Both the position numbers and the translations under genes were made by a program. 64,000 nucleotides of DNA from positions 5,084,001 through 5,148,000 of the forward strand of contig NZ_SMGE01000001.1 of NCBI RefSeq assembly GCF_004339525.1, read 5' to 3'. Below the pieces are notes generated by a model that had not been told where the DNA came from, did no database searches, and saw only the letters and a list, made by a program, of their open reading frames with translations. Numbering within the stretch: the stretch's first letter is position 1; each line of letters begins with the position of its first letter. Origin of the DNA: Flavobacterium sp. 90 (GTDB lineage Bacteria; Bacteroidota; Bacteroidia; Flavobacteriales; Flavobacteriaceae). Shown here in pieces: positions 1 through 64,000 of the stretch.

Positions 1-2
1 TT

Positions 3-353
3 ACAGATGCAGCAACAAACGAACAATTTGCCGGACATCTTGCTTCGGATGATTTTTTCTCTATCGAAAAATTTCCAACCGCATCTTTTGATATTCTTTC
101 TGTAAAAGAGATTTCAGACAACACTTATTATCTTGAAGGCAATCTTACTATAAAAGACATTTCGCATGTTGTTGGTTTTGAAGCGAGTTTAGAAAATGCT
201 GAAAATGCCATTACACTTTCGGGTAAATTGGTTATTGATCGTACCAAATATGATATCAGATTCCGTTCTGGGAATTTCTTCAAAGATTTGGGTGACACAT
301 TGATTTACAATGATTTTGAATTGGATTTCAATATTACTGCACAAGCAATTTAA
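3..353 (+). CDS. YceI family protein, C-terminal part (5' truncated by window)
   Basis: An open frame runs in from the left edge and stops at TAA 351-353, giving 116 visible residues. The segment has the YceI pattern: an HLxSxDFF-like stretch followed by EKFPTASF at the start, then alternating hydrophobic strands and a polar NFFKDLGDTLIYNDFELDF ending. YceI proteins are lipocalin-like beta barrels that bind polyisoprenoid or other amphiphilic molecules, usually in the periplasm. The N-terminus and any signal peptide lie outside the window. The next gene starts 26 nt downstream on the same strand, so an operon with the tautomerase and SDR genes is likely. Family call is firm; substrate is unknown. 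Confidence 0.8.
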   Translation, partial: TDAATNEQFAGHLASDDFFSIEKFPTASFDILSVKEISDNTYYLEGNLTIKDISHVVGFEASLENAENAITLSGKLVIDRTKYDIRFRSGNFFKDLGDTLIYNDFELDFNITAQAI

Positions 354-379
354 TTTAGAACAATTTAAAAACTAAAGTC

Positions 380-598
380 ATGCCTTACGTAAAAATAGAA
401 TTGACCCGCGAAGGAGTAACCCGCGAGCAAAAACAGGAATTAATAAGCGGAATAACCAACTTAATTACAGACGTTTTAAACAAAGATCCGCACTTAACTC
501 ACGTTGTAATTCAGGAAATCGAATTGGACGATTGGGGTTACGCAGGAGAACAAGTATCAGTATTAAGAGAAAAAGGCATTACAGCCGATAAAAAATAA
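380..598 (+). CDS. 4-oxalocrotonate tautomerase-family protein
   Basis: The 72-residue protein starts MPYVKIELTREG. Proline 2 becomes the N-terminal catalytic base after removal of Met in the tautomerase superfamily, and the length is that of small 4-OT subunits. The pattern of beta strand, amphipathic helix (about 14-33), and second strand VVIQEIELDDWGYAG fits the fold. Such proteins act as cytoplasmic oligomers on enol/keto substrates; the natural substrate cannot be told from sequence. The gene ends 5 nt before the SDR start and is probably translated from the same mRNA. Confidence 0.85.
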   Translation: MPYVKIELTREGVTREQKQELISGITNLITDVLNKDPHLTHVVIQEIELDDWGYAGEQVSVLREKGITADKK

Positions 599-603
599 AG
601 ATC

Positions 604-1338
604 ATGAAAAAACAAACCATAATAGTTACCGGAGCAGCATCCGGAATAGGAAAAGGAATCGCCAAATATTTTTTGGACAGAGGAGATAATGTTGTCATCA
701 ATTCATTAACGCCAAGCGCATTAGAAAGTGCTTTTAATGAATTTGGAGCGGGAGATAATCTTGCAATGTTTGCCGGAGACGTGAGTAATGTTGAAACCGG
801 AAAACAATTAGTTGCTTTAGCCATCCAAAAATTCGGATCAGCAGATGTATTGGTGAATAATGCGGGAATCTTTGATAGCAAACCATTTCTGGAAGTTGAT
901 GAAGCCTATTTGGATAAATTTCTGAAAACGAACCTTAAAGGAACATTTTTTACAACACAAGCCGTGATTCCGCAAATGCTGGAACAAAAAGGAGGTGTCG
1001 TAATCAATATCGGAACACCGTTAGTAAATCACGGATTGGGCGGATGGCCAGCTTCGGCTCCAGTTTCGAGTAAAGGAGCAATTCACGCCTTGTCGATTCA
1101 GTTAGCAGCGGAATTTGGAAAACAAAATATTCGCATAAATACCGTTGCACCAGGCGTTATTAGAACTCCAATGCACGGTGACAAGGCAGATCAGAGTGCA
1201 GGTTTACATTTATTAAATCGAGTAGGAGAGATCGACGATGTTGCCGAAATGGTTTATACCGTAGCAAAAAGCAACTTTATTACGGGAACAATTATCAATG
1301 TTGACGGAGGTAAAGCAGCCGGACATAATTTAAATTAA
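604..1338 (+). CDS. SDR family oxidoreductase (atypical active site)
   Basis: The 244-residue protein has the classical short-chain dehydrogenase Rossmann motif TGAASGIG at 9-16, NNAG at 85-88 and the helix-4 Asn (N110), followed by a PG motif (APG, 182-184) and length typical of classical SDRs. The active-site Lys is present (K157 in SSKGAIHAL), but the usual YxxxK reads P-V-S-S-K, so Pro153 replaces the catalytic Tyr, and the preceding Ser position is Gly/Thr (G137-T138). It may be a divergent SDR subfamily with another acid/base residue or a binding protein. It is the middle gene of the run tautomerase-SDR-NTF2-NMO. NAD(P) use is inferred. Confidence 0.8.
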   Translation: MKKQTIIVTGAASGIGKGIAKYFLDRGDNVVINSLTPSALESAFNEFGAGDNLAMFAGDVSNVETGKQLVALAIQKFGSADVLVNNAGIFDSKPFLEVDEAYLDKFLKTNLKGTFFTTQAVIPQMLEQKGGVVINIGTPLVNHGLGGWPASAPVSSKGAIHALSIQLAAEFGKQNIRINTVAPGVIRTPMHGDKADQSAGLHLLNRVGEIDDVAEMVYTVAKSNFITGTIINVDGGKAAGHNLN

Positions 1339-1339
1339 G

Positions 1340-1795
1340 TTGAAAACTTTTGCAATACTAATAGCTTTCATGTCCTGCTTAACGGCAGGACTTAAAGCAC
1401 AAAATAAAATTAAAATGGAAAATCAACAAGACGAAATAAAAGCAATAACTGAGGTAGTAGAAAACTACTATTTTAAAGGAATTTATGAAGGAGACGAAAT
1501 GTTGCTGGGAAGTATTTTTCATCCTGGATCGCTACTTTTTGGTGATGTAAAAGGACAACCTTACTTCAAAACTGTAGATTTGTATTTGGATGGCGTAAAA
1601 AACAGACAAAGTCCAAAAGACTCCGGAAAACCTTTTAAAGGCGAAATTCTGAATATAAAAGTCGTGAATTCTATCGCTGTAGCGGAATTAAATGTTAAAA
1701 TGTACGACTTTAACTATCGGGATTTTTTATCTTTCCATAAGATTGATGGCAAATGGATTATTGTCAATAAAATGCTCACAGACATTAGCGAATAA
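1340..1795 (+). CDS. Secreted NTF2-like (SnoaL/lumazine-binding type) protein
   Basis: The frame begins with TTG at 1340, directly after the SDR stop, and encodes a signal peptide-like start (MKTFAILIAFMSCLTAGLKAQ) before an NTF2-like domain of about 125 residues. An ATG at 1415 (MENQQDE) would give a cytoplasmic form starting at the domain; the signal peptide in the longer form makes TTG plausible. The domain shows the usual helix AITEVVENYYFKGIYEGDEMLL and the late strands VAELNVKMYDFNYRDFLSFHKIDGKWIIVNKM, matching the Lumazine_bd_2 type. Proteins of this fold are often small enzymes or binding proteins; no catalytic residue can be assigned. It is co-oriented with its neighbours. Confidence 0.7.
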   Translation: MKTFAILIAFMSCLTAGLKAQNKIKMENQQDEIKAITEVVENYYFKGIYEGDEMLLGSIFHPGSLLFGDVKGQPYFKTVDLYLDGVKNRQSPKDSGKPFKGEILNIKVVNSIAVAELNVKMYDFNYRDFLSFHKIDGKWIIVNKMLTDISE

Positions 1796-1811
1796 TTTAA
1801 ATTTTAAAGCG

Positions 1812-2897
1812 ATGTGGTACAATACAAAAGCTAAAGAATTATTAGGAATTGACTATCCGATTTTACAAGGACCTTTTGGCGGTAATTTATCAACCGTAGA
1901 ATTAACTGCAACAGTTTCTAATCTTGGCGGATTAGGCGGTTATGGAGCTTATACTTTGAGTCCGCAGGAAATTTATGAAGCAGACAAACAAATAAAAGCA
2001 GCCACAAATAAACCCTATAATATTAATCTTTGGGTTTCAGATCATGATATTCGGGATGGCGGTTTAACCGATGAACAATTCGAGAAAACAAAAGCACTTT
2101 TTAAACCTTATTATGATGAACTTGGAATTCCGTTACCGGAAAAACCAGCGTCGTTTCAATCAAGATTTGAAAATCAGTTAGAAGTTATTTTAGACATTAA
2201 ACCAAAAGTTTTTAGCTTTATGGTTGGCGCTCCTTCAGATGATGTTTTAGAACAATGCCGAAAATTAGGAATTGTAACAATAGGAGTAGCCACAACGCTT
2301 GACGAAGGTGTTTTTCTGGAAAGTAAAGGTGTTGATATGATCGTCGCTTCGGGTTTTGAAGCAGGCGGACACCGACCTTCTTTTTTGGCTTCAGCCGAAT
2401 CATCTTTAACCGGAACTTTTGTTTTACTGCAATTAATGCGAGAGAAAATAAAAATACCAATCATTGCCGCCGGAGGAATCGCAAACGGAAAAGGAATCGC
2501 AGCAGCTTTGACATTAGGCGCAAGCGCAGTCCAAATTGGAACTGCATTTTTAGCAACCGATGAATCGAATGCATTACCAATTCACAGAGAAATGTTATTT
2601 TCGGACGCAGCAAAATACACAACACTTTCGCGTGCTTACACCGGAAGGCTTGGACGCGGAATCACAAGCCGAATCGCAAAAGATATAATAGGGAAAGAAT
2701 CAGATGTTCTGCCTTTTCCGTTACAAACTACTTTTATATCTCCATTGCGAAAAGCAGCGCTCGATCAACAAAAATGGGATATGATATTATTCTGGGGTGG
2801 ACAAATTTCGCCAATTTTAAAACACACAAAAGCCAAAGATTTAATGCATTCTCTAATCGAAGAAACTACAGCTTATTTTGAGGATTTGAAATTATAA
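1812..2897 (+). CDS. Nitronate monooxygenase / 2-nitropropane dioxygenase-like flavoprotein
   Basis: A 361-residue TIM-barrel FMN enzyme of the NMO/2NPD family. The start at 1812 (MWYNTKAKELL) is preferred because the open frame upstream overlaps the NTF2 gene and adds a nonconserved stretch. Motifs include IDYPILQGPFGG at the N-terminus, SNLGGLGGYGA, the ASGFEAGGHR segment with the family His, and the FMN phosphate loop IIAAGGIANGKG followed by GASAVQIGTAFLA. The family oxidises nitronates to carbonyl compounds and nitrite using O2 and flavin. It is the last gene of the co-directional run; downstream lies a repeat-rich region. Confidence 0.88.
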   Translation: MWYNTKAKELLGIDYPILQGPFGGNLSTVELTATVSNLGGLGGYGAYTLSPQEIYEADKQIKAATNKPYNINLWVSDHDIRDGGLTDEQFEKTKALFKPYYDELGIPLPEKPASFQSRFENQLEVILDIKPKVFSFMVGAPSDDVLEQCRKLGIVTIGVATTLDEGVFLESKGVDMIVASGFEAGGHRPSFLASAESSLTGTFVLLQLMREKIKIPIIAAGGIANGKGIAAALTLGASAVQIGTAFLATDESNALPIHREMLFSDAAKYTTLSRAYTGRLGRGITSRIAKDIIGKESDVLPFPLQTTFISPLRKAALDQQKWDMILFWGGQISPILKHTKAKDLMHSLIEETTAYFEDLKL

Positions 2898-2905
2898 CGC
2901 TCTTT

Positions 2906-3260
2906 TTGTCATCTCGACGAAGGAGAGATCACACTAGAAACTCGACAAAGATTGGTGACAATATTGAACGCGGATGACGCAGATTCGCTTTGCGAAAACA
3001 CAGATTAAAACGGATTTTATAGGCTTAATCTTGTCATCTCGACAAAGATTGGTGACAATATTGAACGCGGATGACGCAGATTCGCTTTGCGAAAACACAG
3101 ATTAAAACGGATTTTATAGGCTTAATCTTGTCATCTCGAAGAAGGAGAGATCACAGTAGAAACTCGTCAAAGATTAATAACCGCAAAGTATTGTCATCTC
3201 GACGAAGGAGAGATCACACTAGAAACTCGTCAAAGATTAATAAACGCAAAGTATTGTCAT
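2906..3260. repeat. Tandem intergenic repeats (97-bp x2, then 63-bp x2)
   Basis: A 97-bp unit at 2941-3037 is repeated without visible change at 3038-3134. It contains the CTCGACAAAGATTGGTGACA block, a CGCGGATGACGCAGATTCGC block and AAACGGATTTTATAGG. It runs into a 63-bp unit (3128-3190) repeated at 3191-3253 with only a few differences; both carry TTGTCATCTCGA and GGAGAGATCAC. The TTGTCAT and CGCGGATGA modules recur at 11003-11307 and 23402-23556. An open frame of 72 codons across 3071-3289 is a by-product of the tandem repeat. Confidence 0.85.
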
Positions 3261-3357
3261 TCCGAGGAACGAGGAATCTCCGCAAGTAACTCGACAAAGA
3301 TTAGCGACATTCTAGACGGAGCTTCTTGCGAAGATTCCTCGTTCCTCGGAATGACAA
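3254..3357. repeat. Palindromic repeat family A, copy 1
   Basis: The outer arms TTGTCATTCCGAGGAACGAG and its near-perfect complement close an element of about 104 bp with a central segment containing ACTCGACAAAGATTAGCGAC. The same arms form the element at 5039-5144. It sits downstream of the tandem repeats and could fold as a long hairpin in RNA. No gene is encoded. Confidence 0.85.
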
Positions 3358-3596
3358 ACTGCATGATTACTATCTGTTCTATACAAACTCATTTCAAAAA
3401 AGGAATGAGTTTTTTTGTGCTTTTTCTACAACATAAAAATCATATTTCATGTTTTTTATCAATCAAGTGTATGAATTTCTGTTATAAAATAACAAAACTT
3501 TAAAAGATTTATTTAAATGTAAAGTTTTATTTTACAGTCTTTTATGATATGAAAAACACGCTTTATTAATAATTTTAAAAAAAAATATTTATAAAC

Positions 3597-3622
3597 TATA
3601 CTAATTTTATAGAATTAGTATA
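3597..3622. promoter_or_regulatory. Perfect inverted repeat abutting the riboswitch promoter
   Basis: Two perfect 10-bp arms, TATACTAATT and AATTAGTATA, are separated by six bases (TTATAG). The right arm touches the -7 element that starts at 3623, so a bound dimeric regulator would cover the -33/-10 region. The sequence is AT-rich, so chance cannot be excluded. Confidence 0.45.
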
Positions 3623-3630
3623 TATATTTG
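3623..3630 (+). promoter_or_regulatory. Bacteroidota -7 element for the riboswitch transcript
   Basis: TATATTTG matches the Bacteroidota -7 consensus TAnnTTTG exactly. Transcription would begin near 3636, about 20 nt before the first stem of the SAM riboswitch. No clear TTG is seen at -33. Confidence 0.6.
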
Positions 3631-3655
3631 TACCACAGAAAACTTCTGTATGATA

Positions 3656-3752
3656 CTTATCCAGAAAGACTGAGGGAATAGGCCCAATGATGTCTTAGCA
3701 ACCTGTTACCGAATAAGGTGCTAAATCCTTCCCACTTTTCGGGACAGATAAG
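3656..3752 (+). ncRNA. SAM-I riboswitch (S-box leader)
   Basis: The stretch has the S-box core in order: P1 CTTATC at 3656-3661, AGAAAGACTGAGGGAATAGG, CCCAATGATG, TAGCAACCTGTTACCGAATA, AGGTGCTAAATCC and the closing P1 GATAAG at 3747-3752. This is the class I S-adenosylmethionine aptamer. In Bacteroidota it normally precedes methionine-synthesis genes, but here the next coding units are a 31-codon ORF (3811) and a TlpA-like thioredoxin (4032). A small hairpin (AGATTT/AAATCT, 3755-3771) follows P1; no classic U-tract terminator is visible, so control may be translational or the platform lies elsewhere. Confidence 0.9.
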
Positions 3753-3810
3753 AAAGATTTGCTCAAAATCTGAATAAGATCATGAATGTTAAAACCTTTT
3801 ATTTTTTAAA

Positions 3811-3906
3811 ATGAAAACAGACACAACTTTATACGCGGCTTATGAATTTTTGAATTCAATTTTTGATGCAAATAGTATGGCTGTTTTCCGAATGCGAAAG
3901 CATTAA
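3811..3906 (+). CDS. Short ORF downstream of SAM riboswitch (possible leader peptide)
   Basis: A 31-codon frame with ATG 58 nt after the aptamer and stop TAA at 3904. The peptide begins MKTDTTLYAAYEF and ends MAVFRMRKH; it has no signal peptide or known domain. Its position between the riboswitch and the next gene suggests that it, rather than the thioredoxin 125 nt further on, is the direct riboswitch target, or that it is a leader peptide. The composition is protein-like (mixed aromatic and charged residues, basic tail), but one sequence cannot prove translation. Confidence 0.45.
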   Translation: MKTDTTLYAAYEFLNSIFDANSMAVFRMRKH

Positions 3907-4031
3907 ATTCTTATCCAATTTTCCCTTTAAATAGCATTTGCTAAAATCCATTTTACATTGGGTTAAAGGAATTCCCTTGTCTAATTTCAATTAAAATAAA
4001 AATCATATTATCACTTAAAAATCAAAATAAA

Positions 4032-5024
4032 ATGAAGAAAATATTATTAGGTTTCGCTTTATTTCTTGGGGTTACACAAACTCAGGCGCAAGACACAAGC
4101 TTGCAATTAAAAGGAACTGTTATAGATACAGTTGCGCAATATGTTTATCTGCAAAAATTCCACAATAAAATGTTTACCACAATTGATTCGGTAAAAGTAA
4201 AAGATGGAAGTTTTAGTTTTAAAACAAAAGTAAAAACTCCTGAATTATACGGATTAAGCGTGAATACAGAAGATTCTCCGCTGTATATTTTCCTTGAAAA
4301 AGGCCCTATAACAGTAAAATTAAGTCCAAAGAAATACTATAGTGGATCTGTAGTAGAAGGTTCTGAGGCTCAGAATTTATTTGAAACCTATAAAAAATCG
4401 AAAGATGTAGAAATTAGTAAATTCATTACAGAAAACCCAAAATCTATTGTTTCGGCTTATGTTTTGTACCGAAACTGGTCGTACAGATTGTCGCCGGAGC
4501 AAATTACTCAAAACATTGCTTTGCTTGACAAAAGCCTTCAAAGTACCACTTACGTGAAAGAATTAAAAGAACTGGTTACCGTTTTAAGCGGATTGGCGGT
4601 TGGAAAAAAAGCCCCTGATTTTACCAGCGTTAATCCCGAAGGAAAACCAGTTCGTTTTTATGAAACTCTAAAAGGAGGTTACACTTTAGTTGATTTTTGG
4701 GCTTCATGGTGCGGACCTTGCCGAAAAGAAAATCCAAATATCGTAGCGGCTTACAAAGAATTTCACGATAAAGGATTTAATATTATCGGAATCTCTTTAG
4801 ACAAAAAGAAAGAAAACTGGATCAAAGGTATTCAGGACGATAATTTGACTTGGACACACGTTTCTGATTTACTTTTCTGGAATAGCGCCGTTGCAAAATT
4901 ATATGGCGTAAGAGCAATTCCCGGGAATTATTTAGTGGATTCAAAAGGAATTATCGTAGCAAGAAATCTACATGGAGAAGAATTGCAAACTACGCTTAAA
5001 ACGCTTTTAGAGAAAGGGATTTAG
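4032..5024 (+). CDS. Secreted TlpA-like thioredoxin-fold oxidoreductase with N-terminal DUF4369-type domain
   Basis: The 330-residue protein has a signal peptide (MKKILLGFALFLGVTQTQAQ). An N-terminal beta-rich domain follows (about 25-110, with KGTVIDTVAQYVYLQK, of the DUF4369 type common in Bacteroidota thioredoxins). A TlpA/AhpC-type domain begins near 190 (VGKKAPDFTSVNPEGKP). The redox motif WCGPC has its cysteines at 227 and 230, and a cis-Pro follows in RAIPGNYLVD. It probably reduces disulfides or supports thiol homeostasis in the periplasm, anchored or soluble. It lies 125 nt after the riboswitch-linked short ORF; whether SAM controls it is open. Confidence 0.85.
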   Translation: MKKILLGFALFLGVTQTQAQDTSLQLKGTVIDTVAQYVYLQKFHNKMFTTIDSVKVKDGSFSFKTKVKTPELYGLSVNTEDSPLYIFLEKGPITVKLSPKKYYSGSVVEGSEAQNLFETYKKSKDVEISKFITENPKSIVSAYVLYRNWSYRLSPEQITQNIALLDKSLQSTTYVKELKELVTVLSGLAVGKKAPDFTSVNPEGKPVRFYETLKGGYTLVDFWASWCGPCRKENPNIVAAYKEFHDKGFNIIGISLDKKKENWIKGIQDDNLTWTHVSDLLFWNSAVAKLYGVRAIPGNYLVDSKGIIVARNLHGEELQTTLKTLLEKGI

Positions 5025-5038
5025 AGCCTATTTTCTTT

Positions 5039-5144
5039 TTTGTCATTCCGAGGAACGAGGAATCTCCGTTAGAAACTCGACAATCATGATCGACAATCTT
5101 TACGGAGCTACTTGTGGAGATTCCTCGTTCCTCGGAATGACAAA
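5039..5144. repeat. Palindromic repeat family A, copy 2
   Basis: The arms TTTGTCATTCCGAGGAACGA and its complement flank a 106-bp element with ACTCGACAATCATGATCGAC at its centre, itself a small palindrome around ATCATGAT. The arms match those of 3254-3357. It begins 15 nt after the thioredoxin stop and may act as transcription end or mRNA-stabilising hairpin. Confidence 0.85.
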
Positions 5145-5180
5145 TGAAACGAAAATATTCTTATGAAAATAATTGTCTTA

Positions 5181-5290
5181 GGCCCGATAGAAGTGGAAAT
5201 CCTTTTGTGGCGGGGTTCGCAACAAAAGATTGAAATGGATTGCTTCGCCAGTTCGAACTTTCAGGCTCGGGTGCGGGATTAGCTCCAAAA
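5181..5290 (+). ncRNA. Structured intergenic element recurrent in Flavobacterium (Flavo-1-like, unverified)
   Basis: The block GCCCGATAGAAGTGGAAATC is followed by a hairpin with arms CTTTTGT and ACAAAAG, then GATTGAAATGGATTGCTTCG, a pyrimidine/purine-rich arm and GTGCGGGATTAGCTCC. I recognise this arrangement (CCCGATAG, GGAAATCC, variable hairpin, GCGGGA, AGCTCC) as an intergenic element that recurs in flavobacterial genomes, and it may correspond to the Rfam Flavo-1 motif; that identity is from memory. A 61-codon minus-strand frame across it (5161-5346) is not believable as a gene. Confidence 0.5.
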
Positions 5291-5380
5291 AAACATTTGA
5301 TTTTATCATAGAAATCAGAATGATAAACGGAACTTATATAATCCAAAATAATAAATTTAGTTAATTTAAATGATAAGGAA

Positions 5381-6850
5381 ATGAATGCTATTGAGACAGA
5401 AACAAAACCAGTTGAATCAGAATGTTATTTTTCAAAATTTAGAGAAAATACAGTAGGTGTTGATCATATTTTTAAATCGGTTTATGGAAAACAAAATTTG
5501 CTTTATGCAGATTGGGTTGCCAGCGGAAGATTATACGCCCCGATTGAGGATATTATGCTCAATAAAATTGGTCCAATGATTGCCAATACGCATTCACTTT
5601 CAAGTCAAACCGGAAAAACTTCCACGTATGCTTATCAATACGCAAGAGATATTATAAAAAAGTCGGTTAATGCCAACGAATCTGATGTTCTGGTGACAAC
5701 CGGAAGCGGAATGACGGCTGCTTTATCAAAATTGCAACGAATAATTGGTTTGAGAAAGCATGATGATAATGACAAACCTGTGGTTTTTATCACGCACATG
5801 GAGCACCATTCTAATCAGGTTTCGTGGTATGAAACGAATGCCGAAGTTGTGATTTTACGTCCTGATGAAAACAATTTAGTTGATCCAAATGTTCTTTCGG
5901 AAGAAATTAAAAAATATGCCGACAGAAGTATAAAAATAGGTTCGTTTACGGCTTCTTCAAATGTTACAGGAATTATTACGCCTTATCATGAATTAGCCAA
6001 AATCATGCATGAAAATGGCGGGCTCTGTTTTGTGGATTTCGCTGCTTCGGCGCCTTATGTCAAAATCGATATGCATCCAAAAGATCCGCAAGAACAATTA
6101 GACGCTATTTTCTTTTCACCTCATAAATTCTTAGGCGGACCGGGAACGTGTGGAGTTTTGGTTTTTAATGAGAAATTATACAAATCTGATTTTCCGGATA
6201 ATCCAGGAGGAGGAAATGTAAAATGGACGAATCCGTTAGGGAAATATTGTTATAGCGAGGTCATCGAAGTTAGAGAAGATGGTGGAACGCCAGGCTTTCT
6301 ACAAGTAATACGAACTGCCTTAGCTTTAGAATTAAAAGATCAAATGGGAGTTTCAAATATTAAAAACAGAGAAAAGGAATTGCTTGATCTTTGTTTTTCC
6401 AAACTTCAAAAAATAAAAGGTTTGTCTATTCTGGGCGACCTTAAAACGGATCGAATAGGCTGCGTTTCTTTCGTAATCGAAGACATTCATTATAATCTTA
6501 TCGTAAGACTTTTAAACGATCGTTTCGGAATTCAGGTTCGTGGCGGTTGGTCTTGCGCGAGTACTTATGCTCATTATCTTTTCAATATAAATGAGAAAAA
6601 ATCGGCAATAATTACCAACGAACTTTTAGAGAAAAACCAAACTAATAAACCAGGTTGGGTTCGCTTATCATTGCATCCAATTATGACAAATGATGAAGTT
6701 TCATTTATTTGTGATGCAATTGAACAAGTTGCTTTACATTCTAAAAAATGGCAGAAAGACTACGAGTATAATTCGGTTACAAATGAGTTTGAAAACCCTG
6801 AAATCAAAGAAACTATAGCCGAAGAAGTAAACGAATGGTTTAAGTTCTAG
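5381..6850 (+). CDS. Class V aminotransferase-fold PLP enzyme (cysteine desulfurase-like)
   Basis: A 489-residue fold-type I PLP enzyme of aminotransferase class V. Visible are LYADWVASGRLY near the N-terminus, EHHSN at 141-145 (the His that stacks on PLP in SufS-type enzymes), VDFAASAPY with Asp219, and FFSPHKFLGGPGTCG with the Schiff-base Lys249. A cysteine at 392 in RGGWSCAST sits where SufS carries its persulfide Cys. It is longer than SufS (about 405) with a C-terminal tail (450-489), so it may be a desulfurase-like or epimerase-like enzyme rather than SufS itself. No suf/isc genes are nearby. ATG at 5381 is the first usable start. Confidence 0.8.
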   Translation: MNAIETETKPVESECYFSKFRENTVGVDHIFKSVYGKQNLLYADWVASGRLYAPIEDIMLNKIGPMIANTHSLSSQTGKTSTYAYQYARDIIKKSVNANESDVLVTTGSGMTAALSKLQRIIGLRKHDDNDKPVVFITHMEHHSNQVSWYETNAEVVILRPDENNLVDPNVLSEEIKKYADRSIKIGSFTASSNVTGIITPYHELAKIMHENGGLCFVDFAASAPYVKIDMHPKDPQEQLDAIFFSPHKFLGGPGTCGVLVFNEKLYKSDFPDNPGGGNVKWTNPLGKYCYSEVIEVREDGGTPGFLQVIRTALALELKDQMGVSNIKNREKELLDLCFSKLQKIKGLSILGDLKTDRIGCVSFVIEDIHYNLIVRLLNDRFGIQVRGGWSCASTYAHYLFNINEKKSAIITNELLEKNQTNKPGWVRLSLHPIMTNDEVSFICDAIEQVALHSKKWQKDYEYNSVTNEFENPEIKETIAEEVNEWFKF

Positions 6851-6878
6851 TAATACATGAGATAAACATTGATAACGT

Positions 6879-6917
6879 AAACCTAACAGGTTTTTAAAAC
6901 CTGTTAGGTTTTTTTAT
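6879..6917. terminator. Bidirectional terminator between convergent genes
   Basis: Arms AAACCTAACAGGTTTT and AAAACCTGTTAGGTTT form a strong hairpin followed by TTTTATTTT on the plus strand and an A/T-rich flank on the other side. It lies between the stop of the PLP enzyme (6850) and the stop of the HxlR regulator (6929). Confidence 0.85.
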
Positions 6918-6928
6918 TTTCAAATTAC

Positions 6929-7306
6929 TCATTTAAGCGATTCGATAATTTTTTCTCTGTGTAGAATTCCCCAGTTTACCAATGTCTCGGTTACGGGAAG
7001 TACAGATTTTCCATATTCTGTAATTGCATACGCCACAGTTGCAGGTTTAGTATCTTGTTCAGTTCGGCTTACCAGTAAATTTGTTTCCAGTTCCTTTAAT
7101 TCTTTACTGAGCATTTTAGCTGAGATTCCTCCAATTTCGCGTTGCATTTTTTTAAAGTGAATCGTTTGATGTGTTCGATTGGTTAAGAAACGCAGAATCA
7201 TAAGTTTCCATTTTCCTCCCAAAACATCCAAACTGTCGCGCATTGCCATAAGTTCTTCTGAACAATTAGCTTCACGAAGTACTCCATTATCATTAATTTT
7301 TGCCAT
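6929..7306 (-). CDS. HxlR-family transcriptional regulator
   Basis: The 125-residue protein is a winged-helix regulator of the HxlR (DUF24) family. It shows the N-terminal Cys (C14 in NCSEEL), LGGKWKLMILRFL, the wing/recognition segment GGISAKMLSKELKELETNLLVSR, and VAYAITEYGKSVLPV near the end. The N-terminal Cys is a redox or electrophile sensor in several relatives (for example QorR, YodB). It is transcribed away from a quinone-oxidoreductase-like gene, and two palindromes lie in the 92-nt gap, so it probably represses both directions in response to reactive electrophiles; the signal is inferred. Confidence 0.85.
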   Translation of the reverse strand: MAKINDNGVLREANCSEELMAMRDSLDVLGGKWKLMILRFLTNRTHQTIHFKKMQREIGGISAKMLSKELKELETNLLVSRTEQDTKPATVAYAITEYGKSVLPVTETLVNWGILHREKIIESLK

Positions 7307-7320
7307 ACTAGTTTCTATTT

Positions 7321-7346
7321 GGTAACCGGTTACCTCGGGTTAACCC
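7321..7346. promoter_or_regulatory. Double palindromic operator in the HxlR divergent promoter
   Basis: The perfect palindrome GGTAACCGGTTACC (7321-7334) is followed after TC by GGGTTAACCC (7337-7346), also perfect. The pair lies 15 nt before the HxlR start and just downstream of that gene's predicted -7 box, and about 40-65 nt upstream of the expected start of the divergent transcript. It is the natural candidate operator for the regulator. Confidence 0.65.
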
Positions 7347-7350
7347 ATAA

Positions 7351-7358
7351 CAAAAATA
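7351..7358 (-). promoter_or_regulatory. -7 element of the HxlR gene
   Basis: CAAAAATA on the plus strand reads TATTTTTG on the minus strand, an exact TAnnTTTG match. Transcription would start within the double palindrome, as expected for autorepression. Confidence 0.55.
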
Positions 7359-7372
7359 AGGCTTTAGCACTA

Positions 7373-7380
7373 TATTTTTG
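7373..7380 (+). promoter_or_regulatory. -7 element of the quinone-oxidoreductase gene
   Basis: TATTTTTG matches TAnnTTTG exactly, 18 nt before the chosen ATG at 7399. A start near 7387 would leave a 5' leader of about 12 nt. Confidence 0.6.
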
Positions 7381-7398
7381 TATAATAAAACAATAAAA

Positions 7399-8397
7399 AT
7401 GAAAGCAATTGTACTACAACAAAACAGAGAGTTTCTTCTGGAAGAAATAGAAATTCCACAACCTGAAAACAATCAAATTCAAGTGAAGATTTTAGCTTCA
7501 GGTTTTAATCCAATCGATTATCAAATGACCGAAGATGGACCAGAAAGAAAGCTTTTGCGTTCTCCAATTCTAGGTCGTGAATTCTCCGGAATTGTCTCGG
7601 CAATTGGTCCAAACGTAACCGATTTTAAAATAGGAGATGCCGTTTTCTGCGGATCAGGAAGTATGGGATCTAACGGAACTTACGCCGAATATATTTGTGT
7701 TCCCGAAGCCATCGTAGTGCATAAACCTTCGAACATTTCTTTTGGAGAAGCTGCGGCAATTCCGTCAGCGGGTTTAACGGCTTTGCAATCGTTTAATCGC
7801 ATGAATGCCAATTTGAATGATTCGATATTAATTACAGGTGCTGCGGGCGGAGTAGGCAATATGTTTCTGAAATTACTTATTGCAAAAAACTATGAGAATT
7901 TTATTGTTACGGGAGGAAATGAAAATAGTATCAATGCATTACTTGGTCTCGGTGTAAAACGGGAAAAAATCATCAATTATAAAAAAGAGGAAATCTACGA
8001 AACCGCATTTTCTTTAAATGAAAATAAAAAATTTGATTTTGTTGTGGATTTGGTAGGAAACAACACTGGAGAAATTGGAGCAAGGCTTCTAAAAACAAAC
8101 GGAGTTTTTGTAGATGTAACTAATTTTTCGACACCAGAATCACGTGGAATTCTGTTTACCAAAGGCGCTGCAATCTTAAATATCTCCAACTACGTTTACG
8201 GACTTGAAAAACGTTATGACTATTACCAAAACGGATTAAATGAGTTAAGATTATTGTTGCAAAACGGAATAATCTCACCGCCAGAAATTCAAATAGTTGG
8301 AAGTTTGGATGTTTCTACAGTTACAACTGCGCATTCAATATTACGCGAAAATAAAACACAAGGAAAGAAATTAGTAATGCAAATCAATACAATATGA
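7399..8397 (+). CDS. NADPH:quinone oxidoreductase-like MDR enzyme
   Basis: The 332-residue medium-chain dehydrogenase/reductase starts MKAIVLQQNREFLLEEIEIP; the longer frame from TTG 7378 would overlap the -7 element. An N-terminal GroES-like domain (VKILASGFNPIDYQM, GREFSGIVSAIGPNV) is followed by a Rossmann domain with ITGAAGGVGN near 152-161. Zinc-binding cysteines are absent, as in the zeta-crystallin/QOR group, which reduces quinones or enals with NADPH in the cytoplasm. It overlaps the cupin gene by 4 nt (ATGA) and lies opposite an HxlR regulator with a tandem palindrome, so it is probably electrophile-inducible. Confidence 0.85.
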   Translation: MKAIVLQQNREFLLEEIEIPQPENNQIQVKILASGFNPIDYQMTEDGPERKLLRSPILGREFSGIVSAIGPNVTDFKIGDAVFCGSGSMGSNGTYAEYICVPEAIVVHKPSNISFGEAAAIPSAGLTALQSFNRMNANLNDSILITGAAGGVGNMFLKLLIAKNYENFIVTGGNENSINALLGLGVKREKIINYKKEEIYETAFSLNENKKFDFVVDLVGNNTGEIGARLLKTNGVFVDVTNFSTPESRGILFTKGAAILNISNYVYGLEKRYDYYQNGLNELRLLLQNGIISPPEIQIVGSLDVSTVTTAHSILRENKTQGKKLVMQINTI

Positions 8398-8861
8398 AAA
8401 TCATTCCAAGAAGAGTTGTAACGGGCTTACACAACGGAAAATCAATAATTGAAGAAGATGCTATAATAACCAATGTTTCAGAGCATTTTCCGGGTCTGAT
8501 AATTTCTGATGTATGGTCGACAGATAGCACTCCTGCGAAATTTGAAGAGAAAATTATAGAAAATACAGCTTTTCCAAATACGCCTTTAAACGGAAGTTAT
8601 TTTAGATATGTTCAGATTCCGCCAGATAAAGATTTAGGAATTGTAACGCCAGAAAATCAGCCACATCCTTTAATGCATCAAACAGAAACACTGGATTATA
8701 TCATTATTCTTTCGGGGGAAATTTATTTGATTTTAGACGAAGGCGAAACTTTATTGCAAGCAGGTGATATTGTTGTACAAAGAGGCACAAATCATGCCTG
8801 GAGCAATCGTTCTGATTTGCCTTGCATACAATTGGCTATTCTTTTGGATGCATCCAAATAA
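8394..8861 (+). CDS. Cupin-domain protein
   Basis: A 155-residue protein whose C-terminal half is a cupin: HQTETLDYIIILSGEIYLILDEGETLLQAGDIVVQRGTNHAWSN contains the G(X)5HXH-like motif 1 in degenerate form and the PG-type motif 2 with H-x-W. The first half (to about 80) is a beta-rich extension. The ATG overlaps the MDR stop by 4 nt, so the two are translationally coupled. Cupins of this kind can be isomerases, dioxygenases or small-molecule sensors. Metal ligands are only partly kept, so the activity is uncertain. Confidence 0.75.
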   Translation: MKIIPRRVVTGLHNGKSIIEEDAIITNVSEHFPGLIISDVWSTDSTPAKFEEKIIENTAFPNTPLNGSYFRYVQIPPDKDLGIVTPENQPHPLMHQTETLDYIIILSGEIYLILDEGETLLQAGDIVVQRGTNHAWSNRSDLPCIQLAILLDASK

Positions 8862-8868
8862 ATGATTT

Positions 8869-8956
8869 TAGAAAAATCAGTTTTTATCAGCGTTTTCGCT
8901 TTAGCGAATCAGTAAAATCAGCGTTTAATTTTGACGTGGATAAAACAGATTTACTT
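8869..8956. repeat. Interspersed repeat family D, copy 1
   Basis: The segment holds AAAAATCAGTTTTTATCAGC, CGCTTTAGCGAATCAGTAAA and GACGTGGATAAAACAGATTT. The reverse complement, with few differences, is present at 30791-30878, about 22 kb away. It fills the gap between the convergent cupin and nucleosidase genes and contains a small hairpin (TTCGCTTTAGCGAA). Confidence 0.8.
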
Positions 8957-9544
8957 CTACTTTTTTAAATTCAAAATTTCCCCAAAAGCTTCAGCGGCTT
9001 TATGAACCTGAATTGTCCAGTCGTCTGCGGCATTATCATCTGCACCGTCTGAAATATATTTCAAACACAAAAACGGAATATTCTCTTTCATCGCAATCAT
9101 AGCAAGTGCGTAGGCTTCCATATCTACGACGTCATATATTTTTACGTCGTGTCCCATTTCAAAATTATCGCCGGTTCCGCAAATCCCAATTTGTAGTTCC
9201 GGCATTGTCAAACCGTATTCTAAAATTACGGGTAAATTAGAAAGAGGCGTTTCGTATAAAGCAAATCCCAATCCGCGAACATCCATATCTCTTTGTACAA
9301 ATTTGGTACAACAAATGACATCACCTTTTTTAAAGTGACTACTTCCGGCTGATCCAAGATTAACAATTATAGACGGCTTTTTGAACTGTATAGCTTTAGT
9401 AAGTTCATAAGCGGCGTTTACTTTTCCAATTCCGGTAATTAATGCGTTTTGTCCATCAAAAACATCGGCAGCTTCAACTTCTAAAGCAAAGGAAAAAAGT
9501 ACATTCTCTAAAGCAAAGGATTGCTCGTTGTTAATCTGTATCAT
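8957..9544 (-). CDS. Nucleosidase / purine-nucleoside phosphorylase-superfamily protein (MTA/SAH nucleosidase-like)
   Basis: The 195-residue protein (start MIQINNEQSF at 9544; an in-frame ATG 24 nt upstream adds MHFENKIS) has the PNP_UDP_1 pattern: NALITGIGKVNAAYEL, IIVNLGSAGS, a central GTGDNFEM and VDMEAYALA, in which Glu binds the ribose. The ending FLCLKYISDGADDNAADDW has the catalytic-type Asp. It is shorter than E. coli Pfs (about 232). It likely hydrolyses a nucleoside such as methylthioadenosine or S-adenosylhomocysteine in the cytoplasm; the substrate is inferred. It stands alone on the minus strand, with repeat D at its 3' end. Confidence 0.75.
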   Translation of the reverse strand: MIQINNEQSFALENVLFSFALEVEAADVFDGQNALITGIGKVNAAYELTKAIQFKKPSIIVNLGSAGSSHFKKGDVICCTKFVQRDMDVRGLGFALYETPLSNLPVILEYGLTMPELQIGICGTGDNFEMGHDVKIYDVVDMEAYALAMIAMKENIPFLCLKYISDGADDNAADDWTIQVHKAAEAFGEILNLKK

Positions 9545-9568
9545 TGAAATTTTATTTTCGAAATGCAA

Positions 9569-9932
9569 ATATCTTTAATTAAAATAAATAAAATAGGAGA
9601 GCTGCGTTTTAATTTTTGTCTAAAAATGCAATCGGAAAAATTAAGTAAATGAGTTACAAGTAAGTTCTTTTTAATTCGGTCGAGTAATTTTTTCGAAGAT
9701 ATTTAGTTTTTCATTCTGAATTTAAGGCTGTCTAAAATGCACAAAATAGCATTGGTTTTTGGTTGTAAAACATTGTTATGTAGTGTTTTGTAATTACTCG
9801 TACTTCGGATTTTGATTATTCGTACTTGTTTTTTGAAACAAATGAGTACGAGTGTTTTTATTCGGTCGCGCAGGAATGGTTTCTTTCTGAGATTTGTATC
9901 GAAATAAATTTCTAACCATAAACAACGATACC
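9569..9932. other. Intergenic region with inverted repeat
   Basis: The 364-bp gap between the divergent nucleosidase and serine-hydrolase genes has no convincing gene. Perfect 9-bp arms ACTCGTACT (9796-9804) and AGTACGAGT (9845-9853) enclose a further TCGTACTT, so two competing hairpins can form, and a T-run follows the right arm. Its role is unknown. Confidence 0.5.
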
Positions 9933-10991
9933 ATGAAAACTTCCCTAAAATTATTAGCAGCATTATTATTAGTAAGCACTTTTTCTTTTGGACAAGACAT
10001 TACAAGAAAGATTGATTCTATCATTAAGGACAATTATCAAAAAAATCCTGATGTAGGTATTAGCGTTGGTTTTATTCAAAATAATAGAGAATTCTATACT
10101 TCTTACGGAAAATTGAATGCAGAAAGTAACGCAGAAATTAATAAAAATTCTATTTTCGAAATTGCGTCTATCACCAAGATTTTGACCACAAATTTAGTTG
10201 CACAAGCTGTTTTGGAGAATAAAATAAAGTTAGACGATTATATCGACAATTATCTTCCTAACCAATATGTGTTGAATGAAAATCTAAAAAATAAAATCAA
10301 AATTTCAGATTTGGCTTCTCATCAATCTGGTTTGCCTGATATAGATTTTGGAAAATTAATTGCACTGGATCCGCAACAACCTATAAATAATGTAACCGAA
10401 AAAACATTGGCAGACATTATCAATAATTGCACTGAACTCAAAGATTATGGCAAATACCGTTATTCTACTATTGGAATTACTTTATTGGGGCAAATACTAG
10501 AAAAAGTGTACAACAAGAGTTATGATGAAATTATTAGAGAAAAAATCATAAATCCGTTGCACATGAAAAATACACTAACAATAGATTTTGATGTAAAAAA
10601 CAGAACAACTGCTCACAATCCTGAGGGTGGTATTCAGGAATTTTTCAAATGGAATGTTACTGCTCCTGCAGGATTAGTAAAATCGAATGCAACTAATATG
10701 GTTAAGTATTTGAAAGCACTTTTAAACAAAGAAACTACAGTTGGTAAAGCAGCATTAATTACTGAAAAAACGTTCTATAAAGTCGATAACAGAGAATTAG
10801 GATTGGCTTTAAATATTGATTCAGATGATAAAAATACGCTTTATATGAAATCTGGTGATTCAATGGGACAATCGTCTATTATATGTTATAACAGGACTAA
10901 AAATTGGGGAATTATAATTCTTTTGGATAAAAGAAATTCAAAAATGAGATCGAATTTATTGGATACTATTACTGAGACGGTTTTGAAATAA
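9933..10991 (+). CDS. Secreted serine hydrolase (class C beta-lactamase/PBP-like)
   Basis: From ATG 9933 the protein has 352 residues with a signal peptide (MKTSLKLLAALLLVSTFSFGQ); the frame upstream adds 13 residues before the signal peptide and is rejected. The beta-lactamase-like fold shows the S-x-x-K catalytic motif SITK at 79-82, HQSGLPD at 130-136, a Y-S-T triad at 177-179 where class C enzymes have YxN, and KSGDSMG near 318 in the place of KTG. Such proteins act in the periplasm as peptidases or esterases on D-amino-acid peptides or other esters; beta-lactam resistance is not implied. No operon partner. Confidence 0.82.
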   Translation: MKTSLKLLAALLLVSTFSFGQDITRKIDSIIKDNYQKNPDVGISVGFIQNNREFYTSYGKLNAESNAEINKNSIFEIASITKILTTNLVAQAVLENKIKLDDYIDNYLPNQYVLNENLKNKIKISDLASHQSGLPDIDFGKLIALDPQQPINNVTEKTLADIINNCTELKDYGKYRYSTIGITLLGQILEKVYNKSYDEIIREKIINPLHMKNTLTIDFDVKNRTTAHNPEGGIQEFFKWNVTAPAGLVKSNATNMVKYLKALLNKETTVGKAALITEKTFYKVDNRELGLALNIDSDDKNTLYMKSGDSMGQSSIICYNRTKNWGIIILLDKRNSKMRSNLLDTITETVLK

Positions 10992-11002
10992 AAGGCTCAA
11001 AA

Positions 11003-11232
11003 TTGAACGCGGATGAGGCGGATTCGCTTTGCGAAAACGCGGATTAAAACGGATTTTATTAGATTAATCTTGTCATTTCGAATGAGAAATCTTCGCAAGT
11101 AACTCCGCAACGAGGATTTAATCTTTGTCGAGCTACTCGTGAAGATTTCTCCTTCATCGAAATGACAAAAATGCGAGTAAAATCCGTTTTAATCTGTGTT
11201 TTCGTAAAGCAAATCCGTGTCATCCGCGTACT
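11003..11232. repeat. Nested palindromic element (repeat B / A / inverted B)
   Basis: Forward B block (CGCGGATGAGGCGGATTCGC and following, 11003-11060) is followed by a family-A palindrome with TTGTCATTTCGA arms (11070-11168) and then an inverted B block (11177-11230) that ends GTGTCATCCGCGTA. The whole makes an imperfect hairpin of about 230 bp. Forward B copies also occur at 2966, 3063 and 23466. Confidence 0.8.
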
Positions 11233-11267
11233 ATAAAAAGACAGTCACCAATCTTTGTAGAGTTAAG

Positions 11268-11309
11268 CCTGTCATTTCGATCCCAAAGCCCTGAGATCGA
11301 AATGACAAT
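11268..11309. repeat. Short palindrome of family A
   Basis: CTGTCATTTCGATC and GATCGAAATGACA flank a 12-base loop, giving a compact hairpin. It uses the same outer arms as the longer family-A elements at 11070 and 23402. Confidence 0.75.
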
Positions 11310-11407
11310 ATTGCGGTTAAGCTGCATCTTCATGATGTACCCAACTGAGTAATATTAATAAATTATTAAATGAGCGAATCACAAAAAATATCGATTGCGC
11401 TTTGCCT

Positions 11408-11415
11408 TACTTTTG
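11408..11415 (+). promoter_or_regulatory. -7 element of the ECF sigma gene
   Basis: TACTTTTG fits TAnnTTTG and lies inside a small palindrome CCTTAC-TTTT-GTAAGG (11406-11419). It is 34 nt before the sigma-factor ATG. Confidence 0.5.
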
Positions 11416-11448
11416 TAAGGGTCTTCTTTAACAATTTAAAATTGCATT

Positions 11449-12027
11449 ATGAGTTCTGATTTGGTACTAAGATTACGAAATGGAGATGATTCTTGTTTTA
11501 AAGAAATCTACGATTTATATCACTTTAAAGTATTTTGTTTTGTAAAAAAATATACAGCGCAGCTTGCAGATTCAGAAGATGTGACACAGAATGTTTTTAT
11601 TCATCTTTGGAAATACAGAACAAAACTAGATCCAAATATTGAGTTGGAAGCCATTTTGTTTAAAAGCTCCAAACAGGAAATTTCAAGATGGTATAAGAAA
11701 CAAAACAGAATTTTTTCGGTAGAAAATGACCAGTTGATAAAAGAGCTCGATTATGTTCTTGAAGTCGATGATGACATTAGTATTAAACTGGAAAAAATAG
11801 AATATCTGCTCAATAAAATTCCAGCCAAAAGAAGAAAAATTTTTAATCTCCATAAGTTCGAAGATCGCAGTTACAAAGAAATAGCGGCAGAAATGGACAT
11901 GTCGCCAAGTGCCGTAGCAAACCAAATTTCGAAGACATTACAATTCCTTAAAAAGAATTCGATTAAGAATCATGAATTGTATTGGTTCGCGCTTTTTTTT
12001 GTGAGTCAGGCCGAATTTATATCTTAA
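11449..12027 (+). CDS. ECF-family RNA polymerase sigma factor
   Basis: The 192-residue protein has the sigma-70 region 2 signature (LYHFKVFCFVKKYTAQLADSEDVTQNVFIHLW, about 25-60) and region 4 (IPAKRRKIFNLHKFEDRSYKEIAAEMDMSPSAVANQISKTLQFL, about 125-168). It belongs to the Bacteroidota FecI-like sigma-70 group that works with FecR anti-sigma proteins and TonB receptors. FecR (12217) and an STN-bearing TonB receptor (13252) follow, forming a cell-surface signalling unit. The C-terminal tail (HELYWFALFFVSQAEFIS) is hydrophobic and unusual for a cytoplasmic factor. Confidence 0.9.
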   Translation: MSSDLVLRLRNGDDSCFKEIYDLYHFKVFCFVKKYTAQLADSEDVTQNVFIHLWKYRTKLDPNIELEAILFKSSKQEISRWYKKQNRIFSVENDQLIKELDYVLEVDDDISIKLEKIEYLLNKIPAKRRKIFNLHKFEDRSYKEIAAEMDMSPSAVANQISKTLQFLKKNSIKNHELYWFALFFVSQAEFIS

Positions 12028-12216
12028 AACCGACTTTTGTTTTTGTGTCTTTTTAAAGGCAAATTTCCCCTGATTTACTGCCAATAACTGTTTTTTTGCA
12101 TCGGATTCAAAGTTAAGTAAATGTTCTTCTACATTAAGAAAACATTAATTACGATGACTACCCGTGATATTTAAATCATTGAAAATCTATTATAGTTGAA
12201 TCGAGGAGATTCGTGT

Positions 12217-13095
12217 ATGATTTTCCAAAAACTAAAGTTGATTTTAATGAAATCGAAAAAATTGAGAGATGAGTGGGATGCAATACCCAACAGAGGTATT
12301 TTACCAAATGAAAGCACAACTCGTATGTGGAATACGATACGCAAAACTACAGTTGATAAGTATAAAAACTTTTATAACTGGACAGCGGTTGCAAGTGCTG
12401 TAATTATTCTGTCTTTTAGTGCGTATCAGGCTTTTCTTCACTCTGATTTTCCTAAACCCGAAATTACTTCGACAATAACTTTCAATAATGATATCAGACT
12501 TTTGAGTTTGCCTGATGGAACAAGAGTTTGGTTAAATGAAAATTCTGAGATTGATTATCCTAAAAAATTTACTGGAAAAGAAAGAACGGTTACTTTAAAA
12601 GGAGAAGCTTTTTTTGAAGTAAAACGCGATCCGTCTCATCCGTTTGTGATTAGTTCCGGAGCTATAAAAACGACTGTTTTGGGAACTTCTTTTAATGTTA
12701 AGGCTTACGCCAATAATCAGCCTGAAGTAAACGTAAGAACTGGAAAAGTAAAAGTCGAAAGTTCGCAAAATACTGTATTGCTTGAAAGAGGCGATAAAGC
12801 AATTTATGAAGCCCAAACTTCGATACTAAACAAACAAAAATCTCTTGTTCTTGAACCGGAATGGAAAAAGGTTTTAATCTATGTCGACGGATTAACCTTA
12901 GCACAGGTTTTGGAAAAAATGAAAGTAAAAAATCATTTTTCAGTTATGTATTTAGATGAAGATTTAAAAAATCTTAAAATACAAGGAACACTTGATACGA
13001 GACAGGGTTTTTATGAAATGCTCCAAACAATTGCTTTTGCTTTGGAAATAAAGATTCAAACTACCGGAAATAATACTTTTCTCATTAGCAGATAA
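12217..13095 (+). CDS. FecR-family anti-sigma factor
   Basis: The 292-residue protein starts MIFQKLKLILMKSK at 12217; a TTG 21 nt upstream is unlikely. A single membrane segment (about 55-75, NWTAVASAVIILSFSAYQAF) divides a short cytoplasmic part from the periplasmic FecR domain (about 85-185: LSLPDGTRVWLNENSEIDYP, VTLKGEAFFEVKRDPSHPFV, TVLGTSFNVKAY). A C-terminal DUF4974 domain (about 222-290) contacts the STN domain of the receptor in known systems. It relays the state of the TonB receptor at 13252 to the sigma factor at 11449. Confidence 0.9.
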   Translation: MIFQKLKLILMKSKKLRDEWDAIPNRGILPNESTTRMWNTIRKTTVDKYKNFYNWTAVASAVIILSFSAYQAFLHSDFPKPEITSTITFNNDIRLLSLPDGTRVWLNENSEIDYPKKFTGKERTVTLKGEAFFEVKRDPSHPFVISSGAIKTTVLGTSFNVKAYANNQPEVNVRTGKVKVESSQNTVLLERGDKAIYEAQTSILNKQKSLVLEPEWKKVLIYVDGLTLAQVLEKMKVKNHFSVMYLDEDLKNLKIQGTLDTRQGFYEMLQTIAFALEIKIQTTGNNTFLISR

Positions 13096-13251
13096 AAGGT
13101 TATAAAATTTTGAAACAATAATTTGCGACTGTATTAAATCTAAAAAAAAGATTTAATACAAGTTGCCGGGAATCGCTCGCTTTAAACTGAAAATATTTAT
13201 CCAAAATATTGCATTAAAAATAATTCTAATAAACACTAACAATCATCAATT

Positions 13252-16200
13252 ATGAACAATGAATTTTCGAGGCGATTTGCCGTTGCCTTATGGATTTTAT
13301 TTTTCGGAGTTTTCTTCGGAACAAATTCAATTTATGCACAAACCGGAACTGTATCGGTTGATTTTAAAAATTCTTCGCCACAAAAAATTATAGATAATCT
13401 AAAATCCCGAACGCCTTATCAATTTGTTTATCAAAAAGATCTGGATTTGGATTTACCATTGGTTACACTAAAAAAAGATAATGTTTCGATAGATGAAATT
13501 TTAAGTGATTTGCAAAACATGACCAACTTAAATTTCAGAAGAAACGAAAATAATATAGCCGTAAATAGTAAAGACGGTGACAAAAAAAAAAAGAAGGGAA
13601 AAATAACCGGTAAAGTCGTAGATGTCAAAGGACTTTCGTTGCCTGGTGTAAATATAAAAGTAGCTGAACTGAGTATTGGCGCGCAATCTGATATTGATGG
13701 TAATTATGTTTTGGAATTAGAACCAGGCGAATATACTATCGAAATTAGTGCGATTTCATTTCAAACGCAAAAGATTACGGGAGTTAAAGTTCTTGAAAAC
13801 GGCGAAACTCCACTTGTAGTTTCTTTAAAAGAAGATGCAGAATCTTTGAATGAAGTTGTTATTATTCAGGATTATAAAAAAGCAACAGCATCAGTAGGAG
13901 GTATGTTACTGCAACAGAAAAAAGCGGCTCAGTTTTCTGATGGTATTTCGGCAGAGCAAATCGCCAGAACTCCGGACAGAGATGTGGCGAGTTCCTTAAA
14001 ACGTATTACGGGTGTAACGACAATTGGCGATAAATATGTTGTAGTACGTTCTATGGGCGAAAGATGGAATCAGGCGGTTATGGACGGAATCGCTTTGCCA
14101 AGTACAGATGCTTATCAGCAAAATTTCTCTTTCGATATTATTCCAACGGCTATTGTCGAAAGTATTGTTGTGAGCAAATCTGCAACGCCGGATATGTACG
14201 CGAATTTTGCCGGAGGATATGTAGAAGTTAAAACTATGGATATTCCGAAAGAAAACTTCACCAATTTTTCTATTAGTAATTCTTATAACAGTAAAAGTGC
14301 TTTTAAAGAGCGATTGACAAAACAGGAAGGCGATTATGATTATTGGGGTTTTGATGACGGTCGACGTGATTATCCATCTAACCGTGCCACAATAGATCCT
14401 CCAAAAACTGAGGCGGAATCAGGTCCTTTTTTGGATTACAGCAGACTATTTACAGAGGATAATTTTTCTACTTATAAAACCTATGGCGCTCCCGGAACAA
14501 CTTTGCAATTTGGTATAGGAAGAACTTATAAATTAAAAGACAATAACAAATGGGGATTTGTTGGTTCAGCAATTTTTAAGAATACGCAGGAAAAACTAGA
14601 AATTGAGCATACAGAAAGAAATTTTAGAAGTAATACTGATTTTTCGCCGGAGAGCGATAAAGCATTGTACTCCACTTTTACAAAATATGGCTTTAAAAAT
14701 TCAGGAGCCAATTATACTTATAATTCGACTTTGGGCGGTATGTTTAATGCGGGTATTCAGTTAGGTAATCATAAAATTACAGTGCGTAATACTGTTATGC
14801 ATATTTACAACAATCAATTAACCCAAATTACAGGTTGGGAAAATGACGATGCTATAGATGGGATTTTAGACGGCAGCAAACTTGCAAATACTACAGAGTC
14901 TAATTATCCTGTTTACACCACTTTTATTCAGAATAAAATTGAAGGAAATCACAAGTTCGATAACCTTGAAGTTAATTGGTATGGTGCCTATGGAAATGTA
15001 GCAAAAGATACCAAGGACGCAACATTTGTAACTATTAGCAAGGAAAAAGTAGGCGATGATGTACTGACATCTTACGGTGTGAATAATAATGGTAAGAACA
15101 ATTTTCCGTTTAGCAGAAGCAATTTTACTAATGACGAGGCCGATTATAACTGGGCCATTAATTTAAAATACACTTTTAATTTTGGTGATTCTTTTACAAA
15201 TGATCTTAAAGGAGGTTATTTTGGGACTTATAAAAGAGCAACAAATCAACAAGCATCTGCTAAGTTAATAACAGTTGGTCAGACAGCTGAGCAGGCTACT
15301 ATTTATGAACCGCTTTCTAAATTTTTGGACGGATCAAATTATTATTGGGGAGGTTTTGGATGGCAAGATTTTGGCATATACGGTAATAAGTATGAAGGTG
15401 ACGTCAAAATACATTCCCCATTTTTAATGCTCGATGATAAAATTGGTCGATATGTAAGGTTGGTTTGGGGAGTAAGAGCCGAAAGCTACATTTATACCGA
15501 AATACAAAGTCAATCTGAATATCCTGATGGTTTAGCAAAAGACCAGGGTAATGATAAAATGTGGCAATTTCTGCCATCGGCAAGCTTAATAATTAGTCCA
15601 ACTAATAAAATGAATGTTAGATTGGGGTATAATAAATCTGTTTTGCGTCCACAATTTGCAGAGCGTTTGGGTATTCCTTATTACGATCCAATTCGTTCGG
15701 CTAAAGTCTACAATTACTCAGATGGATTGGTTTCAAGTGTCGCTAATAATTATGATCTTAAATTAGAATGGTTCCCATCCGGTGCTGAGATTTTATCTTT
15801 TGGTATTTATCATAAAGACATTGATAATCCAATAGAATCAGTTGGTTTCCGTAATACTTCAGATGGAAGAGATATCTACGTTTTGAACTCAAACAATGCC
15901 AAACTATGGGGAGTTGAATTTGAGTTTTATAAAAATCTTTCTTTCTTAGGAGAAGGCGGAATATTAAAAGATCTTTTTGTTTACGGAAACGCTTCTTTCA
16001 ATGATACAAAAGTAACTTCTTATGTTAATATCGATGGAACGGGAGGACTTTATGAAGCCAACAGACCTTTGTATGGGCAATCACCTTATACTTATAATCT
16101 TGGTTTAGATTATGTAGGTGACCGTTTTGGTTTTAGTCTTAGACAGAATGCGATTGGAGATCAATATATATTGGTAGGATTTGAATACCGTGCCGAAGAA

Positions 16201-16491
16201 ATTCGCATGCCATATGCGATAACGGATGCTCAGGTAAGTTACAAATTTTTTAAAGAAAGAAATCTGGAATTAAAATTCAGCATGAAGAACATGTTTGATA
16301 CAGGCATAAATACTTATAATAACACTAATAGTTATAGTACAATTACGGATGTTCCCTATGGAGCAAATCCAAGAGATAGATATAGTCTGGGTGCTGGGGC
16401 AACAAAGAAGTACGATGAAGATATTGATCAGGTTGTATTTAAAGCTAAAAGTGGCAGGACATTAAGTCTATCTCTTAATTATAGGTTTTAA
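13252..16491 (+). CDS. TonB-dependent receptor with STN signalling domain
   Basis: The 1079-residue outer-membrane receptor has a signal peptide (to about 30), a secretin/TonB N-terminal (STN) domain (about 35-95, GTVSVDFKNSSPQKIIDNL), a lysine-rich linker, and a CarboxypepD_reg domain (about 117-200). A plug follows (205-330, with DRDVASSLKRITGVTTIGDKYVVVRSMGERW and GGYVEVKT) and a large barrel ending in SLSLNYRF with terminal Phe. The STN domain and the sigma/FecR genes upstream make it a transducing receptor. Ligand unknown; the five lipoprotein genes downstream may supply its surface partners. A hairpin lies in the gap after its stop. Confidence 0.9.
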   Translation: MNNEFSRRFAVALWILFFGVFFGTNSIYAQTGTVSVDFKNSSPQKIIDNLKSRTPYQFVYQKDLDLDLPLVTLKKDNVSIDEILSDLQNMTNLNFRRNENNIAVNSKDGDKKKKKGKITGKVVDVKGLSLPGVNIKVAELSIGAQSDIDGNYVLELEPGEYTIEISAISFQTQKITGVKVLENGETPLVVSLKEDAESLNEVVIIQDYKKATASVGGMLLQQKKAAQFSDGISAEQIARTPDRDVASSLKRITGVTTIGDKYVVVRSMGERWNQAVMDGIALPSTDAYQQNFSFDIIPTAIVESIVVSKSATPDMYANFAGGYVEVKTMDIPKENFTNFSISNSYNSKSAFKERLTKQEGDYDYWGFDDGRRDYPSNRATIDPPKTEAESGPFLDYSRLFTEDNFSTYKTYGAPGTTLQFGIGRTYKLKDNNKWGFVGSAIFKNTQEKLEIEHTERNFRSNTDFSPESDKALYSTFTKYGFKNSGANYTYNSTLGGMFNAGIQLGNHKITVRNTVMHIYNNQLTQITGWENDDAIDGILDGSKLANTTESNYPVYTTFIQNKIEGNHKFDNLEVNWYGAYGNVAKDTKDATFVTISKEKVGDDVLTSYGVNNNGKNNFPFSRSNFTNDEADYNWAINLKYTFNFGDSFTNDLKGGYFGTYKRATNQQASAKLITVGQTAEQATIYEPLSKFLDGSNYYWGGFGWQDFGIYGNKYEGDVKIHSPFLMLDDKIGRYVRLVWGVRAESYIYTEIQSQSEYPDGLAKDQGNDKMWQFLPSASLIISPTNKMNVRLGYNKSVLRPQFAERLGIPYYDPIRSAKVYNYSDGLVSSVANNYDLKLEWFPSGAEILSFGIYHKDIDNPIESVGFRNTSDGRDIYVLNSNNAKLWGVEFEFYKNLSFLGEGGILKDLFVYGNASFNDTKVTSYVNIDGTGGLYEANRPLYGQSPYTYNLGLDYVGDRFGFSLRQNAIGDQYILVGFEYRAEEIRMPYAITDAQVSYKFFKERNLELKFSMKNMFDTGINTYNNTNSYSTITDVPYGANPRDRYSLGAGATKKYDEDIDQVVFKAKSGRTLSLSLNYRF

Positions 16492-16541
16492 AGTTGCAAA
16501 ATTGAATCATTAGACGATCAAACATTTTATAAAAACAAAAC

Positions 16542-16570
16542 CTTAGAAAAGTATTTTACTTACTTCTAAG
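16542..16570 (+). terminator. Hairpin between receptor and lipoprotein genes
   Basis: CTTAGAAAAGTA pairs with TACTTACTTCTAAG, followed by TTTTG. It could attenuate read-through or set relative expression of receptor and lipoproteins; the U-tract is short, so it is a weak terminator at best. Confidence 0.45.
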
Positions 16571-16610
16571 TTTTGCTTTAAAGGACAATTTTAATAATAA
16601 TTAATTCTTT

Positions 16611-17924
16611 ATGAAAAACTTTTTTCTATTTGCAATCGCAACTCTACTTATGAGTTCTTGCCAAAGTGATGATACTGCCGATGCTTCTTTTTCTATGAAA
16701 GCTACTAGCGCTGATTACTCCGGATATCCAGCTACAGTACAAACGGTTAGTGGAGATATTACAACCAATACAACCTGGACAAATGACAGGGTTTGGGAAA
16801 TTAATGGAATTGTACGTGTAAAATCTGGTGCCACCTTAACTATTCAGGCTGGAACGTTTATTAAAGAAAAGCCTCTTCCTGAAGGTTATGCTACAGGAGT
16901 TCTTGTGATTACTAAAACAGGAAAAATTGATGCACAAGGAACTGCAAATGCACCAGTTATTTTTACTAGTTATAATTTATTGGATGGCAATGCAAATACA
17001 GCTGCAAGGCCTGGAGATTTTGGAGGTATAGTACTTTTAGGAGACGCTCAGGTAAACAATGGTCAGTATACAAATCTTGTAGAAGGATTAGATTTCAATC
17101 GTTTGGCAAATTATGCCGAATTATATTATGGTGGTACAAATAATGGTCACAATGCAGGTATTTTGAATTTTGTGCGTATAGAATTTCCGGGATGTACCTT
17201 AGGATATGAAACTACATATACAATCGAGGCAAACGGTTTAACATTAGCCGGAGTGGGTAGCGGAACATTTATCGATCATATCCAGGTATCTTATGGTAAA
17301 GATGATTCATTTGAGTTTTTAGGAGGCAAAGTAAATGTAAGTCACTTAGTTTCTTTTGCTCCAGACGATGATAATTTTGATTTTGATCTTGGTTATACTG
17401 GAACAATTACAAAAGCCATCGCAATTGCTAACGGTAATTCAAGTCACAGTTATGTTGGTGGATACCCAGATTCAAATGGTATCGAATTAGATAACAATGC
17501 TGGAGGTACTACAACTATATTAATCACTCGTCCGGTTATTTCTCAAATGTCTATTATAGGTGTTAGCTCAACTACCGTTGCTGATCTATACGAAAATGCT
17601 ATCCAAGTACGTAGATTAGGACAAATCAGTCTTGCTAATGTCACGGTAACAGGATATAATAAAGGTATTAATTGGGAATCTCCATCATTGCCATCAAATT
17701 CTACTTGGTCTGGATTATCAATTCATGGATTTGATGACCCAATAACGCCAACAGCAACGATTTTAGGTTTGGGGAATGTAACGTCAATTGTAGCTCCTGC
17801 TCCAAAATGGGGACTAACACAGCCTTTTTTTAACGATGGAGCATTAGATCTTACCGGAAATACGGGAGCATTTAAAACAGAGGCAAACTGGACAAATACA
17901 TGGACCAAGTTTAATAATTTCTGA
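16611..17924 (+). CDS. Surface lipoprotein, beta-helix-like, paralog 1
   Basis: The 437-residue protein starts with a lipoprotein signal (MKNFFLFAIATLLMSSC, lipidated Cys17) followed by QSDD, an acidic stretch of the kind that directs Bacteroidota lipoproteins to the cell surface. The mature part begins YSGYPATVQTVSGDITTNTTW and has repeated beta-strand turns such as VRVKSGATLTIQAGTFIK, APVIFTSYNLLDG and GDFGGIVLLGDAQVNNG, typical of a right-handed parallel beta-helix. Members of this family are often mislabelled as multidrug transporters. It is closely related along its whole length to the product of 18511. Function unknown; position after the receptor suggests ligand capture. Confidence 0.75.
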   Translation: MKNFFLFAIATLLMSSCQSDDTADASFSMKATSADYSGYPATVQTVSGDITTNTTWTNDRVWEINGIVRVKSGATLTIQAGTFIKEKPLPEGYATGVLVITKTGKIDAQGTANAPVIFTSYNLLDGNANTAARPGDFGGIVLLGDAQVNNGQYTNLVEGLDFNRLANYAELYYGGTNNGHNAGILNFVRIEFPGCTLGYETTYTIEANGLTLAGVGSGTFIDHIQVSYGKDDSFEFLGGKVNVSHLVSFAPDDDNFDFDLGYTGTITKAIAIANGNSSHSYVGGYPDSNGIELDNNAGGTTTILITRPVISQMSIIGVSSTTVADLYENAIQVRRLGQISLANVTVTGYNKGINWESPSLPSNSTWSGLSIHGFDDPITPTATILGLGNVTSIVAPAPKWGLTQPFFNDGALDLTGNTGAFKTEANWTNTWTKFNNF

Positions 17925-18510
17925 TTTTTATAAGTTAATAAAAAGGAAGAAAAAATATGTTTTAATAAACTTTTTAAAACATGCGGTTGCTTATCTGTTA
18001 TGTAATATTAAGAAACCGTTAACAATAAATTTAAGCATGATATTTTGCTTTTTTGAAATCTAATACTTAGTAAGTACTGTGATTGTGTAGGGAAGATTTT
18101 ACAACACGATGCTTAATAGGTTTTCTTTAAAGACTCTTTTTTGAGGGAGAGTTTTTATAAAAAAAGTTCTTTGATAAGTTTTAAATAAATAAAATAGTAA
18201 AGGTTGCAGATATTCGGAATCTTCATACAAAGCCAAATCACCATAAAACGGCATTAGGTTTATCATATCCATAAACATCTAGCTTTTTATTTATTCTAAA
18301 ATTTAAAAGAGAATTCGACCCTGATCCTTTCATTAGATCAATCCTATAATGAAAGATGGAAGTAGGCGTAAACCTCCGGCGGTAAAGCGGAATCGTTTAT
18401 TGAAGAAAAGAATTTACCAAAAAAAGAGAAAGACCTAAGGAAAGATATTTTGCTGCTCTCTCCAAAGGCCTAGTTTAATAGCAGCAAATATAGCAATAAT
18501 TCCAATTATT
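17925..18510 (+). promoter_or_regulatory. Long leader/intergenic region of lipoprotein paralog 2
   Basis: No gene is seen in these 586 bp. It holds a perfect hairpin ATGTTTTAA/TTAAAACAT (17957-17982), a weak terminator-like ACTCT/AGAGT stem with a T-run (about 18135-18160), a perfect CTTTCATTA/TAATGAAAG hairpin (18327-18355), a 32-base block shared with the leader of the gene at 20092 (18369-18400), and a perfect TTTGCTGCT/AGCAGCAAA stem (18449-18488) ending 22 nt before the ATG. The series of stems suggests a structured 5' untranslated RNA. Confidence 0.5.
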
Positions 18511-19827
18511 ATGAAAAAATTTTTTCTATGTGCAATGATAGCTCTGGCTGTTACTTCTTGCCAAAATGATGATTCTTCTGCTGATTCTTCTTTTTCTATG
18601 AAAGCTGCTGGTGCTGATTACTCAGGATACCCTGCAACAGTACAAACTGTAAGTGGAGATATTACTGTAAACACAACTTGGACTAGCGACAAAGTTTGGG
18701 AAATCAACGGAGTAGTAAGAGTAAAATCTGGTGCTACATTAACAATTCAGGCAGGTACTTATATTAAAGCAAAACCTCTTGCTGCAGGTGTTGCTACAGG
18801 AGTTCTTGTAATTACTAAAACAGGTAAAATCGACGCACAAGGAACTGCTGCATCTCCGGTTATCTTTACAAGTTACAATTTATTAGATGGTAACGCAACT
18901 ACAAAAGCAACTCCTGGAGATTTTGGTGGAGTTGTTGTTTTAGGAGACGCTCCGGTAAACAATGGATTAACTACAAACGTTATCGAAGGATTAGGAGATC
19001 AGCCTAATGTTTCTGATTTCTACTACGGAGGAACAAATTCAGTTCACAATGGTGGAGCTATAAACTATGTACGTATCGAATTTGCAGGACGTATTCTTGA
19101 TGCTGCAACAGGAGTTGAAATCAACGGATTAACTTTTGGTGGTGCTGGTTCTGCTACAGTGGTTGATCACGTTCAGGTTTCTTACGGAAGAGATGATTCA
19201 TTCGAATTTTTTGGAGGAACAGTAAATGTAAACCATTTAGTTTCTTTTGCTCCAGATGATGATAACTTTGATTTTGATCTTGGTTACACAGGAACAGTTA
19301 CAAAAGCTATCGCAATTGCAGATAGTAATTCTACTCACAGTACTTCAGGTAGTGGATCTACATTAAGCCCGGATTCAAACGGTATCGAATTAGATAACAA
19401 CGCTGGAGGTACTACAACTACATTAATTACTCGTCCGGTAATTAATCAATTGTCTATCATTGGAGTTAGCTCTGCTACAACAGCTAATTTATACGAAAAT
19501 GCAATCCACGTTCGTAGATTAGGACAAATCAGTCTTACTAACGTTACTGTAACTGGATACAATAAAGGAATCTACTGGGAAGCTCCTTCATTGTCAAGTA
19601 ACTCTACTTGGTCTTTATTATCTATTCACGGATTTGTTAATCCAGTATTACCTACAACAACAAGTTTAGGTCTTGGAAACACAACTTCAACAGTAAATCC
19701 AGCTACAGCTTGGGGACTTACACAACCATTCTTCAACAATGGTACATTAGACTTATCAGGTGCTACAGGAGCTTTCAAAACAGAAGCTAACTGGACTAAC
19801 ACTTGGACTAGGTTTACAAATTTCTAA
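18511..19827 (+). CDS. Surface lipoprotein, beta-helix-like, paralog 2 (probably highly expressed)
   Basis: The 438-residue protein resembles that of 16611 throughout: signal MKKFFLCAMIALAVTSC (Cys17), acidic QNDDSSADSS tether, YSGYPATVQTVSGDIT, and shared blocks such as FAPDDDNFDFDLGYTGT and SNGIELDNNAGGTTT. Codon choice differs from its twin: AAC, TTC and TAC are much more frequent here, a mark of strong expression in these genomes. It has a long structured leader and a strong terminator at 19854. It probably sits on the cell surface as part of the receptor system upstream; the ligand is unknown. Confidence 0.78.
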   Translation: MKKFFLCAMIALAVTSCQNDDSSADSSFSMKAAGADYSGYPATVQTVSGDITVNTTWTSDKVWEINGVVRVKSGATLTIQAGTYIKAKPLAAGVATGVLVITKTGKIDAQGTAASPVIFTSYNLLDGNATTKATPGDFGGVVVLGDAPVNNGLTTNVIEGLGDQPNVSDFYYGGTNSVHNGGAINYVRIEFAGRILDAATGVEINGLTFGGAGSATVVDHVQVSYGRDDSFEFFGGTVNVNHLVSFAPDDDNFDFDLGYTGTVTKAIAIADSNSTHSTSGSGSTLSPDSNGIELDNNAGGTTTTLITRPVINQLSIIGVSSATTANLYENAIHVRRLGQISLTNVTVTGYNKGIYWEAPSLSSNSTWSLLSIHGFVNPVLPTTTSLGLGNTTSTVNPATAWGLTQPFFNNGTLDLSGATGAFKTEANWTNTWTRFTNF

Positions 19828-19853
19828 TTGTCAGGTTAATAAATATTTAATTC

Positions 19854-19886
19854 AGCATGGGCAGCATTTTTGCCCATGCTTTTTAA
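19854..19886 (+). terminator. Rho-independent terminator
   Basis: Perfect arms AGCATGGGCA (19854-19863) and TGCCCATGCT (19871-19880) with a 7-base loop are followed by TTTT. It ends the transcript of the lipoprotein gene at 18511. Confidence 0.9.
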
Positions 19887-19931
19887 AAACAAAAAATAAA
19901 AAAAACTATACTATTTTTTTACTAATGATTA

Positions 19932-20015
19932 CAAATTGCTTCATCTGCCCAATTCACAATATGGGAAGATGATTTTGAGGATGAAGAAGTTTCTGATTGC
20001 TTTTTACTCGATTGA
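19932..20015 (+). pseudogene. Decayed fragment of a 20092-type lipoprotein gene
   Basis: Read in frame from 19932 the sequence gives IASSAQ and then FTIWEDDFEDEEVSDCFLLD before a stop at 20013. The intact gene at 20092 has FTIWEDDFEDGDVSDWVLLD in the corresponding place, and the DNA matches over about 60 bases starting at AATTCACAATATGGGAAGAT. No start codon or signal peptide precedes it. It is a remnant of a partial duplication lying just before the leader of the intact gene. Confidence 0.65.
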
Positions 20016-20022
20016 TAACAAC

Positions 20023-20054
20023 TAAACCTTCGGAAATAAAGCAGAATAGTTTAT
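20023..20054 (+). promoter_or_regulatory. Conserved leader block shared with lipoprotein paralog 2
   Basis: The 32-base block starting TAAACCTTCGG and ending AATAGTTTAT aligns without gaps to 18369-18400 (TAAACCTCCGG to AATCGTTTAT) with 26 identical positions. Both lie in the untranslated region before lipoprotein genes that share the same signal-peptide sequence. Confidence 0.55.
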
Positions 20055-20091
20055 AAAAAGTATTTGCTAAATACGCACTAATTAATTTATT

Positions 20092-20790
20092 ATGAAAAAC
20101 TTTTTTTTAATTGCAATTATAGCTCTGATTGCAATTTCTTGCCAAAATGATGATCCCATTGTTTCTTCTCCTCCCGTGGTGGTAGAACCTGAACCTGAGT
20201 CTCCTGAAGAACCTGCAAGTGGTAAATTCACAATATGGGAAGATGATTTTGAAGACGGAGACGTTTCTGATTGGGTTTTGCTGGATAAAGATGGAAATAA
20301 GAGCAACTGGAGTGCCCGAAAAAACATTCAGGTTGATGAATCCGGAGCAATTGTAAATGGAACTATTAATATATTAGGGACTTATAACATTGATCTAAGT
20401 ACCGGAGCACCACTTGAAAATATGGAAGAAAACTGGGCTACAACAGCACCAATTGATTTGTCGTATTACTCAGGAAAAATTGAATTAGTTATTAATGCGC
20501 AAACTTCTATTTATGATGCCTCGCATGATTTATTAGTATATGGTTCAACATCATCAGATCCGGCAACTTTTAAACTTTTGTCAACAATACATTTAAAACG
20601 AGAAACAATGCTCGATGCAGAGTTTAAAGATTACACATTAGATATTTCAGAATTTAAAGGCAGTCATAATGTTTATATTTCATTCGTAAATGAAAACACA
20701 AGCTTTGTAGGCTATGAAATTGACAAAATATCGATCACAGCCGAAGGGCTTTTAGAAAACGTTTTGAAAAAAGCACCTAAGTCAAACTAA
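20092..20790 (+). CDS. Surface lipoprotein with choice-of-anchor J-like domain
   Basis: The 232-residue protein has a lipoprotein signal (MKNFFLIAIIALIAISC, Cys17) and QNDD tether almost identical to those of the beta-helix lipoproteins, then a proline/glutamate-rich linker (VVVEPEPESPEEPASG). The mature domain FTIWEDDFEDGDVSDWVLLDKDGNKSNW, through NWATTAPIDLSYYSG to VYISFVNENTSFVGYEIDKISI, follows the MAM/choice-of-anchor J beta-sandwich pattern, often an adhesin or carbohydrate-binding module. It appears to be a chimera: same leader and signal as paralog 2 but a different body. Likely surface exposed; function unknown. Confidence 0.72.
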   Translation: MKNFFLIAIIALIAISCQNDDPIVSSPPVVVEPEPESPEEPASGKFTIWEDDFEDGDVSDWVLLDKDGNKSNWSARKNIQVDESGAIVNGTINILGTYNIDLSTGAPLENMEENWATTAPIDLSYYSGKIELVINAQTSIYDASHDLLVYGSTSSDPATFKLLSTIHLKRETMLDAEFKDYTLDISEFKGSHNVYISFVNENTSFVGYEIDKISITAEGLLENVLKKAPKSN

Positions 20791-20891
20791 AACATATATT
20801 TCTAAAAAATAAAATTTATCAAAAACTAAAAACAAATCAGTAGTTGTTTTTTATAAAAGAACAAAAAACAGTTACTAATTACATATATAAA

Positions 20892-21665
20892 ATGAAAAAC
20901 AAGATTGTAAACGCACTTTTTTTTTTAATAGCACTTCTCTTTTTAGAGTCTTGTACAAATGACGAATTAGTTCCTTATTATCCGGAACAAAAAGCAGGAA
21001 AGTTGGTTATTAGAGGTTATAATGCACGCGCAGATTCTATTCAGATTGCTGTAAATGGCAAAGTAATAAAAATTGGAAATAAGAATGCATTCGTCAAAAA
21101 TATTGTCAGAGATTATGATTTTGTGATCTATGAAAATGCACCCAAAGATATCGTGATTACAAATAAAAGAAGCAAAGAAATTTTGCATTCCTACCACATA
21201 ACAAGTAATAAAAGCATTGATACCATTTCGTTTTATCATAAGAAAGATTTATGGGTTGACAATGTTTTAGCCACAAAACCCGGAGTATTAACAAATCCAA
21301 AAGATGCTGGATTTAAATTTATTTTTCCAACATTCAATAAGTATTCAAATACTGCATATAAAGGAAATCTAGATGGAATTATACGAAATTTAGACGGAGA
21401 AACTGTTGCTGTAGCACAAAACATTGGACAAAATCAATACAGTACTTTCGTTGAATTTCAGGCTTCATTGCCTCCAATTATAAAAATGGAATTAGTAAAA
21501 CACGGCACAACCGAATCTTATATACCCGGAAAACAGGTTTTTGTAGTAATGTTAATGACTGCAAACAAATCAAGGTTGATTGTTCTTGACGAAAAAAAGG
21601 CAGATAATGGTCAATTTTCAGGTGTAGATGGATCCTTGAATCTGGCAGATTTTTTTGAATTCTAA
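20892..21665 (+). CDS. Putative lipoprotein, unknown function
   Basis: From ATG 20892 (the upstream frame is AT-rich and noncoding in look) the product is 257 residues with a lipoprotein signal (MKNKIVNALFFLIALLFLESC, Cys21) followed by TNDE. The mature part is beta-rich: GKLVIRGYNARADSIQIAVNGKVIKIG resembles the start of DUF4397-like domains, then a second beta region (FKFIFPTFNKYSNTAYKGNLDG). No catalytic motif is seen. It lies between the anchor-J lipoprotein and the S41 peptidase, all in one orientation with gaps of 46-101 nt, so it is probably part of the same surface locus. Confidence 0.65.
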   Translation: MKNKIVNALFFLIALLFLESCTNDELVPYYPEQKAGKLVIRGYNARADSIQIAVNGKVIKIGNKNAFVKNIVRDYDFVIYENAPKDIVITNKRSKEILHSYHITSNKSIDTISFYHKKDLWVDNVLATKPGVLTNPKDAGFKFIFPTFNKYSNTAYKGNLDGIIRNLDGETVAVAQNIGQNQYSTFVEFQASLPPIIKMELVKHGTTESYIPGKQVFVVMLMTANKSRLIVLDEKKADNGQFSGVDGSLNLADFFEF

Positions 21666-21711
21666 TAGCATTATTTTAAGAGTTTAGGTTCCATAATTTT
21701 AAAAGTTTAAA

Positions 21712-23064
21712 ATGAAATATTCTTCTCTTATCAGAATCCTTTTTTTTCTTTTTTTCGGCATATTTTTAATTTCCTGCGAAGTCGATGACAAACCGGAAGT
21801 ATATGAAGAAGGTTCCAATAAATACACCAATGATTGGATTTACAATCAAATGAAAAAGTATTATAAATGGAATGAAACAATGCCTGATAAGGGAGATTTA
21901 ACCATAAATCCAAAAGAATATTTCAACAGATTATTATATAAATCAGATGTGTATTCGTATGCTGTGAATCCAAATTTACCAGAAACGGTTCCGCAGAGTT
22001 TACGCAGAAATTTTGGGTTTGATATTTCTTTTGTAGAATATCAAAGCAAAATTTATGGCGTGATTTTATATGCTTTAGAAGGTTCTCCGGCTAAAAATTA
22101 CGGATTATTAAGAGGACAATTAATAACGAATATTAATGGAGAAGAACTGAATTTGAATAATTATGAGAAGATTTATAAAAGCATAATAACGACAACTCAT
22201 TTAGATTTAAAAATAGTTTCCTATTCAAAAGAAACGGGTTTTTCTCAACCGGAATCAGTTTCTTTATCACAAGGATTTTCTTTTTCACAGCCAATTTTTC
22301 CGAAAGTATTTACAAACAATAATACTAAAATTGGGTATGTAGAAATTCCGCATTTTGATGTTGGTCAAGCCAAATTATTTCAAGAGATTTTTCAGGAACT
22401 AAAAACTCAGAATATAACCGAATTAGTTTTGGATCTGAGATATAATGGAGGAGGAGATGTATCATCGGCAACAGCCTTAAGTATAGTTCTGGCACCAAAT
22501 ATAAAAGCAAGTGATCTTTTTATACAATTTGAAGGAAATAAAAACGGAGGACTTGTAAAACAATCTTTTCAGGAAGCCTTAGAAAGTAACGAGCGCAATG
22601 TAAGTTTTGAGGTCCTCAAAAATGTACATCCGGATATTAAGAAACTCTATATTTTATGCGGAAAACGAACTGCTTCTGCTTCAGAAATAATGATTAATAA
22701 TCTTCGTCCTTTTATGGAGGTTATTACAATAGGCGAAAAAACTGTGGGTAAAGATGTAGCAGGTTTTCCTATAGAAGACGACAGGATTCCAAATAAGATA
22801 GGCTGGATATTATATCCTTCTATCTATAAACTTTTCAACGCAAAACACGAAGGTGATTATTCAAGCGGAATAAATCCAACTATTTCCTTTGATGAATTGC
22901 AGGAACCGGAGATTTTTGCTTTAGGCAATCGTTCAGAACTTTTGCTAAGTGCAGCAATAAATATGCAATCCGGAAATACCAATAAAACGAAAACTTCAAC
23001 AGCAAGATCATTACCATTGTCCAAAATTTATATCGATGCTGATCCGTTATTGGCGAAGCCTTAA
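21712..23064 (+). CDS. S41-family (C-terminal processing type) peptidase lipoprotein
   Basis: The 450-residue protein has a lipoprotein signal (Cys22, then EVDDKPEVYEEGS), an N-terminal helical part, a PDZ-like domain (about 103-170: FVEYQSKIYGVILYALEGSPAKNYGL, GQLITNINGEEL) and an S41 peptidase domain. The latter shows GYVEIPHFD, ELVLDLRYNGGGDVSSA (about 237-253) and CGKRTASASEIMINNLRP, where Ser322 would be the nucleophile and a Lys in GEKTVGKDV its partner. It likely cleaves envelope or surface proteins, perhaps those of the adjacent lipoproteins. It closes the surface locus except for a small ORF. Confidence 0.85.
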   Translation: MKYSSLIRILFFLFFGIFLISCEVDDKPEVYEEGSNKYTNDWIYNQMKKYYKWNETMPDKGDLTINPKEYFNRLLYKSDVYSYAVNPNLPETVPQSLRRNFGFDISFVEYQSKIYGVILYALEGSPAKNYGLLRGQLITNINGEELNLNNYEKIYKSIITTTHLDLKIVSYSKETGFSQPESVSLSQGFSFSQPIFPKVFTNNNTKIGYVEIPHFDVGQAKLFQEIFQELKTQNITELVLDLRYNGGGDVSSATALSIVLAPNIKASDLFIQFEGNKNGGLVKQSFQEALESNERNVSFEVLKNVHPDIKKLYILCGKRTASASEIMINNLRPFMEVITIGEKTVGKDVAGFPIEDDRIPNKIGWILYPSIYKLFNAKHEGDYSSGINPTISFDELQEPEIFALGNRSELLLSAAINMQSGNTNKTKTSTARSLPLSKIYIDADPLLAKP

Positions 23065-23105
23065 ATTCAAATTTTTAAATATTATTTATATTAGAGTATT
23101 TTATT

Positions 23106-23375
23106 ATGCAAGGAATAAATTCTTCAGAGCATCGTATTTTGTTGGCAGCATTTCGGAAATTTGAATATATGGCTTCAATTTCCAAGAATAAAATGGAGGA
23201 AAACGAAGATGCTAATACACGAAAAGCCATGAAAGAACTTGATGCACTCTACGATAAGTTTCAGGTATTATTTGTCGAGTTAAAAAAATGCAGCGATGAT
23301 TATGAAATCAAAAAGAAATCGACCCGAAGCATCATTAATAAAAGTATAAGGAAATTAGCGCCTGTTTTTTTGTAA
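23106..23375 (+). CDS. Small hypothetical protein
   Basis: An 89-residue, highly charged, helical protein (HRILLAAFRKFEYMASISKNKMEENEDANTRKAMKELDALYDKFQVLF) with a basic tail. No signal peptide, membrane segment or known motif. It starts 41 nt after the S41 peptidase on the same strand and may be its last operon member. The codon use is like that of the neighbours, which favours a real gene. Confidence 0.55.
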   Translation: MQGINSSEHRILLAAFRKFEYMASISKNKMEENEDANTRKAMKELDALYDKFQVLFVELKKCSDDYEIKKKSTRSIINKSIRKLAPVFL

Positions 23376-23401
23376 AAGTAGTTATCTAAAAGCTCAAACA
23401 T

Positions 23402-23556
23402 AATATTGTCATTTCGATCCCGAGGCTTCGGGAGAGAAAGCTCGACAAAGATTAGCGACAATATAGAACGCGGATGACGCTGATTCGCTTTGCGAAAACA
23501 CAGATTAAAACGGATTTTATTCGCTCAATATTCTCATTTTTCGAAATGATAATATT
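23402..23556. repeat. Composite palindromic element (family A arms around repeat B)
   Basis: The 16-base arms AATATTGTCATTTCGA (23402) and TCGAAATGATAATATT (23541) pair except for one position. Between them are ATCCCGAGGCTTCGGGAG (a hairpin), CTCGACAAAGATTAGCGAC and a B block starting CGCGGATGACGCTGATTCGC (about 23469-23520). This shows that A arms and B bodies are parts of one element. Confidence 0.8.
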
Positions 23557-23740
23557 ATGTTTAAGCTTTGCGTCTTTCCAAGAGATCTATTTGATAATAT
23601 TTAGCTGTTAATATTTAGTTTTATACTTACAGAAAACATCTAATCAAAAAAATAACACTTTATAAAGATCTGAAATAGAGTTGTCTTTAAAAAAATAATA
23701 AAAGTTAAGAAGTAAAAATCCAATTATAACTTGATTTTTA

Positions 23741-23748
23741 TAGATTTG
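23741..23748 (+). promoter_or_regulatory. -7 element upstream of the secreted protein at 23798
   Basis: TAGATTTG fits TAnnTTTG and is 50 nt before the ATG. No TTG is found at the usual -33 distance. Confidence 0.45.
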
Positions 23749-23797
23749 TATAATGTATTATTCCCAAAAATCAGTTGGGATACAATTATAAAATCTA

Positions 23798-24439
23798 ATG
23801 CCAATGAAATCTGTTACTTCAATATTTTTGTTCTTAATACTTGTGTGTTCTAATTCTTATTCACAATTGAGTGCAGATAAAATATTCGAAAGCTTTAAAC
23901 AAGGCGACCGCACAAACTGTTCATCGATTGCTTTCATTAAGGCTTCTTTAAATATTTATGGATTAGACAATCTTTTTGAATATGAACAGATAAATGATAA
24001 TCTACATAAAATAACACTAAAAAACGGTGCGTCGTTTAATATTAATAATGACGAAATGAACAAAGCCAAAGAATCTGCGGGTTTTGTGTTCATTAAAGAC
24101 AATTGCGATAGCGAAAAAATAACCGATTATGCCGTCTTGACTTATGCTGTTATGGCAAAATACAAGCAGATTATCGACAAAGAATCAACTTTTGACAGAG
24201 CGTTAGAAGATTTAGAAGACGGCGCGGTATATACGCCAACAATCTACAAGTATTTAGGATTTAAACTAGGAAAGCAAGTGCAAAAACTAAAGAGACAATC
24301 CGGAAGTGAATTTTGCGGAGTTGTTGCCTGGTCATCTGCACATGCCGTTTTTGTTTGCGAAGAATTTATGGATTATTACGGCAACAAAAAAAGCATATGG
24401 ATAAAATATCCAGGTCGTTTTAGAGTAATAAAGTCATAA
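23798..24439 (+). CDS. Secreted protein, possible papain/calpain-like cysteine peptidase relative
   Basis: The 213-residue protein has a signal peptide (MPMKSVTSIFLFLILVCSNSYSQ). After it, FKQGDRTNCSSIAFIKASLNIYG recalls the QGxxGDCWLLAAL active-site helix of calpain-like cysteine peptidases, with Cys41 in the nucleophile position. Near the end SSAHAVFVCEEFMDYYGNKKSIW has His182 in a beta strand followed by Asp/Asn (192/196), which matches the order Cys-His-Asn. This is a weak motif match; the protein could also be an inactive relative or unrelated. An isolated gene with its own -7 element. Confidence 0.6.
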   Translation: MPMKSVTSIFLFLILVCSNSYSQLSADKIFESFKQGDRTNCSSIAFIKASLNIYGLDNLFEYEQINDNLHKITLKNGASFNINNDEMNKAKESAGFVFIKDNCDSEKITDYAVLTYAVMAKYKQIIDKESTFDRALEDLEDGAVYTPTIYKYLGFKLGKQVQKLKRQSGSEFCGVVAWSSAHAVFVCEEFMDYYGNKKSIWIKYPGRFRVIKS

Positions 24440-24601
24440 ATTACACTTATTATTACGTTGCAAAACAGTACTAAAATTGATTTCTTAATAATTTTTTGTC
24501 AAAAAGGAGCATTCCAAACATGGTATAATAACCCCTATAAGTGTCTGTAATAGCATATTGCGAAAAGTTAAAATTTTATTAAAAAAAAGAAATCAATAAA
24601 G

Positions 24602-24631
24602 TTGCAGTTTAAGTTTAATTATATATTTTTG
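24602..24631 (+). promoter_or_regulatory. Strong consensus promoter
   Basis: TTG at 24602-24604, a 19-base spacer and TATTTTTG at 24624-24631 match the full Bacteroidota promoter (TTG-N19-TAnnTTTG). It is 23 nt before the ATG of the small secreted protein at 24655. Confidence 0.75.
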
Positions 24632-24654
24632 TTTTATTAACAACCAATTACATT

Positions 24655-25107
24655 ATGAAAATGAAGAGCAAGATTTTTATACTAAGTATCCTTTTCTTTT
24701 TGACTACAGGAGCGATCTCAGCACAGGCAAAAAATGCACCAAGAAGTATCATCAGTACAACAGCGTTAATTCGTAAGTACCATGATCAAAAAGAACTAAG
24801 TGGAATGCAAAAAGGAGAACTTTTAGAATTATACATTGAGCGTATCAAAGTTCTTGTAAAAACTCTTCCTTATATTGCTTTGGTTACTAAGCCAGGAGTT
24901 ACTATGGCAGATTTAGGTATTCCGGACGATTCTGAGCACAAAAAAGTGTTAGACAATCAAGCAATCGGAACAACAGCATTTTTGGATACAACAGTAGAAT
25001 TCCAAAGAAAAATGATGCCTTACTCAGATAAAGGAAATTTAATTGCTGCAATTTTGTTCTACGAAGGTACATTGAAATCATTACACGAATTCAACGACTT
25101 GAACTAA
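24655..25107 (+). CDS. Small secreted protein of unknown function, probably abundant
   Basis: The 150-residue protein has a signal peptide (MKMKSKIFILSILFFLTTGAISAQ) and a helical mature part (STTALIRKYHDQKELSGMQKGELLELYIERIKVLVKTLPYIAL, then LDTTVEFQRKMMPYSDKGNLIAAILFYEGTL). No cysteine or catalytic motif is seen. It is preceded by a full-consensus promoter and followed by a strong terminator, and its codons favour C-ending choices (TAC, AAC, TTC), which together suggest high, monocistronic expression. Family not recognised. Confidence 0.7.
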   Translation: MKMKSKIFILSILFFLTTGAISAQAKNAPRSIISTTALIRKYHDQKELSGMQKGELLELYIERIKVLVKTLPYIALVTKPGVTMADLGIPDDSEHKKVLDNQAIGTTAFLDTTVEFQRKMMPYSDKGNLIAAILFYEGTLKSLHEFNDLN

Positions 25108-25135
25108 TTGTAAGACAATAAAATATAAAATTCAG

Positions 25136-25172
25136 AAACCTCCAAAGTCATTTGATCTTGGAGGTTTTTTTA
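25136..25172 (+). terminator. Rho-independent terminator
   Basis: Arms AAACCTCCAA (25136-25145) and TTGGAGGTTT (25158-25167) with a 12-base loop and a T-run to 25171. It ends the gene at 24655. Confidence 0.88.
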
Positions 25173-25190
25173 TAAGTATGACTAAAAAAA

Positions 25191-25258
25191 AATCTCGCAA
25201 AGTCGCGAAGCCGCCAAATTTAAAACTTTCTTTGCGACTTAGCGACTTTGCGAGATTA
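25191..25258. repeat. Palindromic repeat family C, copy 1
   Basis: Arms AATCTCGCAAAGTCGC and GCGACTTTGCGAGATT enclose an element that includes GAAGCCGCCAAATTTAAAAC. A second copy lies at 56222-56292; the similarity continues about 17 bases past the right arm (AATTTTATTTTCTAAA against AATTTCATTTTCTAAA). Confidence 0.82.
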
Positions 25259-25421
25259 ATTTTATTTTCTAAAAGTTTAACTTAATAACATTCCTTTCGT
25301 TCAGAATGACAAAAACGAGCGCATTAATTTCAAAAGTTTTTAGTTTGAAATTATATCGTAAATTAGCTGAATTGCATTTATATAGCTTTCAGAAGTAAAT
25401 AAAACATTAAAACAGACTTTT

Positions 25422-26189
25422 ATGCCTTGGAATCCCAAAATATATAATGAGTTTAATGAGCTGCGAAATAAACCGTTTTATGATCTGATGGATTTTATAA
25501 AAGAGTCGGAAGCTACAAAGGCAATCGATTTGGGATGTGGCACAGGAGAACAAACCGCAATATTAGCTAAGAAATTCAGCAAAACTGATTTTCTGGGCAT
25601 TGATTCATCTGTAGAAATGCTGGACAAATCCAAAACTTTAGAGGCAAAAAAACTTCGTTTTGAGCGTGCAACTGTAGAAGATATTGCAGAGTCAAATCAA
25701 AAATGGGATTTGATTTTTAGTAATGCAGCACTACAATGGTCAGATAATCATGAAGTCTTGTTTCCAAAACTGATCAATTTGATTCATCCAAAAGGTCAGT
25801 TTGCAGTTCAAATGCCTGTTCAGAACGAAAATATACTAAACAAGATTTTATATCAATTAGCAGGCGAAGAACCTTTTAAAACCTATTTGAACAGTTGGAG
25901 AAGATATTCACCCGTTTTGAGCATCGATCAATACGCACAAATTATGTTTGATGGCGAACTTGAAGATATTCAGGTGATGCAGAAAATTTATCCTATAATT
26001 GCTCAGGATCATGAAGCGCTTTATAATTTTATTTCCGGTTCAGCCCTGATTCCGTATATAGAACGTCTTGATAAAGAACAACAGAAACTTTTTGTCAGCA
26101 CATTTAAAGAGAGAATTGCAGAACATTTTCCAAAACTTCCTGCGATTTATGCCTTTAAAAGAATTTTACTTTACGGAAGCAAAGCTTAG
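25422..26189 (+). CDS. SAM-dependent methyltransferase, trans-aconitate methyltransferase-like
   Basis: The 255-residue cytoplasmic protein has the class I methyltransferase motif I AIDLGCGTGEQTA (about 35-47), the acidic ribose-binding loop GIDSSVEML, and FSNAALQWSDNHE as post-motif II. The start MPWNPKIYNEF and the C-terminal region (SGSALIPYIERL, FPKLPAIYAFKRILLYGSKA) follow the trans-aconitate 2-methyltransferase (Tam) pattern and length. It may methylate trans-aconitate or another small acid; this is by family. It ends 26 nt before a Crp-type regulator on the same strand. Confidence 0.8.
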   Translation: MPWNPKIYNEFNELRNKPFYDLMDFIKESEATKAIDLGCGTGEQTAILAKKFSKTDFLGIDSSVEMLDKSKTLEAKKLRFERATVEDIAESNQKWDLIFSNAALQWSDNHEVLFPKLINLIHPKGQFAVQMPVQNENILNKILYQLAGEEPFKTYLNSWRRYSPVLSIDQYAQIMFDGELEDIQVMQKIYPIIAQDHEALYNFISGSALIPYIERLDKEQQKLFVSTFKERIAEHFPKLPAIYAFKRILLYGSKA

Positions 26190-26215
26190 TAGATCATCAA
26201 AATCTAGTCTAAAAA

Positions 26216-26806
26216 ATGGAATTAGGAGCAGAGATACTTTTTAAATCGGTTAGGGAAATTTGTCCTGAGATAACTGATGAAGAAATGTCACAATATGCTT
26301 CGAGATTAACATTTCAAGAACTTCATAAAAAAGACTTTTTTCTACAAGTTGGCAAAGTTCAAAAATCGATCGGTTTTATTGCAAACGGATTAGTTCGTTC
26401 TTCGTTTGTAGATAATGAAGGCAACGAAATCACGGTCGGTTTTTATTCAGAAGGTGATTATGCCACACATTATCCAGCTTTTATAACACAACAACCCAGT
26501 AAATATTCGATTCAATGTTTGGAACCAACTACAATGGTTTGTCTTTCTTATGAGGATTTGCAATGGATCTACAAAAAATTGCCCAGCTTCGAAAAATACG
26601 GACGTTTAGTTGCCGAAGAAATCCTTAAACGACAACAAGCCCGTATTGAAAACTTCATATTTCAAACTGCCGAAGAGCGATATATTGATTTTATAAAACA
26701 CCATTCAGATCTGTTTAACAGAATATCTGTTTCTCATCTTTGTAGCTTTCTGGGCATAGAAAGACAATCACTTACCAGAATCAGGCAAAAATTAGCGCAT
26801 CAATAA
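26216..26806 (+). CDS. Crp/Fnr-family transcriptional regulator
   Basis: The 196-residue protein has a cyclic-nucleotide-binding beta-roll (about 25-120, FFLQVGKVQKSIGFIANGLVRSSFVDNEGNEITVGFYSEGDYATHYP) and a C-terminal helix-turn-helix (RISVSHLCSFLGIERQSLTRIRQKLA). The nucleotide-phosphate Arg motif of true CRP is not clear, so the ligand is open; no Fe-S cysteines as in Fnr. A TGACACA/TGTGTCA palindrome 6 nt beyond its stop lies before the reductase gene at 26882, a likely target. Confidence 0.87.
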   Translation: MELGAEILFKSVREICPEITDEEMSQYASRLTFQELHKKDFFLQVGKVQKSIGFIANGLVRSSFVDNEGNEITVGFYSEGDYATHYPAFITQQPSKYSIQCLEPTTMVCLSYEDLQWIYKKLPSFEKYGRLVAEEILKRQQARIENFIFQTAEERYIDFIKHHSDLFNRISVSHLCSFLGIERQSLTRIRQKLAHQ

Positions 26807-26811
26807 TATTT

Positions 26812-26827
26812 TGACACATTTGTGTCA
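26812..26827. promoter_or_regulatory. Crp/Fnr-type palindromic operator
   Basis: TGACACA and TGTGTCA with two bases between form a 16-bp perfect dyad of the size and symmetry bound by Crp/Fnr proteins. It is centred about 62 nt before the ATG at 26882 and roughly 40 nt before a near-consensus -7 (AATCTTTG, 26850-26857), a position typical of activation. Confidence 0.6.
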
Positions 26828-26881
26828 CGAATCCCTTTCTATTATTTAAAATCTTTGCAGTGTCAAATTAAATGAACTGCA

Positions 26882-27469
26882 ATGAAAACGAATATCTTAC
26901 TTATACTTGGACATCCATCTGAAAATTCTTTTTGTAATGCATTATTAGACGCTTACAGAAATGGAGTTGAAAGTACAGGAGCAAATTGTAAAACGATTTA
27001 TATTTCGAGACTTGATTTTAATGTAAATCTTTCTGACGGATATAAAAGCGGAGAAACCTTAGAACTCGAACCAGATTTAGTCCATTCGCAAGAATTGATC
27101 AAATGGGCCGATCACGTTGTTTTATGCTACCCAAACTGGTGGGGTTTTATGCCAGCAATCACCAAAGGATACATAGACAGAATCCTACTTCCTGACTTTG
27201 CATTCAAACACCATTCCGGAAAAATATTCCCCGAAAAACTCTTAAAAGGAAAAAGCTTAAGGCTTCTTGTTACAATGGATACGCCAAAATGGTGGTTTTA
27301 TCTCATTTATCGAGCTTCACAATATCAGATCCTTAAAAACATTGTTTTTGGCTACGTAGGATTTGACCCAATCAGATTTTCAACTTTTGGATTTATGAGG
27401 AAATCAACTGAAAGCCAACGGAATAAATGGTTAAACAAAGTAGAAAAATTAGGAAAACAACTTAAATAA
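26882..27469 (+). CDS. NAD(P)H-dependent oxidoreductase, flavodoxin-like fold (KefF/MdaB/NQO1 type)
   Basis: The 195-residue protein begins ILLILGHPSENSFCNALLDAYRNGVESTG, the FMN/FAD-binding loop of the flavodoxin_2 family, and has the typical WADHVVLCYPNWWGFMPAITKGYIDRILLPDFAF segment (about 79-112), where the tryptophans and GY contact flavin and quinone. These cytoplasmic enzymes reduce quinones or azo compounds by two electrons. It follows the Crp-type regulator and a palindromic site, so it is probably its target. Confidence 0.85.
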   Translation: MKTNILLILGHPSENSFCNALLDAYRNGVESTGANCKTIYISRLDFNVNLSDGYKSGETLELEPDLVHSQELIKWADHVVLCYPNWWGFMPAITKGYIDRILLPDFAFKHHSGKIFPEKLLKGKSLRLLVTMDTPKWWFYLIYRASQYQILKNIVFGYVGFDPIRFSTFGFMRKSTESQRNKWLNKVEKLGKQLK

Positions 27470-27538
27470 ATCGAATTGTAAAAAAGATAATCTGCTAGGA
27501 TTTAAAGGTTGGTAGTAAAAATAAAAGACCCGTTAGAT

Positions 27539-27560
27539 AAAATATCCCGTAGGGATTATA
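27539..27560. repeat. Short interspersed repeat family E
   Basis: AAAATATCCCGTAGGGATTATA shows a TCCCGTAGGGA core and resembles 30654-30675 (AAAACATCTCGTGGAGATTA). Only a small hairpin is predicted; the family is loosely conserved. Confidence 0.4.
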
Positions 27561-27624
27561 CCAATAGATTTTTTTAAAAATAACAACTTAAATAAATTAT
27601 TCAAAATCAATAAAATCAAACATT

Positions 27625-27849
27625 ATGAGACATTTAGCAAACGAGCACAAAGTTGCTCAAATCAACCCGGAAAAAAGCTTCAGAATTCACTTATTAGTAT
27701 TTGCATTGACCATTCCGGTTATTTGGTTGATCTGGTTTTTTACAGACAGAACTTATTTATGGCCTTTGTGGCAAACCGCTGCATGGGGAACAGGTTTATT
27801 ATTTCACTTTCTGGGAGTCTTTGTTTTCGGAAGTAAAAAAATAAAATAA
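27625..27849 (+). CDS. 2TM domain-containing small membrane protein
   Basis: The 74-residue protein has two hydrophobic segments (IHLLVFALTIPVIWLIWFF, about 25-43, and TAAWGTGLLFHFLGVFVFG, about 51-69) separated by a short TDRTYLWPLWQ loop, with a charged N-terminus, the pattern of the Bacteroidota 2TM domain family. These often accompany LytTR or other signalling genes, but none is next to it. It lies between a reductase and an NAD(P)-binding protein. Confidence 0.72.
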   Translation: MRHLANEHKVAQINPEKSFRIHLLVFALTIPVIWLIWFFTDRTYLWPLWQTAAWGTGLLFHFLGVFVFGSKKIK

Positions 27850-27967
27850 AGAACATTAGAAGATATTTACAATAGAATAGCAAGTTTTAAATGGATTGAT
27901 GCTAAAATTGGTATTTTTAATTTTTAAACTAAGCTGTTTTTACAACGAATATTTATAAATTTATAAC

Positions 27968-28606
27968 ATGAAAGCAATAGTTATAGGCGCAACAGGTGCA
28001 ACAGGAGAGTTCTTGGTTAATCAACTTTTAGAAGACAAAGATTATACGACAATTACAGTTTTTGTAAGAAGATCAATTGGGAAACAACATCCTAAATTGG
28101 TCGAGCAAATTGTTGATTTCTCTAATATTGATTCTTATAAAGATTTGATTGTAGGTGATGTTTTTTTCTCTTGTTTAGGAACAACTCTAAAAGCTGCAGG
28201 TTCAGAGGAAAATCAAAAGAAAATAGACTTTGATATTCCGGCAAATTTTGCAAGTGCGGCCAAAGAAATCGGAGTTTCTTCGGTAGTACTATTATCTGCT
28301 TATGGAGCTTCTGCAAAAAGCAAGATTTTTTATTCTCAAATAAAAGGAAAACTCGAAGACAAAATTGCTGAACTGAATTTTGAGCAATATATTATTTTCA
28401 GACCGGGATTGCTTTTAAGAACCGGAACAGATCGTTTGGGCGAAAAAATAATGGTACCAATTCTAAATATCCTTAATTCAATTGGGATTCTTAAAAAATA
28501 CAAACCATTACCAACCGTTTTATTAGCAGAGAAATTGGTAAAAGCGCCGAAAAAATTACCAAAAGGAACTTCTATTATTGAACTAAAAGAAATATTTGGT
28601 TTTTAA
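27968..28606 (+). CDS. NAD(P)-binding atypical SDR (HTATIP2-like)
   Basis: The 212-residue protein begins MKAIVIGATGATGEFLVNQLL, the glycine-rich TGxxGxxG motif of extended/atypical SDRs, followed by VFVRRS as NADP-binding Arg pair and VFFSCLGTTLKAAGSEENQKKIDFD. The segment VVLLSAYGASAKSKIFYSQIKGKLEDKI has YxxxK-like spacing (YSQIK). This matches the HTATIP2/TIP30-like group. The substrate is unknown. It is separated by 118 nt from the 2TM gene. Confidence 0.8.
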   Translation: MKAIVIGATGATGEFLVNQLLEDKDYTTITVFVRRSIGKQHPKLVEQIVDFSNIDSYKDLIVGDVFFSCLGTTLKAAGSEENQKKIDFDIPANFASAAKEIGVSSVVLLSAYGASAKSKIFYSQIKGKLEDKIAELNFEQYIIFRPGLLLRTGTDRLGEKIMVPILNILNSIGILKKYKPLPTVLLAEKLVKAPKKLPKGTSIIELKEIFGF

Positions 28607-28710
28607 GAAGCTTATAAATTTAGGATAATTCATAAATTGAACTTAAATTAGTTCAAAACCAACTGTAGTAAAAGGCACCAAAAGTAAACTACAACATAAA
28701 ACTTTCATTC

Positions 28711-29673
28711 ATGATTATTGAACTTTTAGATACCAATAAAAATATTACAAGAGTAAAAAGCATTGATGAAATTCCTAAAGACCTGAAAGGGATAAACAGT
28801 GTTCAAGTTGTAAATTATGCAAAGAAAGACATTCCCGTTTTTGAAAAGCTTTTTGATATTGACACTACAATTCTTAATAATAGCGAAGATATTGAAATCA
28901 GTTCTCATTACCTAGAATTGCAAAACCAATTAGCCTTTAATTTTTCATTTCCCTATATAACACCACAAAGTAAAGTCGAAGAAGTGATTGTTTCCTTTAT
29001 TCTTAAGGAGAAAATCATGTTTTCGTTCATGGATATTAATTTTGAGAAGTTTATACCGGAAAGCAAGAAACAGGAACATTTTGATAAAATAAAAAATCTG
29101 CCTTTTACAATAGATACCTTTTTGCAAATGATGATTGGAATTGTTCCCGATTATTTTGCTGATTTGACGGAGATTATTTCAAAGAATATCAAAATAATTT
29201 ATTTAAGATTACAAAAGGAAAATGACTTTTCTGAACAAGGATTAAATGAAATTACCGCTTTAAAGTTCAATAATTTTATAATCAAAGAATCTCTTAATGA
29301 GTTCAGGCGAATTTTACTAATGCTTAGAAAAAGCGATAAATTAGAAGCTGAAGTTAAAGATGCAATTCTACTGGAATTGACAGATTTAACGGTAATCAAC
29401 GAATATGTGCAGAATAATTTTGAGCGTCTGGAAGATCTTAAAGATTATGTGTCAACGAGAATAGATCTTCAACAAAATAAGATTTTTAAAACACTGACGA
29501 TAATAACAATGTGCATTTCTTTGCCAATGCTTGTTGCCGGAATTTACGGAATGAACTTCAAAAACATGCCGGAATTGGATTGGGAATATGGATACGTTTT
29601 TGCGATTACGCTAATACTTTTATGTTTTGTTGTGCCGTTGATATGGTTTAAACGAAAAAAATGGCTGAATTAA
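28711..29673 (+). CDS. CorA-family divalent-metal transporter
   Basis: The 320-residue protein has the long cytoplasmic helical domain of CorA (about 85-255) and two C-terminal membrane helices (about 260-283 and 294-314). The signature GMN lies at 280-282 (AGIYGMNFKNMPE) at the end of the first membrane helix and forms the selectivity filter. The basic end KRKKW is typical. It probably imports Mg2+ (or Co2+/Ni2+) as a pentamer in the inner membrane. Gene stands alone. Confidence 0.9.
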   Translation: MIIELLDTNKNITRVKSIDEIPKDLKGINSVQVVNYAKKDIPVFEKLFDIDTTILNNSEDIEISSHYLELQNQLAFNFSFPYITPQSKVEEVIVSFILKEKIMFSFMDINFEKFIPESKKQEHFDKIKNLPFTIDTFLQMMIGIVPDYFADLTEIISKNIKIIYLRLQKENDFSEQGLNEITALKFNNFIIKESLNEFRRILLMLRKSDKLEAEVKDAILLELTDLTVINEYVQNNFERLEDLKDYVSTRIDLQQNKIFKTLTIITMCISLPMLVAGIYGMNFKNMPELDWEYGYVFAITLILLCFVVPLIWFKRKKWLN

Positions 29674-29820
29674 CTAAAAATCAGCAATGAATTTCATTTT
29701 GATCAGACATAAATTTTTAAGAAATAAATGTTGTTTTAGCTTTATGAAATTGTTATTAATATGTTGATAAATAATATGTTAAAGCATATTTTTTAACAGT
29801 GGTTTCAAAGAATTAATTTT

Positions 29821-29828
29821 TATATTTG
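29821..29828 (+). promoter_or_regulatory. -7 element upstream of 29867
   Basis: TATATTTG is an exact TAnnTTTG match, 38 nt before the ATG of the small hypothetical gene. Confidence 0.5.
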
Positions 29829-29866
29829 GAATAAGTAACTGACTTATTAATTTAAAATATTTTACT

Positions 29867-30115
29867 ATGGATAAAGCTATAAAACTAAAAGTACGCAAGG
29901 AATTAGATGGCAAACAGCAGTTTAATATCATTAAATTGAAAGGAAGTTTAATTTCCCTTGGTTATACAGAAATAATACATATTCTGGATCAGGATGACGA
30001 ATTTCATATCAACTCCTTCGAAACGCCAGTTGAAACTAAAAATGAAGTACAGGAATATATTACAGCATTTATCAGCAAAGAAAATCTTGCCGATACAATT
30101 ACTCTTTACAAATAA
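29867..30115 (+). CDS. Small hypothetical protein
   Basis: An 82-residue acidic protein (KLKVRKELDGKQQFNIIKLKGSLISLGYTEIIHILDQDDEFHINSFETPVE) without signal peptide, membrane segment or cysteine. A consensus -7 element lies upstream and the stop is followed by AT-rich sequence. The pattern of strands and helices gives a compact cytoplasmic protein; no family is recognised. Confidence 0.6.
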   Translation: MDKAIKLKVRKELDGKQQFNIIKLKGSLISLGYTEIIHILDQDDEFHINSFETPVETKNEVQEYITAFISKENLADTITLYK

Positions 30116-30183
30116 TATTCTGGCGAATTGTCTTTGAATTGGCAATTAGAAACAAAATCCAGCTGATAATTTAAAGACAAAAT

Positions 30184-30543
30184 CTAGTTTAGTTTCTCGG
30201 TACTTTGCATTCTGAGGCAATGTTCAGTTCCAAGAAATAGGGGATTTCCATGTTTTTCAGACCAAAAACCTTCCAATACATCTTTGGTGATGCATCGGTA
30301 AACTGCGACGCCTTTATAAGTTTTATTATTTTCGCCTTTATAGCTAAAATTGATAACCAGAATATTGTCTTTGAAGAAACCGTAGCCTTTTTGTTCCTGA
30401 GTATTGTTAATAAGCCATTTTGCAATAACACGCTTATCATTGTCTAATGATAAGCTCAAAATACCTTTGTAAGTCATTTCAAGACTTTCATCCTGATTAC
30501 TTCCGGAAATGGCATAATTCCCGATTAGTTCTTCTATAATCAT
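30184..30543 (-). CDS. Small hypothetical protein (possibly lipocalin/avidin-like barrel)
   Basis: A 119-residue protein with alternating strands: MIIEELIGNYAISGSNQDESLEMTYKGILSLSLDNDKRVIAKWLI, GYGFFKDNILVINFSYKGENNKTYKGVAVYRCI and VLEGFWSEKHGNPLFLGTEHC. Strand spacing with a GNYxISG start and EGFW late motif recalls small beta-barrel proteins that measure ligand binding, but no family can be named. No signal peptide. It is convergent with 29867. An alternative frame of 83 codons inside it is rejected because the longer one has the better composition. Confidence 0.6.
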   Translation of the reverse strand: MIIEELIGNYAISGSNQDESLEMTYKGILSLSLDNDKRVIAKWLINNTQEQKGYGFFKDNILVINFSYKGENNKTYKGVAVYRCITKDVLEGFWSEKHGNPLFLGTEHCLRMQSTEKLN

Positions 30544-30908
30544 TTATTTTTTGATGCAAATTTGAGCAAAATATGGCAAACAAACCTTGTTTTTCAATTG
30601 AAACGTGAAATTTTATTATTCTATCAATATTTAACTCCTAACGGAGTAACAATAAAACATCTCGTGGAGATTACATATTGGTAGAAATCAATTTAGTCAT
30701 GTGCGTTTTTGTCCCGTAGCACAATGTCATTAAGTTAAGCTTTTATAAAATAAAATTATTGTAAAATCCGTTTTTATCCGTGTTTTTACGAAGTAAATCT
30801 GTTTTATCCGCGTCAAAATTAGACGCTGATTTTACTGATTCGCTAAAGTGAAAATGCTGATAAAAACTGATTTTCCTAATTACTATCTTAACTAGTAACT
30901 TGAATTAA
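30544..30908. other. Repeat-bearing intergenic region
   Basis: No gene is seen in the 365 bp. It carries a family-E block (30654-30675), a degenerate inverted B block (about 30755-30790: AAAATCCGTTTTTATCCGTG) and the inverted D copy (30791-30878). The right end flanks the stop of the STN-repeat protein. Confidence 0.6.
30791..30878. repeat. Interspersed repeat family D, copy 2 (inverted)
   Basis: Reverse complement of 8869-8956 with few differences; it contains CAAAATTAGACGCTGATTTT and TGCTGATAAAAACTGATTTT. Both copies sit at the 3' end of minus-strand genes. Confidence 0.8.
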
Positions 30909-32672
30909 TTAAAACAGCGTTAGTCCAAAACTCCATCCAATCCATGCGCTTAATCCTTTGTCATTATCTTTGAAGACATTATAACGTTTTGTTCGATCGG
31001 GAACAAATGTGGAAGTAGTGATAATGCCAGGATCTTTATCATTTTTTCCATTCCAATACACATTAAAAGAAGGTCCGGCAGATATCGCAACACCTTTGAA
31101 AATGCGGAACGTAAAAGAAGAATCAAATTTACCTAACGAATTATATTGATCCCAATTGCCTAAATAAAGATATTGAGTACTAATTTCGGGATTGTATGTA
31201 AAACGCTTTCCTAATTGGATATTCTTTCCCAATCCAATCCCGAAAGAAGTTAGTTTTTCCTCTTCATTTCGTTCGCTTCTTCCTGCCATCAAAATAGTAT
31301 AGAGTTTATTATCGCCCGTTTTTATGGCAAGATTTATATCTGAAATTTCATTACTTGTAATGCTGATTTTTTTATAGCCATTCTTTTTAAAGTTTAATAA
31401 ACCAAAACTATAACCTGATTCTGAATCTGTAACGTTTATTAATCCAATTTGAACTCCTTTTAATTCTTTGGCATAATTAAAAATACCTGTAATTTGAGCG
31501 CCACGAACGGTATCTTTTCCAATATTATAAATACCGGAAAGTTGCAATCCGTCCTGAGAACCATTTACCGTATTTTGAATACCCGAAATTTGAAGCCCTT
31601 TTGAATCTTTTTTTACATTATTGGAAATTCCCGTTATTTGAAGTCCAATTTGCGAACCTTTTACACTATTGCGAATGCAGCTCATTTGAAGTCCTCTTAG
31701 ATCGCCAAATACATTATTGTAGATTCCGGCGAGTTGAACTCCTTTAACAGACCCTCCAACCGTGTTGAACAAACCAGCCATTTGTAACGCATAGACATTC
31801 ATTCGGTTAATGTTATAAAGTCCTGCCATTTCCAGTCCGCGAACTCCGCCGGTATATCCTCCCAATAAATTCAAAGAGAAACTGCTGTTAATTTGAGAAT
31901 TCATCATACCGCGTGTACTGATACTGGGGATTAAAGAAGCCTGAACGGGTGCTTTGGCAATAAGTCCGCCAAGATTCAAAGACTGAATTTTTTGTTTCGA
32001 AGAAATAAAGAAACGTCCAATTCCGGTGCGCTCTACTTCAGATAAATTATCGGTGAAATAATCTGAGCCATTTTTTTGGGAATCCTTCTGAATTGTGATT
32101 TCAGAGAGTAACATCATAGTGATGCTTTTGTAATTTTCCTTCGTAACAGTCAACTCGACAGGTTGTTGCAGATTTTTTAGTTTCAATTCAAAGAAACCGT
32201 CCTTATTTGTTAATGTCGATTGCAGTGCATTTTTTTCATATACGCTGACATTCTGAATTCGTTTCTTGGTTTGAACATCAATAATATAACCGCTTACTAT
32301 ATTGAAGTCACCATTGACAGTGTTTTTTTCGAGTTCGAGAGAAAGTTCTAAAGGCGCGTATCTGAGAATAATAAATCCCGGAGATTCTTTATATTCATAT
32401 TTATTATTTAGCAATTGATCTAAGATGTCTTTTACAGTAGATTGCTCAGAATGAATGCTAACAACACTATCTTTTGGAACTAGTTTGCTATAATAAGCAA
32501 ATCTAAAACTGCCTTTTTGCTCCATTTCTTCTAAAATAGTACCTAATGTTTTTTTATCTCCATCGATAGACATTTCGTTGCCTAATATAGATTGTGCATT
32601 GGCATTAAAAAAAATACCGGAGAGAAACATGAATAAAATCCAAACGAAAATAGACTTTGAATTAATCAGCAT
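30909..32672 (-). CDS. STN-domain envelope protein with nine 16-residue GLQxxGIxN repeats
   Basis: The 587-residue protein has a signal peptide (to about 27), an STN domain (30-105: LGTILEEMEQKGSFRFAYYSK, STVKDILDQLLNNKYEYKE), a CarboxypepD_reg-like domain (125-195), and a repeat array at 279-425. There G-[LVA]-Q-x-[SAT]-G-[IL]-x-N recurs every 16 residues nine times. The C-terminal part is beta-rich (TFRIFKGVAISAGPSFNVYWNG) and probably forms a barrel ending WIGWSFGLTLF. It lies 12 nt after FecR (32685) in an operon with an ECF sigma factor, in the slot where a TonB receptor normally sits, yet it has no plug domain. It may transmit an envelope signal through its STN domain to FecR. Confidence 0.75.
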   Translation of the reverse strand: MLINSKSIFVWILFMFLSGIFFNANAQSILGNEMSIDGDKKTLGTILEEMEQKGSFRFAYYSKLVPKDSVVSIHSEQSTVKDILDQLLNNKYEYKESPGFIILRYAPLELSLELEKNTVNGDFNIVSGYIIDVQTKKRIQNVSVYEKNALQSTLTNKDGFFELKLKNLQQPVELTVTKENYKSITMMLLSEITIQKDSQKNGSDYFTDNLSEVERTGIGRFFISSKQKIQSLNLGGLIAKAPVQASLIPSISTRGMMNSQINSSFSLNLLGGYTGGVRGLEMAGLYNINRMNVYALQMAGLFNTVGGSVKGVQLAGIYNNVFGDLRGLQMSCIRNSVKGSQIGLQITGISNNVKKDSKGLQISGIQNTVNGSQDGLQLSGIYNIGKDTVRGAQITGIFNYAKELKGVQIGLINVTDSESGYSFGLLNFKKNGYKKISITSNEISDINLAIKTGDNKLYTILMAGRSERNEEEKLTSFGIGLGKNIQLGKRFTYNPEISTQYLYLGNWDQYNSLGKFDSSFTFRIFKGVAISAGPSFNVYWNGKNDKDPGIITTSTFVPDRTKRYNVFKDNDKGLSAWIGWSFGLTLF

Positions 32673-32684
32673 ATAAAAAAGGAA

Positions 32685-33665
32685 TTACTTTAATAGAATT
32701 TGGTTGTTTTTACGTTCGATTTCAATCACAAATGTTTCCTGAATTACTTCTAGAATCTGATCCAGCGACTGATCCTTAAATATTGTTGTTATTGGTTTTT
32801 CCTGCAATTCAGGGTTTTTAATACTGATATTGACATTATATATTTCGTTTAATGCTTCTACCAATTCCTGTAAAGGCGTTTGATCACAAACAAGTTCTTT
32901 ATTTCGGTAATAATTGTATAATCTGCCTTTGCTAATGCTTTTCAACAGCTTTAAATTGGGATCAGAAATGATTACTTTTTCACCATGTTTTAATTCTACC
33001 TGATCTTTGTTTTTGCTCACTTTTACAATTCCTGTTTCGACATCTACGGTTGTTTTTCCATTTTTGTGTTTCACATTAAAAGAAGTTCCGACTACTTGTA
33101 CCGTAACATCATTAATTGTAATAATAAAAGGCTTTGATTTATCAGGAGAAACATTAAAAAAAGCTTCACCTTTTAAGGTCACCGGACGAGTATTTCCTTT
33201 GAACTTTTGAGTATAAGTCAAGGATGAATTTTTGTTTAAAGTAATGGTTGTTCCATCTGGTAAAGTATCATTTAAAGTAGTGCTTGTTGCATGTATTGTA
33301 ATTAAAGTATTGGCTGATTTATTTTCGAAATAAGAATAACCTAATCCTCCTAAAGTGCTAATTAAAAGAACAGAAGCGGCAATTTGCAACCAATTGAAAG
33401 ATGATTTTTTCAAGCTATTTACAGGAACATCCTTCTCCTGAATCCGATTTTGTAATCGTTTCCAGGCTGCATTTTCATCTACGGTTGTATTTTGAGCAAG
33501 TACAAGACTATCATCCCATATTTTCTTAAAATCGTTGTAATAGTTTTGGTTTTTTTCATCGGCTTTAAGCCAAATTTCTACTGTCGCATTTTCGTCTGGA
33601 TCAGTTTCACCAACTAGATATTTCACTAGTAAATCATCGTTCATATTCATTTTGTTTTGGCTCAT
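32685..33665 (-). CDS. FecR-family anti-sigma factor
   Basis: The 326-residue protein has a cytoplasmic N-terminus (VKYLVGETDPDENATVEIWL), one membrane segment (about 88-108, FNWLQIAASVLLISTLGGLGYSYF), a FecR domain (TLPDGTTITLNKNSSLTYTQKFKGNTRPVTLKGEAFFNVSP, VVGTSFNVKHKNGKTTVDVETG) and a C-terminal DUF4974 domain (LVCDQTPLQELVEALNEIYNVNISI). Its start overlaps the sigma stop by 4 nt, so translation is coupled. It probably holds the sigma factor at 33662 inactive until the STN protein at 30909 signals. Confidence 0.9.
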   Translation of the reverse strand: MSQNKMNMNDDLLVKYLVGETDPDENATVEIWLKADEKNQNYYNDFKKIWDDSLVLAQNTTVDENAAWKRLQNRIQEKDVPVNSLKKSSFNWLQIAASVLLISTLGGLGYSYFENKSANTLITIHATSTTLNDTLPDGTTITLNKNSSLTYTQKFKGNTRPVTLKGEAFFNVSPDKSKPFIITINDVTVQVVGTSFNVKHKNGKTTVDVETGIVKVSKNKDQVELKHGEKVIISDPNLKLLKSISKGRLYNYYRNKELVCDQTPLQELVEALNEIYNVNISIKNPELQEKPITTIFKDQSLDQILEVIQETFVIEIERKNNQILLK

Positions 33666-34267
33666 GATCTTCGGATTAAATACAATAATTGCAGTAGAAA
33701 CGGAAGATATTCAACGAGTTTTAAACGTAATACTTTAAGGGCTTTTCCCATTTGATTTTCGACTGTTTTAATCGAAATATTCAATTGATCGGCTATTTGC
33801 TGATATTTAAGCTGCTCGAAACGACTGAGTTGAAAAATAGTACGACATTGCAATGGTAATTCACTAATCGCTTTTTGAATTTTGTCTTCGAGTTCAGATG
33901 TAATCATTGGATTGGATGCATCTTCATTTGAGGATTCCATATGACCTGAATATTGAATTTGAAAAGAGGACTTTATTTTTACGTGTTTAATGTGATTAAG
34001 ACTCTCATTATGAACTGCTCTGTAGAGATAAGCTTTTAATGAATCATCAATTTGCAATTGATTTCTTTTTTCCCAAATCTTAAAAAATACATTTTGGACA
34101 ATTTCTTCGGCAATGATATCATCTTTCATAAAAGTGTAGGCAAAAGCATGAAGATTTCTAAAATACATTTTAAAAATCTTTTCAAAAGCAGCTTCATTTC
34201 CGTTCTTTATAAAACTGATAGGATCGATATTGCTATACTCCACTAATACGTTTTGACATTCAATCAA
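33662..34267 (-). CDS. ECF-family RNA polymerase sigma factor (Bacteroidota FecI-like)
   Basis: The 201-residue protein shows region 2 (FEKIFKMYFRNLHAFAYTFMKDDIIAEEIVQNVFFKIWEKRNQL) and region 4 (ISELPLQCRTIFQLSRFEQLKYQQIADQLNISIKTVENQMGKALKVLRLKLVEYL), matching the sigma-70 family 1 group of Bacteroidota. The short extension to LLYLIRRS is as in relatives. It is the first gene of the operon sigma-FecR-STN protein. About 350 bp of regulatory DNA separate it from the divergent SpoU gene. Confidence 0.92.
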   Translation of the reverse strand: MIECQNVLVEYSNIDPISFIKNGNEAAFEKIFKMYFRNLHAFAYTFMKDDIIAEEIVQNVFFKIWEKRNQLQIDDSLKAYLYRAVHNESLNHIKHVKIKSSFQIQYSGHMESSNEDASNPMITSELEDKIQKAISELPLQCRTIFQLSRFEQLKYQQIADQLNISIKTVENQMGKALKVLRLKLVEYLPFLLQLLYLIRRS

Positions 34268-34618
34268 AGATAGATACTTTTTGTATTTAATAACTCATTG
34301 GTTTAATTGCTTCATTTGTTCACTTCACTTTTAAATATTACTACAAAGCTATGCGAGGCAAATATTTGCTTATTTTAATCTTAATTTAAATTGGAAAAAA
34401 GCTATGTTTCTATGTGTTGGAAATAATTGCATTCGAACGGATTATTATTAATTGTACTGTTATTATAGAAGTAATACAATCGAATCACATTTTACCCCTA
34501 TGTCGCTTTTAGTTTTTTTTGAAAAAAAAAGTTCTTTTGTTTTTAAAGGGATTTATGAGGCTACAGTTGATGTCAATAAAAATTGACTTATGTGCTTGCA
34601 GTTTGTATTTTTGCACTT
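34268..34618. other. Divergent intergenic region
   Basis: The 351-bp gap between the sigma factor and the SpoU methylase is AT-rich and holds no ORF of interest. Only the promoter at 34583-34613 is clear. Confidence 0.5.
34583..34613 (+). promoter_or_regulatory. Promoter of the SpoU methylase, probably giving a leaderless mRNA
   Basis: TTG at 34583-34585 is followed after 20 bases by TATTTTTG (34606-34613). The expected start at about 34619 coincides with the ATG of the gene. Confidence 0.65.
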
Positions 34619-35077
34619 ATGAATGATAATTTTACAAACGAATATTTCGGGATAGGAATACAAAATGGTAAAACGCCTGAAAATTTGGGTGTTTTATGGC
34701 GAACGGCTCAAAACTTAGGCGCCACTTTTATCTTTACCATTGGTAATCGATATGCCAAACAAGCTAGTGATACTCATGATGCAGTAAAAGCAATTCCTTA
34801 TTTTCATTACGATACTTTTGAAGCTTTTTTTGAAAACCTTCCAAAAGGAGCGCGAATAGTGGGTGTTGAATTAGATGAAAAAGCTTCAGATTTAGAAACT
34901 TTTGAACATCCAAGACGTTGTGTTTACTTACTGGGAGCAGAAGATCATGGCTTATCCAAAAAAGTAATGGAGAAGTGCCATCACTTAGTAAAATTTAAAT
35001 CACAAAAAAGTTTAAATGTCGCCGTAGCAGGAAGTATTGTTATGTATGACAGAAACTTGCCAAAACCACGATCTTAA
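34619..35077 (+). CDS. SpoU/TrmH-family RNA methyltransferase
   Basis: From ATG 34619 (MNDNFTNEYFGIGIQNGKTPENLGVLWRTAQN) the product is 152 residues, a minimal SPOUT domain. A frame from TTG 34583 would start inside the promoter. Motif 1 is NLGVLWRTAQNLGA, with Arg at the catalytic position; motifs 2 and 3 are VYLLGAEDHGLSKKVM and KFKSQKSLNVAVAGSIVMYD, which form the trefoil knot that binds SAM. It methylates ribose 2'-OH of tRNA or rRNA; the site is unknown. A strong terminator follows. Confidence 0.88.
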   Translation: MNDNFTNEYFGIGIQNGKTPENLGVLWRTAQNLGATFIFTIGNRYAKQASDTHDAVKAIPYFHYDTFEAFFENLPKGARIVGVELDEKASDLETFEHPRRCVYLLGAEDHGLSKKVMEKCHHLVKFKSQKSLNVAVAGSIVMYDRNLPKPRS

Positions 35078-35104
35078 AACCAGTAAATTTAAAGCTACTA
35101 TAAA

Positions 35105-35145
35105 TCAAAAACCCTCCAAAATAAAGTGATTTTGGAGGGTTTTGA
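35105..35145. terminator. Bidirectional terminator
   Basis: AAAACCCTCCAAAAT-type left arm (35107-35121) pairs with ATTTTGGAGGGTTTT (35129-35143), loop AAAGTG. It separates the convergent SpoU (stop 35077) and TonB receptor (stop 35167) genes. Confidence 0.88.
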
Positions 35146-35166
35146 TTTTAAGTGATAAAAGAGATT

Positions 35167-37314
35167 CTAGAATGCCTGCGTAAAGCTAACAGTCAAGCGA
35201 GTTCCATTTTCTTTTACATAATTCATATTGCTGGATTGCCATTGCGAAATAACGCTATAATAATCTTTATTGAATAAGTTTTCTACACCTAAACGGATCG
35301 TACTTTTTTCTTTGAAAGTATAACTTGAAGAAAGGTTAAAAGCCGTAAAAGATTTTATAGGTCCAGTTCCGTAAGTATAAGCTCCGTTAACGGGTTGAAA
35401 TCTGTCTCTTCCTGTTGAGCTTATCATTTGCAAAAAGATCGACCAGTCTTCAATTGGTCTAAAAACGGTATAAGCGGCTATTTTTGGCGGATTTATACGA
35501 TCTCCCCCCAAATATACTTTTTTGTCTGCAAGTTCACGTTTTCCTTCTGTAAAAGAATAGTTTGCTCCAATATCCAGTTTTGGATGAAGACGATATTTTG
35601 CTGACAATTCAAAACCATAAATCTTTTCTGGTGAACGTGAAATCTGCGGATTACCATCGACATAAACATAAGAAGCTCCCAATTTTGAAGTACTATAATA
35701 AACGGCTCCTTCATAAGAAAGCTTATCTAAAGCTCCGGAAAATCCAAATTCATAATTATTTGCCGTAACAGCTTTTATCGAAGTATTGTTTACTGTATTT
35801 TCTTTTGCAGCGCGCAGCACCAAACCTAAATCAGCAACGCTGAAACTCTGAGAAAAACTTACAAAAGGTTTAAACAATGTCCATTTTGTATAACGAAGTC
35901 CGGCATTGAACATAAGTGCATTAAAATCTAATGCGCCACCATTTACGGCGATTCCGCCTCCAACGTAAGTTCCGTTTACATAGTTACGAATACCAATTGT
36001 TGTATAATCTGGTACATCGATGTTTACATTTTCAAGCCTTAATCCGGTTTTTAAAACCAAATTTGGTCCAAACATATTTTTAAGTTGGAAATAAGGCGCC
36101 AGATTGTTCATTTTCATTTCTGGAATTACCAATCTGCCGTCTGTAAGATGCGTATCTGTAATGTCCGAAAGAATATCCAATCCATACGTTAAGTTACCTG
36201 ATATAAGAGAACTGAATTCATATGGTGTATTTAAATTAAGACGAAAACCTAACTTTTTACTTTGTGTTGCCGGCTGTCCGTTATTTTCAAAGAAATCACT
36301 ATAATTAATTAGTGTTAGGTAATCTTGGAAATAAAGAGAGGCATTCAAATCCGTATTTCCAATAATATTCTTTCCTATATAGCTTAAACTTGCATTATGA
36401 TTGTACGGAGTTCCTTCCGGTTCTCCTGGTCGTTTTCCTTTGACACCAATTGTTGGAGAATCAAAATTGCCATAAACTCCTGCTTTTGCTATATAATCCG
36501 TATGTTGCGTACTTTGGAAATAATTATACATTACTTCCAGGCGATTATTTGGATTTATATCATAACCAATTTTCGCAAAAGCATTATAGTTTTTAAGATC
36601 GTTCATTCCGTATTCTGGAGAAAGCACGCGTCCTTTGGCATCACGATAAAGACCAGTTTCTTCATAACGTCCGCTTACAACATAATCGATTTTATTTATT
36701 TTTCCTGTAAAGAGTTGAGACACAAAGAAACCCGCTGTTCCTTTGGGCTTAACAAGAGAGAAATTTGTCCCAGCCTCAGTTGATCCGCTTATTGCTTTAT
36801 CAGTATTTGCTTTTTTGGTAATATAATTGATCAAACCACCATCTGCGCCATTTCCATAAATTGCAGTTGCTCCTTTAATAACTTCTACACGATCTAAAAC
36901 TGTAGGATCGAGAGAACGCATATCTTTTGCTCCATCTCTAAGCGGCGTAGATTGCGGAATACCGTCAATCATTACCAATACTCGGCGTCCGCGCAAGGTT
37001 TGACCTAAATTTTGAGTTCTATTAGTTGTAAATCCTAAACCAGGAACCGTTGCGCCCAATATATCGCTAAGATTTGAGCTAATGTTTAATTGTTGTTGTA
37101 TTTGCTTTTTTGATAATAAAGTAACCGAAGAAGGAACTTCGTTTAAGATTTCAGCCTTTCTGGAAGCAGAAACAACAATTTCCTGCAATTCGTTATCGTT
37201 TTTTGATTTGTCAGGTAAAATGGTATCCCGAGCTTTTGTATTTGTTTTTGAAGTTTGTTGTGCAGAAAGTGAACTTATTGACAAGAACACTAAAAGTAAA
37301 GCATAAATTCGCAT
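35167..37314 (-). CDS. TonB-dependent siderophore-type receptor
   Basis: The 715-residue outer-membrane receptor has a signal peptide (to about 18), a plug (about 45-170: EIVVSASRKAEILNEVPSSVTLLSKKQIQQQL, LGQTLRGRRVLVMIDGIPQST, LDRVEVIKGATAIYGNGADGGLINYITK) and a 22-strand-type barrel ending VSFTQAF with terminal Phe. It has no N-terminal STN or CarboxypepD_reg domain, so it is a plain transporter. The plug pattern is that of ferric-siderophore receptors; the siderophore is not determined. No TonB or permease gene is adjacent. A -7 element is at 37359 on its strand. Confidence 0.87.
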   Translation of the reverse strand: MRIYALLLVFLSISSLSAQQTSKTNTKARDTILPDKSKNDNELQEIVVSASRKAEILNEVPSSVTLLSKKQIQQQLNISSNLSDILGATVPGLGFTTNRTQNLGQTLRGRRVLVMIDGIPQSTPLRDGAKDMRSLDPTVLDRVEVIKGATAIYGNGADGGLINYITKKANTDKAISGSTEAGTNFSLVKPKGTAGFFVSQLFTGKINKIDYVVSGRYEETGLYRDAKGRVLSPEYGMNDLKNYNAFAKIGYDINPNNRLEVMYNYFQSTQHTDYIAKAGVYGNFDSPTIGVKGKRPGEPEGTPYNHNASLSYIGKNIIGNTDLNASLYFQDYLTLINYSDFFENNGQPATQSKKLGFRLNLNTPYEFSSLISGNLTYGLDILSDITDTHLTDGRLVIPEMKMNNLAPYFQLKNMFGPNLVLKTGLRLENVNIDVPDYTTIGIRNYVNGTYVGGGIAVNGGALDFNALMFNAGLRYTKWTLFKPFVSFSQSFSVADLGLVLRAAKENTVNNTSIKAVTANNYEFGFSGALDKLSYEGAVYYSTSKLGASYVYVDGNPQISRSPEKIYGFELSAKYRLHPKLDIGANYSFTEGKRELADKKVYLGGDRINPPKIAAYTVFRPIEDWSIFLQMISSTGRDRFQPVNGAYTYGTGPIKSFTAFNLSSSYTFKEKSTIRLGVENLFNKDYYSVISQWQSSNMNYVKENGTRLTVSFTQAF

Positions 37315-37358
37315 GATTAATTCTTATTTGGATTTAATTAAAATAGCTGTAAATATAG

Positions 37359-37366
37359 CAAATCTA
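37359..37366 (-). promoter_or_regulatory. -7 element of the siderophore receptor
   Basis: CAAATCTA on the plus strand reads TAGATTTG on the minus strand, a match to TAnnTTTG, 45 nt before the ATG. Confidence 0.45.
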
Positions 37367-37540
37367 ATACATAAAATAAGAGTAGGGAAGGCTTTAATTA
37401 TGGCATTTTTGCTGTTTGTTTCTGCGTTTTCTGTCGGAAAGAATAACGTAAAAAGTTAGATATCACAAAATCAGTTTAATAGTGTTTTTTGTGTAGTTTT
37501 TAAATTGATATTTTTTTCAAACTTGAAATGAATTATATTA

Positions 37541-37571
37541 TAAAAAACCTCCATTATTTCTAATGGAGGTT
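37541..37571 (-). terminator. Rho-independent terminator
   Basis: On the minus strand AACCTCCATTA and TAATGGAGGTT with loop GAAA are followed by a T-run (the A-run at 37542-37547 on the plus strand). It ends the cyclophilin-like gene. Confidence 0.85.
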
Positions 37572-37577
37572 GTATGT

Positions 37578-37994
37578 TTAGTTTTGAGCAATTTCAAATT
37601 TAACTTGCATAGCATCAGATTCTTTAAAAATTTCAATTCCTTTTTCAATTTTAGCCAAAACAATTAATCCTGCTTTTATTTCATGATCGTCCTGATTATA
37701 GAATACGGCAATTCCTCCGCCAAGCCAATACGCAATATCACCTTTTTGGAAAGATGTTTTTACCTTTCCGTTTTTGGACAATTCTCTTGAAATTCCGCTG
37801 TATTTTTCTCTTCCGCTAAGATCATTCATGTTCAATGTTAAAGGCAACATTTTTATAAAGTCTTTTGTCGTTTCACTATCCTTGAATTCTGCATATAGAA
37901 CTGTTTTGCCAGTTGTTATTTTCAATTTTTGGCTTTGACCAAATAAAGAAACCGTACTTAATATCATAAATAGAAAAGCGATTAAATTTTTCAT
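37578..37994 (-). CDS. Secreted cyclophilin-like fold protein
   Basis: The 138-residue protein has a signal peptide (MKNLIAFLFMILSTVSLFGQ) and then KLKITTGKTVLYAEFKDSETTKDFIKMLPLTLNMNDLSGREKYSGISRELS, followed by GDIAYWLGGGIAVFYN and IKAGLIVLAKIEKGIEIF. This is the cyclophilin-like domain of small Bacteroidota and Firmicutes proteins (PF18050 type), which bind an unknown ligand. It stands upstream of no other gene; the CMD-hydrolase gene is transcribed toward it and ends 49 nt before its start, so the two may be co-transcribed. Confidence 0.8.
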   Translation of the reverse strand: MKNLIAFLFMILSTVSLFGQSQKLKITTGKTVLYAEFKDSETTKDFIKMLPLTLNMNDLSGREKYSGISRELSKNGKVKTSFQKGDIAYWLGGGIAVFYNQDDHEIKAGLIVLAKIEKGIEIFKESDAMQVKFEIAQN

Positions 37995-38042
37995 GTAAAG
38001 ATTGTATTTCAGATTTCTACGAAGTTAGAATCTAATTTCGGC

Positions 38043-39764
38043 TTATAAAAATTTTGAATAAAATTGCGTTAGTTTAGAAACTGCCTGATTTACATATTCC
38101 GGTTTCCAATAGGTTTCTATATGAGTTGCGCCTTCGATAAGAAATAATTCTTTATTTTTTGCATTGACAGCTTTTCCAAATGCATCTTCTGTCATATAAT
38201 AAGAATCTGCTTTGCTTCCTGCAATCATCAACAAAGGCTGCTCAATTAAATCCATATTGGTTGAAGCATCCCAAGTCATTAAATCTAATAAACTGCTTAA
38301 AGTATATTTTGCACTTGAATTTGGGTGTGGGTAAGTTATGCTATAATATTCAATTCCTTGTCTGTATAAATCTACCGGAATACTGGCAATTTGTTCTTTT
38401 GTCATAGGCGTTGTACTATTGTTTGCATATAGAATTTCGCCTCCTGCTGCTTCTTGCGCTCTCGCATCTGAAGCTTGTTTTAACCTTTCCTGAATTGTTG
38501 CAAGCTGCGAATTCATATAACCATTACGTCTTACAAGACCGGAATTAAACATACTCAAAGTCGCAACTGTTTTAAATCTTTTATCTGATTGTGCCGCTTT
38601 CAAAGAATAACCTCCACCGCCACAAATACCTAGCAATCCAAGTCTTGATGCGTCAACTCCTGCATATTGCGAGATGAAATCTGCCATAGCATAAATATCT
38701 TCGATTCGGTTTGCAGGTTTATCGACATTTCTGGGAAAACCGCCACTTCCGCCTTGATAAGCGGCATCCGCAGTAATCGTAATATAACCTTGTTCTGCGA
38801 GATGTTGCGCATATAAACCTGCGACTTGCTCTTTTACACCGCCATTTGGATGTGCGATAACTATAGCAGGATATTTGTTTGCGGGATTATAATTAGGAGG
38901 TGTATAAACGTTTGCCGCTATAGCAATATCTTTGATTTTATAACTAACCGGATTAATGTTTACTTTTCCTTTTACATTTTCGGTTATTGCGCCATCATAA
39001 ACCAAAGTATAAGGATTTTGATTGCTTTTTATAGTTTCATTATTTTTCATGTAAATATTTTTTAAAATTTCTTTCATTGAATTGCTTTCTGCAGGACCTA
39101 CTTTATTTTTAAGAATGGTGGCAATATCGTTCAGTTGTGTTTCTGTAATTCCGTTATAAATACCAACATTTATATGAGAACGCAATTGTATTTCGGCATT
39201 GCCCAAACTTGCTAATGTTGTTATTGTAACGATTTCTCTGGTTTTAAAATCTAAAATATCACGACTGAAAATGTCCGCAAAAAGATGTTCTTTTAAAAAA
39301 ATATCAATTATCGGAGCAAAATCAGCTGTGCTAGTTTTCATTTCTTTGCCCAATAATTTAGTTTGTAAAGCTGTTCCTTTTTTTAGTTTGTTTTCATTGG
39401 TTAGAACAGGAGAAGATTCTTTTCCTATTTCATCGTGAATTCCATTTTTTTTGCGTTCCTCCAGCACTGTAATAAAGGTACTTAAAGCATTTAGAGTACG
39501 CGGAAAACCTGCATAAGCATAGATTTGAACCATTATTTCTTTGATTTCATTAATACTTAAACCGGCATCTAATCCGGTGTTTAATGAAATTCTAAGTTGT
39601 TGCGTATCGCCTTTGGCTGTAAATGCAGCTATCGGAACTATGCTTTGTTCTTTTTGAGTTAAGGATTTATCTGATTTCATTTTTGTCTGAGCGCTTAATG
39701 AAGTTATAAATGCAAATTGAATTGTAAGTAGCAGTAAAACTTTAATTGATTTTATGTATTTCAT
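38043..39764 (-). CDS. Secreted fusion: two carboxymuconolactone decarboxylase-like domains plus dienelactone hydrolase-like domain
   Basis: From ATG 39764 the protein has 573 residues with a signal peptide (to about 26, MKYIKSIKVLLLLTIQFAFITSLSAQ); the frame upstream adds MHYQFKHFN. Two CMD-like helical domains follow (about 40-105 and 145-225, with SHINVGIYNGITETQLNDI). The C-terminal alpha/beta-hydrolase (about 265-573) has IVIAHPNGG, the nucleophile elbow GICGGGGYS with Cys381, and GATHIETYW with the catalytic His. The CMD domains lack the CxxC of AhpD. It may degrade lactones or detoxify in the periplasm. It is divergent from the AraC regulator (39924), which probably controls it. Confidence 0.82.
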   Translation of the reverse strand: MKYIKSIKVLLLLTIQFAFITSLSAQTKMKSDKSLTQKEQSIVPIAAFTAKGDTQQLRISLNTGLDAGLSINEIKEIMVQIYAYAGFPRTLNALSTFITVLEERKKNGIHDEIGKESSPVLTNENKLKKGTALQTKLLGKEMKTSTADFAPIIDIFLKEHLFADIFSRDILDFKTREIVTITTLASLGNAEIQLRSHINVGIYNGITETQLNDIATILKNKVGPAESNSMKEILKNIYMKNNETIKSNQNPYTLVYDGAITENVKGKVNINPVSYKIKDIAIAANVYTPPNYNPANKYPAIVIAHPNGGVKEQVAGLYAQHLAEQGYITITADAAYQGGSGGFPRNVDKPANRIEDIYAMADFISQYAGVDASRLGLLGICGGGGYSLKAAQSDKRFKTVATLSMFNSGLVRRNGYMNSQLATIQERLKQASDARAQEAAGGEILYANNSTTPMTKEQIASIPVDLYRQGIEYYSITYPHPNSSAKYTLSSLLDLMTWDASTNMDLIEQPLLMIAGSKADSYYMTEDAFGKAVNAKNKELFLIEGATHIETYWKPEYVNQAVSKLTQFYSKFL

Positions 39765-39892
39765 ATTGAAGTGTTTAAATTGATAATGCAAAGTTCTGTT
39801 AATTATAAAAAAGAGCGCTTATATCAATTACGGGATTACTTACCAATATTACGGATTGAGATATGTTTAAGAAAAAACGGTGATTTATTTTA

Positions 39893-39900
39893 TAGTTTTG
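39893..39900 (+). promoter_or_regulatory. -7 element of the AraC gene
   Basis: TAGTTTTG matches TAnnTTTG, 23 nt before the ATG. Confidence 0.5.
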
Positions 39901-39923
39901 TATAGAATTAAACCATATTTAAG

Positions 39924-40817
39924 ATGGATGATATTATAAAATTTGATACAATAAGTCAATACAATGCTTTTAATAAGCAGGAAACGCTGCATCCTTTAAT
40001 AAGTCTTGTTTACTTAGATAATGCAGATCCAAGACAACACCGAAAATTGAATTATAGTTTTTATACAATTTTTTTGAAACAAGTCTATTGTGGTGATTTA
40101 CGTTATGGATTGAGTAACTATGATTATGAAGAAGGAACATTGATTTTTTTGGCTCCCGGACAAGTTATCGGTCAAAATAGTGACGAATATTATCAGCCTC
40201 AGGGAATTGCGTTAGTATTTCATCCTGATTTATTGCATGGTACATCACTTGGTAAAAAGGTTCAGAATTACAGCTTTTTTTCTTACGCTTCAAACGAAGC
40301 ATTGCATTTATCCGAACAGGAAAAACAAATAATTTTAGATTGTCTCACCAAGATTAATCATGAGTTGAAACATGCAATTGATAAACACAGTAAACATTTG
40401 ATTGTAGCAAATATTGAACTGTTTTTAGATTATTGTACTCGTTTTTACGACCGACAATTTATAACGAGAGATACAGTGCATAAAGGAGTTTTGGAAAGGT
40501 TTGAAGATTTATTGAATAGTTATTTTTCATCTGATAAACCTTTGAAAATGGGATTGCCCGCAGTTGCCTATTTTGCTGATGAACTTAATTTATCGCCTAA
40601 TTATTTTGGAGATTTAATAAAAAAAGAAACAGGCAAAACCGCTCAGGAATACATACAATCTAAAGTTATTGAAGTTGCAAAAGAAAGAATATTTGACCAG
40701 AGTAAATCTCTGAGCGAAATTGCTTATACATTGGGATTTAAGTATCCACAGCATTTTACGCGATTGTTTAAACAAAGAGTTGGAGTTTCACCAAATGAAT
40801 ACAGACTCTTAAATTGA
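39924..40817 (+). CDS. AraC-family transcriptional regulator
   Basis: The 297-residue regulator has an N-terminal cupin-like sensing part (about 15-110, EEGTLIFLAPGQVIGQN) and a C-terminal double helix-turn-helix (about 195-297: LPAVAYFADELNLSPNYFGDLIKKETGKTAQEYIQSKVIEVAKERI and LSEIAYTLGFKYPQHFTRLFKQRVGVSPNEYR). This is the classical AraC/XylS signature. It is divergent from the CMD-hydrolase gene (160 bp between starts) and probably activates it. A strong terminator follows its stop. Confidence 0.92.
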   Translation: MDDIIKFDTISQYNAFNKQETLHPLISLVYLDNADPRQHRKLNYSFYTIFLKQVYCGDLRYGLSNYDYEEGTLIFLAPGQVIGQNSDEYYQPQGIALVFHPDLLHGTSLGKKVQNYSFFSYASNEALHLSEQEKQIILDCLTKINHELKHAIDKHSKHLIVANIELFLDYCTRFYDRQFITRDTVHKGVLERFEDLLNSYFSSDKPLKMGLPAVAYFADELNLSPNYFGDLIKKETGKTAQEYIQSKVIEVAKERIFDQSKSLSEIAYTLGFKYPQHFTRLFKQRVGVSPNEYRLLN

Positions 40818-40827
40818 CTTTAGAAAT

Positions 40828-40868
40828 AAAAAAACGCTTAAAATAGATTCTACTTTAAGCGTTTTTTT
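40828..40868. terminator. Bidirectional terminator
   Basis: Left arm AAAAACGCTTAAA (40831-40843) pairs with TTTAAGCGTTTTT (40854-40866), followed by T. It lies between the convergent AraC gene and the DUF4198-type gene. Confidence 0.88.
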
Positions 40869-40893
40869 ATTATAAAAATGTCATTACAATAAC

Positions 40894-41628
40894 TTATTGA
40901 TATAACAAATAGTAATTGCAACGATGACGTTTACTGCCATAATTAACATTCAAATAGGTTCCGGAAACTGGTTCTTTCCAATCTTGTCTTATGATATATA
41001 ATCCTTTCATTGTGGGATAAAAAACAGCTTCACCATCTTTATTCAGAACCAATTCTTTCTCCCAATTCTCCGGATTAAAAACACGCAATTTTGTTCCCGC
41101 TTTTGAAGGTTTTCCATCGAAAAAAGCTTTAACCGTTATTTTCCCATTCTCAGAAATGGTCACCAAATCAAGTTTCTGAATTGGATTAATATCAATTGCT
41201 TTTGAATCACCAATATTATAAATCGCTGCAATATAATCAACTGGTAAAACATTTTCTCCTCCCGAAGCAGAGCGATCTACAACGGGATGTTTATCATTAA
41301 TTCCGATAATTCGATATTGTCCTTCACTTTTTGGAGTAAAAACCGCCAACCAGGAATCTTTTTGAAGTGTAAGTTTCAATTCCTGTTCATTGCCTTTAGA
41401 ATCTACAATTCGCAATTTAAAATCTCCTGCCAATTGAAGTTCTTTTCCGGTATCTCTGTGTCTTACGCCATATTCGTCCATACTTCCATAGCATAGTTCG
41501 ATGTTTACAGATTCATTGGCTTTGCCCGAACCTTTTACATCAATCCAATAAGCGCTTGCCATTATTTTTGGACTAGCTAAATAGAGGCAAAAACTAAAAA
41601 AGATCTTGATTAACAGCTTATTTTTCAT
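40894..41628 (-). CDS. DUF4198-like secreted protein next to a TonB receptor
   Basis: The 244-residue protein has a signal peptide (MKNKLLIKIFFSFCLYLASPKIMASAYWID) and a DUF4198-like beta-sandwich: HRDTGKELQLAGDFKLRIVDSKGNEQEL, SWLAVFTPKSEGQYRIIGIND, and ITVKAFFDGKPSKAGTKLRVFNPENWEKEL. The domain occurs with TonB receptors for metal complexes, where it may bind the metal or the receptor. It ends with a basic, aromatic stretch HRCNYYLLYQ. The receptor gene ends 22 nt upstream, so the pair forms an operon. Confidence 0.78.
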   Translation of the reverse strand: MKNKLLIKIFFSFCLYLASPKIMASAYWIDVKGSGKANESVNIELCYGSMDEYGVRHRDTGKELQLAGDFKLRIVDSKGNEQELKLTLQKDSWLAVFTPKSEGQYRIIGINDKHPVVDRSASGGENVLPVDYIAAIYNIGDSKAIDINPIQKLDLVTISENGKITVKAFFDGKPSKAGTKLRVFNPENWEKELVLNKDGEAVFYPTMKGLYIIRQDWKEPVSGTYLNVNYGSKRHRCNYYLLYQ

Positions 41629-41650
41629 TTAATATATCTTTTGTATTGAT

Positions 41651-44032
41651 TTAGAATTTCAAAGCAAAACTACCAATAAATTGAGCAGGAGCTTGAGGAG
41701 TTAGTCTCACGTTCCAAGCTTTTTCGCTGGTAAGGTTATTCACTTTGAAGCTAATTCTGTATTTCGGCTGATCGTAATATAAAGCCGCATCCAACATTTT
41801 ATATTCCGGAATTGTAACCTTTGTAGTTTGGGTATTGATCACGTAAGACATACTTCCGTAATTACCACCAAAACCGGCACCAAAACCTTCAAATTTACCT
41901 TCGGGTACACGGTAACTTAACCACACGTTCACTGTATTTGCAGGACCAGAAAGGGCAGGGCGTAAGCCATTTACTGATGTATCAGCTTTTGTATATTTGC
42001 TGTCATTATAAGCATATCCGGCAATTACATTGAATCCTGAAAATGGATTTGCAGTAAATTCTGCTTCAAAACCTTTACTTCTCTGTGTACCATCCTGAAT
42101 AGAATAAGTAGGATCTGTAGGATCTTGTCTTAACGAATTTGCAACTTGAATATCATAATAACTCAATGTTCCAACAAGACGGTGCTCAAAAACATCTCCT
42201 TTTACACCAAATTCTAATTGATTTGCATGTTCCGGTTTGAATGCCGTTCCGTCAAGAGCTTGTCCGCTTTTGTTAAGGAAACCATTCATATAATTCGAAA
42301 ATAATGATAAATGATCTTTGCTTAATTCATAAACTAATCCCATTTTTTGAGAAAGAGAAGTTTGGTTGTATGGTCCCGCAGAAGTTCCATTTGCACCAAT
42401 TCCGCCGGCAGTAACACCAGTTGCAATGTTGTAAACACCAAGATATTCATAACGATCAACACGCAAACTTGCCATTGCTAATAATCGGTCAGTTATATTA
42501 AAAACATCAGAAACATAAGCTGCATACGTATTGTCTCTGTTTTTTTCTTTACGCAAAGTACCTTTTCCTGCCTGAGCCATTGCATTTACAATTTGCAGAT
42601 TTGTTCCTGAGTTTGCAGGAGGATTTATAAAATCAAAAGTATCAGTATTGATTGTTAATCGGTCAAAATCGTTGTAATTATTGTAATAATCCAATCCAAT
42701 AACCATACGGTTTCTAAACTTTCCGATTTTAAAATCACCAATAAAATTCTGTTGAAGATCTGTCGCGATAAAGTTTGTATTACCAGAAATTACCTGAACA
42801 CGAGCCGTAGTATCACTCAATGCATTAATTGCCGTGATGTTACCATCGATAGTAGATCTGGCTCTTGAGAAAATAGTTTGCGAAGTCCATTCTTCGGATA
42901 TTTTATAATTAATCTGTCCAAAGATATTTAGCATTTGAGTATTGTAAACCAAATCATTACTCATGAAAGTTCTTTCGTAAGGGAAAGCGATATCAACAAT
43001 AGATCTCGTTGTATTACTTTTATTGAAAGGGTTGAAACGCACTACAGAAGTACCCTCTTCCTGACCAAATTCTACATCAAGTAACAACGAAAGTTTGTCT
43101 GTGATTTGGTAAGAGAAACTTGGCGCAATACTTATGTTTTTTGTAAAACCAAGATCCTGAAAACTTTTTTGCTGCGTTGTAGCACCGTTAAGTCTGAACA
43201 ATGCAGTTTTATCTTCGTTTACCGGAGTATTCACATCTACAGTAAGACGATTTAAATTGTAACTTCCTCCTGAATAAGAAACTTCTCCGCCAAAATCATT
43301 ATAAGGTTTTTTGGTTACACGGTTGTAAACACCTCCATAACTACTAGCTACACTTGCTCCAAACAAAGTTGCCGAAGGTCCTTTAATAGCTTCAATGCGT
43401 TCTAAATTTACCGGATCTATTGAAGAGAAAGCTTGTCCGGCTACACCATTTCGTGCATTAGGTTCTGTTTCAAATCCGCGGGAACGAAAAGTTACACGTC
43501 CTTGATTAGCAATCATTGGAATACCTGCGCCAGGAACGTTTTTAGAAATACTTCCCAAGTCAACCGCAGATTGTTCAATAATAACTTCTTTAGAAACGGT
43601 ATTGTAAACCTGTGGATTTTCAAGATTTTTAAGAGGAAGACGCGCAACATATTTACTTTCTTTTTTAGAAAATCTGTTTACAGCGCCAGAAACCGTTACT
43701 TCTTGTAAAGCCATAACATTTTCTTCGGGTAATTGATAATCAACCGTTGCAATTCCTCCGGCAGTTACAGTAGTTTCAATATCTTTTTCAGCAGCTCCCA
43801 ACGCCTGAATTTTGATATGATAAGTTGCAGCAGGAATATTTTTGAAGCTATAATTACCATTTACATCAGTAAGTGTAGAACGGTTTAATTCGACTATAGA
43901 AACAGAAGCTGAGGCAAAAGGCTGACCGTCAACAAGTTTAACCTGTCCGGAAATTACGCCCGTAGTTTGGGCAAAAACAGTAGTTGTGCTTACTAGTAGA
44001 GTTACCAGAAAACAGTATAAAAATTTGTGCAT
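41651..44032 (-). CDS. TonB-dependent receptor with CarboxypepD_reg domain
   Basis: From ATG 44032 the receptor has 793 residues with signal peptide MHKFLYCFLVTLLVSTTTVFAQ. The longer frame to 44077 adds 15 residues in a nonsignal stretch and is rejected. A CarboxypepD_reg domain (about 25-105), a plug with TFRSRGFETEPNARNGVAG, NLERIEAIKGPSATLFGASVASSYGGVYNRVTKKPYNDFGGEVSYSGG (FhuE/FecA-like plug) and a barrel ending PAQFIGSFALKF follow. The plug pattern points to a siderophore or metal-chelate receptor. DUF4198-like gene downstream is probably its partner. A TATTTTTG box on its strand lies at 44065-44072. Confidence 0.87.
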   Translation of the reverse strand: MHKFLYCFLVTLLVSTTTVFAQTTGVISGQVKLVDGQPFASASVSIVELNRSTLTDVNGNYSFKNIPAATYHIKIQALGAAEKDIETTVTAGGIATVDYQLPEENVMALQEVTVSGAVNRFSKKESKYVARLPLKNLENPQVYNTVSKEVIIEQSAVDLGSISKNVPGAGIPMIANQGRVTFRSRGFETEPNARNGVAGQAFSSIDPVNLERIEAIKGPSATLFGASVASSYGGVYNRVTKKPYNDFGGEVSYSGGSYNLNRLTVDVNTPVNEDKTALFRLNGATTQQKSFQDLGFTKNISIAPSFSYQITDKLSLLLDVEFGQEEGTSVVRFNPFNKSNTTRSIVDIAFPYERTFMSNDLVYNTQMLNIFGQINYKISEEWTSQTIFSRARSTIDGNITAINALSDTTARVQVISGNTNFIATDLQQNFIGDFKIGKFRNRMVIGLDYYNNYNDFDRLTINTDTFDFINPPANSGTNLQIVNAMAQAGKGTLRKEKNRDNTYAAYVSDVFNITDRLLAMASLRVDRYEYLGVYNIATGVTAGGIGANGTSAGPYNQTSLSQKMGLVYELSKDHLSLFSNYMNGFLNKSGQALDGTAFKPEHANQLEFGVKGDVFEHRLVGTLSYYDIQVANSLRQDPTDPTYSIQDGTQRSKGFEAEFTANPFSGFNVIAGYAYNDSKYTKADTSVNGLRPALSGPANTVNVWLSYRVPEGKFEGFGAGFGGNYGSMSYVINTQTTKVTIPEYKMLDAALYYDQPKYRISFKVNNLTSEKAWNVRLTPQAPAQFIGSFALKF

Positions 44033-44341
44033 AAAAATTAAATTGTAGGTGTTTATAAGAGCCGCAAAAATAAACAATTATTTAGATTCAGTCTTAATAA
44101 AAGCTTTTAAATAACGATAAATTAAACTTTGTTATAAAAGATAAGAATTCAGAATTTTTACAAAAAGATTATTACAGACTCGATTTTATTTTATGTTAAA
44201 GCTTGCAAATATGATATTGAACTTTGAATTAAAAGCATGAGATTTGAGATTCACATTCTGTAATATGTGAAAATATTGGAGAAAATTGTGTGTTCTTTAA
44301 TGTATTCGAGTGAAAAAGAAATAGGTATTTGCGAAAGTTTG
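44033..44341. other. Promoter-bearing intergenic region of the receptor operon
   Basis: The 309-bp gap between the receptor start and the XRE gene stop has no gene. CAAAAATA at 44065-44072 reads TATTTTTG on the minus strand, a consensus -7 box for the receptor operon, 33 nt before its ATG. Nothing else stands out. Confidence 0.5.
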
Positions 44342-44680
44342 TTAGCGATCTTTAGACTCGTATTTTTTTAGTCTTTCTTTAAGCTCTTGGTTTTCTTTGG
44401 TTAGAAACTCAATTTTTTCAAGTAAAGAAGCCGGAAGGACTTCGAATTGTTTATTGAGGTTATGAGATATTATATTTTTTCTAACATTATCTTCAAATAC
44501 ATCTTCTTTTTTTACGCCCAGAACTTCGGTTATTTTACTCCATTCTTCCTCAGTTATATCAATTACCCCTCTTTCTTTTCGGCTATAGGTCGCCTGTGTC
44601 ATGGCAAGACGATCTGCCATCACTTCCTGGGTTATGTCTCGTTCTAACCGTAATTGCTTTAATTTGATTTTCTTTTTCAA
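44342..44680 (-). CDS. XRE-family helix-turn-helix protein
   Basis: The 112-residue protein has an N-terminal HTH_3 domain (LKQLRLERDITQEVMADRLAMTQATYSRKERGVIDITEEEWSKITEVLGV, about 6-57) followed by a short acidic linker and a C-terminal coiled coil (LLEKIEFLTKENQELKERLKKYES, about 84-110) for dimerisation. Such small regulators are common in Bacteroidota. Its target cannot be told. It is not clearly in an operon; the receptor operon is downstream on the same strand, 310 bp away. Confidence 0.85.
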   Translation of the reverse strand: MKKKIKLKQLRLERDITQEVMADRLAMTQATYSRKERGVIDITEEEWSKITEVLGVKKEDVFEDNVRKNIISHNLNKQFEVLPASLLEKIEFLTKENQELKERLKKYESKDR

Positions 44681-44812
44681 TAAAGAGGACTTATAGAATT
44701 TTGAGTTTGATTGGAAATTAAAAATAAATAAAACTATCTGAAACTTGTTTTTGTAAGTGCTATCTTAAGCAGAAATTAATTTTAGTGCCAAAGCCAAATA
44801 TTGCATTTGTAA

Positions 44813-45229
44813 TTAGCTGTATATAATTATTATTGTTCCTCCAATAATCATAATAACGCCTATAATCCCAAGCGGACTAATTTTTTCGTTTAAAAAAATT
44901 ACTGAGAGAACTATAGCAATGGCGACACTTAATTTATCGACCGGCGCTACTTGCGAAACTTTCCCAACTTGTAGAGCTTTAAAATAAAATATCCATGATA
45001 AACCTGTTGCAATTCCCGAAAGGCATAGAAAAATCAGATTTTGCTTCGTCAATAAATGAATGCTGTTTGTGCCGCCTCTGAAAAAGGCAATTCCCCACGC
45101 GAGAATCAGGATAATAACAGTTCTGATTGCTGTAGCCAAATCTGTGTCAACACCTTTAATTCCCATTTTAGCAAAAATTGCTGTCAGCGCAGCAAAGAAT
45201 GCTGAAAGCAACGCAAATATCCACCACAT
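44813..45229 (-). CDS. Half-size EamA-family transporter
   Basis: The 138-residue membrane protein has five hydrophobic helices: WWIFALLSAFFAALTAIFAKMG, AIRTVIILILAWGIAFF, LIFLCLSGIATGLSWIFYFKAL, DKLSVAIAIVLSVIFL and LGIIGVIMIIGGTIIII. This is a single EamA (10-TMS drug/metabolite exporter half) domain, so it must dimerise to work. The pattern WxFYFKALQVGKVSQVAPVDKLS is typical. Substrate unknown; inner membrane. It stands alone between the XRE gene and the beta-barrel gene. Confidence 0.85.
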   Translation of the reverse strand: MWWIFALLSAFFAALTAIFAKMGIKGVDTDLATAIRTVIILILAWGIAFFRGGTNSIHLLTKQNLIFLCLSGIATGLSWIFYFKALQVGKVSQVAPVDKLSVAIAIVLSVIFLNEKISPLGIIGVIMIIGGTIIIIYS

Positions 45230-45360
45230 AATTCTTGATTTTTTGAATTGATTAAAAACAAAGTAAATTCACGATTTAGTTTTAATTCTGAATTTTTAAA
45301 GTTTAGACTGTTTTTTTAGTTTCGAGTTTGGATATTAAGAAAGCGTTATAAATTATTTCA

Positions 45361-45394
45361 TTCAGGATAAATTCAGAATTAGGATATTATTTTG
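45361..45394 (+). promoter_or_regulatory. Direct-repeat operator and -7 region, copy 1 (OmpR-type regulon)
   Basis: TTCAG at 45361 and TTCAG at 45372 (11-bp period) are followed after 14 bases by TTTG at 45391-45394. The same arrangement with the same spacing is found at 47914 and, on the minus strand, at 59204. It precedes the beta-barrel gene at 45412. Confidence 0.7.
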
Positions 45395-45411
45395 CGGTAT
45401 AAATTTTTGAT

Positions 45412-47862
45412 ATGCGTTATTTTATACTAAGCCTGATTTCATTATTCTCCTTCGCAGTTGCTGCACAATCCCCAAATACAAAAGGTAAAATCACCGGAAA
45501 AGTGATCGATTCCGAAACCAAAATTCCGATAGAAATGGCAATAGTGAGTGTCTATAAAATAGGAGAAACCAAAGTGCTAAATGGCCAGACTACAGATCAA
45601 AACGGAGCGTTTGTCATTGATAATCTTCCTGTTGGAGAATACAGAATCACGGTTGATTTTATAAGTTATAAAGAAGTTTTATTCAATACAATAAAAGTAA
45701 ATTTCGATTTAGTAAATCTTGGAAATATTTCTTTAGCGCCTTCATCCAATCAACTTGATGAAGTAAAAATTGTTTCAAAAACTCAGACCGTTCAAAACAA
45801 AATCGACAAAATGGTTTACAATACTGCCAATGATTTGACAAGTCAAGGCGGCGTTGCTACTGATATTTTAAAGAATGTTCCGATGGTAAGTGTCGATATT
45901 GACGGAAATGTAGAATTACAGGGAAATCCTAACATTCGGTTTTTAATCAACGGAAAACCTTCAAGTATATTTGGCGCCAGTGTTTCGGATGCATTGCAGT
46001 CAATTCCGGCAAGTCAAATCAAAAGTATTGAGGTAATAACAAGTCCTGGGGCAAAATATGACGCTGCAGGAACTGGCGGAATTATAAATATTGTTTTAAA
46101 AGAAAGCAAAGTTCAGGGCATTAACAGCAGCATTAATTTATCAGCTGGAACGCGTCTTGAAAATGGTTCTTTTAACCTAAATGCACGAAAAGGGAATTTT
46201 GGAATTGGAGTTTATTTTAGCGGAAACAAACAATTAAATACGAAAACAAAAAGCTCGAGTGACCGTATTTCGTACAATGCAACGAGAGATAGTATCAATA
46301 GATTGTATCAAAATGGAGTAAATCCTTTTACCAGAAGCGGATACCAAACCGGGATAAATGCAAACTGGAGTATAACACCAAAAGATGAATTAACGGCTAC
46401 TTTGGGCTACAATCATTTTGAGAATAATTCCTCAGGAATGACATTGCAAGATCAGACTTCATCATTGTCTAACGGAACGGTTTTATCGGAAATTATAAGT
46501 GAAAGAAATTCAGTAAGTAATTTTAAAAATAATGCTACCGATTGGAGTTTAGGCTATAAAAAGACCTTTGAGAGGGAAGATCAGGAATTGAATTTTCTGG
46601 TAACATCAAGTTATGGAAGAAGCCAAAATGATGCTTCACAACAAACTGCTTTTCAGGATAATGTTGATCCCGTTTCCGGATTAAGAAGTAATAATCCCGG
46701 GAAAGATCATCAAATGGATTTCTCTCTTGATTTTGTGCGTCCGCTTGCTAAGGGATTTACACTCGAAATGGGATCAAAAGTTTCCTTGGAGAAAATCGAT
46801 AATAATGTCGTAACCGATACTCTGGCAACAGACGGATCGTATATAAATAATCAGGGACAAACGTACGCTTTTCAATACAAGAGAAAAATTTATGCAGCTT
46901 ATTTATCGACGTCTTTTGCCTTGTTCAATAACTTTCTGGAAGGAAGAGCAGGACTTCGATACGAGCGTACCAATACAACTGCTGATTTCATTGGCGTTTC
47001 TATTCCGGATTATAATACTTTTGCGCCCTCTTTTACGGTTCAGCATAAATTTAGTGAAGATCAGTCTATAAAATTCGCTTATAGTTATCGTATCGAAAGA
47101 CCAGATTACGAAGAGCTGAATCCGTTTTTTAATATCAGTGATCCGCATAATATCAGTACGGGAAATCCATTTTTAAAACCCGAAATAGGCAATCGTTTTG
47201 AATTGGGTTACAGCAAAACATTTGTAAATAATGCCAATATTTATTTCTCAGGATATTACAGAAGAAATACAGACGATATTCAAAGTTTTAGCACATTTCA
47301 TTCTGTTTTAGACGTAAACGGAACGCAATATACAGATGTTACGTTAACGCAGCGCTACAACGTTGGAACACAAACCGATATTGGAGTAAGTATATTTGGA
47401 TCTGTTAAACTGGATGATAAACTGAACATCAGAACGACTCTTGAATTTGGAGATCGTACTACTACAAATCCGGCTTTGCCAACTGTGAGCGGTTTTAATT
47501 ACAGAGCAAATTTGAATTTAAGTTATCAGTTTGCGCCTACGATGATGGGAGAGATATTTGGAAATTACCGTTCTTCTCAGAAAAATATTCAAGGCGATCG
47601 TCCAGCTTCCTTTTTTTATAATCTGGCTTTGAGAAAGCAATTTTTACATAAAAATGCAAGTTTGGGAATTACTATGGCAAATCCTTTTAATAAGTATATG
47701 AGCCAAAGATCTACGCGATATGGCGAAAGTTTTAATCAAATAAATATTAAGGAAATTCCGGTTCAGTCTTTTGGGATTTCGCTTAGCTATAAATTCGGAA
47801 AACTCGAGTTTAAAAAAGGAGAATCGGACAATAATAATGATCCGCAACAGCCAACAATTTAA
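45412..47862 (+). CDS. Outer-membrane beta-barrel family protein (TonB-receptor-like, OMP_b-brl_3)
   Basis: The 816-residue protein has a signal peptide (to about 19), a CarboxypepD_reg domain (25-108: GKITGKVIDSETKIPIEMAIVSVYK), a short plug-like part (130-205: KIDKMVYNTANDLTSQGGVATDILKNVP, GGIINIVLKE) and a large barrel of the OMP_b-brl_3 type. It ends with an acidic NNNDPQQPTI tail rather than a terminal Phe. It resembles the gene at 56316 in domain order. Both carry the same TTCAG direct repeat in their promoter regions, so they are probably under the two-component system at 59242-61177. Ligand unknown. Confidence 0.85.
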   Translation: MRYFILSLISLFSFAVAAQSPNTKGKITGKVIDSETKIPIEMAIVSVYKIGETKVLNGQTTDQNGAFVIDNLPVGEYRITVDFISYKEVLFNTIKVNFDLVNLGNISLAPSSNQLDEVKIVSKTQTVQNKIDKMVYNTANDLTSQGGVATDILKNVPMVSVDIDGNVELQGNPNIRFLINGKPSSIFGASVSDALQSIPASQIKSIEVITSPGAKYDAAGTGGIINIVLKESKVQGINSSINLSAGTRLENGSFNLNARKGNFGIGVYFSGNKQLNTKTKSSSDRISYNATRDSINRLYQNGVNPFTRSGYQTGINANWSITPKDELTATLGYNHFENNSSGMTLQDQTSSLSNGTVLSEIISERNSVSNFKNNATDWSLGYKKTFEREDQELNFLVTSSYGRSQNDASQQTAFQDNVDPVSGLRSNNPGKDHQMDFSLDFVRPLAKGFTLEMGSKVSLEKIDNNVVTDTLATDGSYINNQGQTYAFQYKRKIYAAYLSTSFALFNNFLEGRAGLRYERTNTTADFIGVSIPDYNTFAPSFTVQHKFSEDQSIKFAYSYRIERPDYEELNPFFNISDPHNISTGNPFLKPEIGNRFELGYSKTFVNNANIYFSGYYRRNTDDIQSFSTFHSVLDVNGTQYTDVTLTQRYNVGTQTDIGVSIFGSVKLDDKLNIRTTLEFGDRTTTNPALPTVSGFNYRANLNLSYQFAPTMMGEIFGNYRSSQKNIQGDRPASFFYNLALRKQFLHKNASLGITMANPFNKYMSQRSTRYGESFNQINIKEIPVQSFGISLSYKFGKLEFKKGESDNNNDPQQPTI

Positions 47863-47913
47863 TCCAAAATACAGCAATACTTAATGCAATATTAAGAATC
47901 ATACAAGGCTTAA

Positions 47914-47947
47914 TTCAGAATTAATTCAGGATTGAGAACCAACTTTG
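47914..47947 (+). promoter_or_regulatory. Direct-repeat operator and -7 region, copy 2
   Basis: TTAATTCAG occurs at 47910 and, after AA, again at 47921, so TTCAG stands at 47914 and 47925 (11-bp period). TTTG at 47944-47947 follows after 14 bases. This site precedes the YncE-like gene and efflux operon. Confidence 0.7.
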
Positions 47948-47969
47948 TATTGAATTTAAATTGCTTATT

Positions 47970-48977
47970 ATGAAATATTTATCGCTGATTTTGTTTTTGT
48001 TTTTCGTTCCTTTTTTAAAGGCTCAAAATATAAAATTATCCAAAGAAATTAAAGTCGGAGGAAATTTAGGATGGGATTATTTATCTGTTGATGAAGCTTC
48101 ACAGCGATTATTTGTTTCTCACGGAAATGTGGTGAATGTTATTGATCTAAAAACAGAAAAAGTAATAGGCACAATATCCGATACAAAAGGAGTTCATGGG
48201 ATTGCAATTGCCAATGATCTTAACAAAGCTTTTATAACCGATGGTGCTGAAAATGCTGTAACGGTAATCAATTTAAACACATTTGAACTTATTGAAAAAG
48301 TAGCGATCCAAGGCATAAAACCTGATGCTGTACTTTATGATAAATTTTCAAAGAAAGTTTTTGTCTTTAATGCTAAAACTAATGATGCCACGGTTCTGGA
48401 TGCATTGACGAATAAAGTTGTCAAAACAATTCCGCTTGATGGAAAACCTGAATTTTCGGTTACTAATGCTAAAGGATTGGTGTACGTAAATATTGAAGAC
48501 AAAAATCAGATAAAAGTTATAGATGCCACCAAATTAGAAGTATTGCATTCCTGGGATATTTCGCCTGGTGATGAACCTTCTGGATTGGCTTTCGATTCAG
48601 ATAACAATAGACTTTTTAGTGTTTGTGGAAATTCAATTTTGGTAGTAACCAACGCAGATACGGGAAAAGTTATCACAAAACTTCCTATAGATGAAGGTTC
48701 TGATGGTGTTTTTTTCGATGAAAAAAGAAAACTGGTTTTTAGTTCAAACGGATCAGGAACGCTGTCTGTTATTAAACAAAAAGATAAAGACCATTATGCG
48801 GTTCTACAAACCGTAAAAACGGCTAAAGGCGCCAGAACGCTCACAATGAGTAAAGCTACAGGCACTTTGTATCTTCCAACAGCGAGTTTTGGAGAAGCTC
48901 CGGCTGCAACAAATGATAATCCAAATCCACGTGCGCCAATTACGCCGGATTCTTTTAAGATTCTCGTGCTAAAGTAA
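47970..48977 (+). CDS. YncE-like beta-propeller protein, secreted
   Basis: From ATG 47970 (MKYLSLILFLFFVPFLKAQN; TTG 47961 adds MLI) the product is 335 residues with a signal peptide. The mature part is built of repeated four-strand blades: GWDYLSVDEASQRLFVSHGNVVNVIDLKTEKVIGTI, AFITDGAENAVTVINLNTFELIEKV, GLVYVNIEDKNQIKVIDATKLEVLHSW, typical of YncE/YVTN seven-blade propellers. It is probably periplasmic and may bind a small ligand or DNA as YncE does. It starts the run toward TolC and the RND genes (28-nt gap to 49005). Confidence 0.82.
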   Translation: MKYLSLILFLFFVPFLKAQNIKLSKEIKVGGNLGWDYLSVDEASQRLFVSHGNVVNVIDLKTEKVIGTISDTKGVHGIAIANDLNKAFITDGAENAVTVINLNTFELIEKVAIQGIKPDAVLYDKFSKKVFVFNAKTNDATVLDALTNKVVKTIPLDGKPEFSVTNAKGLVYVNIEDKNQIKVIDATKLEVLHSWDISPGDEPSGLAFDSDNNRLFSVCGNSILVVTNADTGKVITKLPIDEGSDGVFFDEKRKLVFSSNGSGTLSVIKQKDKDHYAVLQTVKTAKGARTLTMSKATGTLYLPTASFGEAPAATNDNPNPRAPITPDSFKILVLK

Positions 48978-49004
48978 TTTGATATAATTTTTGAAAAGCA
49001 AAGG

Positions 49005-50246
49005 ATGAAAAGGTATTTTTTCTTCATACTTGTTTTGATTTTGATTGGTTCCAAATCTTTCTCTCAGGAGAAAGATTTGTTTTACTTCATAAACAAAGCA
49101 AGGACAAATTCTCCCTTACTGGCAGATTATCAAAATCAGATTAAAATCTCAACTCTTGATAGTCTCCTGAACAGGGCTTCTTATAAAACTCAGGTGGCAG
49201 CAAATTTAAATGCAAATTATGCTCCTGTAATTAACGGTTATGGTTATGATACCGCTTTGAGTAACGGTCAGATGGTTTCGGCGCTAGTTGGTTTTAACCA
49301 AAGAATATTAGGAAAAGGGCAAATTAGTTCGCAGGCAGAATCTTTCAAATTGATCAAAGATGCTTTGGTAATCAACAAAAAGATTGCGGTAAAAGATTTG
49401 GATAAAAGTATTATTTCACAATATATAACCGCTTTTGGTACAGAAGAACAAATGGTTTTTAATAATAAAGTTACAACACTTTTAAAAGAAGAAGAAGTAA
49501 TCTTAAAGAAACTGACTAAAAATTCTATTTACAAACAAACAGATTATCTGATTTTTAACGCTACTATAAAACAACAGGAACTTACCGCTTTACAGCTAAA
49601 ACAGCAATATCAAAATGATCTCGCACTTTTAAATTACCTCACAGGAGAAAAAGATACGGCTGAAATAAAATTGAAATCCCCCGATTTAACTATAAAACCG
49701 GATCAGGAACAAAGCAATATTTTTCTGAAACAATTTGAAACCGACAGCTTAAAAATTAAAAATGCCGATAAACTAATTGATAATAATTATAAACCTTCAC
49801 TTTCTGTTTTGGGAGATGCAGGATACAATTCGAGTTTTATCTATCAAGGCTATAAAAACTTCGGATTTAGTGTTGGTTTAGGGTTGAGTATTCCTATTTA
49901 TGATGGAAATCAGCGAAGTCTTCAGCATCACAAAAATAGTATGGCGCTGGCAACAAATGAAGGTTATACTAAGAATTTTAAAAGGCAATACGATCAGCAA
50001 TTATTTCTTTTAAATCAAAGAATTAGTCAAAGTACCGAAACCAATAAAATGCTGCAATCACAGCTTTCTGTTGCCGAAGCGCTTATTGAAGCAAATAAAA
50101 AACTATTGCTCAGTGGAGACGCTCAAATCACAGAATACATTATTGCGCTTAGTAATCTTATTTCGATTGAGAATGCCATTACGCAAAACAGTGTCAATAA
50201 TCTTCAGACAATTAACGAAATCAATTACTGGAAATCAAATGAATAA
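49005..50246 (+). CDS. TolC-family outer-membrane efflux protein
   Basis: The 413-residue protein has a signal peptide (to about 20) and two outer-membrane efflux protein repeats with long helices (NKARTNSPLLADYQNQIKISTLDSLLNRASYKTQVAANLNANYAPV; second repeat LKIKNADKLIDNNYKPSLSVLGDAGYNSS, GLSIPIYDGNQRSLQHHKNS). It forms the trimeric exit duct for the RND pump downstream. Its end overlaps the adaptor start by 8 nt. The gene lies 28 nt after the propeller gene. Confidence 0.85.
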   Translation: MKRYFFFILVLILIGSKSFSQEKDLFYFINKARTNSPLLADYQNQIKISTLDSLLNRASYKTQVAANLNANYAPVINGYGYDTALSNGQMVSALVGFNQRILGKGQISSQAESFKLIKDALVINKKIAVKDLDKSIISQYITAFGTEEQMVFNNKVTTLLKEEEVILKKLTKNSIYKQTDYLIFNATIKQQELTALQLKQQYQNDLALLNYLTGEKDTAEIKLKSPDLTIKPDQEQSNIFLKQFETDSLKIKNADKLIDNNYKPSLSVLGDAGYNSSFIYQGYKNFGFSVGLGLSIPIYDGNQRSLQHHKNSMALATNEGYTKNFKRQYDQQLFLLNQRISQSTETNKMLQSQLSVAEALIEANKKLLLSGDAQITEYIIALSNLISIENAITQNSVNNLQTINEINYWKSNE

Positions 50247-51165
50247 ATACACCTATAAAACCGCGGGATTTTTATTTCTAATGATGCTAATTTTAGTTTC
50301 CTGCAATAAAACTGCCTCAACAGAAGCGCCTGTAGCTGTTAGTGTTCCGGTAACGGTTACGCATATTGATACTACAGCAATTGAAAGTTATATTGATCTG
50401 AATGCGACAACATCTTATTTGATCAAAAATACCATTAAAGCCAATACAACAGGATATTTAGAAACAGTAAAAGTGGCATCAAATGATTTTGTTTCGAATC
50501 ATCAATTATTGTTTTCACTAAAAACACGTGAAGCAAAAGTTTTGGGAAATACAATTAATAAAATTGATCCAAGTCTGAATTTTGGAAACGCGATACAAGT
50601 AAGAGCAACTTGCGACGGATATGTAAATGCAGTAAATGTTCAAAAAGGAGATTATGTGCAAGATGGCGATGTTCTGGCGATTATTAATGATGCCAAAAGT
50701 TTCTCGATTGTGCTGAGTCTTCCGTATGAGTTAAGAAAGTTTGTTGCTGTTAATCAAATATTGAATGTTTCGTTACCGGATGGAACTTCAATGCAGACCA
50801 AAGTCGATAAATATATGCCAACTGTTGATCCGGCATCACAAACTCAAAATGTGATTTTAAAAAGTATAAAAGCGGTTAATATTCCGGAGAATTTAATTGT
50901 AAAAGTCAGGATTGATAAAACGGATGAAAACAAAACAATAAGTCTTCCTAAACAAGCTGTTTTGAGCGATGAAACTCAAACTGATTTCTGGATTATGAAA
51001 GTAGTCGGGCATAATATGGCTATAAAAATTCCTGTAAAAAAAGGGATCGAATCTGAAGATAAAATAGAGATTCTTTCTCCAAAATTAAATACTACAGATC
51101 AAATTCTGCTAACGGGAAATTATGGAGTAGGAGACAGCATCAAAATAAAAATCATCAACAAATAA
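50239..51165 (+). CDS. RND efflux periplasmic adaptor (membrane-fusion protein), lipoprotein
   Basis: The 308-residue protein begins MNKYTYKTAGFLFLMMLILVSC with lipidation Cys22; ATG 50239 overlaps the TolC stop by 8 nt. A longer frame to 50071 is only the TolC gene in another phase. Adaptor features are the lipoyl half-motif QVRATCDGYVNAVNVQKGDYVQDGDVLAIIND (about 114-145) and the beta-barrel part FSIVLSLPYELRKFVAVNQILNVSLPDGT. It bridges TolC (49005) and the pump (51170). Confidence 0.88.
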   Translation: MNKYTYKTAGFLFLMMLILVSCNKTASTEAPVAVSVPVTVTHIDTTAIESYIDLNATTSYLIKNTIKANTTGYLETVKVASNDFVSNHQLLFSLKTREAKVLGNTINKIDPSLNFGNAIQVRATCDGYVNAVNVQKGDYVQDGDVLAIINDAKSFSIVLSLPYELRKFVAVNQILNVSLPDGTSMQTKVDKYMPTVDPASQTQNVILKSIKAVNIPENLIVKVRIDKTDENKTISLPKQAVLSDETQTDFWIMKVVGHNMAIKIPVKKGIESEDKIEILSPKLNTTDQILLTGNYGVGDSIKIKIINK

Positions 51166-51169
51166 GCTC

Positions 51170-54100
51170 ATGATACCTTTTTTTGCAAAACATAAAAACG
51201 GACTCAGCACGATTATCTTCCTGATTTTATTAGGAGGGATATTTTCGTATTCCAAAATGCAGACGGGTTTATTTCCTGAGATTACATTTCCCAAAATAAA
51301 AATCATTGCAGATGCAGGTCAACAACCTGTAGACAAAATGATGATTACGGTTACAAAACCTCTTGAAGCTGCTATTAAAAAAGTACAAGGACTTCAAACA
51401 GTAAGAAGCACAACAAGCAGGGGAAGTTGCGAAATTTCGGCTTTTATGGATTGGAATGCTGATATTGATTTGAGTAAAACCAGAATTGAAGCTCAGATTA
51501 ATCAGATAAAAAATGATCTTCCGCCGGATTTGCAAGTTACTGTAGAGAAGATGAATCCGTCAATTCTTCCCGTTATTGGATATGCCATTGACAGCAAAGA
51601 GCGTTCTGCTGTAGATTTAAAAAAGATTGCCAATTATACTATCAAACCTTTTCTATCTCAGATTCAGGGAACAAGTGAAATTAGAATTGTTGGTGGAAAA
51701 GAAAAGGAATATTGGCTTTCGTTAGATTTCCAAAAAATGAGCGCTTACGGAATCACTCCCGCAATGGTTACGCAGGTTTTTAGTGAAACTAATTTTATAA
51801 AATCCAATGGTTATCTGGCAGATTATCATCATCTGTATTTAACGATTACCGATGCACAATTAGACAAGAAAGATGAACTTGAAAATCTGGTTATTCGCAA
51901 TAATAGCAAAGGTATTGTAAGGTTAAGTGATATTTCTTTGGTGGAAATCAGAGAAGCTAAAGAATACATTAAAGTCAATGCCAATGGCAAAGAAAGTATT
52001 CTGATTGCGGTTATCAAACAACCCGATGCTAATCTTATTGAGGTGTCTGATGCCATGAACCAAAAAATAAAAGATCTTAAGGCAATACTTCCGAAAGACA
52101 TTACGATAAAACCTTTTTATGAACAGGCAAATTTTGTAAATGATGCTGTAAAAAGTGTTACAGACAGTCTTTTGATAGGTTTATTTCTGGCGATTATTGT
52201 TGCGGTTTTGTTTTTAAAATCGGCGAAAGCCAGTGCAACCATTTTAATCACGATTCCCGTTACGTTATCCTTAACGCTTATCATATTATATTTTACAGGA
52301 CAAACATTCAATATTATGACATTGGGCGCGATTGCAGCTGCTTTGGGATTAATTATTGACGATGCGATTGTGGTAGTCGAGCAAATTCATAGAACTCACG
52401 AAGAACATCCTGACGAACCTACAGTAACATTGCTTCAAAAAGCGATGAAATATTTGCTTCCCGCAATGACAGGTTCTTCGATTAGTACAATCGTGATTTT
52501 TATTCCATTTGTATTGATGAGCGGAGTTGCGGGATCTTATTTTAAAGTTCTGACAGACACAATGATTATCACGCTGGTTTGTTCGTTTTTGGTAACCTGG
52601 TTATTGCTTCCTGTAATCTATTTATGGTTGTCACCAAAAAAAGTTGTATCGGTTAAAAATGAAAACATTCACCACGAAGTTAAAAAGCAAAAATGGGTTT
52701 CTTATTTTATGGAAAAACCTGTTTTAAGTATCGTTTTCTGTTTGATCTTGGTGCTTTCTATATTCTTAATTCTTCCAAATTTAGAAACCGGATTTCTACC
52801 GGAAATGGATGAAGGAAGTATCGTTTTGGATTATGAATCTCCACCGGGAACTTCTCTTGAAGAAACAGACCGAATGCTTCAGGAAGTCGAAAAGATAATC
52901 ATTAAAAATCCCGATGTAGAAGCGTATAGCCGAAGAACAGGAACACAAATGGGATTTTTTATTACAGAACCCAATACGGGAGATTATCTGATTCAGTTAA
53001 AGAAAGACAGATCAAATACAACCAATGATGTTATTGATGCTATAAGGCTAAAAATTGAAAACAGTCAGCCTGCACTTCGTATTGATTTCGGACAGGTTAT
53101 TGGCGATATGTTGGGAGATCTTATGAGTTCGGTTTCGCCTATCGAAGTTAAAATTTACGGAAACGATCAAACCAAACTGCATCAAATAGCCAAAGAAGTT
53201 GCCACAATAATTGAAAATACCAAAGGAACCGCAGATGTTTTTGACGGAACGGTATTAGCTGGTCCAAGTATAAATATTGAGCCTAATTATTCTTTATTAT
53301 CACAATACGGAATGACGCCTGCTGATCTTCAGTTTCAGATGCAAAGCCAGCTCGAAGGAAATATTATTGGTACTTTATTAGAACAGGAACAGTCAACGCC
53401 AATTCGTTTGATTTATAAAAATTCTGAGAAAAGAAGTCTGGATCAGATTAAGGGATTGCAGGTTTTTCTTCCGACAGGACAAGCTATTCCACTTTCTAAT
53501 TTGGTAAAAATTACACCGGAAAAAGGAAGCGCTGAAGTACAAAGAGAAAATCTACAAATGATGAGCGTTGTTACAGGAAGACTCGATAACAGAGGTTTAG
53601 GAACTGTTATGGCAGAAATTCAGAAAAATGTTGGAAAAAATATTGTATTGCCGCAAGGTTATTATATCGAATATGGAGGCGCTTACAAAGATCAACAACA
53701 AGCATTTAGTGAGTTGTTGCTAATATTGGTTGCTTCATCACTTTTGGTTTTTGGTGTGATTCTGTTTTTATTTCGGGATTTTAGGGCTGCTTTAGTAATT
53801 CTTCTGATTTCTATATTGGGAATTTCAGGAAGTTATTTATTGCTTTTCCTGACCAATACTCCGCTAAATGTGGGAAGTTATACGGGAATTATCATGATTG
53901 TTGGAATTATTAGTGAAAACGCCATTTTTACATTTCTTCAATTTAAGGAAACCTACAAACAGACTTTAGATATCAATCAGTCTTTGATTTATTCGATTTC
54001 AACACGACTCAGACCCAAATTAATGACTGCAATAGGAGCTATCATTGCTTTGATGCCTTTGGCGATTGGAGTAGGAACGGGATCAGAATTGCATCAGCCT

Positions 54101-54217
54101 TTAGCGATTGCTGTTATTGGCGGTTTTATTGTCGCCATGCCATTATTATTAATTGTACTGCCAAGTTTACTGGCGGTTGTATATAGAAACCCTAAACACC
54201 TAACTTATTTAATATGA
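51170..54217 (+). CDS. RND-family efflux transporter permease (AcrB/MexB superfamily)
   Basis: The 1015-residue inner-membrane pump has the standard 12 helices and two large periplasmic loops. TM4 carries the proton-relay pair in GLIIDDAIVVVEQIHR (Asp-Asp). Other landmarks are GYAIDSKERSAVDLKKIANY, PFYEQANFVNDAVKSV, GFLPEMDEGSIVLDYESPPGTSLEETDRM (HME-like motif), GDYLIQLKKD, and GVGTGSELHQPLAIAVIGG in the last TM region. It resembles the CusA/HME side and general ACR_tran members, so the substrate could be metal, organic or lipid. It lies 4 nt after the adaptor and completes a full tripartite pump. Confidence 0.9.
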   Translation: MIPFFAKHKNGLSTIIFLILLGGIFSYSKMQTGLFPEITFPKIKIIADAGQQPVDKMMITVTKPLEAAIKKVQGLQTVRSTTSRGSCEISAFMDWNADIDLSKTRIEAQINQIKNDLPPDLQVTVEKMNPSILPVIGYAIDSKERSAVDLKKIANYTIKPFLSQIQGTSEIRIVGGKEKEYWLSLDFQKMSAYGITPAMVTQVFSETNFIKSNGYLADYHHLYLTITDAQLDKKDELENLVIRNNSKGIVRLSDISLVEIREAKEYIKVNANGKESILIAVIKQPDANLIEVSDAMNQKIKDLKAILPKDITIKPFYEQANFVNDAVKSVTDSLLIGLFLAIIVAVLFLKSAKASATILITIPVTLSLTLIILYFTGQTFNIMTLGAIAAALGLIIDDAIVVVEQIHRTHEEHPDEPTVTLLQKAMKYLLPAMTGSSISTIVIFIPFVLMSGVAGSYFKVLTDTMIITLVCSFLVTWLLLPVIYLWLSPKKVVSVKNENIHHEVKKQKWVSYFMEKPVLSIVFCLILVLSIFLILPNLETGFLPEMDEGSIVLDYESPPGTSLEETDRMLQEVEKIIIKNPDVEAYSRRTGTQMGFFITEPNTGDYLIQLKKDRSNTTNDVIDAIRLKIENSQPALRIDFGQVIGDMLGDLMSSVSPIEVKIYGNDQTKLHQIAKEVATIIENTKGTADVFDGTVLAGPSINIEPNYSLLSQYGMTPADLQFQMQSQLEGNIIGTLLEQEQSTPIRLIYKNSEKRSLDQIKGLQVFLPTGQAIPLSNLVKITPEKGSAEVQRENLQMMSVVTGRLDNRGLGTVMAEIQKNVGKNIVLPQGYYIEYGGAYKDQQQAFSELLLILVASSLLVFGVILFLFRDFRAALVILLISILGISGSYLLLFLTNTPLNVGSYTGIIMIVGIISENAIFTFLQFKETYKQTLDINQSLIYSISTRLRPKLMTAIGAIIALMPLAIGVGTGSELHQPLAIAVIGGFIVAMPLLLIVLPSLLAVVYRNPKHLTYLI

Positions 54218-54274
54218 AACAAAACTACGTTAGTCCGATTGTCAACGTAATATTCATTTCTAAATTTTCTTAAA

Positions 54275-55030
54275 ATGCGAAAAACTTTTTTATTATTTAT
54301 CGTAAGCATAACAGCTGTTAATGCGCAAAATAAGGTGTCGGATTCTATTGTTATTAAAGATACCGTGCAGAATTTGAAATTCAATTATAAACAACTGATT
54401 ATTCCGGGAGTATTAATTGGATATGGTTTTATTGGTCTTGAAAGTGACCAACTTAAGAGTTTTAATAATAATATAAGGGAAGAAGTAACGGAAGATATTG
54501 ACAATAAAATTACTATAGATGATTTTACTCAATATGCTCCTGCGGCTTCTGTTTATGCGCTTAACGCAATGGGAATTGAAGGTAAAAACAATCTGAAAGA
54601 CCGTTCCATAATTCTGGCAACTTCTTATCTAATAATGAGTACTACAGTTTTTTCGCTGAAACATATTACGCACGTCGAGAGACCAGACGGGACATCCAAT
54701 AATTCTTTTCCTTCGGGACATACCGCGAATGCTTTTGCCGGAGCCGAATTTCTTTGGCAGGAATACAAAGATAAGTCGGTTTGGTACGGAATAAGCGGAT
54801 ACATTGTCGCAACAGGAACAGGATTATTCAGAATGTACAATAACAGACACTGGCTTACGGACGTAGTTGCCGGAGCCGGAATTGGAATCCTGAGTACTAA
54901 AGCGGCTTACTGGCTTTTTCCTTATGTAAAAAACACCTTTTTTCCTTCTAAAGAAAAGAAAGTTACCTCAATGATTGCTCCCTTTTATAACGGACAACAA
55001 GTAGGCGCGGGAATGGTCGTACAGTTTTAG
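54275..55030 (+). CDS. Secreted/membrane PAP2-family phosphatase
   Basis: The 251-residue protein has a signal peptide or first helix (MRKTFLLFIVSITAVNAQ) and the three PAP2 motifs: KHITHVERPDG (KxxxxxxRP-like), SFPSGHTANAFAG and YNNRHWLTDVVAGAGIG (SRxxxxxHxxxD variant with N-N-R-H). It dephosphorylates lipid or other phosphate esters in the periplasm, for example undecaprenyl or lipid A phosphates. It lies 57 nt after the RND gene and 81 nt before the glycosyltransferase, all on the plus strand. Confidence 0.82.
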   Translation: MRKTFLLFIVSITAVNAQNKVSDSIVIKDTVQNLKFNYKQLIIPGVLIGYGFIGLESDQLKSFNNNIREEVTEDIDNKITIDDFTQYAPAASVYALNAMGIEGKNNLKDRSIILATSYLIMSTTVFSLKHITHVERPDGTSNNSFPSGHTANAFAGAEFLWQEYKDKSVWYGISGYIVATGTGLFRMYNNRHWLTDVVAGAGIGILSTKAAYWLFPYVKNTFFPSKEKKVTSMIAPFYNGQQVGAGMVVQF

Positions 55031-55111
55031 TGCCTTAGAATTATCAATAAAGATTATTAGTAACAATTTTAAATACCACAAGGCTGATTTAAGTCTTAAA
55101 ATTTGCTGCAA

Positions 55112-56176
55112 ATGAAAATCTCAAAAAAAATAAACAATTTTCGAAGGAAAGCGATGCGATTCTTAACCAAAAACATTGGTTCTTCCCAAAAAGATTCTAA
55201 GAAGATTATAGATAATCCATCAGAGATAAAGCAAATTTTGATTTGCAGACCAAACGCAAGACTTGGAAATCTTTTGCTCATAACTCCTTTAATTAAAGAG
55301 GTCAGTTCGGCTTTCCCCGAGGCTCAAATTGACCTTTTTGTTAAAGGCGGTCTGATGCCAATTATCTTGAAAAATTACACTCAGATTGGTGATATTATTG
55401 TGCTTCCGAAAAAGCCTTTCAGTAATCTTTTGGCTTATGCGAAAGTTTGGTTCAAAATAGCAAGTAAAAACTATGATCTAGCCATAAATGTAGACAAAGA
55501 TTCTTCGTCAGGCAGATTGGGTGTTGAACTTTCTCATGCTGCTTTTAAATTTTATGGAGATGATTTAAATGAAAATGAGACTAAACCAAAAGATTATCAG
55601 CATATCGCCAAATATCCGGTATATAATTTCAGGAATTTTTTGAAAAGTGTTTCGGTAAATACCAGTGAGAAATCGGTCTCAAAAACCGATCTGAAATTAG
55701 ATGAAAAGGAACTGGTTCGCGGAGCAGAAATTCTTCATGATAAGTTTGATAATAACAAACCAACAATCGCAATTTTTACTTACGCAACAGGTAATAAATG
55801 TTTCTCTGAATTTTGGTGGAAAGATTTTTATGAACTTTTAAAAGTAAAATACGAAAGAGATTATAATATTCTTGAAATTTTACCAGTCGAAAATGTTTCT
55901 CAGATTAATTTTAAAGCAACAAGTTTCTACAGTAAAGACATACGCGAAATTGGCGCAGTTATAGCCAACACAACTTTATTTATTGGCGCAGACAGCGGTA
56001 TAATGCATCTTGCAAATGCAGTTCATACTCCTGTAATCGGATTATTTTCGGTATCAAATCTTGAAAAATACAAGCCTTTTGGCAATGGTTCTCAGGGAAT
56101 TGATACTAATATTGTCGTTAGTAAAAATCAATATGTATTAATTATTGACGAGATTTTGATGGCGAAAAAGAAGTAG
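55112..56176 (+). CDS. Glycosyltransferase family 9 protein (heptosyltransferase-like)
   Basis: From ATG 55112 (MKISKKINNFRRKAMRFLTKNIG) the product has 354 residues. It has the GT9 pattern: ILICRPNARLGNLLLITPLIKEVSSAFPEAQIDLFVKG (about 50-90), a middle NYDLAINVDKDSSSGRLGVEL, and ANTTLFIGADSGIMHLANAVHTPVIGLFS (about 288-316), where the (T/A)xDSGIMHLA motif contacts the nucleotide sugar. It probably adds a heptose or related sugar to LPS core in the cytoplasm. It ends 45 nt before repeat C copy 2. Confidence 0.85.
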   Translation: MKISKKINNFRRKAMRFLTKNIGSSQKDSKKIIDNPSEIKQILICRPNARLGNLLLITPLIKEVSSAFPEAQIDLFVKGGLMPIILKNYTQIGDIIVLPKKPFSNLLAYAKVWFKIASKNYDLAINVDKDSSSGRLGVELSHAAFKFYGDDLNENETKPKDYQHIAKYPVYNFRNFLKSVSVNTSEKSVSKTDLKLDEKELVRGAEILHDKFDNNKPTIAIFTYATGNKCFSEFWWKDFYELLKVKYERDYNILEILPVENVSQINFKATSFYSKDIREIGAVIANTTLFIGADSGIMHLANAVHTPVIGLFSVSNLEKYKPFGNGSQGIDTNIVVSKNQYVLIIDEILMAKKK

Positions 56177-56221
56177 ATTTTGTAGAAAAATCTCTTAAAA
56201 CTGATAATATTGTATCGAATG

Positions 56222-56292
56222 AATTTCTCGCAAAGTCGCAAAGCCGCTAAGTTTATAAGCTTACTTTTGCGTCTTAGCGACTTTGCGAGATT
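56222..56292. repeat. Palindromic repeat family C, copy 2
   Basis: Arms TTTCTCGCAAAGTCGC and GCGACTTTGCGAGATT enclose AAAGCCGCTAAGTTTATAAG. It separates the convergent GT9 and beta-barrel genes and may terminate transcription in both directions. Confidence 0.82.
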
Positions 56293-56315
56293 AATTTCAT
56301 TTTCTAAATTAAAAA

Positions 56316-58727
56316 TTAAAACTTATAACTATATCCAAATCGGATTACTTGCGTTTCATAATAATCCTTACTACTATAACTAAAACCCTCTGCTTTTATT
56401 TCTCTTCGTAAAACCAGTGTATTAAAGATATCGGTAGCATTCAAAAACACTTCGCCTTTTCCTTTTTGGACAGTTTTTTTAATTCCTAAATCAACAGAAA
56501 ATCTCGAATCGATTTTTCCTTGCGGAATAATATCAGGTGCCAAATAAATTACAGAAACCTGACCTTTTAATGTTTTATCGAATTGAAGTGTATTGTTCCA
56601 TTTTAAATTTCCGGAAACCATTTGCTGACGTTCGCCGTTATAAATGCTTGGAACCGGATATAAATTGGTAACCGTAAAAGCATCAATCGTATTTTGATAC
56701 AAGTTTCCATTGATATTAAAAGAATACCACGAAGTTATTTCTTGCGAATATATGGCTTCGATTCCTAGTGAAGTACTTTCATCAGCATTTTGGAATACAT
56801 TATAAATCAGCGTACTTCCCGGAACTGTAGTTGCAATACGCGCGATCGTTCCGTTTATAACTCTATAATATACTGAGGAAGTAAAATATCCTTTTGGCAT
56901 TGTATTTTTATAACCCACTTCAAAAGCGCTGGTAAACTGCGGACGAAGCGCAGGATTTCCCACTTTTATAATTTCGGCATCATCATATTTTGGAAAAATA
57001 CGAATATCAACTTCTGCAGGTCTGTCAACTCTGCGGTTGTAGAAAGCCGTGATTTTATTCTTATCATTTATTTTATATCCAAAACGCACATTCGGGAAAG
57101 GTTCTGTATAATTGTAACCGTTGCTTTTGTAAGTTGGATGATCCGGATTTACATCATATTGAAGTTTTACATATTCTAATCGAAGTCCAATTTCTGCTTC
57201 AATTTTATCATTTTCAAAAATATAATTAGAATAAAGCGCAGGAATTATTTCTTTATAATTTGCCCATCCTCCGGCATTGGCATCAATAGGCGAGTTCTCT
57301 CCGGGAAAGAATTGCATATTGGTCGGAATTTCTCTGTTTCTGAATTTAAATCCAGTTTCAAATCTTCCGTATTTCAATGGCTTGATATAATCAAAATTAA
57401 TATCGATTACCTTTTCATCAGATAAAAGTTTAAAAGCATCTTGTCCAATAGAATTTGGTAACGTATTGGTAAAGAGGTATTTCTCGTCTTCACGGTGATA
57501 TGTGTAATTAATTCCCGCATTTAATTTATGACCAGGCTGTTTGAATTTATGCTCATAAGAAGCACTTGCCATTACCGTAGTTTTGAGTTCATCTTCCAGA
57601 AAGGACCAAAGACGTAAACGCTGGGAATAATCCTGATTAAAGAAAGGTTCGTCTCCGTTGTCTATAATTTTTTCACTTCCGAAAAGTCCTGAAAAAGAAA
57701 AGCTGTTTCGGTCATTATAATTCCAGTCGATTCCGGATTTTAGCGTTGTAAAATGAGTGTGACGATTTCTGACCGTTTGTTGGTTGATAATCGTCCCATC
57801 GTCATAAGTTCGTGTTACAAATTCATTTTTGTTAAGTGTTTCTGTATAAAGATAATCTGCCTGAATGTAAGCGTTTATTTTCTCTTTTCGATAATTTAGC
57901 GAAAGCGACGGATTCATTTTTGGCGTCATTTGGTATTGCGGGCGAATACTTGGCAAATTTGCTTTTCGTTCCCAAAGTGCGCCATATCCGGAACTGATTC
58001 CAACTTTACCGTTGAATCCTTCCTGTTTGTTTTTCTTGTAAATAATATTGATAATACCAGCATTCCCGTTGGCATCAAATTTTGCAGAAGGATTATTTAT
58101 AATTTCAATTTTCTCAATTGCAGATGCCGGAATATTATCAAGTCCGGACTGATTTCCAAAACCTGTCAGCGCCGTTTGTTTTCCGTCAATGAGAACCATT
58201 ACTTTATCATTTCCGCGAAGCTGAACTTTTCCGTCATGAAGTGTAACGCCTGGAAGACTTTGCATGGATTGAAGGACAGAACCTCCGCTTTGCGTAATAT
58301 TATCGGCAACAGAAAATACTTTTTTATCCATTTTGGCACTTACTTCTGAAGTTTTAGAAGTTACGACAACTTCGGATAAAGTATTGATATCTTCTTCGAT
58401 ATCGATGGTATTGAGATCCAGAAAATCGGATAATGTGCCTACGAAGACTTTTTGAGATTTGGTTTTATAACCTATAGAAGTGATCTCGAGAATATAATTT
58501 CCGGATGGAACGGAAGGAATGTTAAAACGACCTTCTTCGTTAGTTACCGTGCCGGAAAACATTTTTTGATCTTTTGCAGTTTTTAAAACTACATTAATAT
58601 AAGGAAGTGCGGTTTTTGAAGTTTTATCTTTAATTAATGCTGAGATTGTAGCTGAATTGTTTTGCGCCGTTACGTTGTAAATTTTCATTACAAGAAACGA
58701 CAATACTAGTATTATCTTTAATTTCAT
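56316..58727 (-). CDS. Outer-membrane beta-barrel family protein (TonB-receptor-like, OMP_b-brl_3)
   Basis: The 803-residue protein has a signal peptide (to about 22), a CarboxypepD_reg domain (about 25-108: SALIKDKTSKTALPYINVVLK), a plug-like region (118-225: VVVTSKTSEVSAKMDKKVFSVADNITQSGGSVLQSMQSLPGV, NAGIINIIYKK) and a barrel ending IRFGYSYKF with terminal Phe. The gene lies 10 nt after the PepSY-like gene in the same direction. It shares domain order and promoter-type repeat with 45412. Ligand unknown. Confidence 0.85.
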   Translation of the reverse strand: MKLKIILVLSFLVMKIYNVTAQNNSATISALIKDKTSKTALPYINVVLKTAKDQKMFSGTVTNEEGRFNIPSVPSGNYILEITSIGYKTKSQKVFVGTLSDFLDLNTIDIEEDINTLSEVVVTSKTSEVSAKMDKKVFSVADNITQSGGSVLQSMQSLPGVTLHDGKVQLRGNDKVMVLIDGKQTALTGFGNQSGLDNIPASAIEKIEIINNPSAKFDANGNAGIINIIYKKNKQEGFNGKVGISSGYGALWERKANLPSIRPQYQMTPKMNPSLSLNYRKEKINAYIQADYLYTETLNKNEFVTRTYDDGTIINQQTVRNRHTHFTTLKSGIDWNYNDRNSFSFSGLFGSEKIIDNGDEPFFNQDYSQRLRLWSFLEDELKTTVMASASYEHKFKQPGHKLNAGINYTYHREDEKYLFTNTLPNSIGQDAFKLLSDEKVIDINFDYIKPLKYGRFETGFKFRNREIPTNMQFFPGENSPIDANAGGWANYKEIIPALYSNYIFENDKIEAEIGLRLEYVKLQYDVNPDHPTYKSNGYNYTEPFPNVRFGYKINDKNKITAFYNRRVDRPAEVDIRIFPKYDDAEIIKVGNPALRPQFTSAFEVGYKNTMPKGYFTSSVYYRVINGTIARIATTVPGSTLIYNVFQNADESTSLGIEAIYSQEITSWYSFNINGNLYQNTIDAFTVTNLYPVPSIYNGERQQMVSGNLKWNNTLQFDKTLKGQVSVIYLAPDIIPQGKIDSRFSVDLGIKKTVQKGKGEVFLNATDIFNTLVLRREIKAEGFSYSSKDYYETQVIRFGYSYKF

Positions 58728-58737
58728 TGGGATGTTT

Positions 58738-59166
58738 TTAGTCTGCTATGCTTTTAATATAAGTTCCTTGTTTGTCAAAAATCAGATCAATAGAAGTTAC
58801 CTGAGCTTCAAAAGTAACCGTGCCATGTGCATCAGTTATTACTGCAACTTCTTTGATTTTTTTGTTTTTGTAATTCTTTTGGATGTAAGCCAGAGCTTTG
58901 GCAGGAAGTTTCTTGACGCTAATTTCTTCTTCGGTTTCCAGAATGTTTCCATCGGAATCTAAAAGCATCGCATGTTCGGTTTTACCAACTATAAAATTGG
59001 CTTCATAATTCTCTTTTTCCTTTTCCCATTTGACATCGGTCTGATCGGGATAGGAAATTAAAAAGGTGGATTTTACAATATTAGGAACGTCTTTTTCACT
59101 TACACGCTGCGCTATGGCAAAGGAAGAAAAAAGCAGGACTAAAAATGTTAGGATTGAATTTTTCAT
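58738..59166 (-). CDS. Secreted PepSY-like (DUF2874-type) protein
   Basis: From ATG 59166 (MKNSILTFLVLLFSSFAIAQRVSEKDVPNIVK) the protein has 142 residues with a signal peptide; a longer frame adds 16 residues in a nonsignal stretch. Two PepSY-like units are seen: KSTFLISYPDQTDVKWEKEKENYEANFIVGKTEHAMLLDSDGNILETEEEI and AKALAYIQKNYKNKKIKEVAVITDAHGTVTFEAQV. Such periplasmic proteins often modulate an adjacent sensor kinase or bind cell-wall components. It lies between the histidine kinase (59242) and the beta-barrel gene and is preceded by the direct-repeat operator. Confidence 0.82.
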   Translation of the reverse strand: MKNSILTFLVLLFSSFAIAQRVSEKDVPNIVKSTFLISYPDQTDVKWEKEKENYEANFIVGKTEHAMLLDSDGNILETEEEISVKKLPAKALAYIQKNYKNKKIKEVAVITDAHGTVTFEAQVTSIDLIFDKQGTYIKSIAD

Positions 59167-59203
59167 TTGTACTAATTTTTTTAATGGATTAAAAAATGTA
59201 GTA

Positions 59204-59237
59204 CAAAGATTCAATACGAATCTGTAGGAAGTCTGAA
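59204..59237 (-). promoter_or_regulatory. Direct-repeat operator and -7 region, copy 3
   Basis: On the minus strand TTCAG (59237-59233), six bases, TACAG (59226-59222), fourteen bases, then TTTG (59207-59204). The second repeat has one change, but the spacings equal those at 45361 and 47914. It lies before the PepSY/beta-barrel operon. Confidence 0.65.
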
Positions 59238-59241
59238 TTTT

Positions 59242-60507
59242 TTAGAATTTGACGCTAAAATTATGCAAATTATCTTCGAAAGAATAGTTTATTTCCCACT
59301 GATTAAGTTTTGTGATTTTTTTAATGATTGCCAAACCAAGTCCATTTCCCATTGAAGAAGGATTAGTTTTGGAAAATCGGTTAAAAAGTTTCTCAATTTC
59401 TAATGGCGTATCCTGACCTGTATTCGAAAATATCAATTCATTTTCAAGAGTTGTAATAATGATTTCTCCGTTTTTTTCGTTGTGACGAATGGCATTTAAG
59501 AATAAATTATTGATAAGCACTTCTGTCAAAGCAGGATTTCCTGTAACCATTAGAGTCGAAGTAAACTCGGTTGTAATTTTTAGATTTTTGGCATTAGCCT
59601 GTTCCGTAAAAAAGTCTAAGTGTTTTTTAATATATTCATTTATTACAATAGTATTTTTTTCAATAAAGGTTTCATTGTCAATTTTAGAAAGCAGCAATAA
59701 GTTTTTATTCAGCCTGTTTAGTCTTGAAACATCCGTATTTAAAGCCGAAACCACACAAGATTGTTCTTCATTTAAGTTTAGCTGAGTCAGTGTGTCAATT
59801 TTGGTCTGAAACAAAGCAAGTGGAGTTTGTAGTTCATGAGCAGCATTTTCAACAAATTCTCTTTGACTTTTATAAATGGCTGTATTTTTTTCAATAAGTC
59901 TTTCGAGACTTTTGTTAAGACGATCAAACTCATCGATGTCAGTAGAAATAAAATGCGGAGGTTTATTTTTATCGATTTCAAAATCCTGAATCTGATTCAG
60001 TGTATTATAAAAAGGGCTCCATATTTTAGCCGCAGTTGCTTTTGAGATCCAGATAATCCCAATTAAAAGGATAATAATGATAAAGAGAAACATGAGGGCA
60101 ATACTAAAGACCATTCCTTCCATTTCTACCAGATTTATTTTCTCGGTATAGGTATATTTCTTGCCATTTATAGTTATAGGAGCATAAAGTACACGAAAAG
60201 GTTCTTTTTCTTTTGCAATAGAATCATAGAGCATTTTCCCCACAATAGAATCTTTTTTGATTCCCATATCAGGCACAATCATTACTTCATGATTGTATTT
60301 GTTCCATAAATCAATATCGGTTTGAGTAAAACCTTTATGGCTTTCCTTCGCAAAAGCGCCTTTGTGAAAATGAAGCACTTCATCAGTTTCGTAAATATAA
60401 AGTTGCTGGCTTATATAATAAAATAAGGGCGCCGCTATCAATAAAATAATGATGGCATAAGCAAGAAAGCTGTTGGTTGTTTTATTGAGTAGTTTTTTTT
60501 TATTCAT
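59242..60507 (-). CDS. Sensor histidine kinase
   Basis: The 421-residue kinase has two membrane segments (about 14-32 and 132-153) flanking a periplasmic sensor domain of about 100 residues. A HAMP-less linker leads to the dimerisation box FVENAAHELQTPLALFQTKI with phosphorylation site His224, then N-box (NNLFLNAIRHNEKNG), and G boxes (FSNTGQDTPLE, MGNGLGLAIIKKI). It overlaps the response regulator by 8 nt. The ligand or stress sensed in the envelope is unknown. It is the likely partner of the regulator at 60500. Confidence 0.9.
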   Translation of the reverse strand: MNKKKLLNKTTNSFLAYAIIILLIAAPLFYYISQQLYIYETDEVLHFHKGAFAKESHKGFTQTDIDLWNKYNHEVMIVPDMGIKKDSIVGKMLYDSIAKEKEPFRVLYAPITINGKKYTYTEKINLVEMEGMVFSIALMFLFIIIILLIGIIWISKATAAKIWSPFYNTLNQIQDFEIDKNKPPHFISTDIDEFDRLNKSLERLIEKNTAIYKSQREFVENAAHELQTPLALFQTKIDTLTQLNLNEEQSCVVSALNTDVSRLNRLNKNLLLLSKIDNETFIEKNTIVINEYIKKHLDFFTEQANAKNLKITTEFTSTLMVTGNPALTEVLINNLFLNAIRHNEKNGEIIITTLENELIFSNTGQDTPLEIEKLFNRFSKTNPSSMGNGLGLAIIKKITKLNQWEINYSFEDNLHNFSVKF

Positions 60508-61177
60508 TTTCCCATTTATATCCCAAACCGTAAACTGTTTTAATGTAATCGCCGCTTCCTGCCTGGTGGAGTTTCTTTTTTAGGTTTTTGATATGTGCAT
60601 AAATAAAATCATGATTATCGAGCATATCAGCCATATCTCCGGAAAGATGCTCAGCAATAGCGCCTTTAGATAATACCTTATTTTCGTTACTAATTAAAAA
60701 AAGAAGTAAATCTATTTCTTTTTTGGTGAGATCTAATTTGATATTGTTTACCGTTACAGATTTAGAAAATATATCAATTACAATTTCATTGAAAGTTATA
60801 CTATTGCTTCCTTTAAAATTCTTTCGTCTGATAAGAGCCTGCATTCTCACCAAAAGTTCCGAGAGATGAAAAGGCTTGGTAAGAAAATCATCGGCACCAA
60901 GATTAAATCCTTCCAGGCGGGTTTCAAGCGTTTCTTTGGCAGAAATCGCAATTACTCCGTCAGTTTTATTTTTTCTTTTGAGTTCTCTTAGTATATCAAA
61001 TCCGTCACCGTCAGGTAACATCAGATCCAGAAGGACACAATCATAATCATAAGAATCAATTTTGTTTAGCGCCAATTCATAGGTTTCGGCAGTTTCACAT
61101 TGAATCCCGTTGCTTCTAAAATAGTTCTTGATGCTTTGAGCAATTTGCAGCTCATCTTCTATAATTAAAATCTTCAT
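60500..61177 (-). CDS. OmpR/PhoB-family response regulator
   Basis: The 225-residue protein has a receiver domain with the phosphoacceptor Asp51 in DCVLLDLMLPDGDG, acidic pair at 8-9 (IIEDELQ), Lys near 101 (DDFLTKPF) and a C-terminal winged helix (about 125-225: EIVIDIFSKSVTVNNIKLDLTKKEIDLLLFL, NHDFIYAHIKNLKKKL, DYIKTVYGLGYKWENE). It probably binds TTCAG-type direct repeats. It starts the operon regulator-kinase, 20 nt of overlap region aside, and its own promoter lies in the large gap to 61884. Confidence 0.92.
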   Translation of the reverse strand: MKILIIEDELQIAQSIKNYFRSNGIQCETAETYELALNKIDSYDYDCVLLDLMLPDGDGFDILRELKRKNKTDGVIAISAKETLETRLEGFNLGADDFLTKPFHLSELLVRMQALIRRKNFKGSNSITFNEIVIDIFSKSVTVNNIKLDLTKKEIDLLLFLISNENKVLSKGAIAEHLSGDMADMLDNHDFIYAHIKNLKKKLHQAGSGDYIKTVYGLGYKWENE

Positions 61178-61883
61178 GCCGCAAGTTTAGATATAAATTT
61201 TGTAGAAAAGTTGAATTGGAAATGATTTGCGTTTCTTTTCTAAGAAAATCTAAGGTAATAATTTAAGGTTATTTGTTGCGTACAATTTTCAAAAAAGTGT
61301 TCAACATACGGGAAAACAGATTTTAAGCACAATCAAAAATCTAAAAAAAAACTCCCTTATTCAGAATGCCTTGTTGTGTCATAAATAAAACTTTTAGAGA
61401 CATCAGTGGAATTAAGAGTTTGATAATTTCCCCGAAAATGAAGAATGATAAATTAAGCTTATAAAATTTAGAATAAACAACAGTACAATCTTCAGTTTTA
61501 TTGTGTTGTAAATTAAGTATATGTTAAGCTAATACTACGTGCCGGTTATGTTTTCTAACAAATTTAAATTCTATGTTAAAAAAAATGTAATCCCGTAAAA
61601 ATTCTAAATTTCTTCAGAATTGAACAATTATTTTACATTTTATTAAAGTGTAAGAAATGAACAGTATAATGAGAATAGTTAATCTTGCAGCCGAAAAATT
61701 TATTGAATTGTTAGCAGTTTTGCCAAAAAGATGGATTGGTTCGTAAGTAAAAAGAATATAGTTTTTAGTACTTACACATCGTTCATCATTAATTTCTTCT
61801 TAGGGTAAAGAAGAACGATATTTTAACCTGAAAATTATTTAAGAACATTATAAAAGTAAAAAAACATTAATACAAATAACATA
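61178..61883. other. Large intergenic region
   Basis: The 706-bp AT-rich gap between the response regulator (minus) and the PAP2 gene (plus) shows no clear gene, repeat or consensus promoter. One 29-codon frame (61657-61746) is listed separately. Isolated TTCAG words occur (61368, 61491, 61614) but not as spaced pairs. Confidence 0.5.
61657..61746 (+). CDS. Possible small ORF (29 codons)
   Basis: ATG at 61657 opens a frame with stop TAA at 61744: starts MNSIMRIVNLAAEKFIELL and ends PKRWIGS. The peptide is amphipathic and basic at the end, as small membrane-active peptides can be. No ribosome site or promoter is clear; it is listed because the gap is otherwise empty. Low confidence. Confidence 0.2.
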   Translation: MNSIMRIVNLAAEKFIELLAVLPKRWIGS

Positions 61884-62735
61884 ATGAATACCTACATTAT
61901 TAATAATTATTCAAGACTTAGACCTTTTCTATTTTTTCTTCCTGTATTTTTCCTAGCCGCAATCGTTTTGTTTTTGTACAGTCGAAATGCTTTAAGTGCA
62001 GATCAATATATACAAATTCAAAAAGATAGTTTCTATTTTATAAATCATCATTTAGGACATTATCCAAGTTTTGAATATAATCTGACTCAGATAGGAGACG
62101 CTCTTGTTTTTTTATCTTTTTTAAGTGTTTTATTTGTTTATGCTCCAAAATTGTGGGAGGCTTTATTGTCAGGATTGTTGTTTTCTCTTTTGTTTTCTTG
62201 CCCGCTTAAAAATCTATTTTCTGTACCAAGACCTGCAGCAACTTTTAATAATGATAGTTTTTTTATCGTTGGTAAAGCATTGTGCGGACACAATAGTCTG
62301 CCATCAGGACATTCTATTGTAATTTTTACAGTACTTACAGTTTTATTCTATGCTTTTATGCCTCAGAAAATTAAAATGAAAATTCTGTGGTTTTTTGCCA
62401 TCGTAATTATTGGATTGATTCTTGGTTTTACAAGAGTCGCTGTGGGAGCGCATTATCCTCTTGATGTTATTATAGGAGGAATTTTTGGATATATCTCAGG
62501 ATTATCAGGTATTTTTATAAGCCGAAAATTTAGAATCTTTACTTGGATTGGCAATAAAAAAGCCTATCCGGTGTTTGTTGTGTTATTTTTGATTTGCGGT
62601 ATTTGCCTGATCAACAAAATAATTAATGAAGATTTAATCATCTTTTATTTAGCATTTATTAGTTTAGCCGTTTCACTTTATAAAATTAGTATCGTTTCCC
62701 TATATGAATTTACAGCCGTTTATGCCAAAAAGTAA
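61884..62735 (+). CDS. Membrane PAP2-family phosphatase (LpxE/LpxF-like candidate)
   Basis: The 283-residue protein has about seven hydrophobic helices and the PAP2 motifs: LKNLFSVPRPAATF (KxxxxxxRP), NSLPSGHSIVIFTVLTVLF and GFTRVAVGAHYPLDVIIGGIFG (RxxxxxHxxxD). Such enzymes dephosphorylate lipids in the periplasmic leaflet, for example lipid A 1- or 4'-phosphate or undecaprenyl diphosphate. Its last 32 nt overlap the start of an EptA-type gene, so the two act as one unit; lipid A as substrate is inferred from that pairing. Confidence 0.85.
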   Translation: MNTYIINNYSRLRPFLFFLPVFFLAAIVLFLYSRNALSADQYIQIQKDSFYFINHHLGHYPSFEYNLTQIGDALVFLSFLSVLFVYAPKLWEALLSGLLFSLLFSCPLKNLFSVPRPAATFNNDSFFIVGKALCGHNSLPSGHSIVIFTVLTVLFYAFMPQKIKMKILWFFAIVIIGLILGFTRVAVGAHYPLDVIIGGIFGYISGLSGIFISRKFRIFTWIGNKKAYPVFVVLFLICGICLINKIINEDLIIFYLAFISLAVSLYKISIVSLYEFTAVYAKK

Positions 62736-64000
62736 CATAAAATTGACTCATTTTGTTTTATTGATGAGTATTTTAAATTTTGTGTTTTTTCATTTGCCTT
62801 TTTACACCTATGTATTTAATAATATTGATTATAAAAGCTTAAGCGGTGTTATTCTGATTTTAAGCCTGGTAATTTTAATGTTGGTTTTAAACGCTTTTGT
62901 TTTTTACCTGATATTTTCTCTCTCACGTTATCTTGGGAAATTTCTATTGGTTGTTTTCTTCCTGATCAATGCGGTTTCAGTTTACTTTGTTAATACTTAT
63001 AGTGTTATAATAGATGAAACTATGATTGGGAATATTCTTAATACCAATTATGAAGAATCCAGTAGTTTTTTCTCTTTTAAATTGATTTTATATCTGGTTT
63101 TTTTTGGCATACTTCCCAGTATTTACATCATTAAAGCCAATATAATAAATGTTGCTTTAAAGAAATTCTTAACCCTTTCTTCTCTGACTTTATTATTTAT
63201 TGTTGTTTTGGTATTTGCCAATGCAAGCAACTGGCTTTGGATTGATAAAAACTCCAAACAATTGGGAGGTCTTGCAATGCCTTGGTCATATTCAGTAAAT
63301 ACTTCGCTTTTTTATATTCATAAAGCTAAAAAGAACGAAAAAGAAATTTTATTGCCAAATGCTGTAATAAAGGATAATCAGAAATCAGTTGTGGTTTTAG
63401 TTATTGGAGAATCTGCCAGAAGTGAGAATTTTTCTCTTTATGGCTATAAGAAAAACACTAATCCGTTGCTTTCTAAAATACCGAATGTATTTCATTTTAA
63501 TGCTAATTCCTGTGCGACATATACAACTGCTGGTGTAAAATGTATCCTGGAACATACCAATTCTGATGAATTATATGAAATCTTGCCTAATTATCTTTAT
63601 AGAAATAACGTCGACGTTGTCTGGAGAACTTCAAATTGGGGAGAACCTCCGGTACATATCGAGAAATATCAAAACCGAGATGTTTTAAAGAAAGATTGTA
63701 AAGGCGAAGAATGTAATTATGATGAAGTTCTTCTAACAGGATTAAAAGAACAGATTTTGTCCAGTAAAAAGAATAAAATATTAATAGTTCTTCATACAAG
63801 TACAAGCCACGGACCAACTTATAGCAAGAAATATCCGCCATCGTTTGAGACTTTTAAACCGGTTTGTAATAGTGTTGAACTTGGAAAATGTTCTCGCGAA
63901 GAACTTTTGAACGCTTACGACAATACGATTGTTTACACAGATTATATTTTATCAAAAGTAATTGAAGACTTAAAGGAGTTAAAAGAGTATAAAAGTGCGA
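62704..64000 (+). CDS. EptA-family phosphoethanolamine transferase (3' end outside window)
   Basis: An open frame from ATG 62704 (or ATG 62722) runs to the right edge, giving 432 residues. About five hydrophobic helices fill the first 190 residues, as in EptA/PmrC. Then come VVVLVIGESARSENFSLYGY (metal-binding Glu), SCATYTTAGVKCIL with the nucleophile Thr272 between cysteines, and IVLHTSTSHGPTYSKKYP plus NAYDNTIVYTDYILSKVI. It transfers phosphoethanolamine from PE to lipid A or another glycan in the periplasm. Overlaps the PAP2 gene by 32 nt. Known relatives reduce polymyxin binding; the effect here is not shown. Confidence 0.85.
   Translation, partial: MNLQPFMPKSNIKLTHFVLLMSILNFVFFHLPFYTYVFNNIDYKSLSGVILILSLVILMLVLNAFVFYLIFSLSRYLGKFLLVVFFLINAVSVYFVNTYSVIIDETMIGNILNTNYEESSSFFSFKLILYLVFFGILPSIYIIKANIINVALKKFLTLSSLTLLFIVVLVFANASNWLWIDKNSKQLGGLAMPWSYSVNTSLFYIHKAKKNEKEILLPNAVIKDNQKSVVVLVIGESARSENFSLYGYKKNTNPLLSKIPNVFHFNANSCATYTTAGVKCILEHTNSDELYEILPNYLYRNNVDVVWRTSNWGEPPVHIEKYQNRDVLKKDCKGEECNYDEVLLTGLKEQILSSKKNKILIVLHTSTSHGPTYSKKYPPSFETFKPVCNSVELGKCSREELLNAYDNTIVYTDYILSKVIEDLKELKEYKSA

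Follow-up and report, generated by a model that had tools for sequence, protein, structure and literature searches.

Direct-repeat boxes around a two-component system of Flavobacterium sp. 90 suggest a local circuit that switches on genes of the cell envelope and of efflux

Genes and promoter boxes at the locus

A response regulator (RR) and a sensor kinase are encoded among cell-envelope and efflux genes in a 64,000-nt stretch of the Flavobacterium sp. 90 genome (contig NZ_SMGE01000001.1, positions 5,084,001 to 5,148,000), which is referred to below as the window. The initial annotation had described three promoters with a TTCAG-N6-TTCAG-N14-TTTG arrangement. Direct reading finds a TTCAG pair at 45361/45372 with TTTG at 45391, a second pair at 47914/47925 with TTTG at 47944, and, on the minus strand, TTCAG at 59237 and TACAG at 59226 with TTTG at 59207; in all three the gap between the second pentamer and TTTG is exactly 14 bases. 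These sites are real, while the count was too low: at least five promoters and probably six carry the box, that of the regulator itself included (Table 1). The -7 elements of the three original sites and of the RR promoter each differ from TAnnTTTG at one position.

The box before OMP1 is the weakest by PWM among the predicted members, ranking 13th of 127,952 window positions. The gene itself was found in 9 of 398 genomes of the genus, our own counted (E up to 1e-150). Its repeat is present in all nine promoters read, namely that of the window and eight orthologous ones, and N14-TTTG is present in eight. A small ORF 3' of the box at 61602 was dropped as a regulon member because neither its start ATG nor its stop is conserved in the relative locus L040.

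Table 1. Boxes and genes of the cluster (window coordinates; sites 1 to 3 are those of the initial annotation)
Feature	Position	Strand	Remarks
Probable box before EamA gene, divergent from OMP1	45259..45292	-	weak; second half-site degenerate, N14-TTTG retained; PWM 18.2
Box before OMP1	45361..45394	+	site 1; TTCARGATAWATTCAG-like subtype; PWM 10.0
Box before propeller-TolC-adaptor-RND run	47914..47947	+	site 2; PWM 19.3
Box before PepSY-OMP2	59204..59237	-	site 3; PWM 29.4, top of 464 kb of own genome
Box at regulator's own promoter	61182..61215	-	TTCAA-N6-TACAA-N14-CTTG, then N4 and ATG at 61177; PWM 22.1; absent from initial annotation
Box before PAP2 phosphatase gene	61602..61635	+	new; TTCTA-N6-TTCAG-N14-TTTA; PWM 25.9, second best; kept in relative locus L040
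EamA-like small transporter	44813..45229	-	PF00892
OMP1, outer-membrane beta-barrel	45412..47862	+	family of OMP2
Beta-propeller protein	47970..48977	+	first gene of RND run
TolC-family outer-membrane efflux protein	49005..50246	+	PF02321
Periplasmic adaptor	50071..51165	+	HlyD domains; RND_mfp under its cutoff; mechanical ORF, real start probably further in
RND permease	51170..54217	+	PF00873, 680 bits
PAP2 phosphatase a	54275..55030	+	weak similarity to LpxE
OMP2, outer-membrane beta-barrel	56316..58727	-	CarboxypepD_reg and plug domains
PepSY-like small protein	58738..59166	-	PF11396, searched on longer ORF 58738-59214; proposed kinase feedback modulator
Sensor histidine kinase, NCBIfam PorY family	59242..60507	-	NF052314, 433 bits, cutoff 350
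RR, OmpR/PhoB family	60500..61177	-	receiver (PF00072) and winged helix (PF00486); proposed box binder
PAP2 phosphatase b	61884..62735	+	PF01569

Distribution of the box in the genome

The genome scan proposed with the initial annotation, TTCAG-N6-TWCAG-N14-TTTG, gives four matches in 6.65 Mb, compared with one for the reversed pattern used as control; three are the sites in the window, and the fourth, at 4602427, sits within an ORF that spans 569 aa or more. Within the window, TTCAG-N6-TTCAG with at most one mismatch occurs 12 times vs. 5.64 expected, a count reached in none of 100 shuffles. The degenerate box TTCARN2TN3TWCARN2TN12TTG is matched four times in the own genome and nowhere outside the window, the fourth match being the regulator's promoter, and its reversed control has none; since this pattern was composed after the sites were known, the telling part is the rest of the own genome and five other genomes. 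The latter hold nine matches, five in the regulator's cluster and four elsewhere (reversed control, one). A consensus box with up to three mismatches, likewise composed after the sites had been seen, also finds four sites in the own genome, each of them within the window, and across seven genomes 19 of its 22 matches fall in the cluster, with four for the reversed control. A genome-wide regulon in this organism is thus unsupported.

Loose versions of the box are noisy, because the degenerate pattern with one mismatch yields 32 matches in the own genome vs. 15 in the control. Among loose matches 43 of 53 lie inside mechanical ORFs of at least 120 aa and 10 outside, five further ones without a locus being left out. 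The first simple motif tried, ATTCAGNNTNNATTCAG with one mismatch, was rejected as too loose (33 matches, control 8). The degenerate box misses the site at 61602, the three-mismatch consensus misses that of OMP1, and the EamA site at 45292 is missed by both; therefore divergent sites elsewhere could also escape.

A PWM was trained solely on promoters of relatives, with 18 training sites, of which one (the RR promoter of L041) is a wrongly picked repeat that was retained. Among 926,992 positions scored in the own genome the top four are the cluster sites 59237, 61602, 61215 and 47914, followed by 8970, outside the cluster, and by 45292. Scores of 18 or more occur five times between 40 and 64 kb of the window, once between 1 and 40 kb, and not at all in 400 kb elsewhere, with three per 1.76 Mb of simulated sequence. 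Within the reach of the patterns used, and with 464 kb covered by the PWM, the circuit looks local to the cluster. The noise of the one-mismatch scan could be taken to mean that the boxes are chance, or a mere likeness to promoter consensus in AT-rich DNA; the PWM ranking, the three-mismatch consensus and the simulated counts speak against this, and the validation set described below contradicts it, leaving it hardly credible.

Recurrence in relatives and the recognition helix

The validation set comprises 20 loci in 18 further genomes of the genus, chosen by protein similarity and not by the box, and absent from motif building. Gene rows with less than 40% identity, with a start past residue 30 or lying less than 350 nt from the locus end were dropped before counting. 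A box stands upstream of the RR gene in 20 of 20 loci, 37–39 nt from the ATG in 18 and 158–159 nt in two, with no TTG at the correct distance in four. It also precedes the PepSY gene in 10/10, a sulfatase-family gene in 9/9 and PAP2b in 8/8, the TTG being correctly spaced in only two of the last. Occurrence is partial before EamA (3/6), PAP2a (6/13), the propeller gene (3/5) and OMP2 (4/14), which often lies downstream of PepSY. No box was found before the HK, RND, MFP and GT9 genes of these loci (0/38). The members predicted in the initial annotation, i.e., the RND operon, both beta-barrel genes and PepSY, are upheld. As for the sulfatase-family gene of the relatives, phosphoglycerol transferase and LtaS models matched it weakly, all far under cutoff, and EptA did not match.

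Among 40 loci of Bacteroidota genera other than Flavobacterium, as judged by record titles, whose regulator shares the recognition helix, 33 have a box near that regulator. A PWM match of 16 or more is found in 47 of 54 named YAH loci vs. 8 of 26 others. The half-site sequence varies in step with the recognition helix of the RR. YAH regulators have a TTCAR box in 31 of 37 promoters and no other box class, YNH regulators have NAGAATT in 10 of 17 and TTCAR in one, and YSQ regulators have TTCC in three of five. Six of the 37 YAH promoters fail the regular expression, and in L050 and L051 no box is seen by eye. The best repeat period among 7–16 is 11 both for YAH (7.86, next 6.81) and for the others (7.58, next 6.62).

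The link to the neighbouring regulator, put forward as an inference in the initial annotation, now has strong comparative support from the RR-promoter boxes, the other genera and the covariation of half-site and helix. Kinases are numerous in the genome, where the kinase of this pair has at least 14 matches at E up to 0.001, and the boxes might serve another regulator, e.g., a different OmpR-type protein, their adjacency to this pair being coincidental. This is improbable, given that the RR gene itself has a box throughout the validation set, that the box class tracks the RR helix, that the box recurs near the RR in other genera and that few consensus matches occur elsewhere in the genomes. 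Sequence data show the boxes and how they are spaced, and show them to be conserved and to covary with the RR.

Proposed mechanism and comparison with known systems

Because six promoters around the sensor-regulator pair share one double signal, and many relatives have it next to a regulator of this kind, it is very probable that these promoters make up a single circuit that turns on genes of the cell envelope and of efflux. The explanation that we consider likely as a whole is that the neighbouring RR uses the boxes as its operators and activates a local envelope regulon via the 11-bp repeats. We infer binding, activation, signal and output as follows. Two RR subunits would bind head-to-tail on half-sites 11 bp apart (consensus AAAATTCAAAATTTCTTCAAAATT, with A or G after TTCA). 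Since the box lies where a -33 element would be expected, with 14 bp between it and the -7 element's TTTG, the RR would act as an activator in place of the -33 contact; it is this position that favours activation over repression. The predicted targets are its own operon, PepSY-OMP2, OMP1, the propeller-TolC-adaptor-RND operon, the PAP2 phosphatase and probably EamA, joined in relatives by a sulfatase-family transferase and a lipid kinase. The PorY-family kinase may sense outer-membrane damage or cationic compounds, the PepSY protein may feed back on it in the manner of DbfQ, and the output would be envelope-lipid remodelling and export of toxic compounds.

A box across the -33 region could equally obstruct RNA polymerase, so that the RR would repress and the promoters would stay blocked until the signal arrives. 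We regard this as unlikely, for the -7 elements are imperfect and the spacing is fixed, as expected of an activator rescuing a poor promoter: TTG stands at a single offset from the box in 22 of 31 sites, a partly circular count as 17 of the 31 are PWM training sites. PmrA is an activator. So is BqsR (PMC4682146).

To our knowledge, few response-regulator operators have been defined in Bacteroidota. Under activation by the neighbouring RR, an operator would be readable from sequence in several genera and yield an exact target list, and a kinase family annotated for secretion would be tied to genes for envelope lipids and efflux. How OmpR-type regulators gain new specificity could be tested on the half-site, which changes naturally along with two helix residues. 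A broader reading, about which we are more tentative, combines a phylum-wide, partly plasmid-mobile envelope-damage regulon of Bacteroidota, a functional counterpart of PmrAB/DbfQRS, with a code of two recognition-helix positions (AH, NH, SQ) that sets the half-site and an RR made from a leaderless transcript; PorY-annotated kinases might then mostly belong here and not to type IX secretion.

Nothing on the present system appeared among the listed results of the literature searches. The receiver with a Trans_reg_C winged helix and the 11-bp repeats at target promoters place the RR in the OmpR/PhoB family. The pho box of PhoB consists of two 11-bp half-sites in place of the -35 element; here the sequence is different, the -7 element is that of Bacteroidota, and no phosphate genes are seen in the cluster. 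The kinase scores above the PorY cutoff of NCBIfam, a likeness to PorXY of Porphyromonas, whereas the linked RR consists of receiver and winged helix and the boxed genes are not known secretion-system genes.

The PmrA box (PMC10927774) consists of 11-bp direct repeats with a 6-bp half-site (TTTAAG-N5-TTTAAG in Acinetobacter, YTTAAK in Salmonella). The cluster resembles PmrAB in its 11-bp direct repeats and its targets similar to PAP2 lipid phosphatases, and it differs in having beta-barrels, PepSY and an RND pump among the targets. As to eptA/pmrC as a target, no EptA model matched, and the weak matches of the relatives' sulfatase-family gene are those given above. PmrA is the second-best NCBIfam match of the RR, and its best PDB relatives are DrrD and then BasR/PmrA. 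The operator of BqsR of Pseudomonas is TTAAG-N6-TTAAG (PMC4682146); the N6 spacing is common to both, while the pentamer here is TTCAR. According to PMC12714742, the PepSY protein of Vibrio DbfQRS adjoins the pair and binds the kinase sensor domain, and the system is activated by polymyxin or LPS defects. The small PepSY gene likewise adjoins the kinase and regulator (59242-61177) here, as in DbfQRS/BqsRS, although it belongs to PF11396, the kinase is of the PorY family and the phylum is Bacteroidota. The RR scores 151 bits against the PmrA cutoff of 330 (NCBIfam PRK10643 equivalog) and its consensus half-site ATTCAR does not match YTTAAK, yet in mode of action the best reading is that the system would work like PmrAB and DbfQRS/BqsRS.

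Promoter boxes of the cluster

The cluster at 44.8-62.7 kb comprises an EamA transporter, a beta-barrel protein (OMP1), a propeller-TolC-adaptor-RND run, PAP2a, a GT9 glycosyltransferase, a second beta-barrel protein (OMP2), a PepSY protein, a kinase (HK), an OmpR-type regulator (RR) and PAP2b. The initial annotation described three promoters here, before OMP1, the propeller gene and PepSY-OMP2, that share an 11-bp direct repeat of TTCAG-like pentamers followed by N14-TTTG; a reading of the sequence finds the sites and the spacing exactly so. The genome scan that it proposed, with TTCAG-N6-TWCAG-N14-TTTG over 6,653,812 bases, gave four matches, three of them inside the window, vs. one for the reversed control. 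The fourth (4602427) lies within an ORF that is 569 aa or longer. The promoter-box observation is real, stronger than initially reported, and of a known kind.

Features of the cluster and sites scored by the position weight matrix (PWM; ranks in the window plus 400 kb unless stated)
Feature	Position	Strand	Remark
PWM site outside the cluster	8970		rank 5, score 18.5; no TTG at the right distance
Probable box before EamA	45292	minus	rank 6
Box before OMP1	45361		score 10.0, rank 13/127,952 in the window
Box before propeller run	47914		among top four
RND permease	51170-54217		
Box before PepSY-OMP2	59237	minus	among top four
HK	59242-60507	minus	
RR	60500-61177	minus	
RR promoter, TTG to ATG	61175-61190	minus	
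Box before RR	61215	minus	among top four
Box before PAP2b	61602	plus	among top four
Conserved stretch	61640-61883		between the 61602 box and PAP2b

The PWM was trained on 18 promoters of relatives, one of which (the RR promoter of locus L041) is a wrongly picked repeat, and was run on the window and an evenly drawn 400-kb sample of this held-out genome. At a score of at least 18 it finds five sites in window 40-64 kb, four of them with TTG at 14-16, one in window 1-40 kb and none in the other 400 kb; 1.76 Mb of simulated sequence yields three, none with TTG at 14-16.

The kinase lies above the NCBIfam PorY-family cutoff (433 bits vs. 350), but the regulator linked to it is of OmpR type, and the PorY name may mislead in Bacteroidota genomes. 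Five of 25 selected genomes, this one among them, encode close homologues of the RND permease (E up to 1e-200), and every one of these homologues shares a contig stretch with a PorY-type kinase; a relative's permease (G056:C18:43758-46796) has a single in-frame TAA. The conserved stretch of ~240 bp before PAP2b is well preserved in the relative's locus L040, with no ORF common to both, and is a candidate long 5' leader or small RNA.

The box in relatives

The closest named relatives of RR indicate Flavobacterium as the genus. Close HK relatives show a patchy spread among 81 genus genomes, own included. In many of the 20 loci around the best HK matches the cluster genes are found again in shuffled order, with the same direct repeat upstream of RR, PepSY or OMP2, and PAP2, and in some also before a sulfatase-family gene followed by a lipid kinase. 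These loci hold 31 sites scoring at least 19, with TTG 14-16 bases past the second pentamer in 29 and at offset 15 (N14-TTTG) in 22, a partly circular count, since 17 are training sites and 14 are not.

A validation set of 20 further loci (382,408 bases, 18 other genomes), picked by RR or OMP1 protein similarity, contains 83 matches scoring at least 14, of which 68 are found in the 420 nt upstream of a counted, same-strand cluster gene and 15 are not; 60 of the 83 have TTG at 14-16. In these loci the usually internal genes lack a PWM box: HK 0/20, RND 0/7, adaptor 0/6 and GT9 0/5.

PWM boxes upstream of cluster genes in the validation loci
Gene	Box upstream	TTG spacing	Remark
RR	20/20	16	
PepSY	10/10	10	
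Sulfatase	9/9	7	
PAP2b	8/8	2	
PAP2a	6/13		
Propeller	3/5		
EamA	3/6		
OMP2	4/14		often after PepSY
OMP1	2/8		
TolC	1/6		
HTH	1/2		
DAGK	1/9		

The OMP1 boxes are a subtype scored low by the PWM: by regular expression the repeat is present in all nine promoters read (window plus eight orthologues), with N14-TTTG in eight. Nine of 398 genomes, this one included, carry OMP1 homologues (E up to 1e-150), 10 copies in all; the nine copies whose promoters were read have an RR orthologue at a distance of up to 18 kb, and the tenth is in genome G062.

Two patterns composed after some of these sites were seen also fall mainly in the cluster: a degenerate box (six genomes, 13 matches, nine in the cluster, own 4/4 and others 5/9; reversed control, one) and a consensus box with up to three mismatches (seven genomes, 22 matches, 19 in the cluster and three elsewhere; reversed control, four in all). 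A second-clade box (ATAGAATT repeats, up to two mismatches) gave eight matches in seven genomes (reversed control, one): six in the clusters of genomes G010, G064 and G047, one elsewhere in G047 and one in G004, with none in G000, G052 and G079.

Recognition helix and box type

Of 37 own promoters of regulators with a YAH recognition helix, 31 have the TTCAR box and none has either of the other two box types. The own promoters of YNH regulators carry NAGAATT in 10 of 17 cases and TTCAR in one, those of YSQ regulators TTCC in 3/5; YTH has NAGAATT in 1/1 and YVH 0/1. Base-shuffled promoters match the three patterns at rates of 0.013, 0.0004 and 0.0008. Because the patterns were composed after members of each class were seen, it is the exclusivity of box type that is informative. 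A repeat period of 11 stands out in both regulator sets. Two YAH-helix regulators of 61-62% identity (loci L050 and L051) have no box at their own promoter.

Among the best 80 of 508 named loci (~3.7 kb each), a PWM match of at least 16 on either strand occurs in 47 of 54 YAH loci vs. 8 of 26 others. Flavobacterium stands in the title of 14 of the 54, and at least one of these (L241; cf. G068:C27) is apparently from a training genome; of the remaining 40 YAH loci, 33 are positive. Positives in the same 80 include Chryseobacterium, Epilithonimonas, Dyadobacter, Larkinella, Cecembia and Saprospiraceae.

Promoter architecture and a proposed envelope response

The consensus -33/-7 elements are given as TTTG/TANNTTTG (PMC6847099). 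With TTTG at -7 to -4, the box core would span about -37 to -22, and since it would cover the usual -33 TTTG, its position favours an activator contacting sigma region 4. The RR promoters of the window and of relatives' loci L040-L049 read TTG-N4-ATG in 10 of 11 and N5 in one; as the -7 TTG stands only 4 nt before ATG, the RR mRNA is predicted from sequence to be leaderless. This would be unusual, because leaders >10 nt are reported for 87% of those predicted F. johnsoniae transcripts that have a probable promoter (PMC6847099).

Cluster genes also lie on plasmids (the L115/L116 pair of loci). That of Adhaeribacter swui, typed non-mobilizable, carries RR, HK, PepSY, TolC, adaptor, RND, two PAP2 and EamA; the conjugative plasmid of Emticicia oligotrophica carries RR, HK, TolC, adaptor, RND, a TonB-type receptor and EamA, with PepSY and PAP2 absent from the stretch seen. 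These plasmids suggest that the module is mobile.

The proposed output genes encode PAP2 envelope-lipid phosphatases, efflux, beta-barrels and PepSY, joined in relatives only by a phosphoglycerol-transferase-like enzyme and a lipid kinase (weak model matches). By sequence, the solved regulators nearest to RR are DrrD and BasR/PmrA. The operators described for PmrA (PMC10927774) and BqsR (PMC4682146) have the same 11-bp direct-repeat design as the boxes here, and DbfQ is described as a PepSY protein able to hold such a kinase in check (PMC12714742). On these grounds we propose that the circuit is an envelope-damage response, a signal and phenotype that we infer. RR stays below the PmrA HMM cutoff and its boxes lack the PmrA half-site; by these two measures it is not a PmrA, though it would work like the PmrA class.
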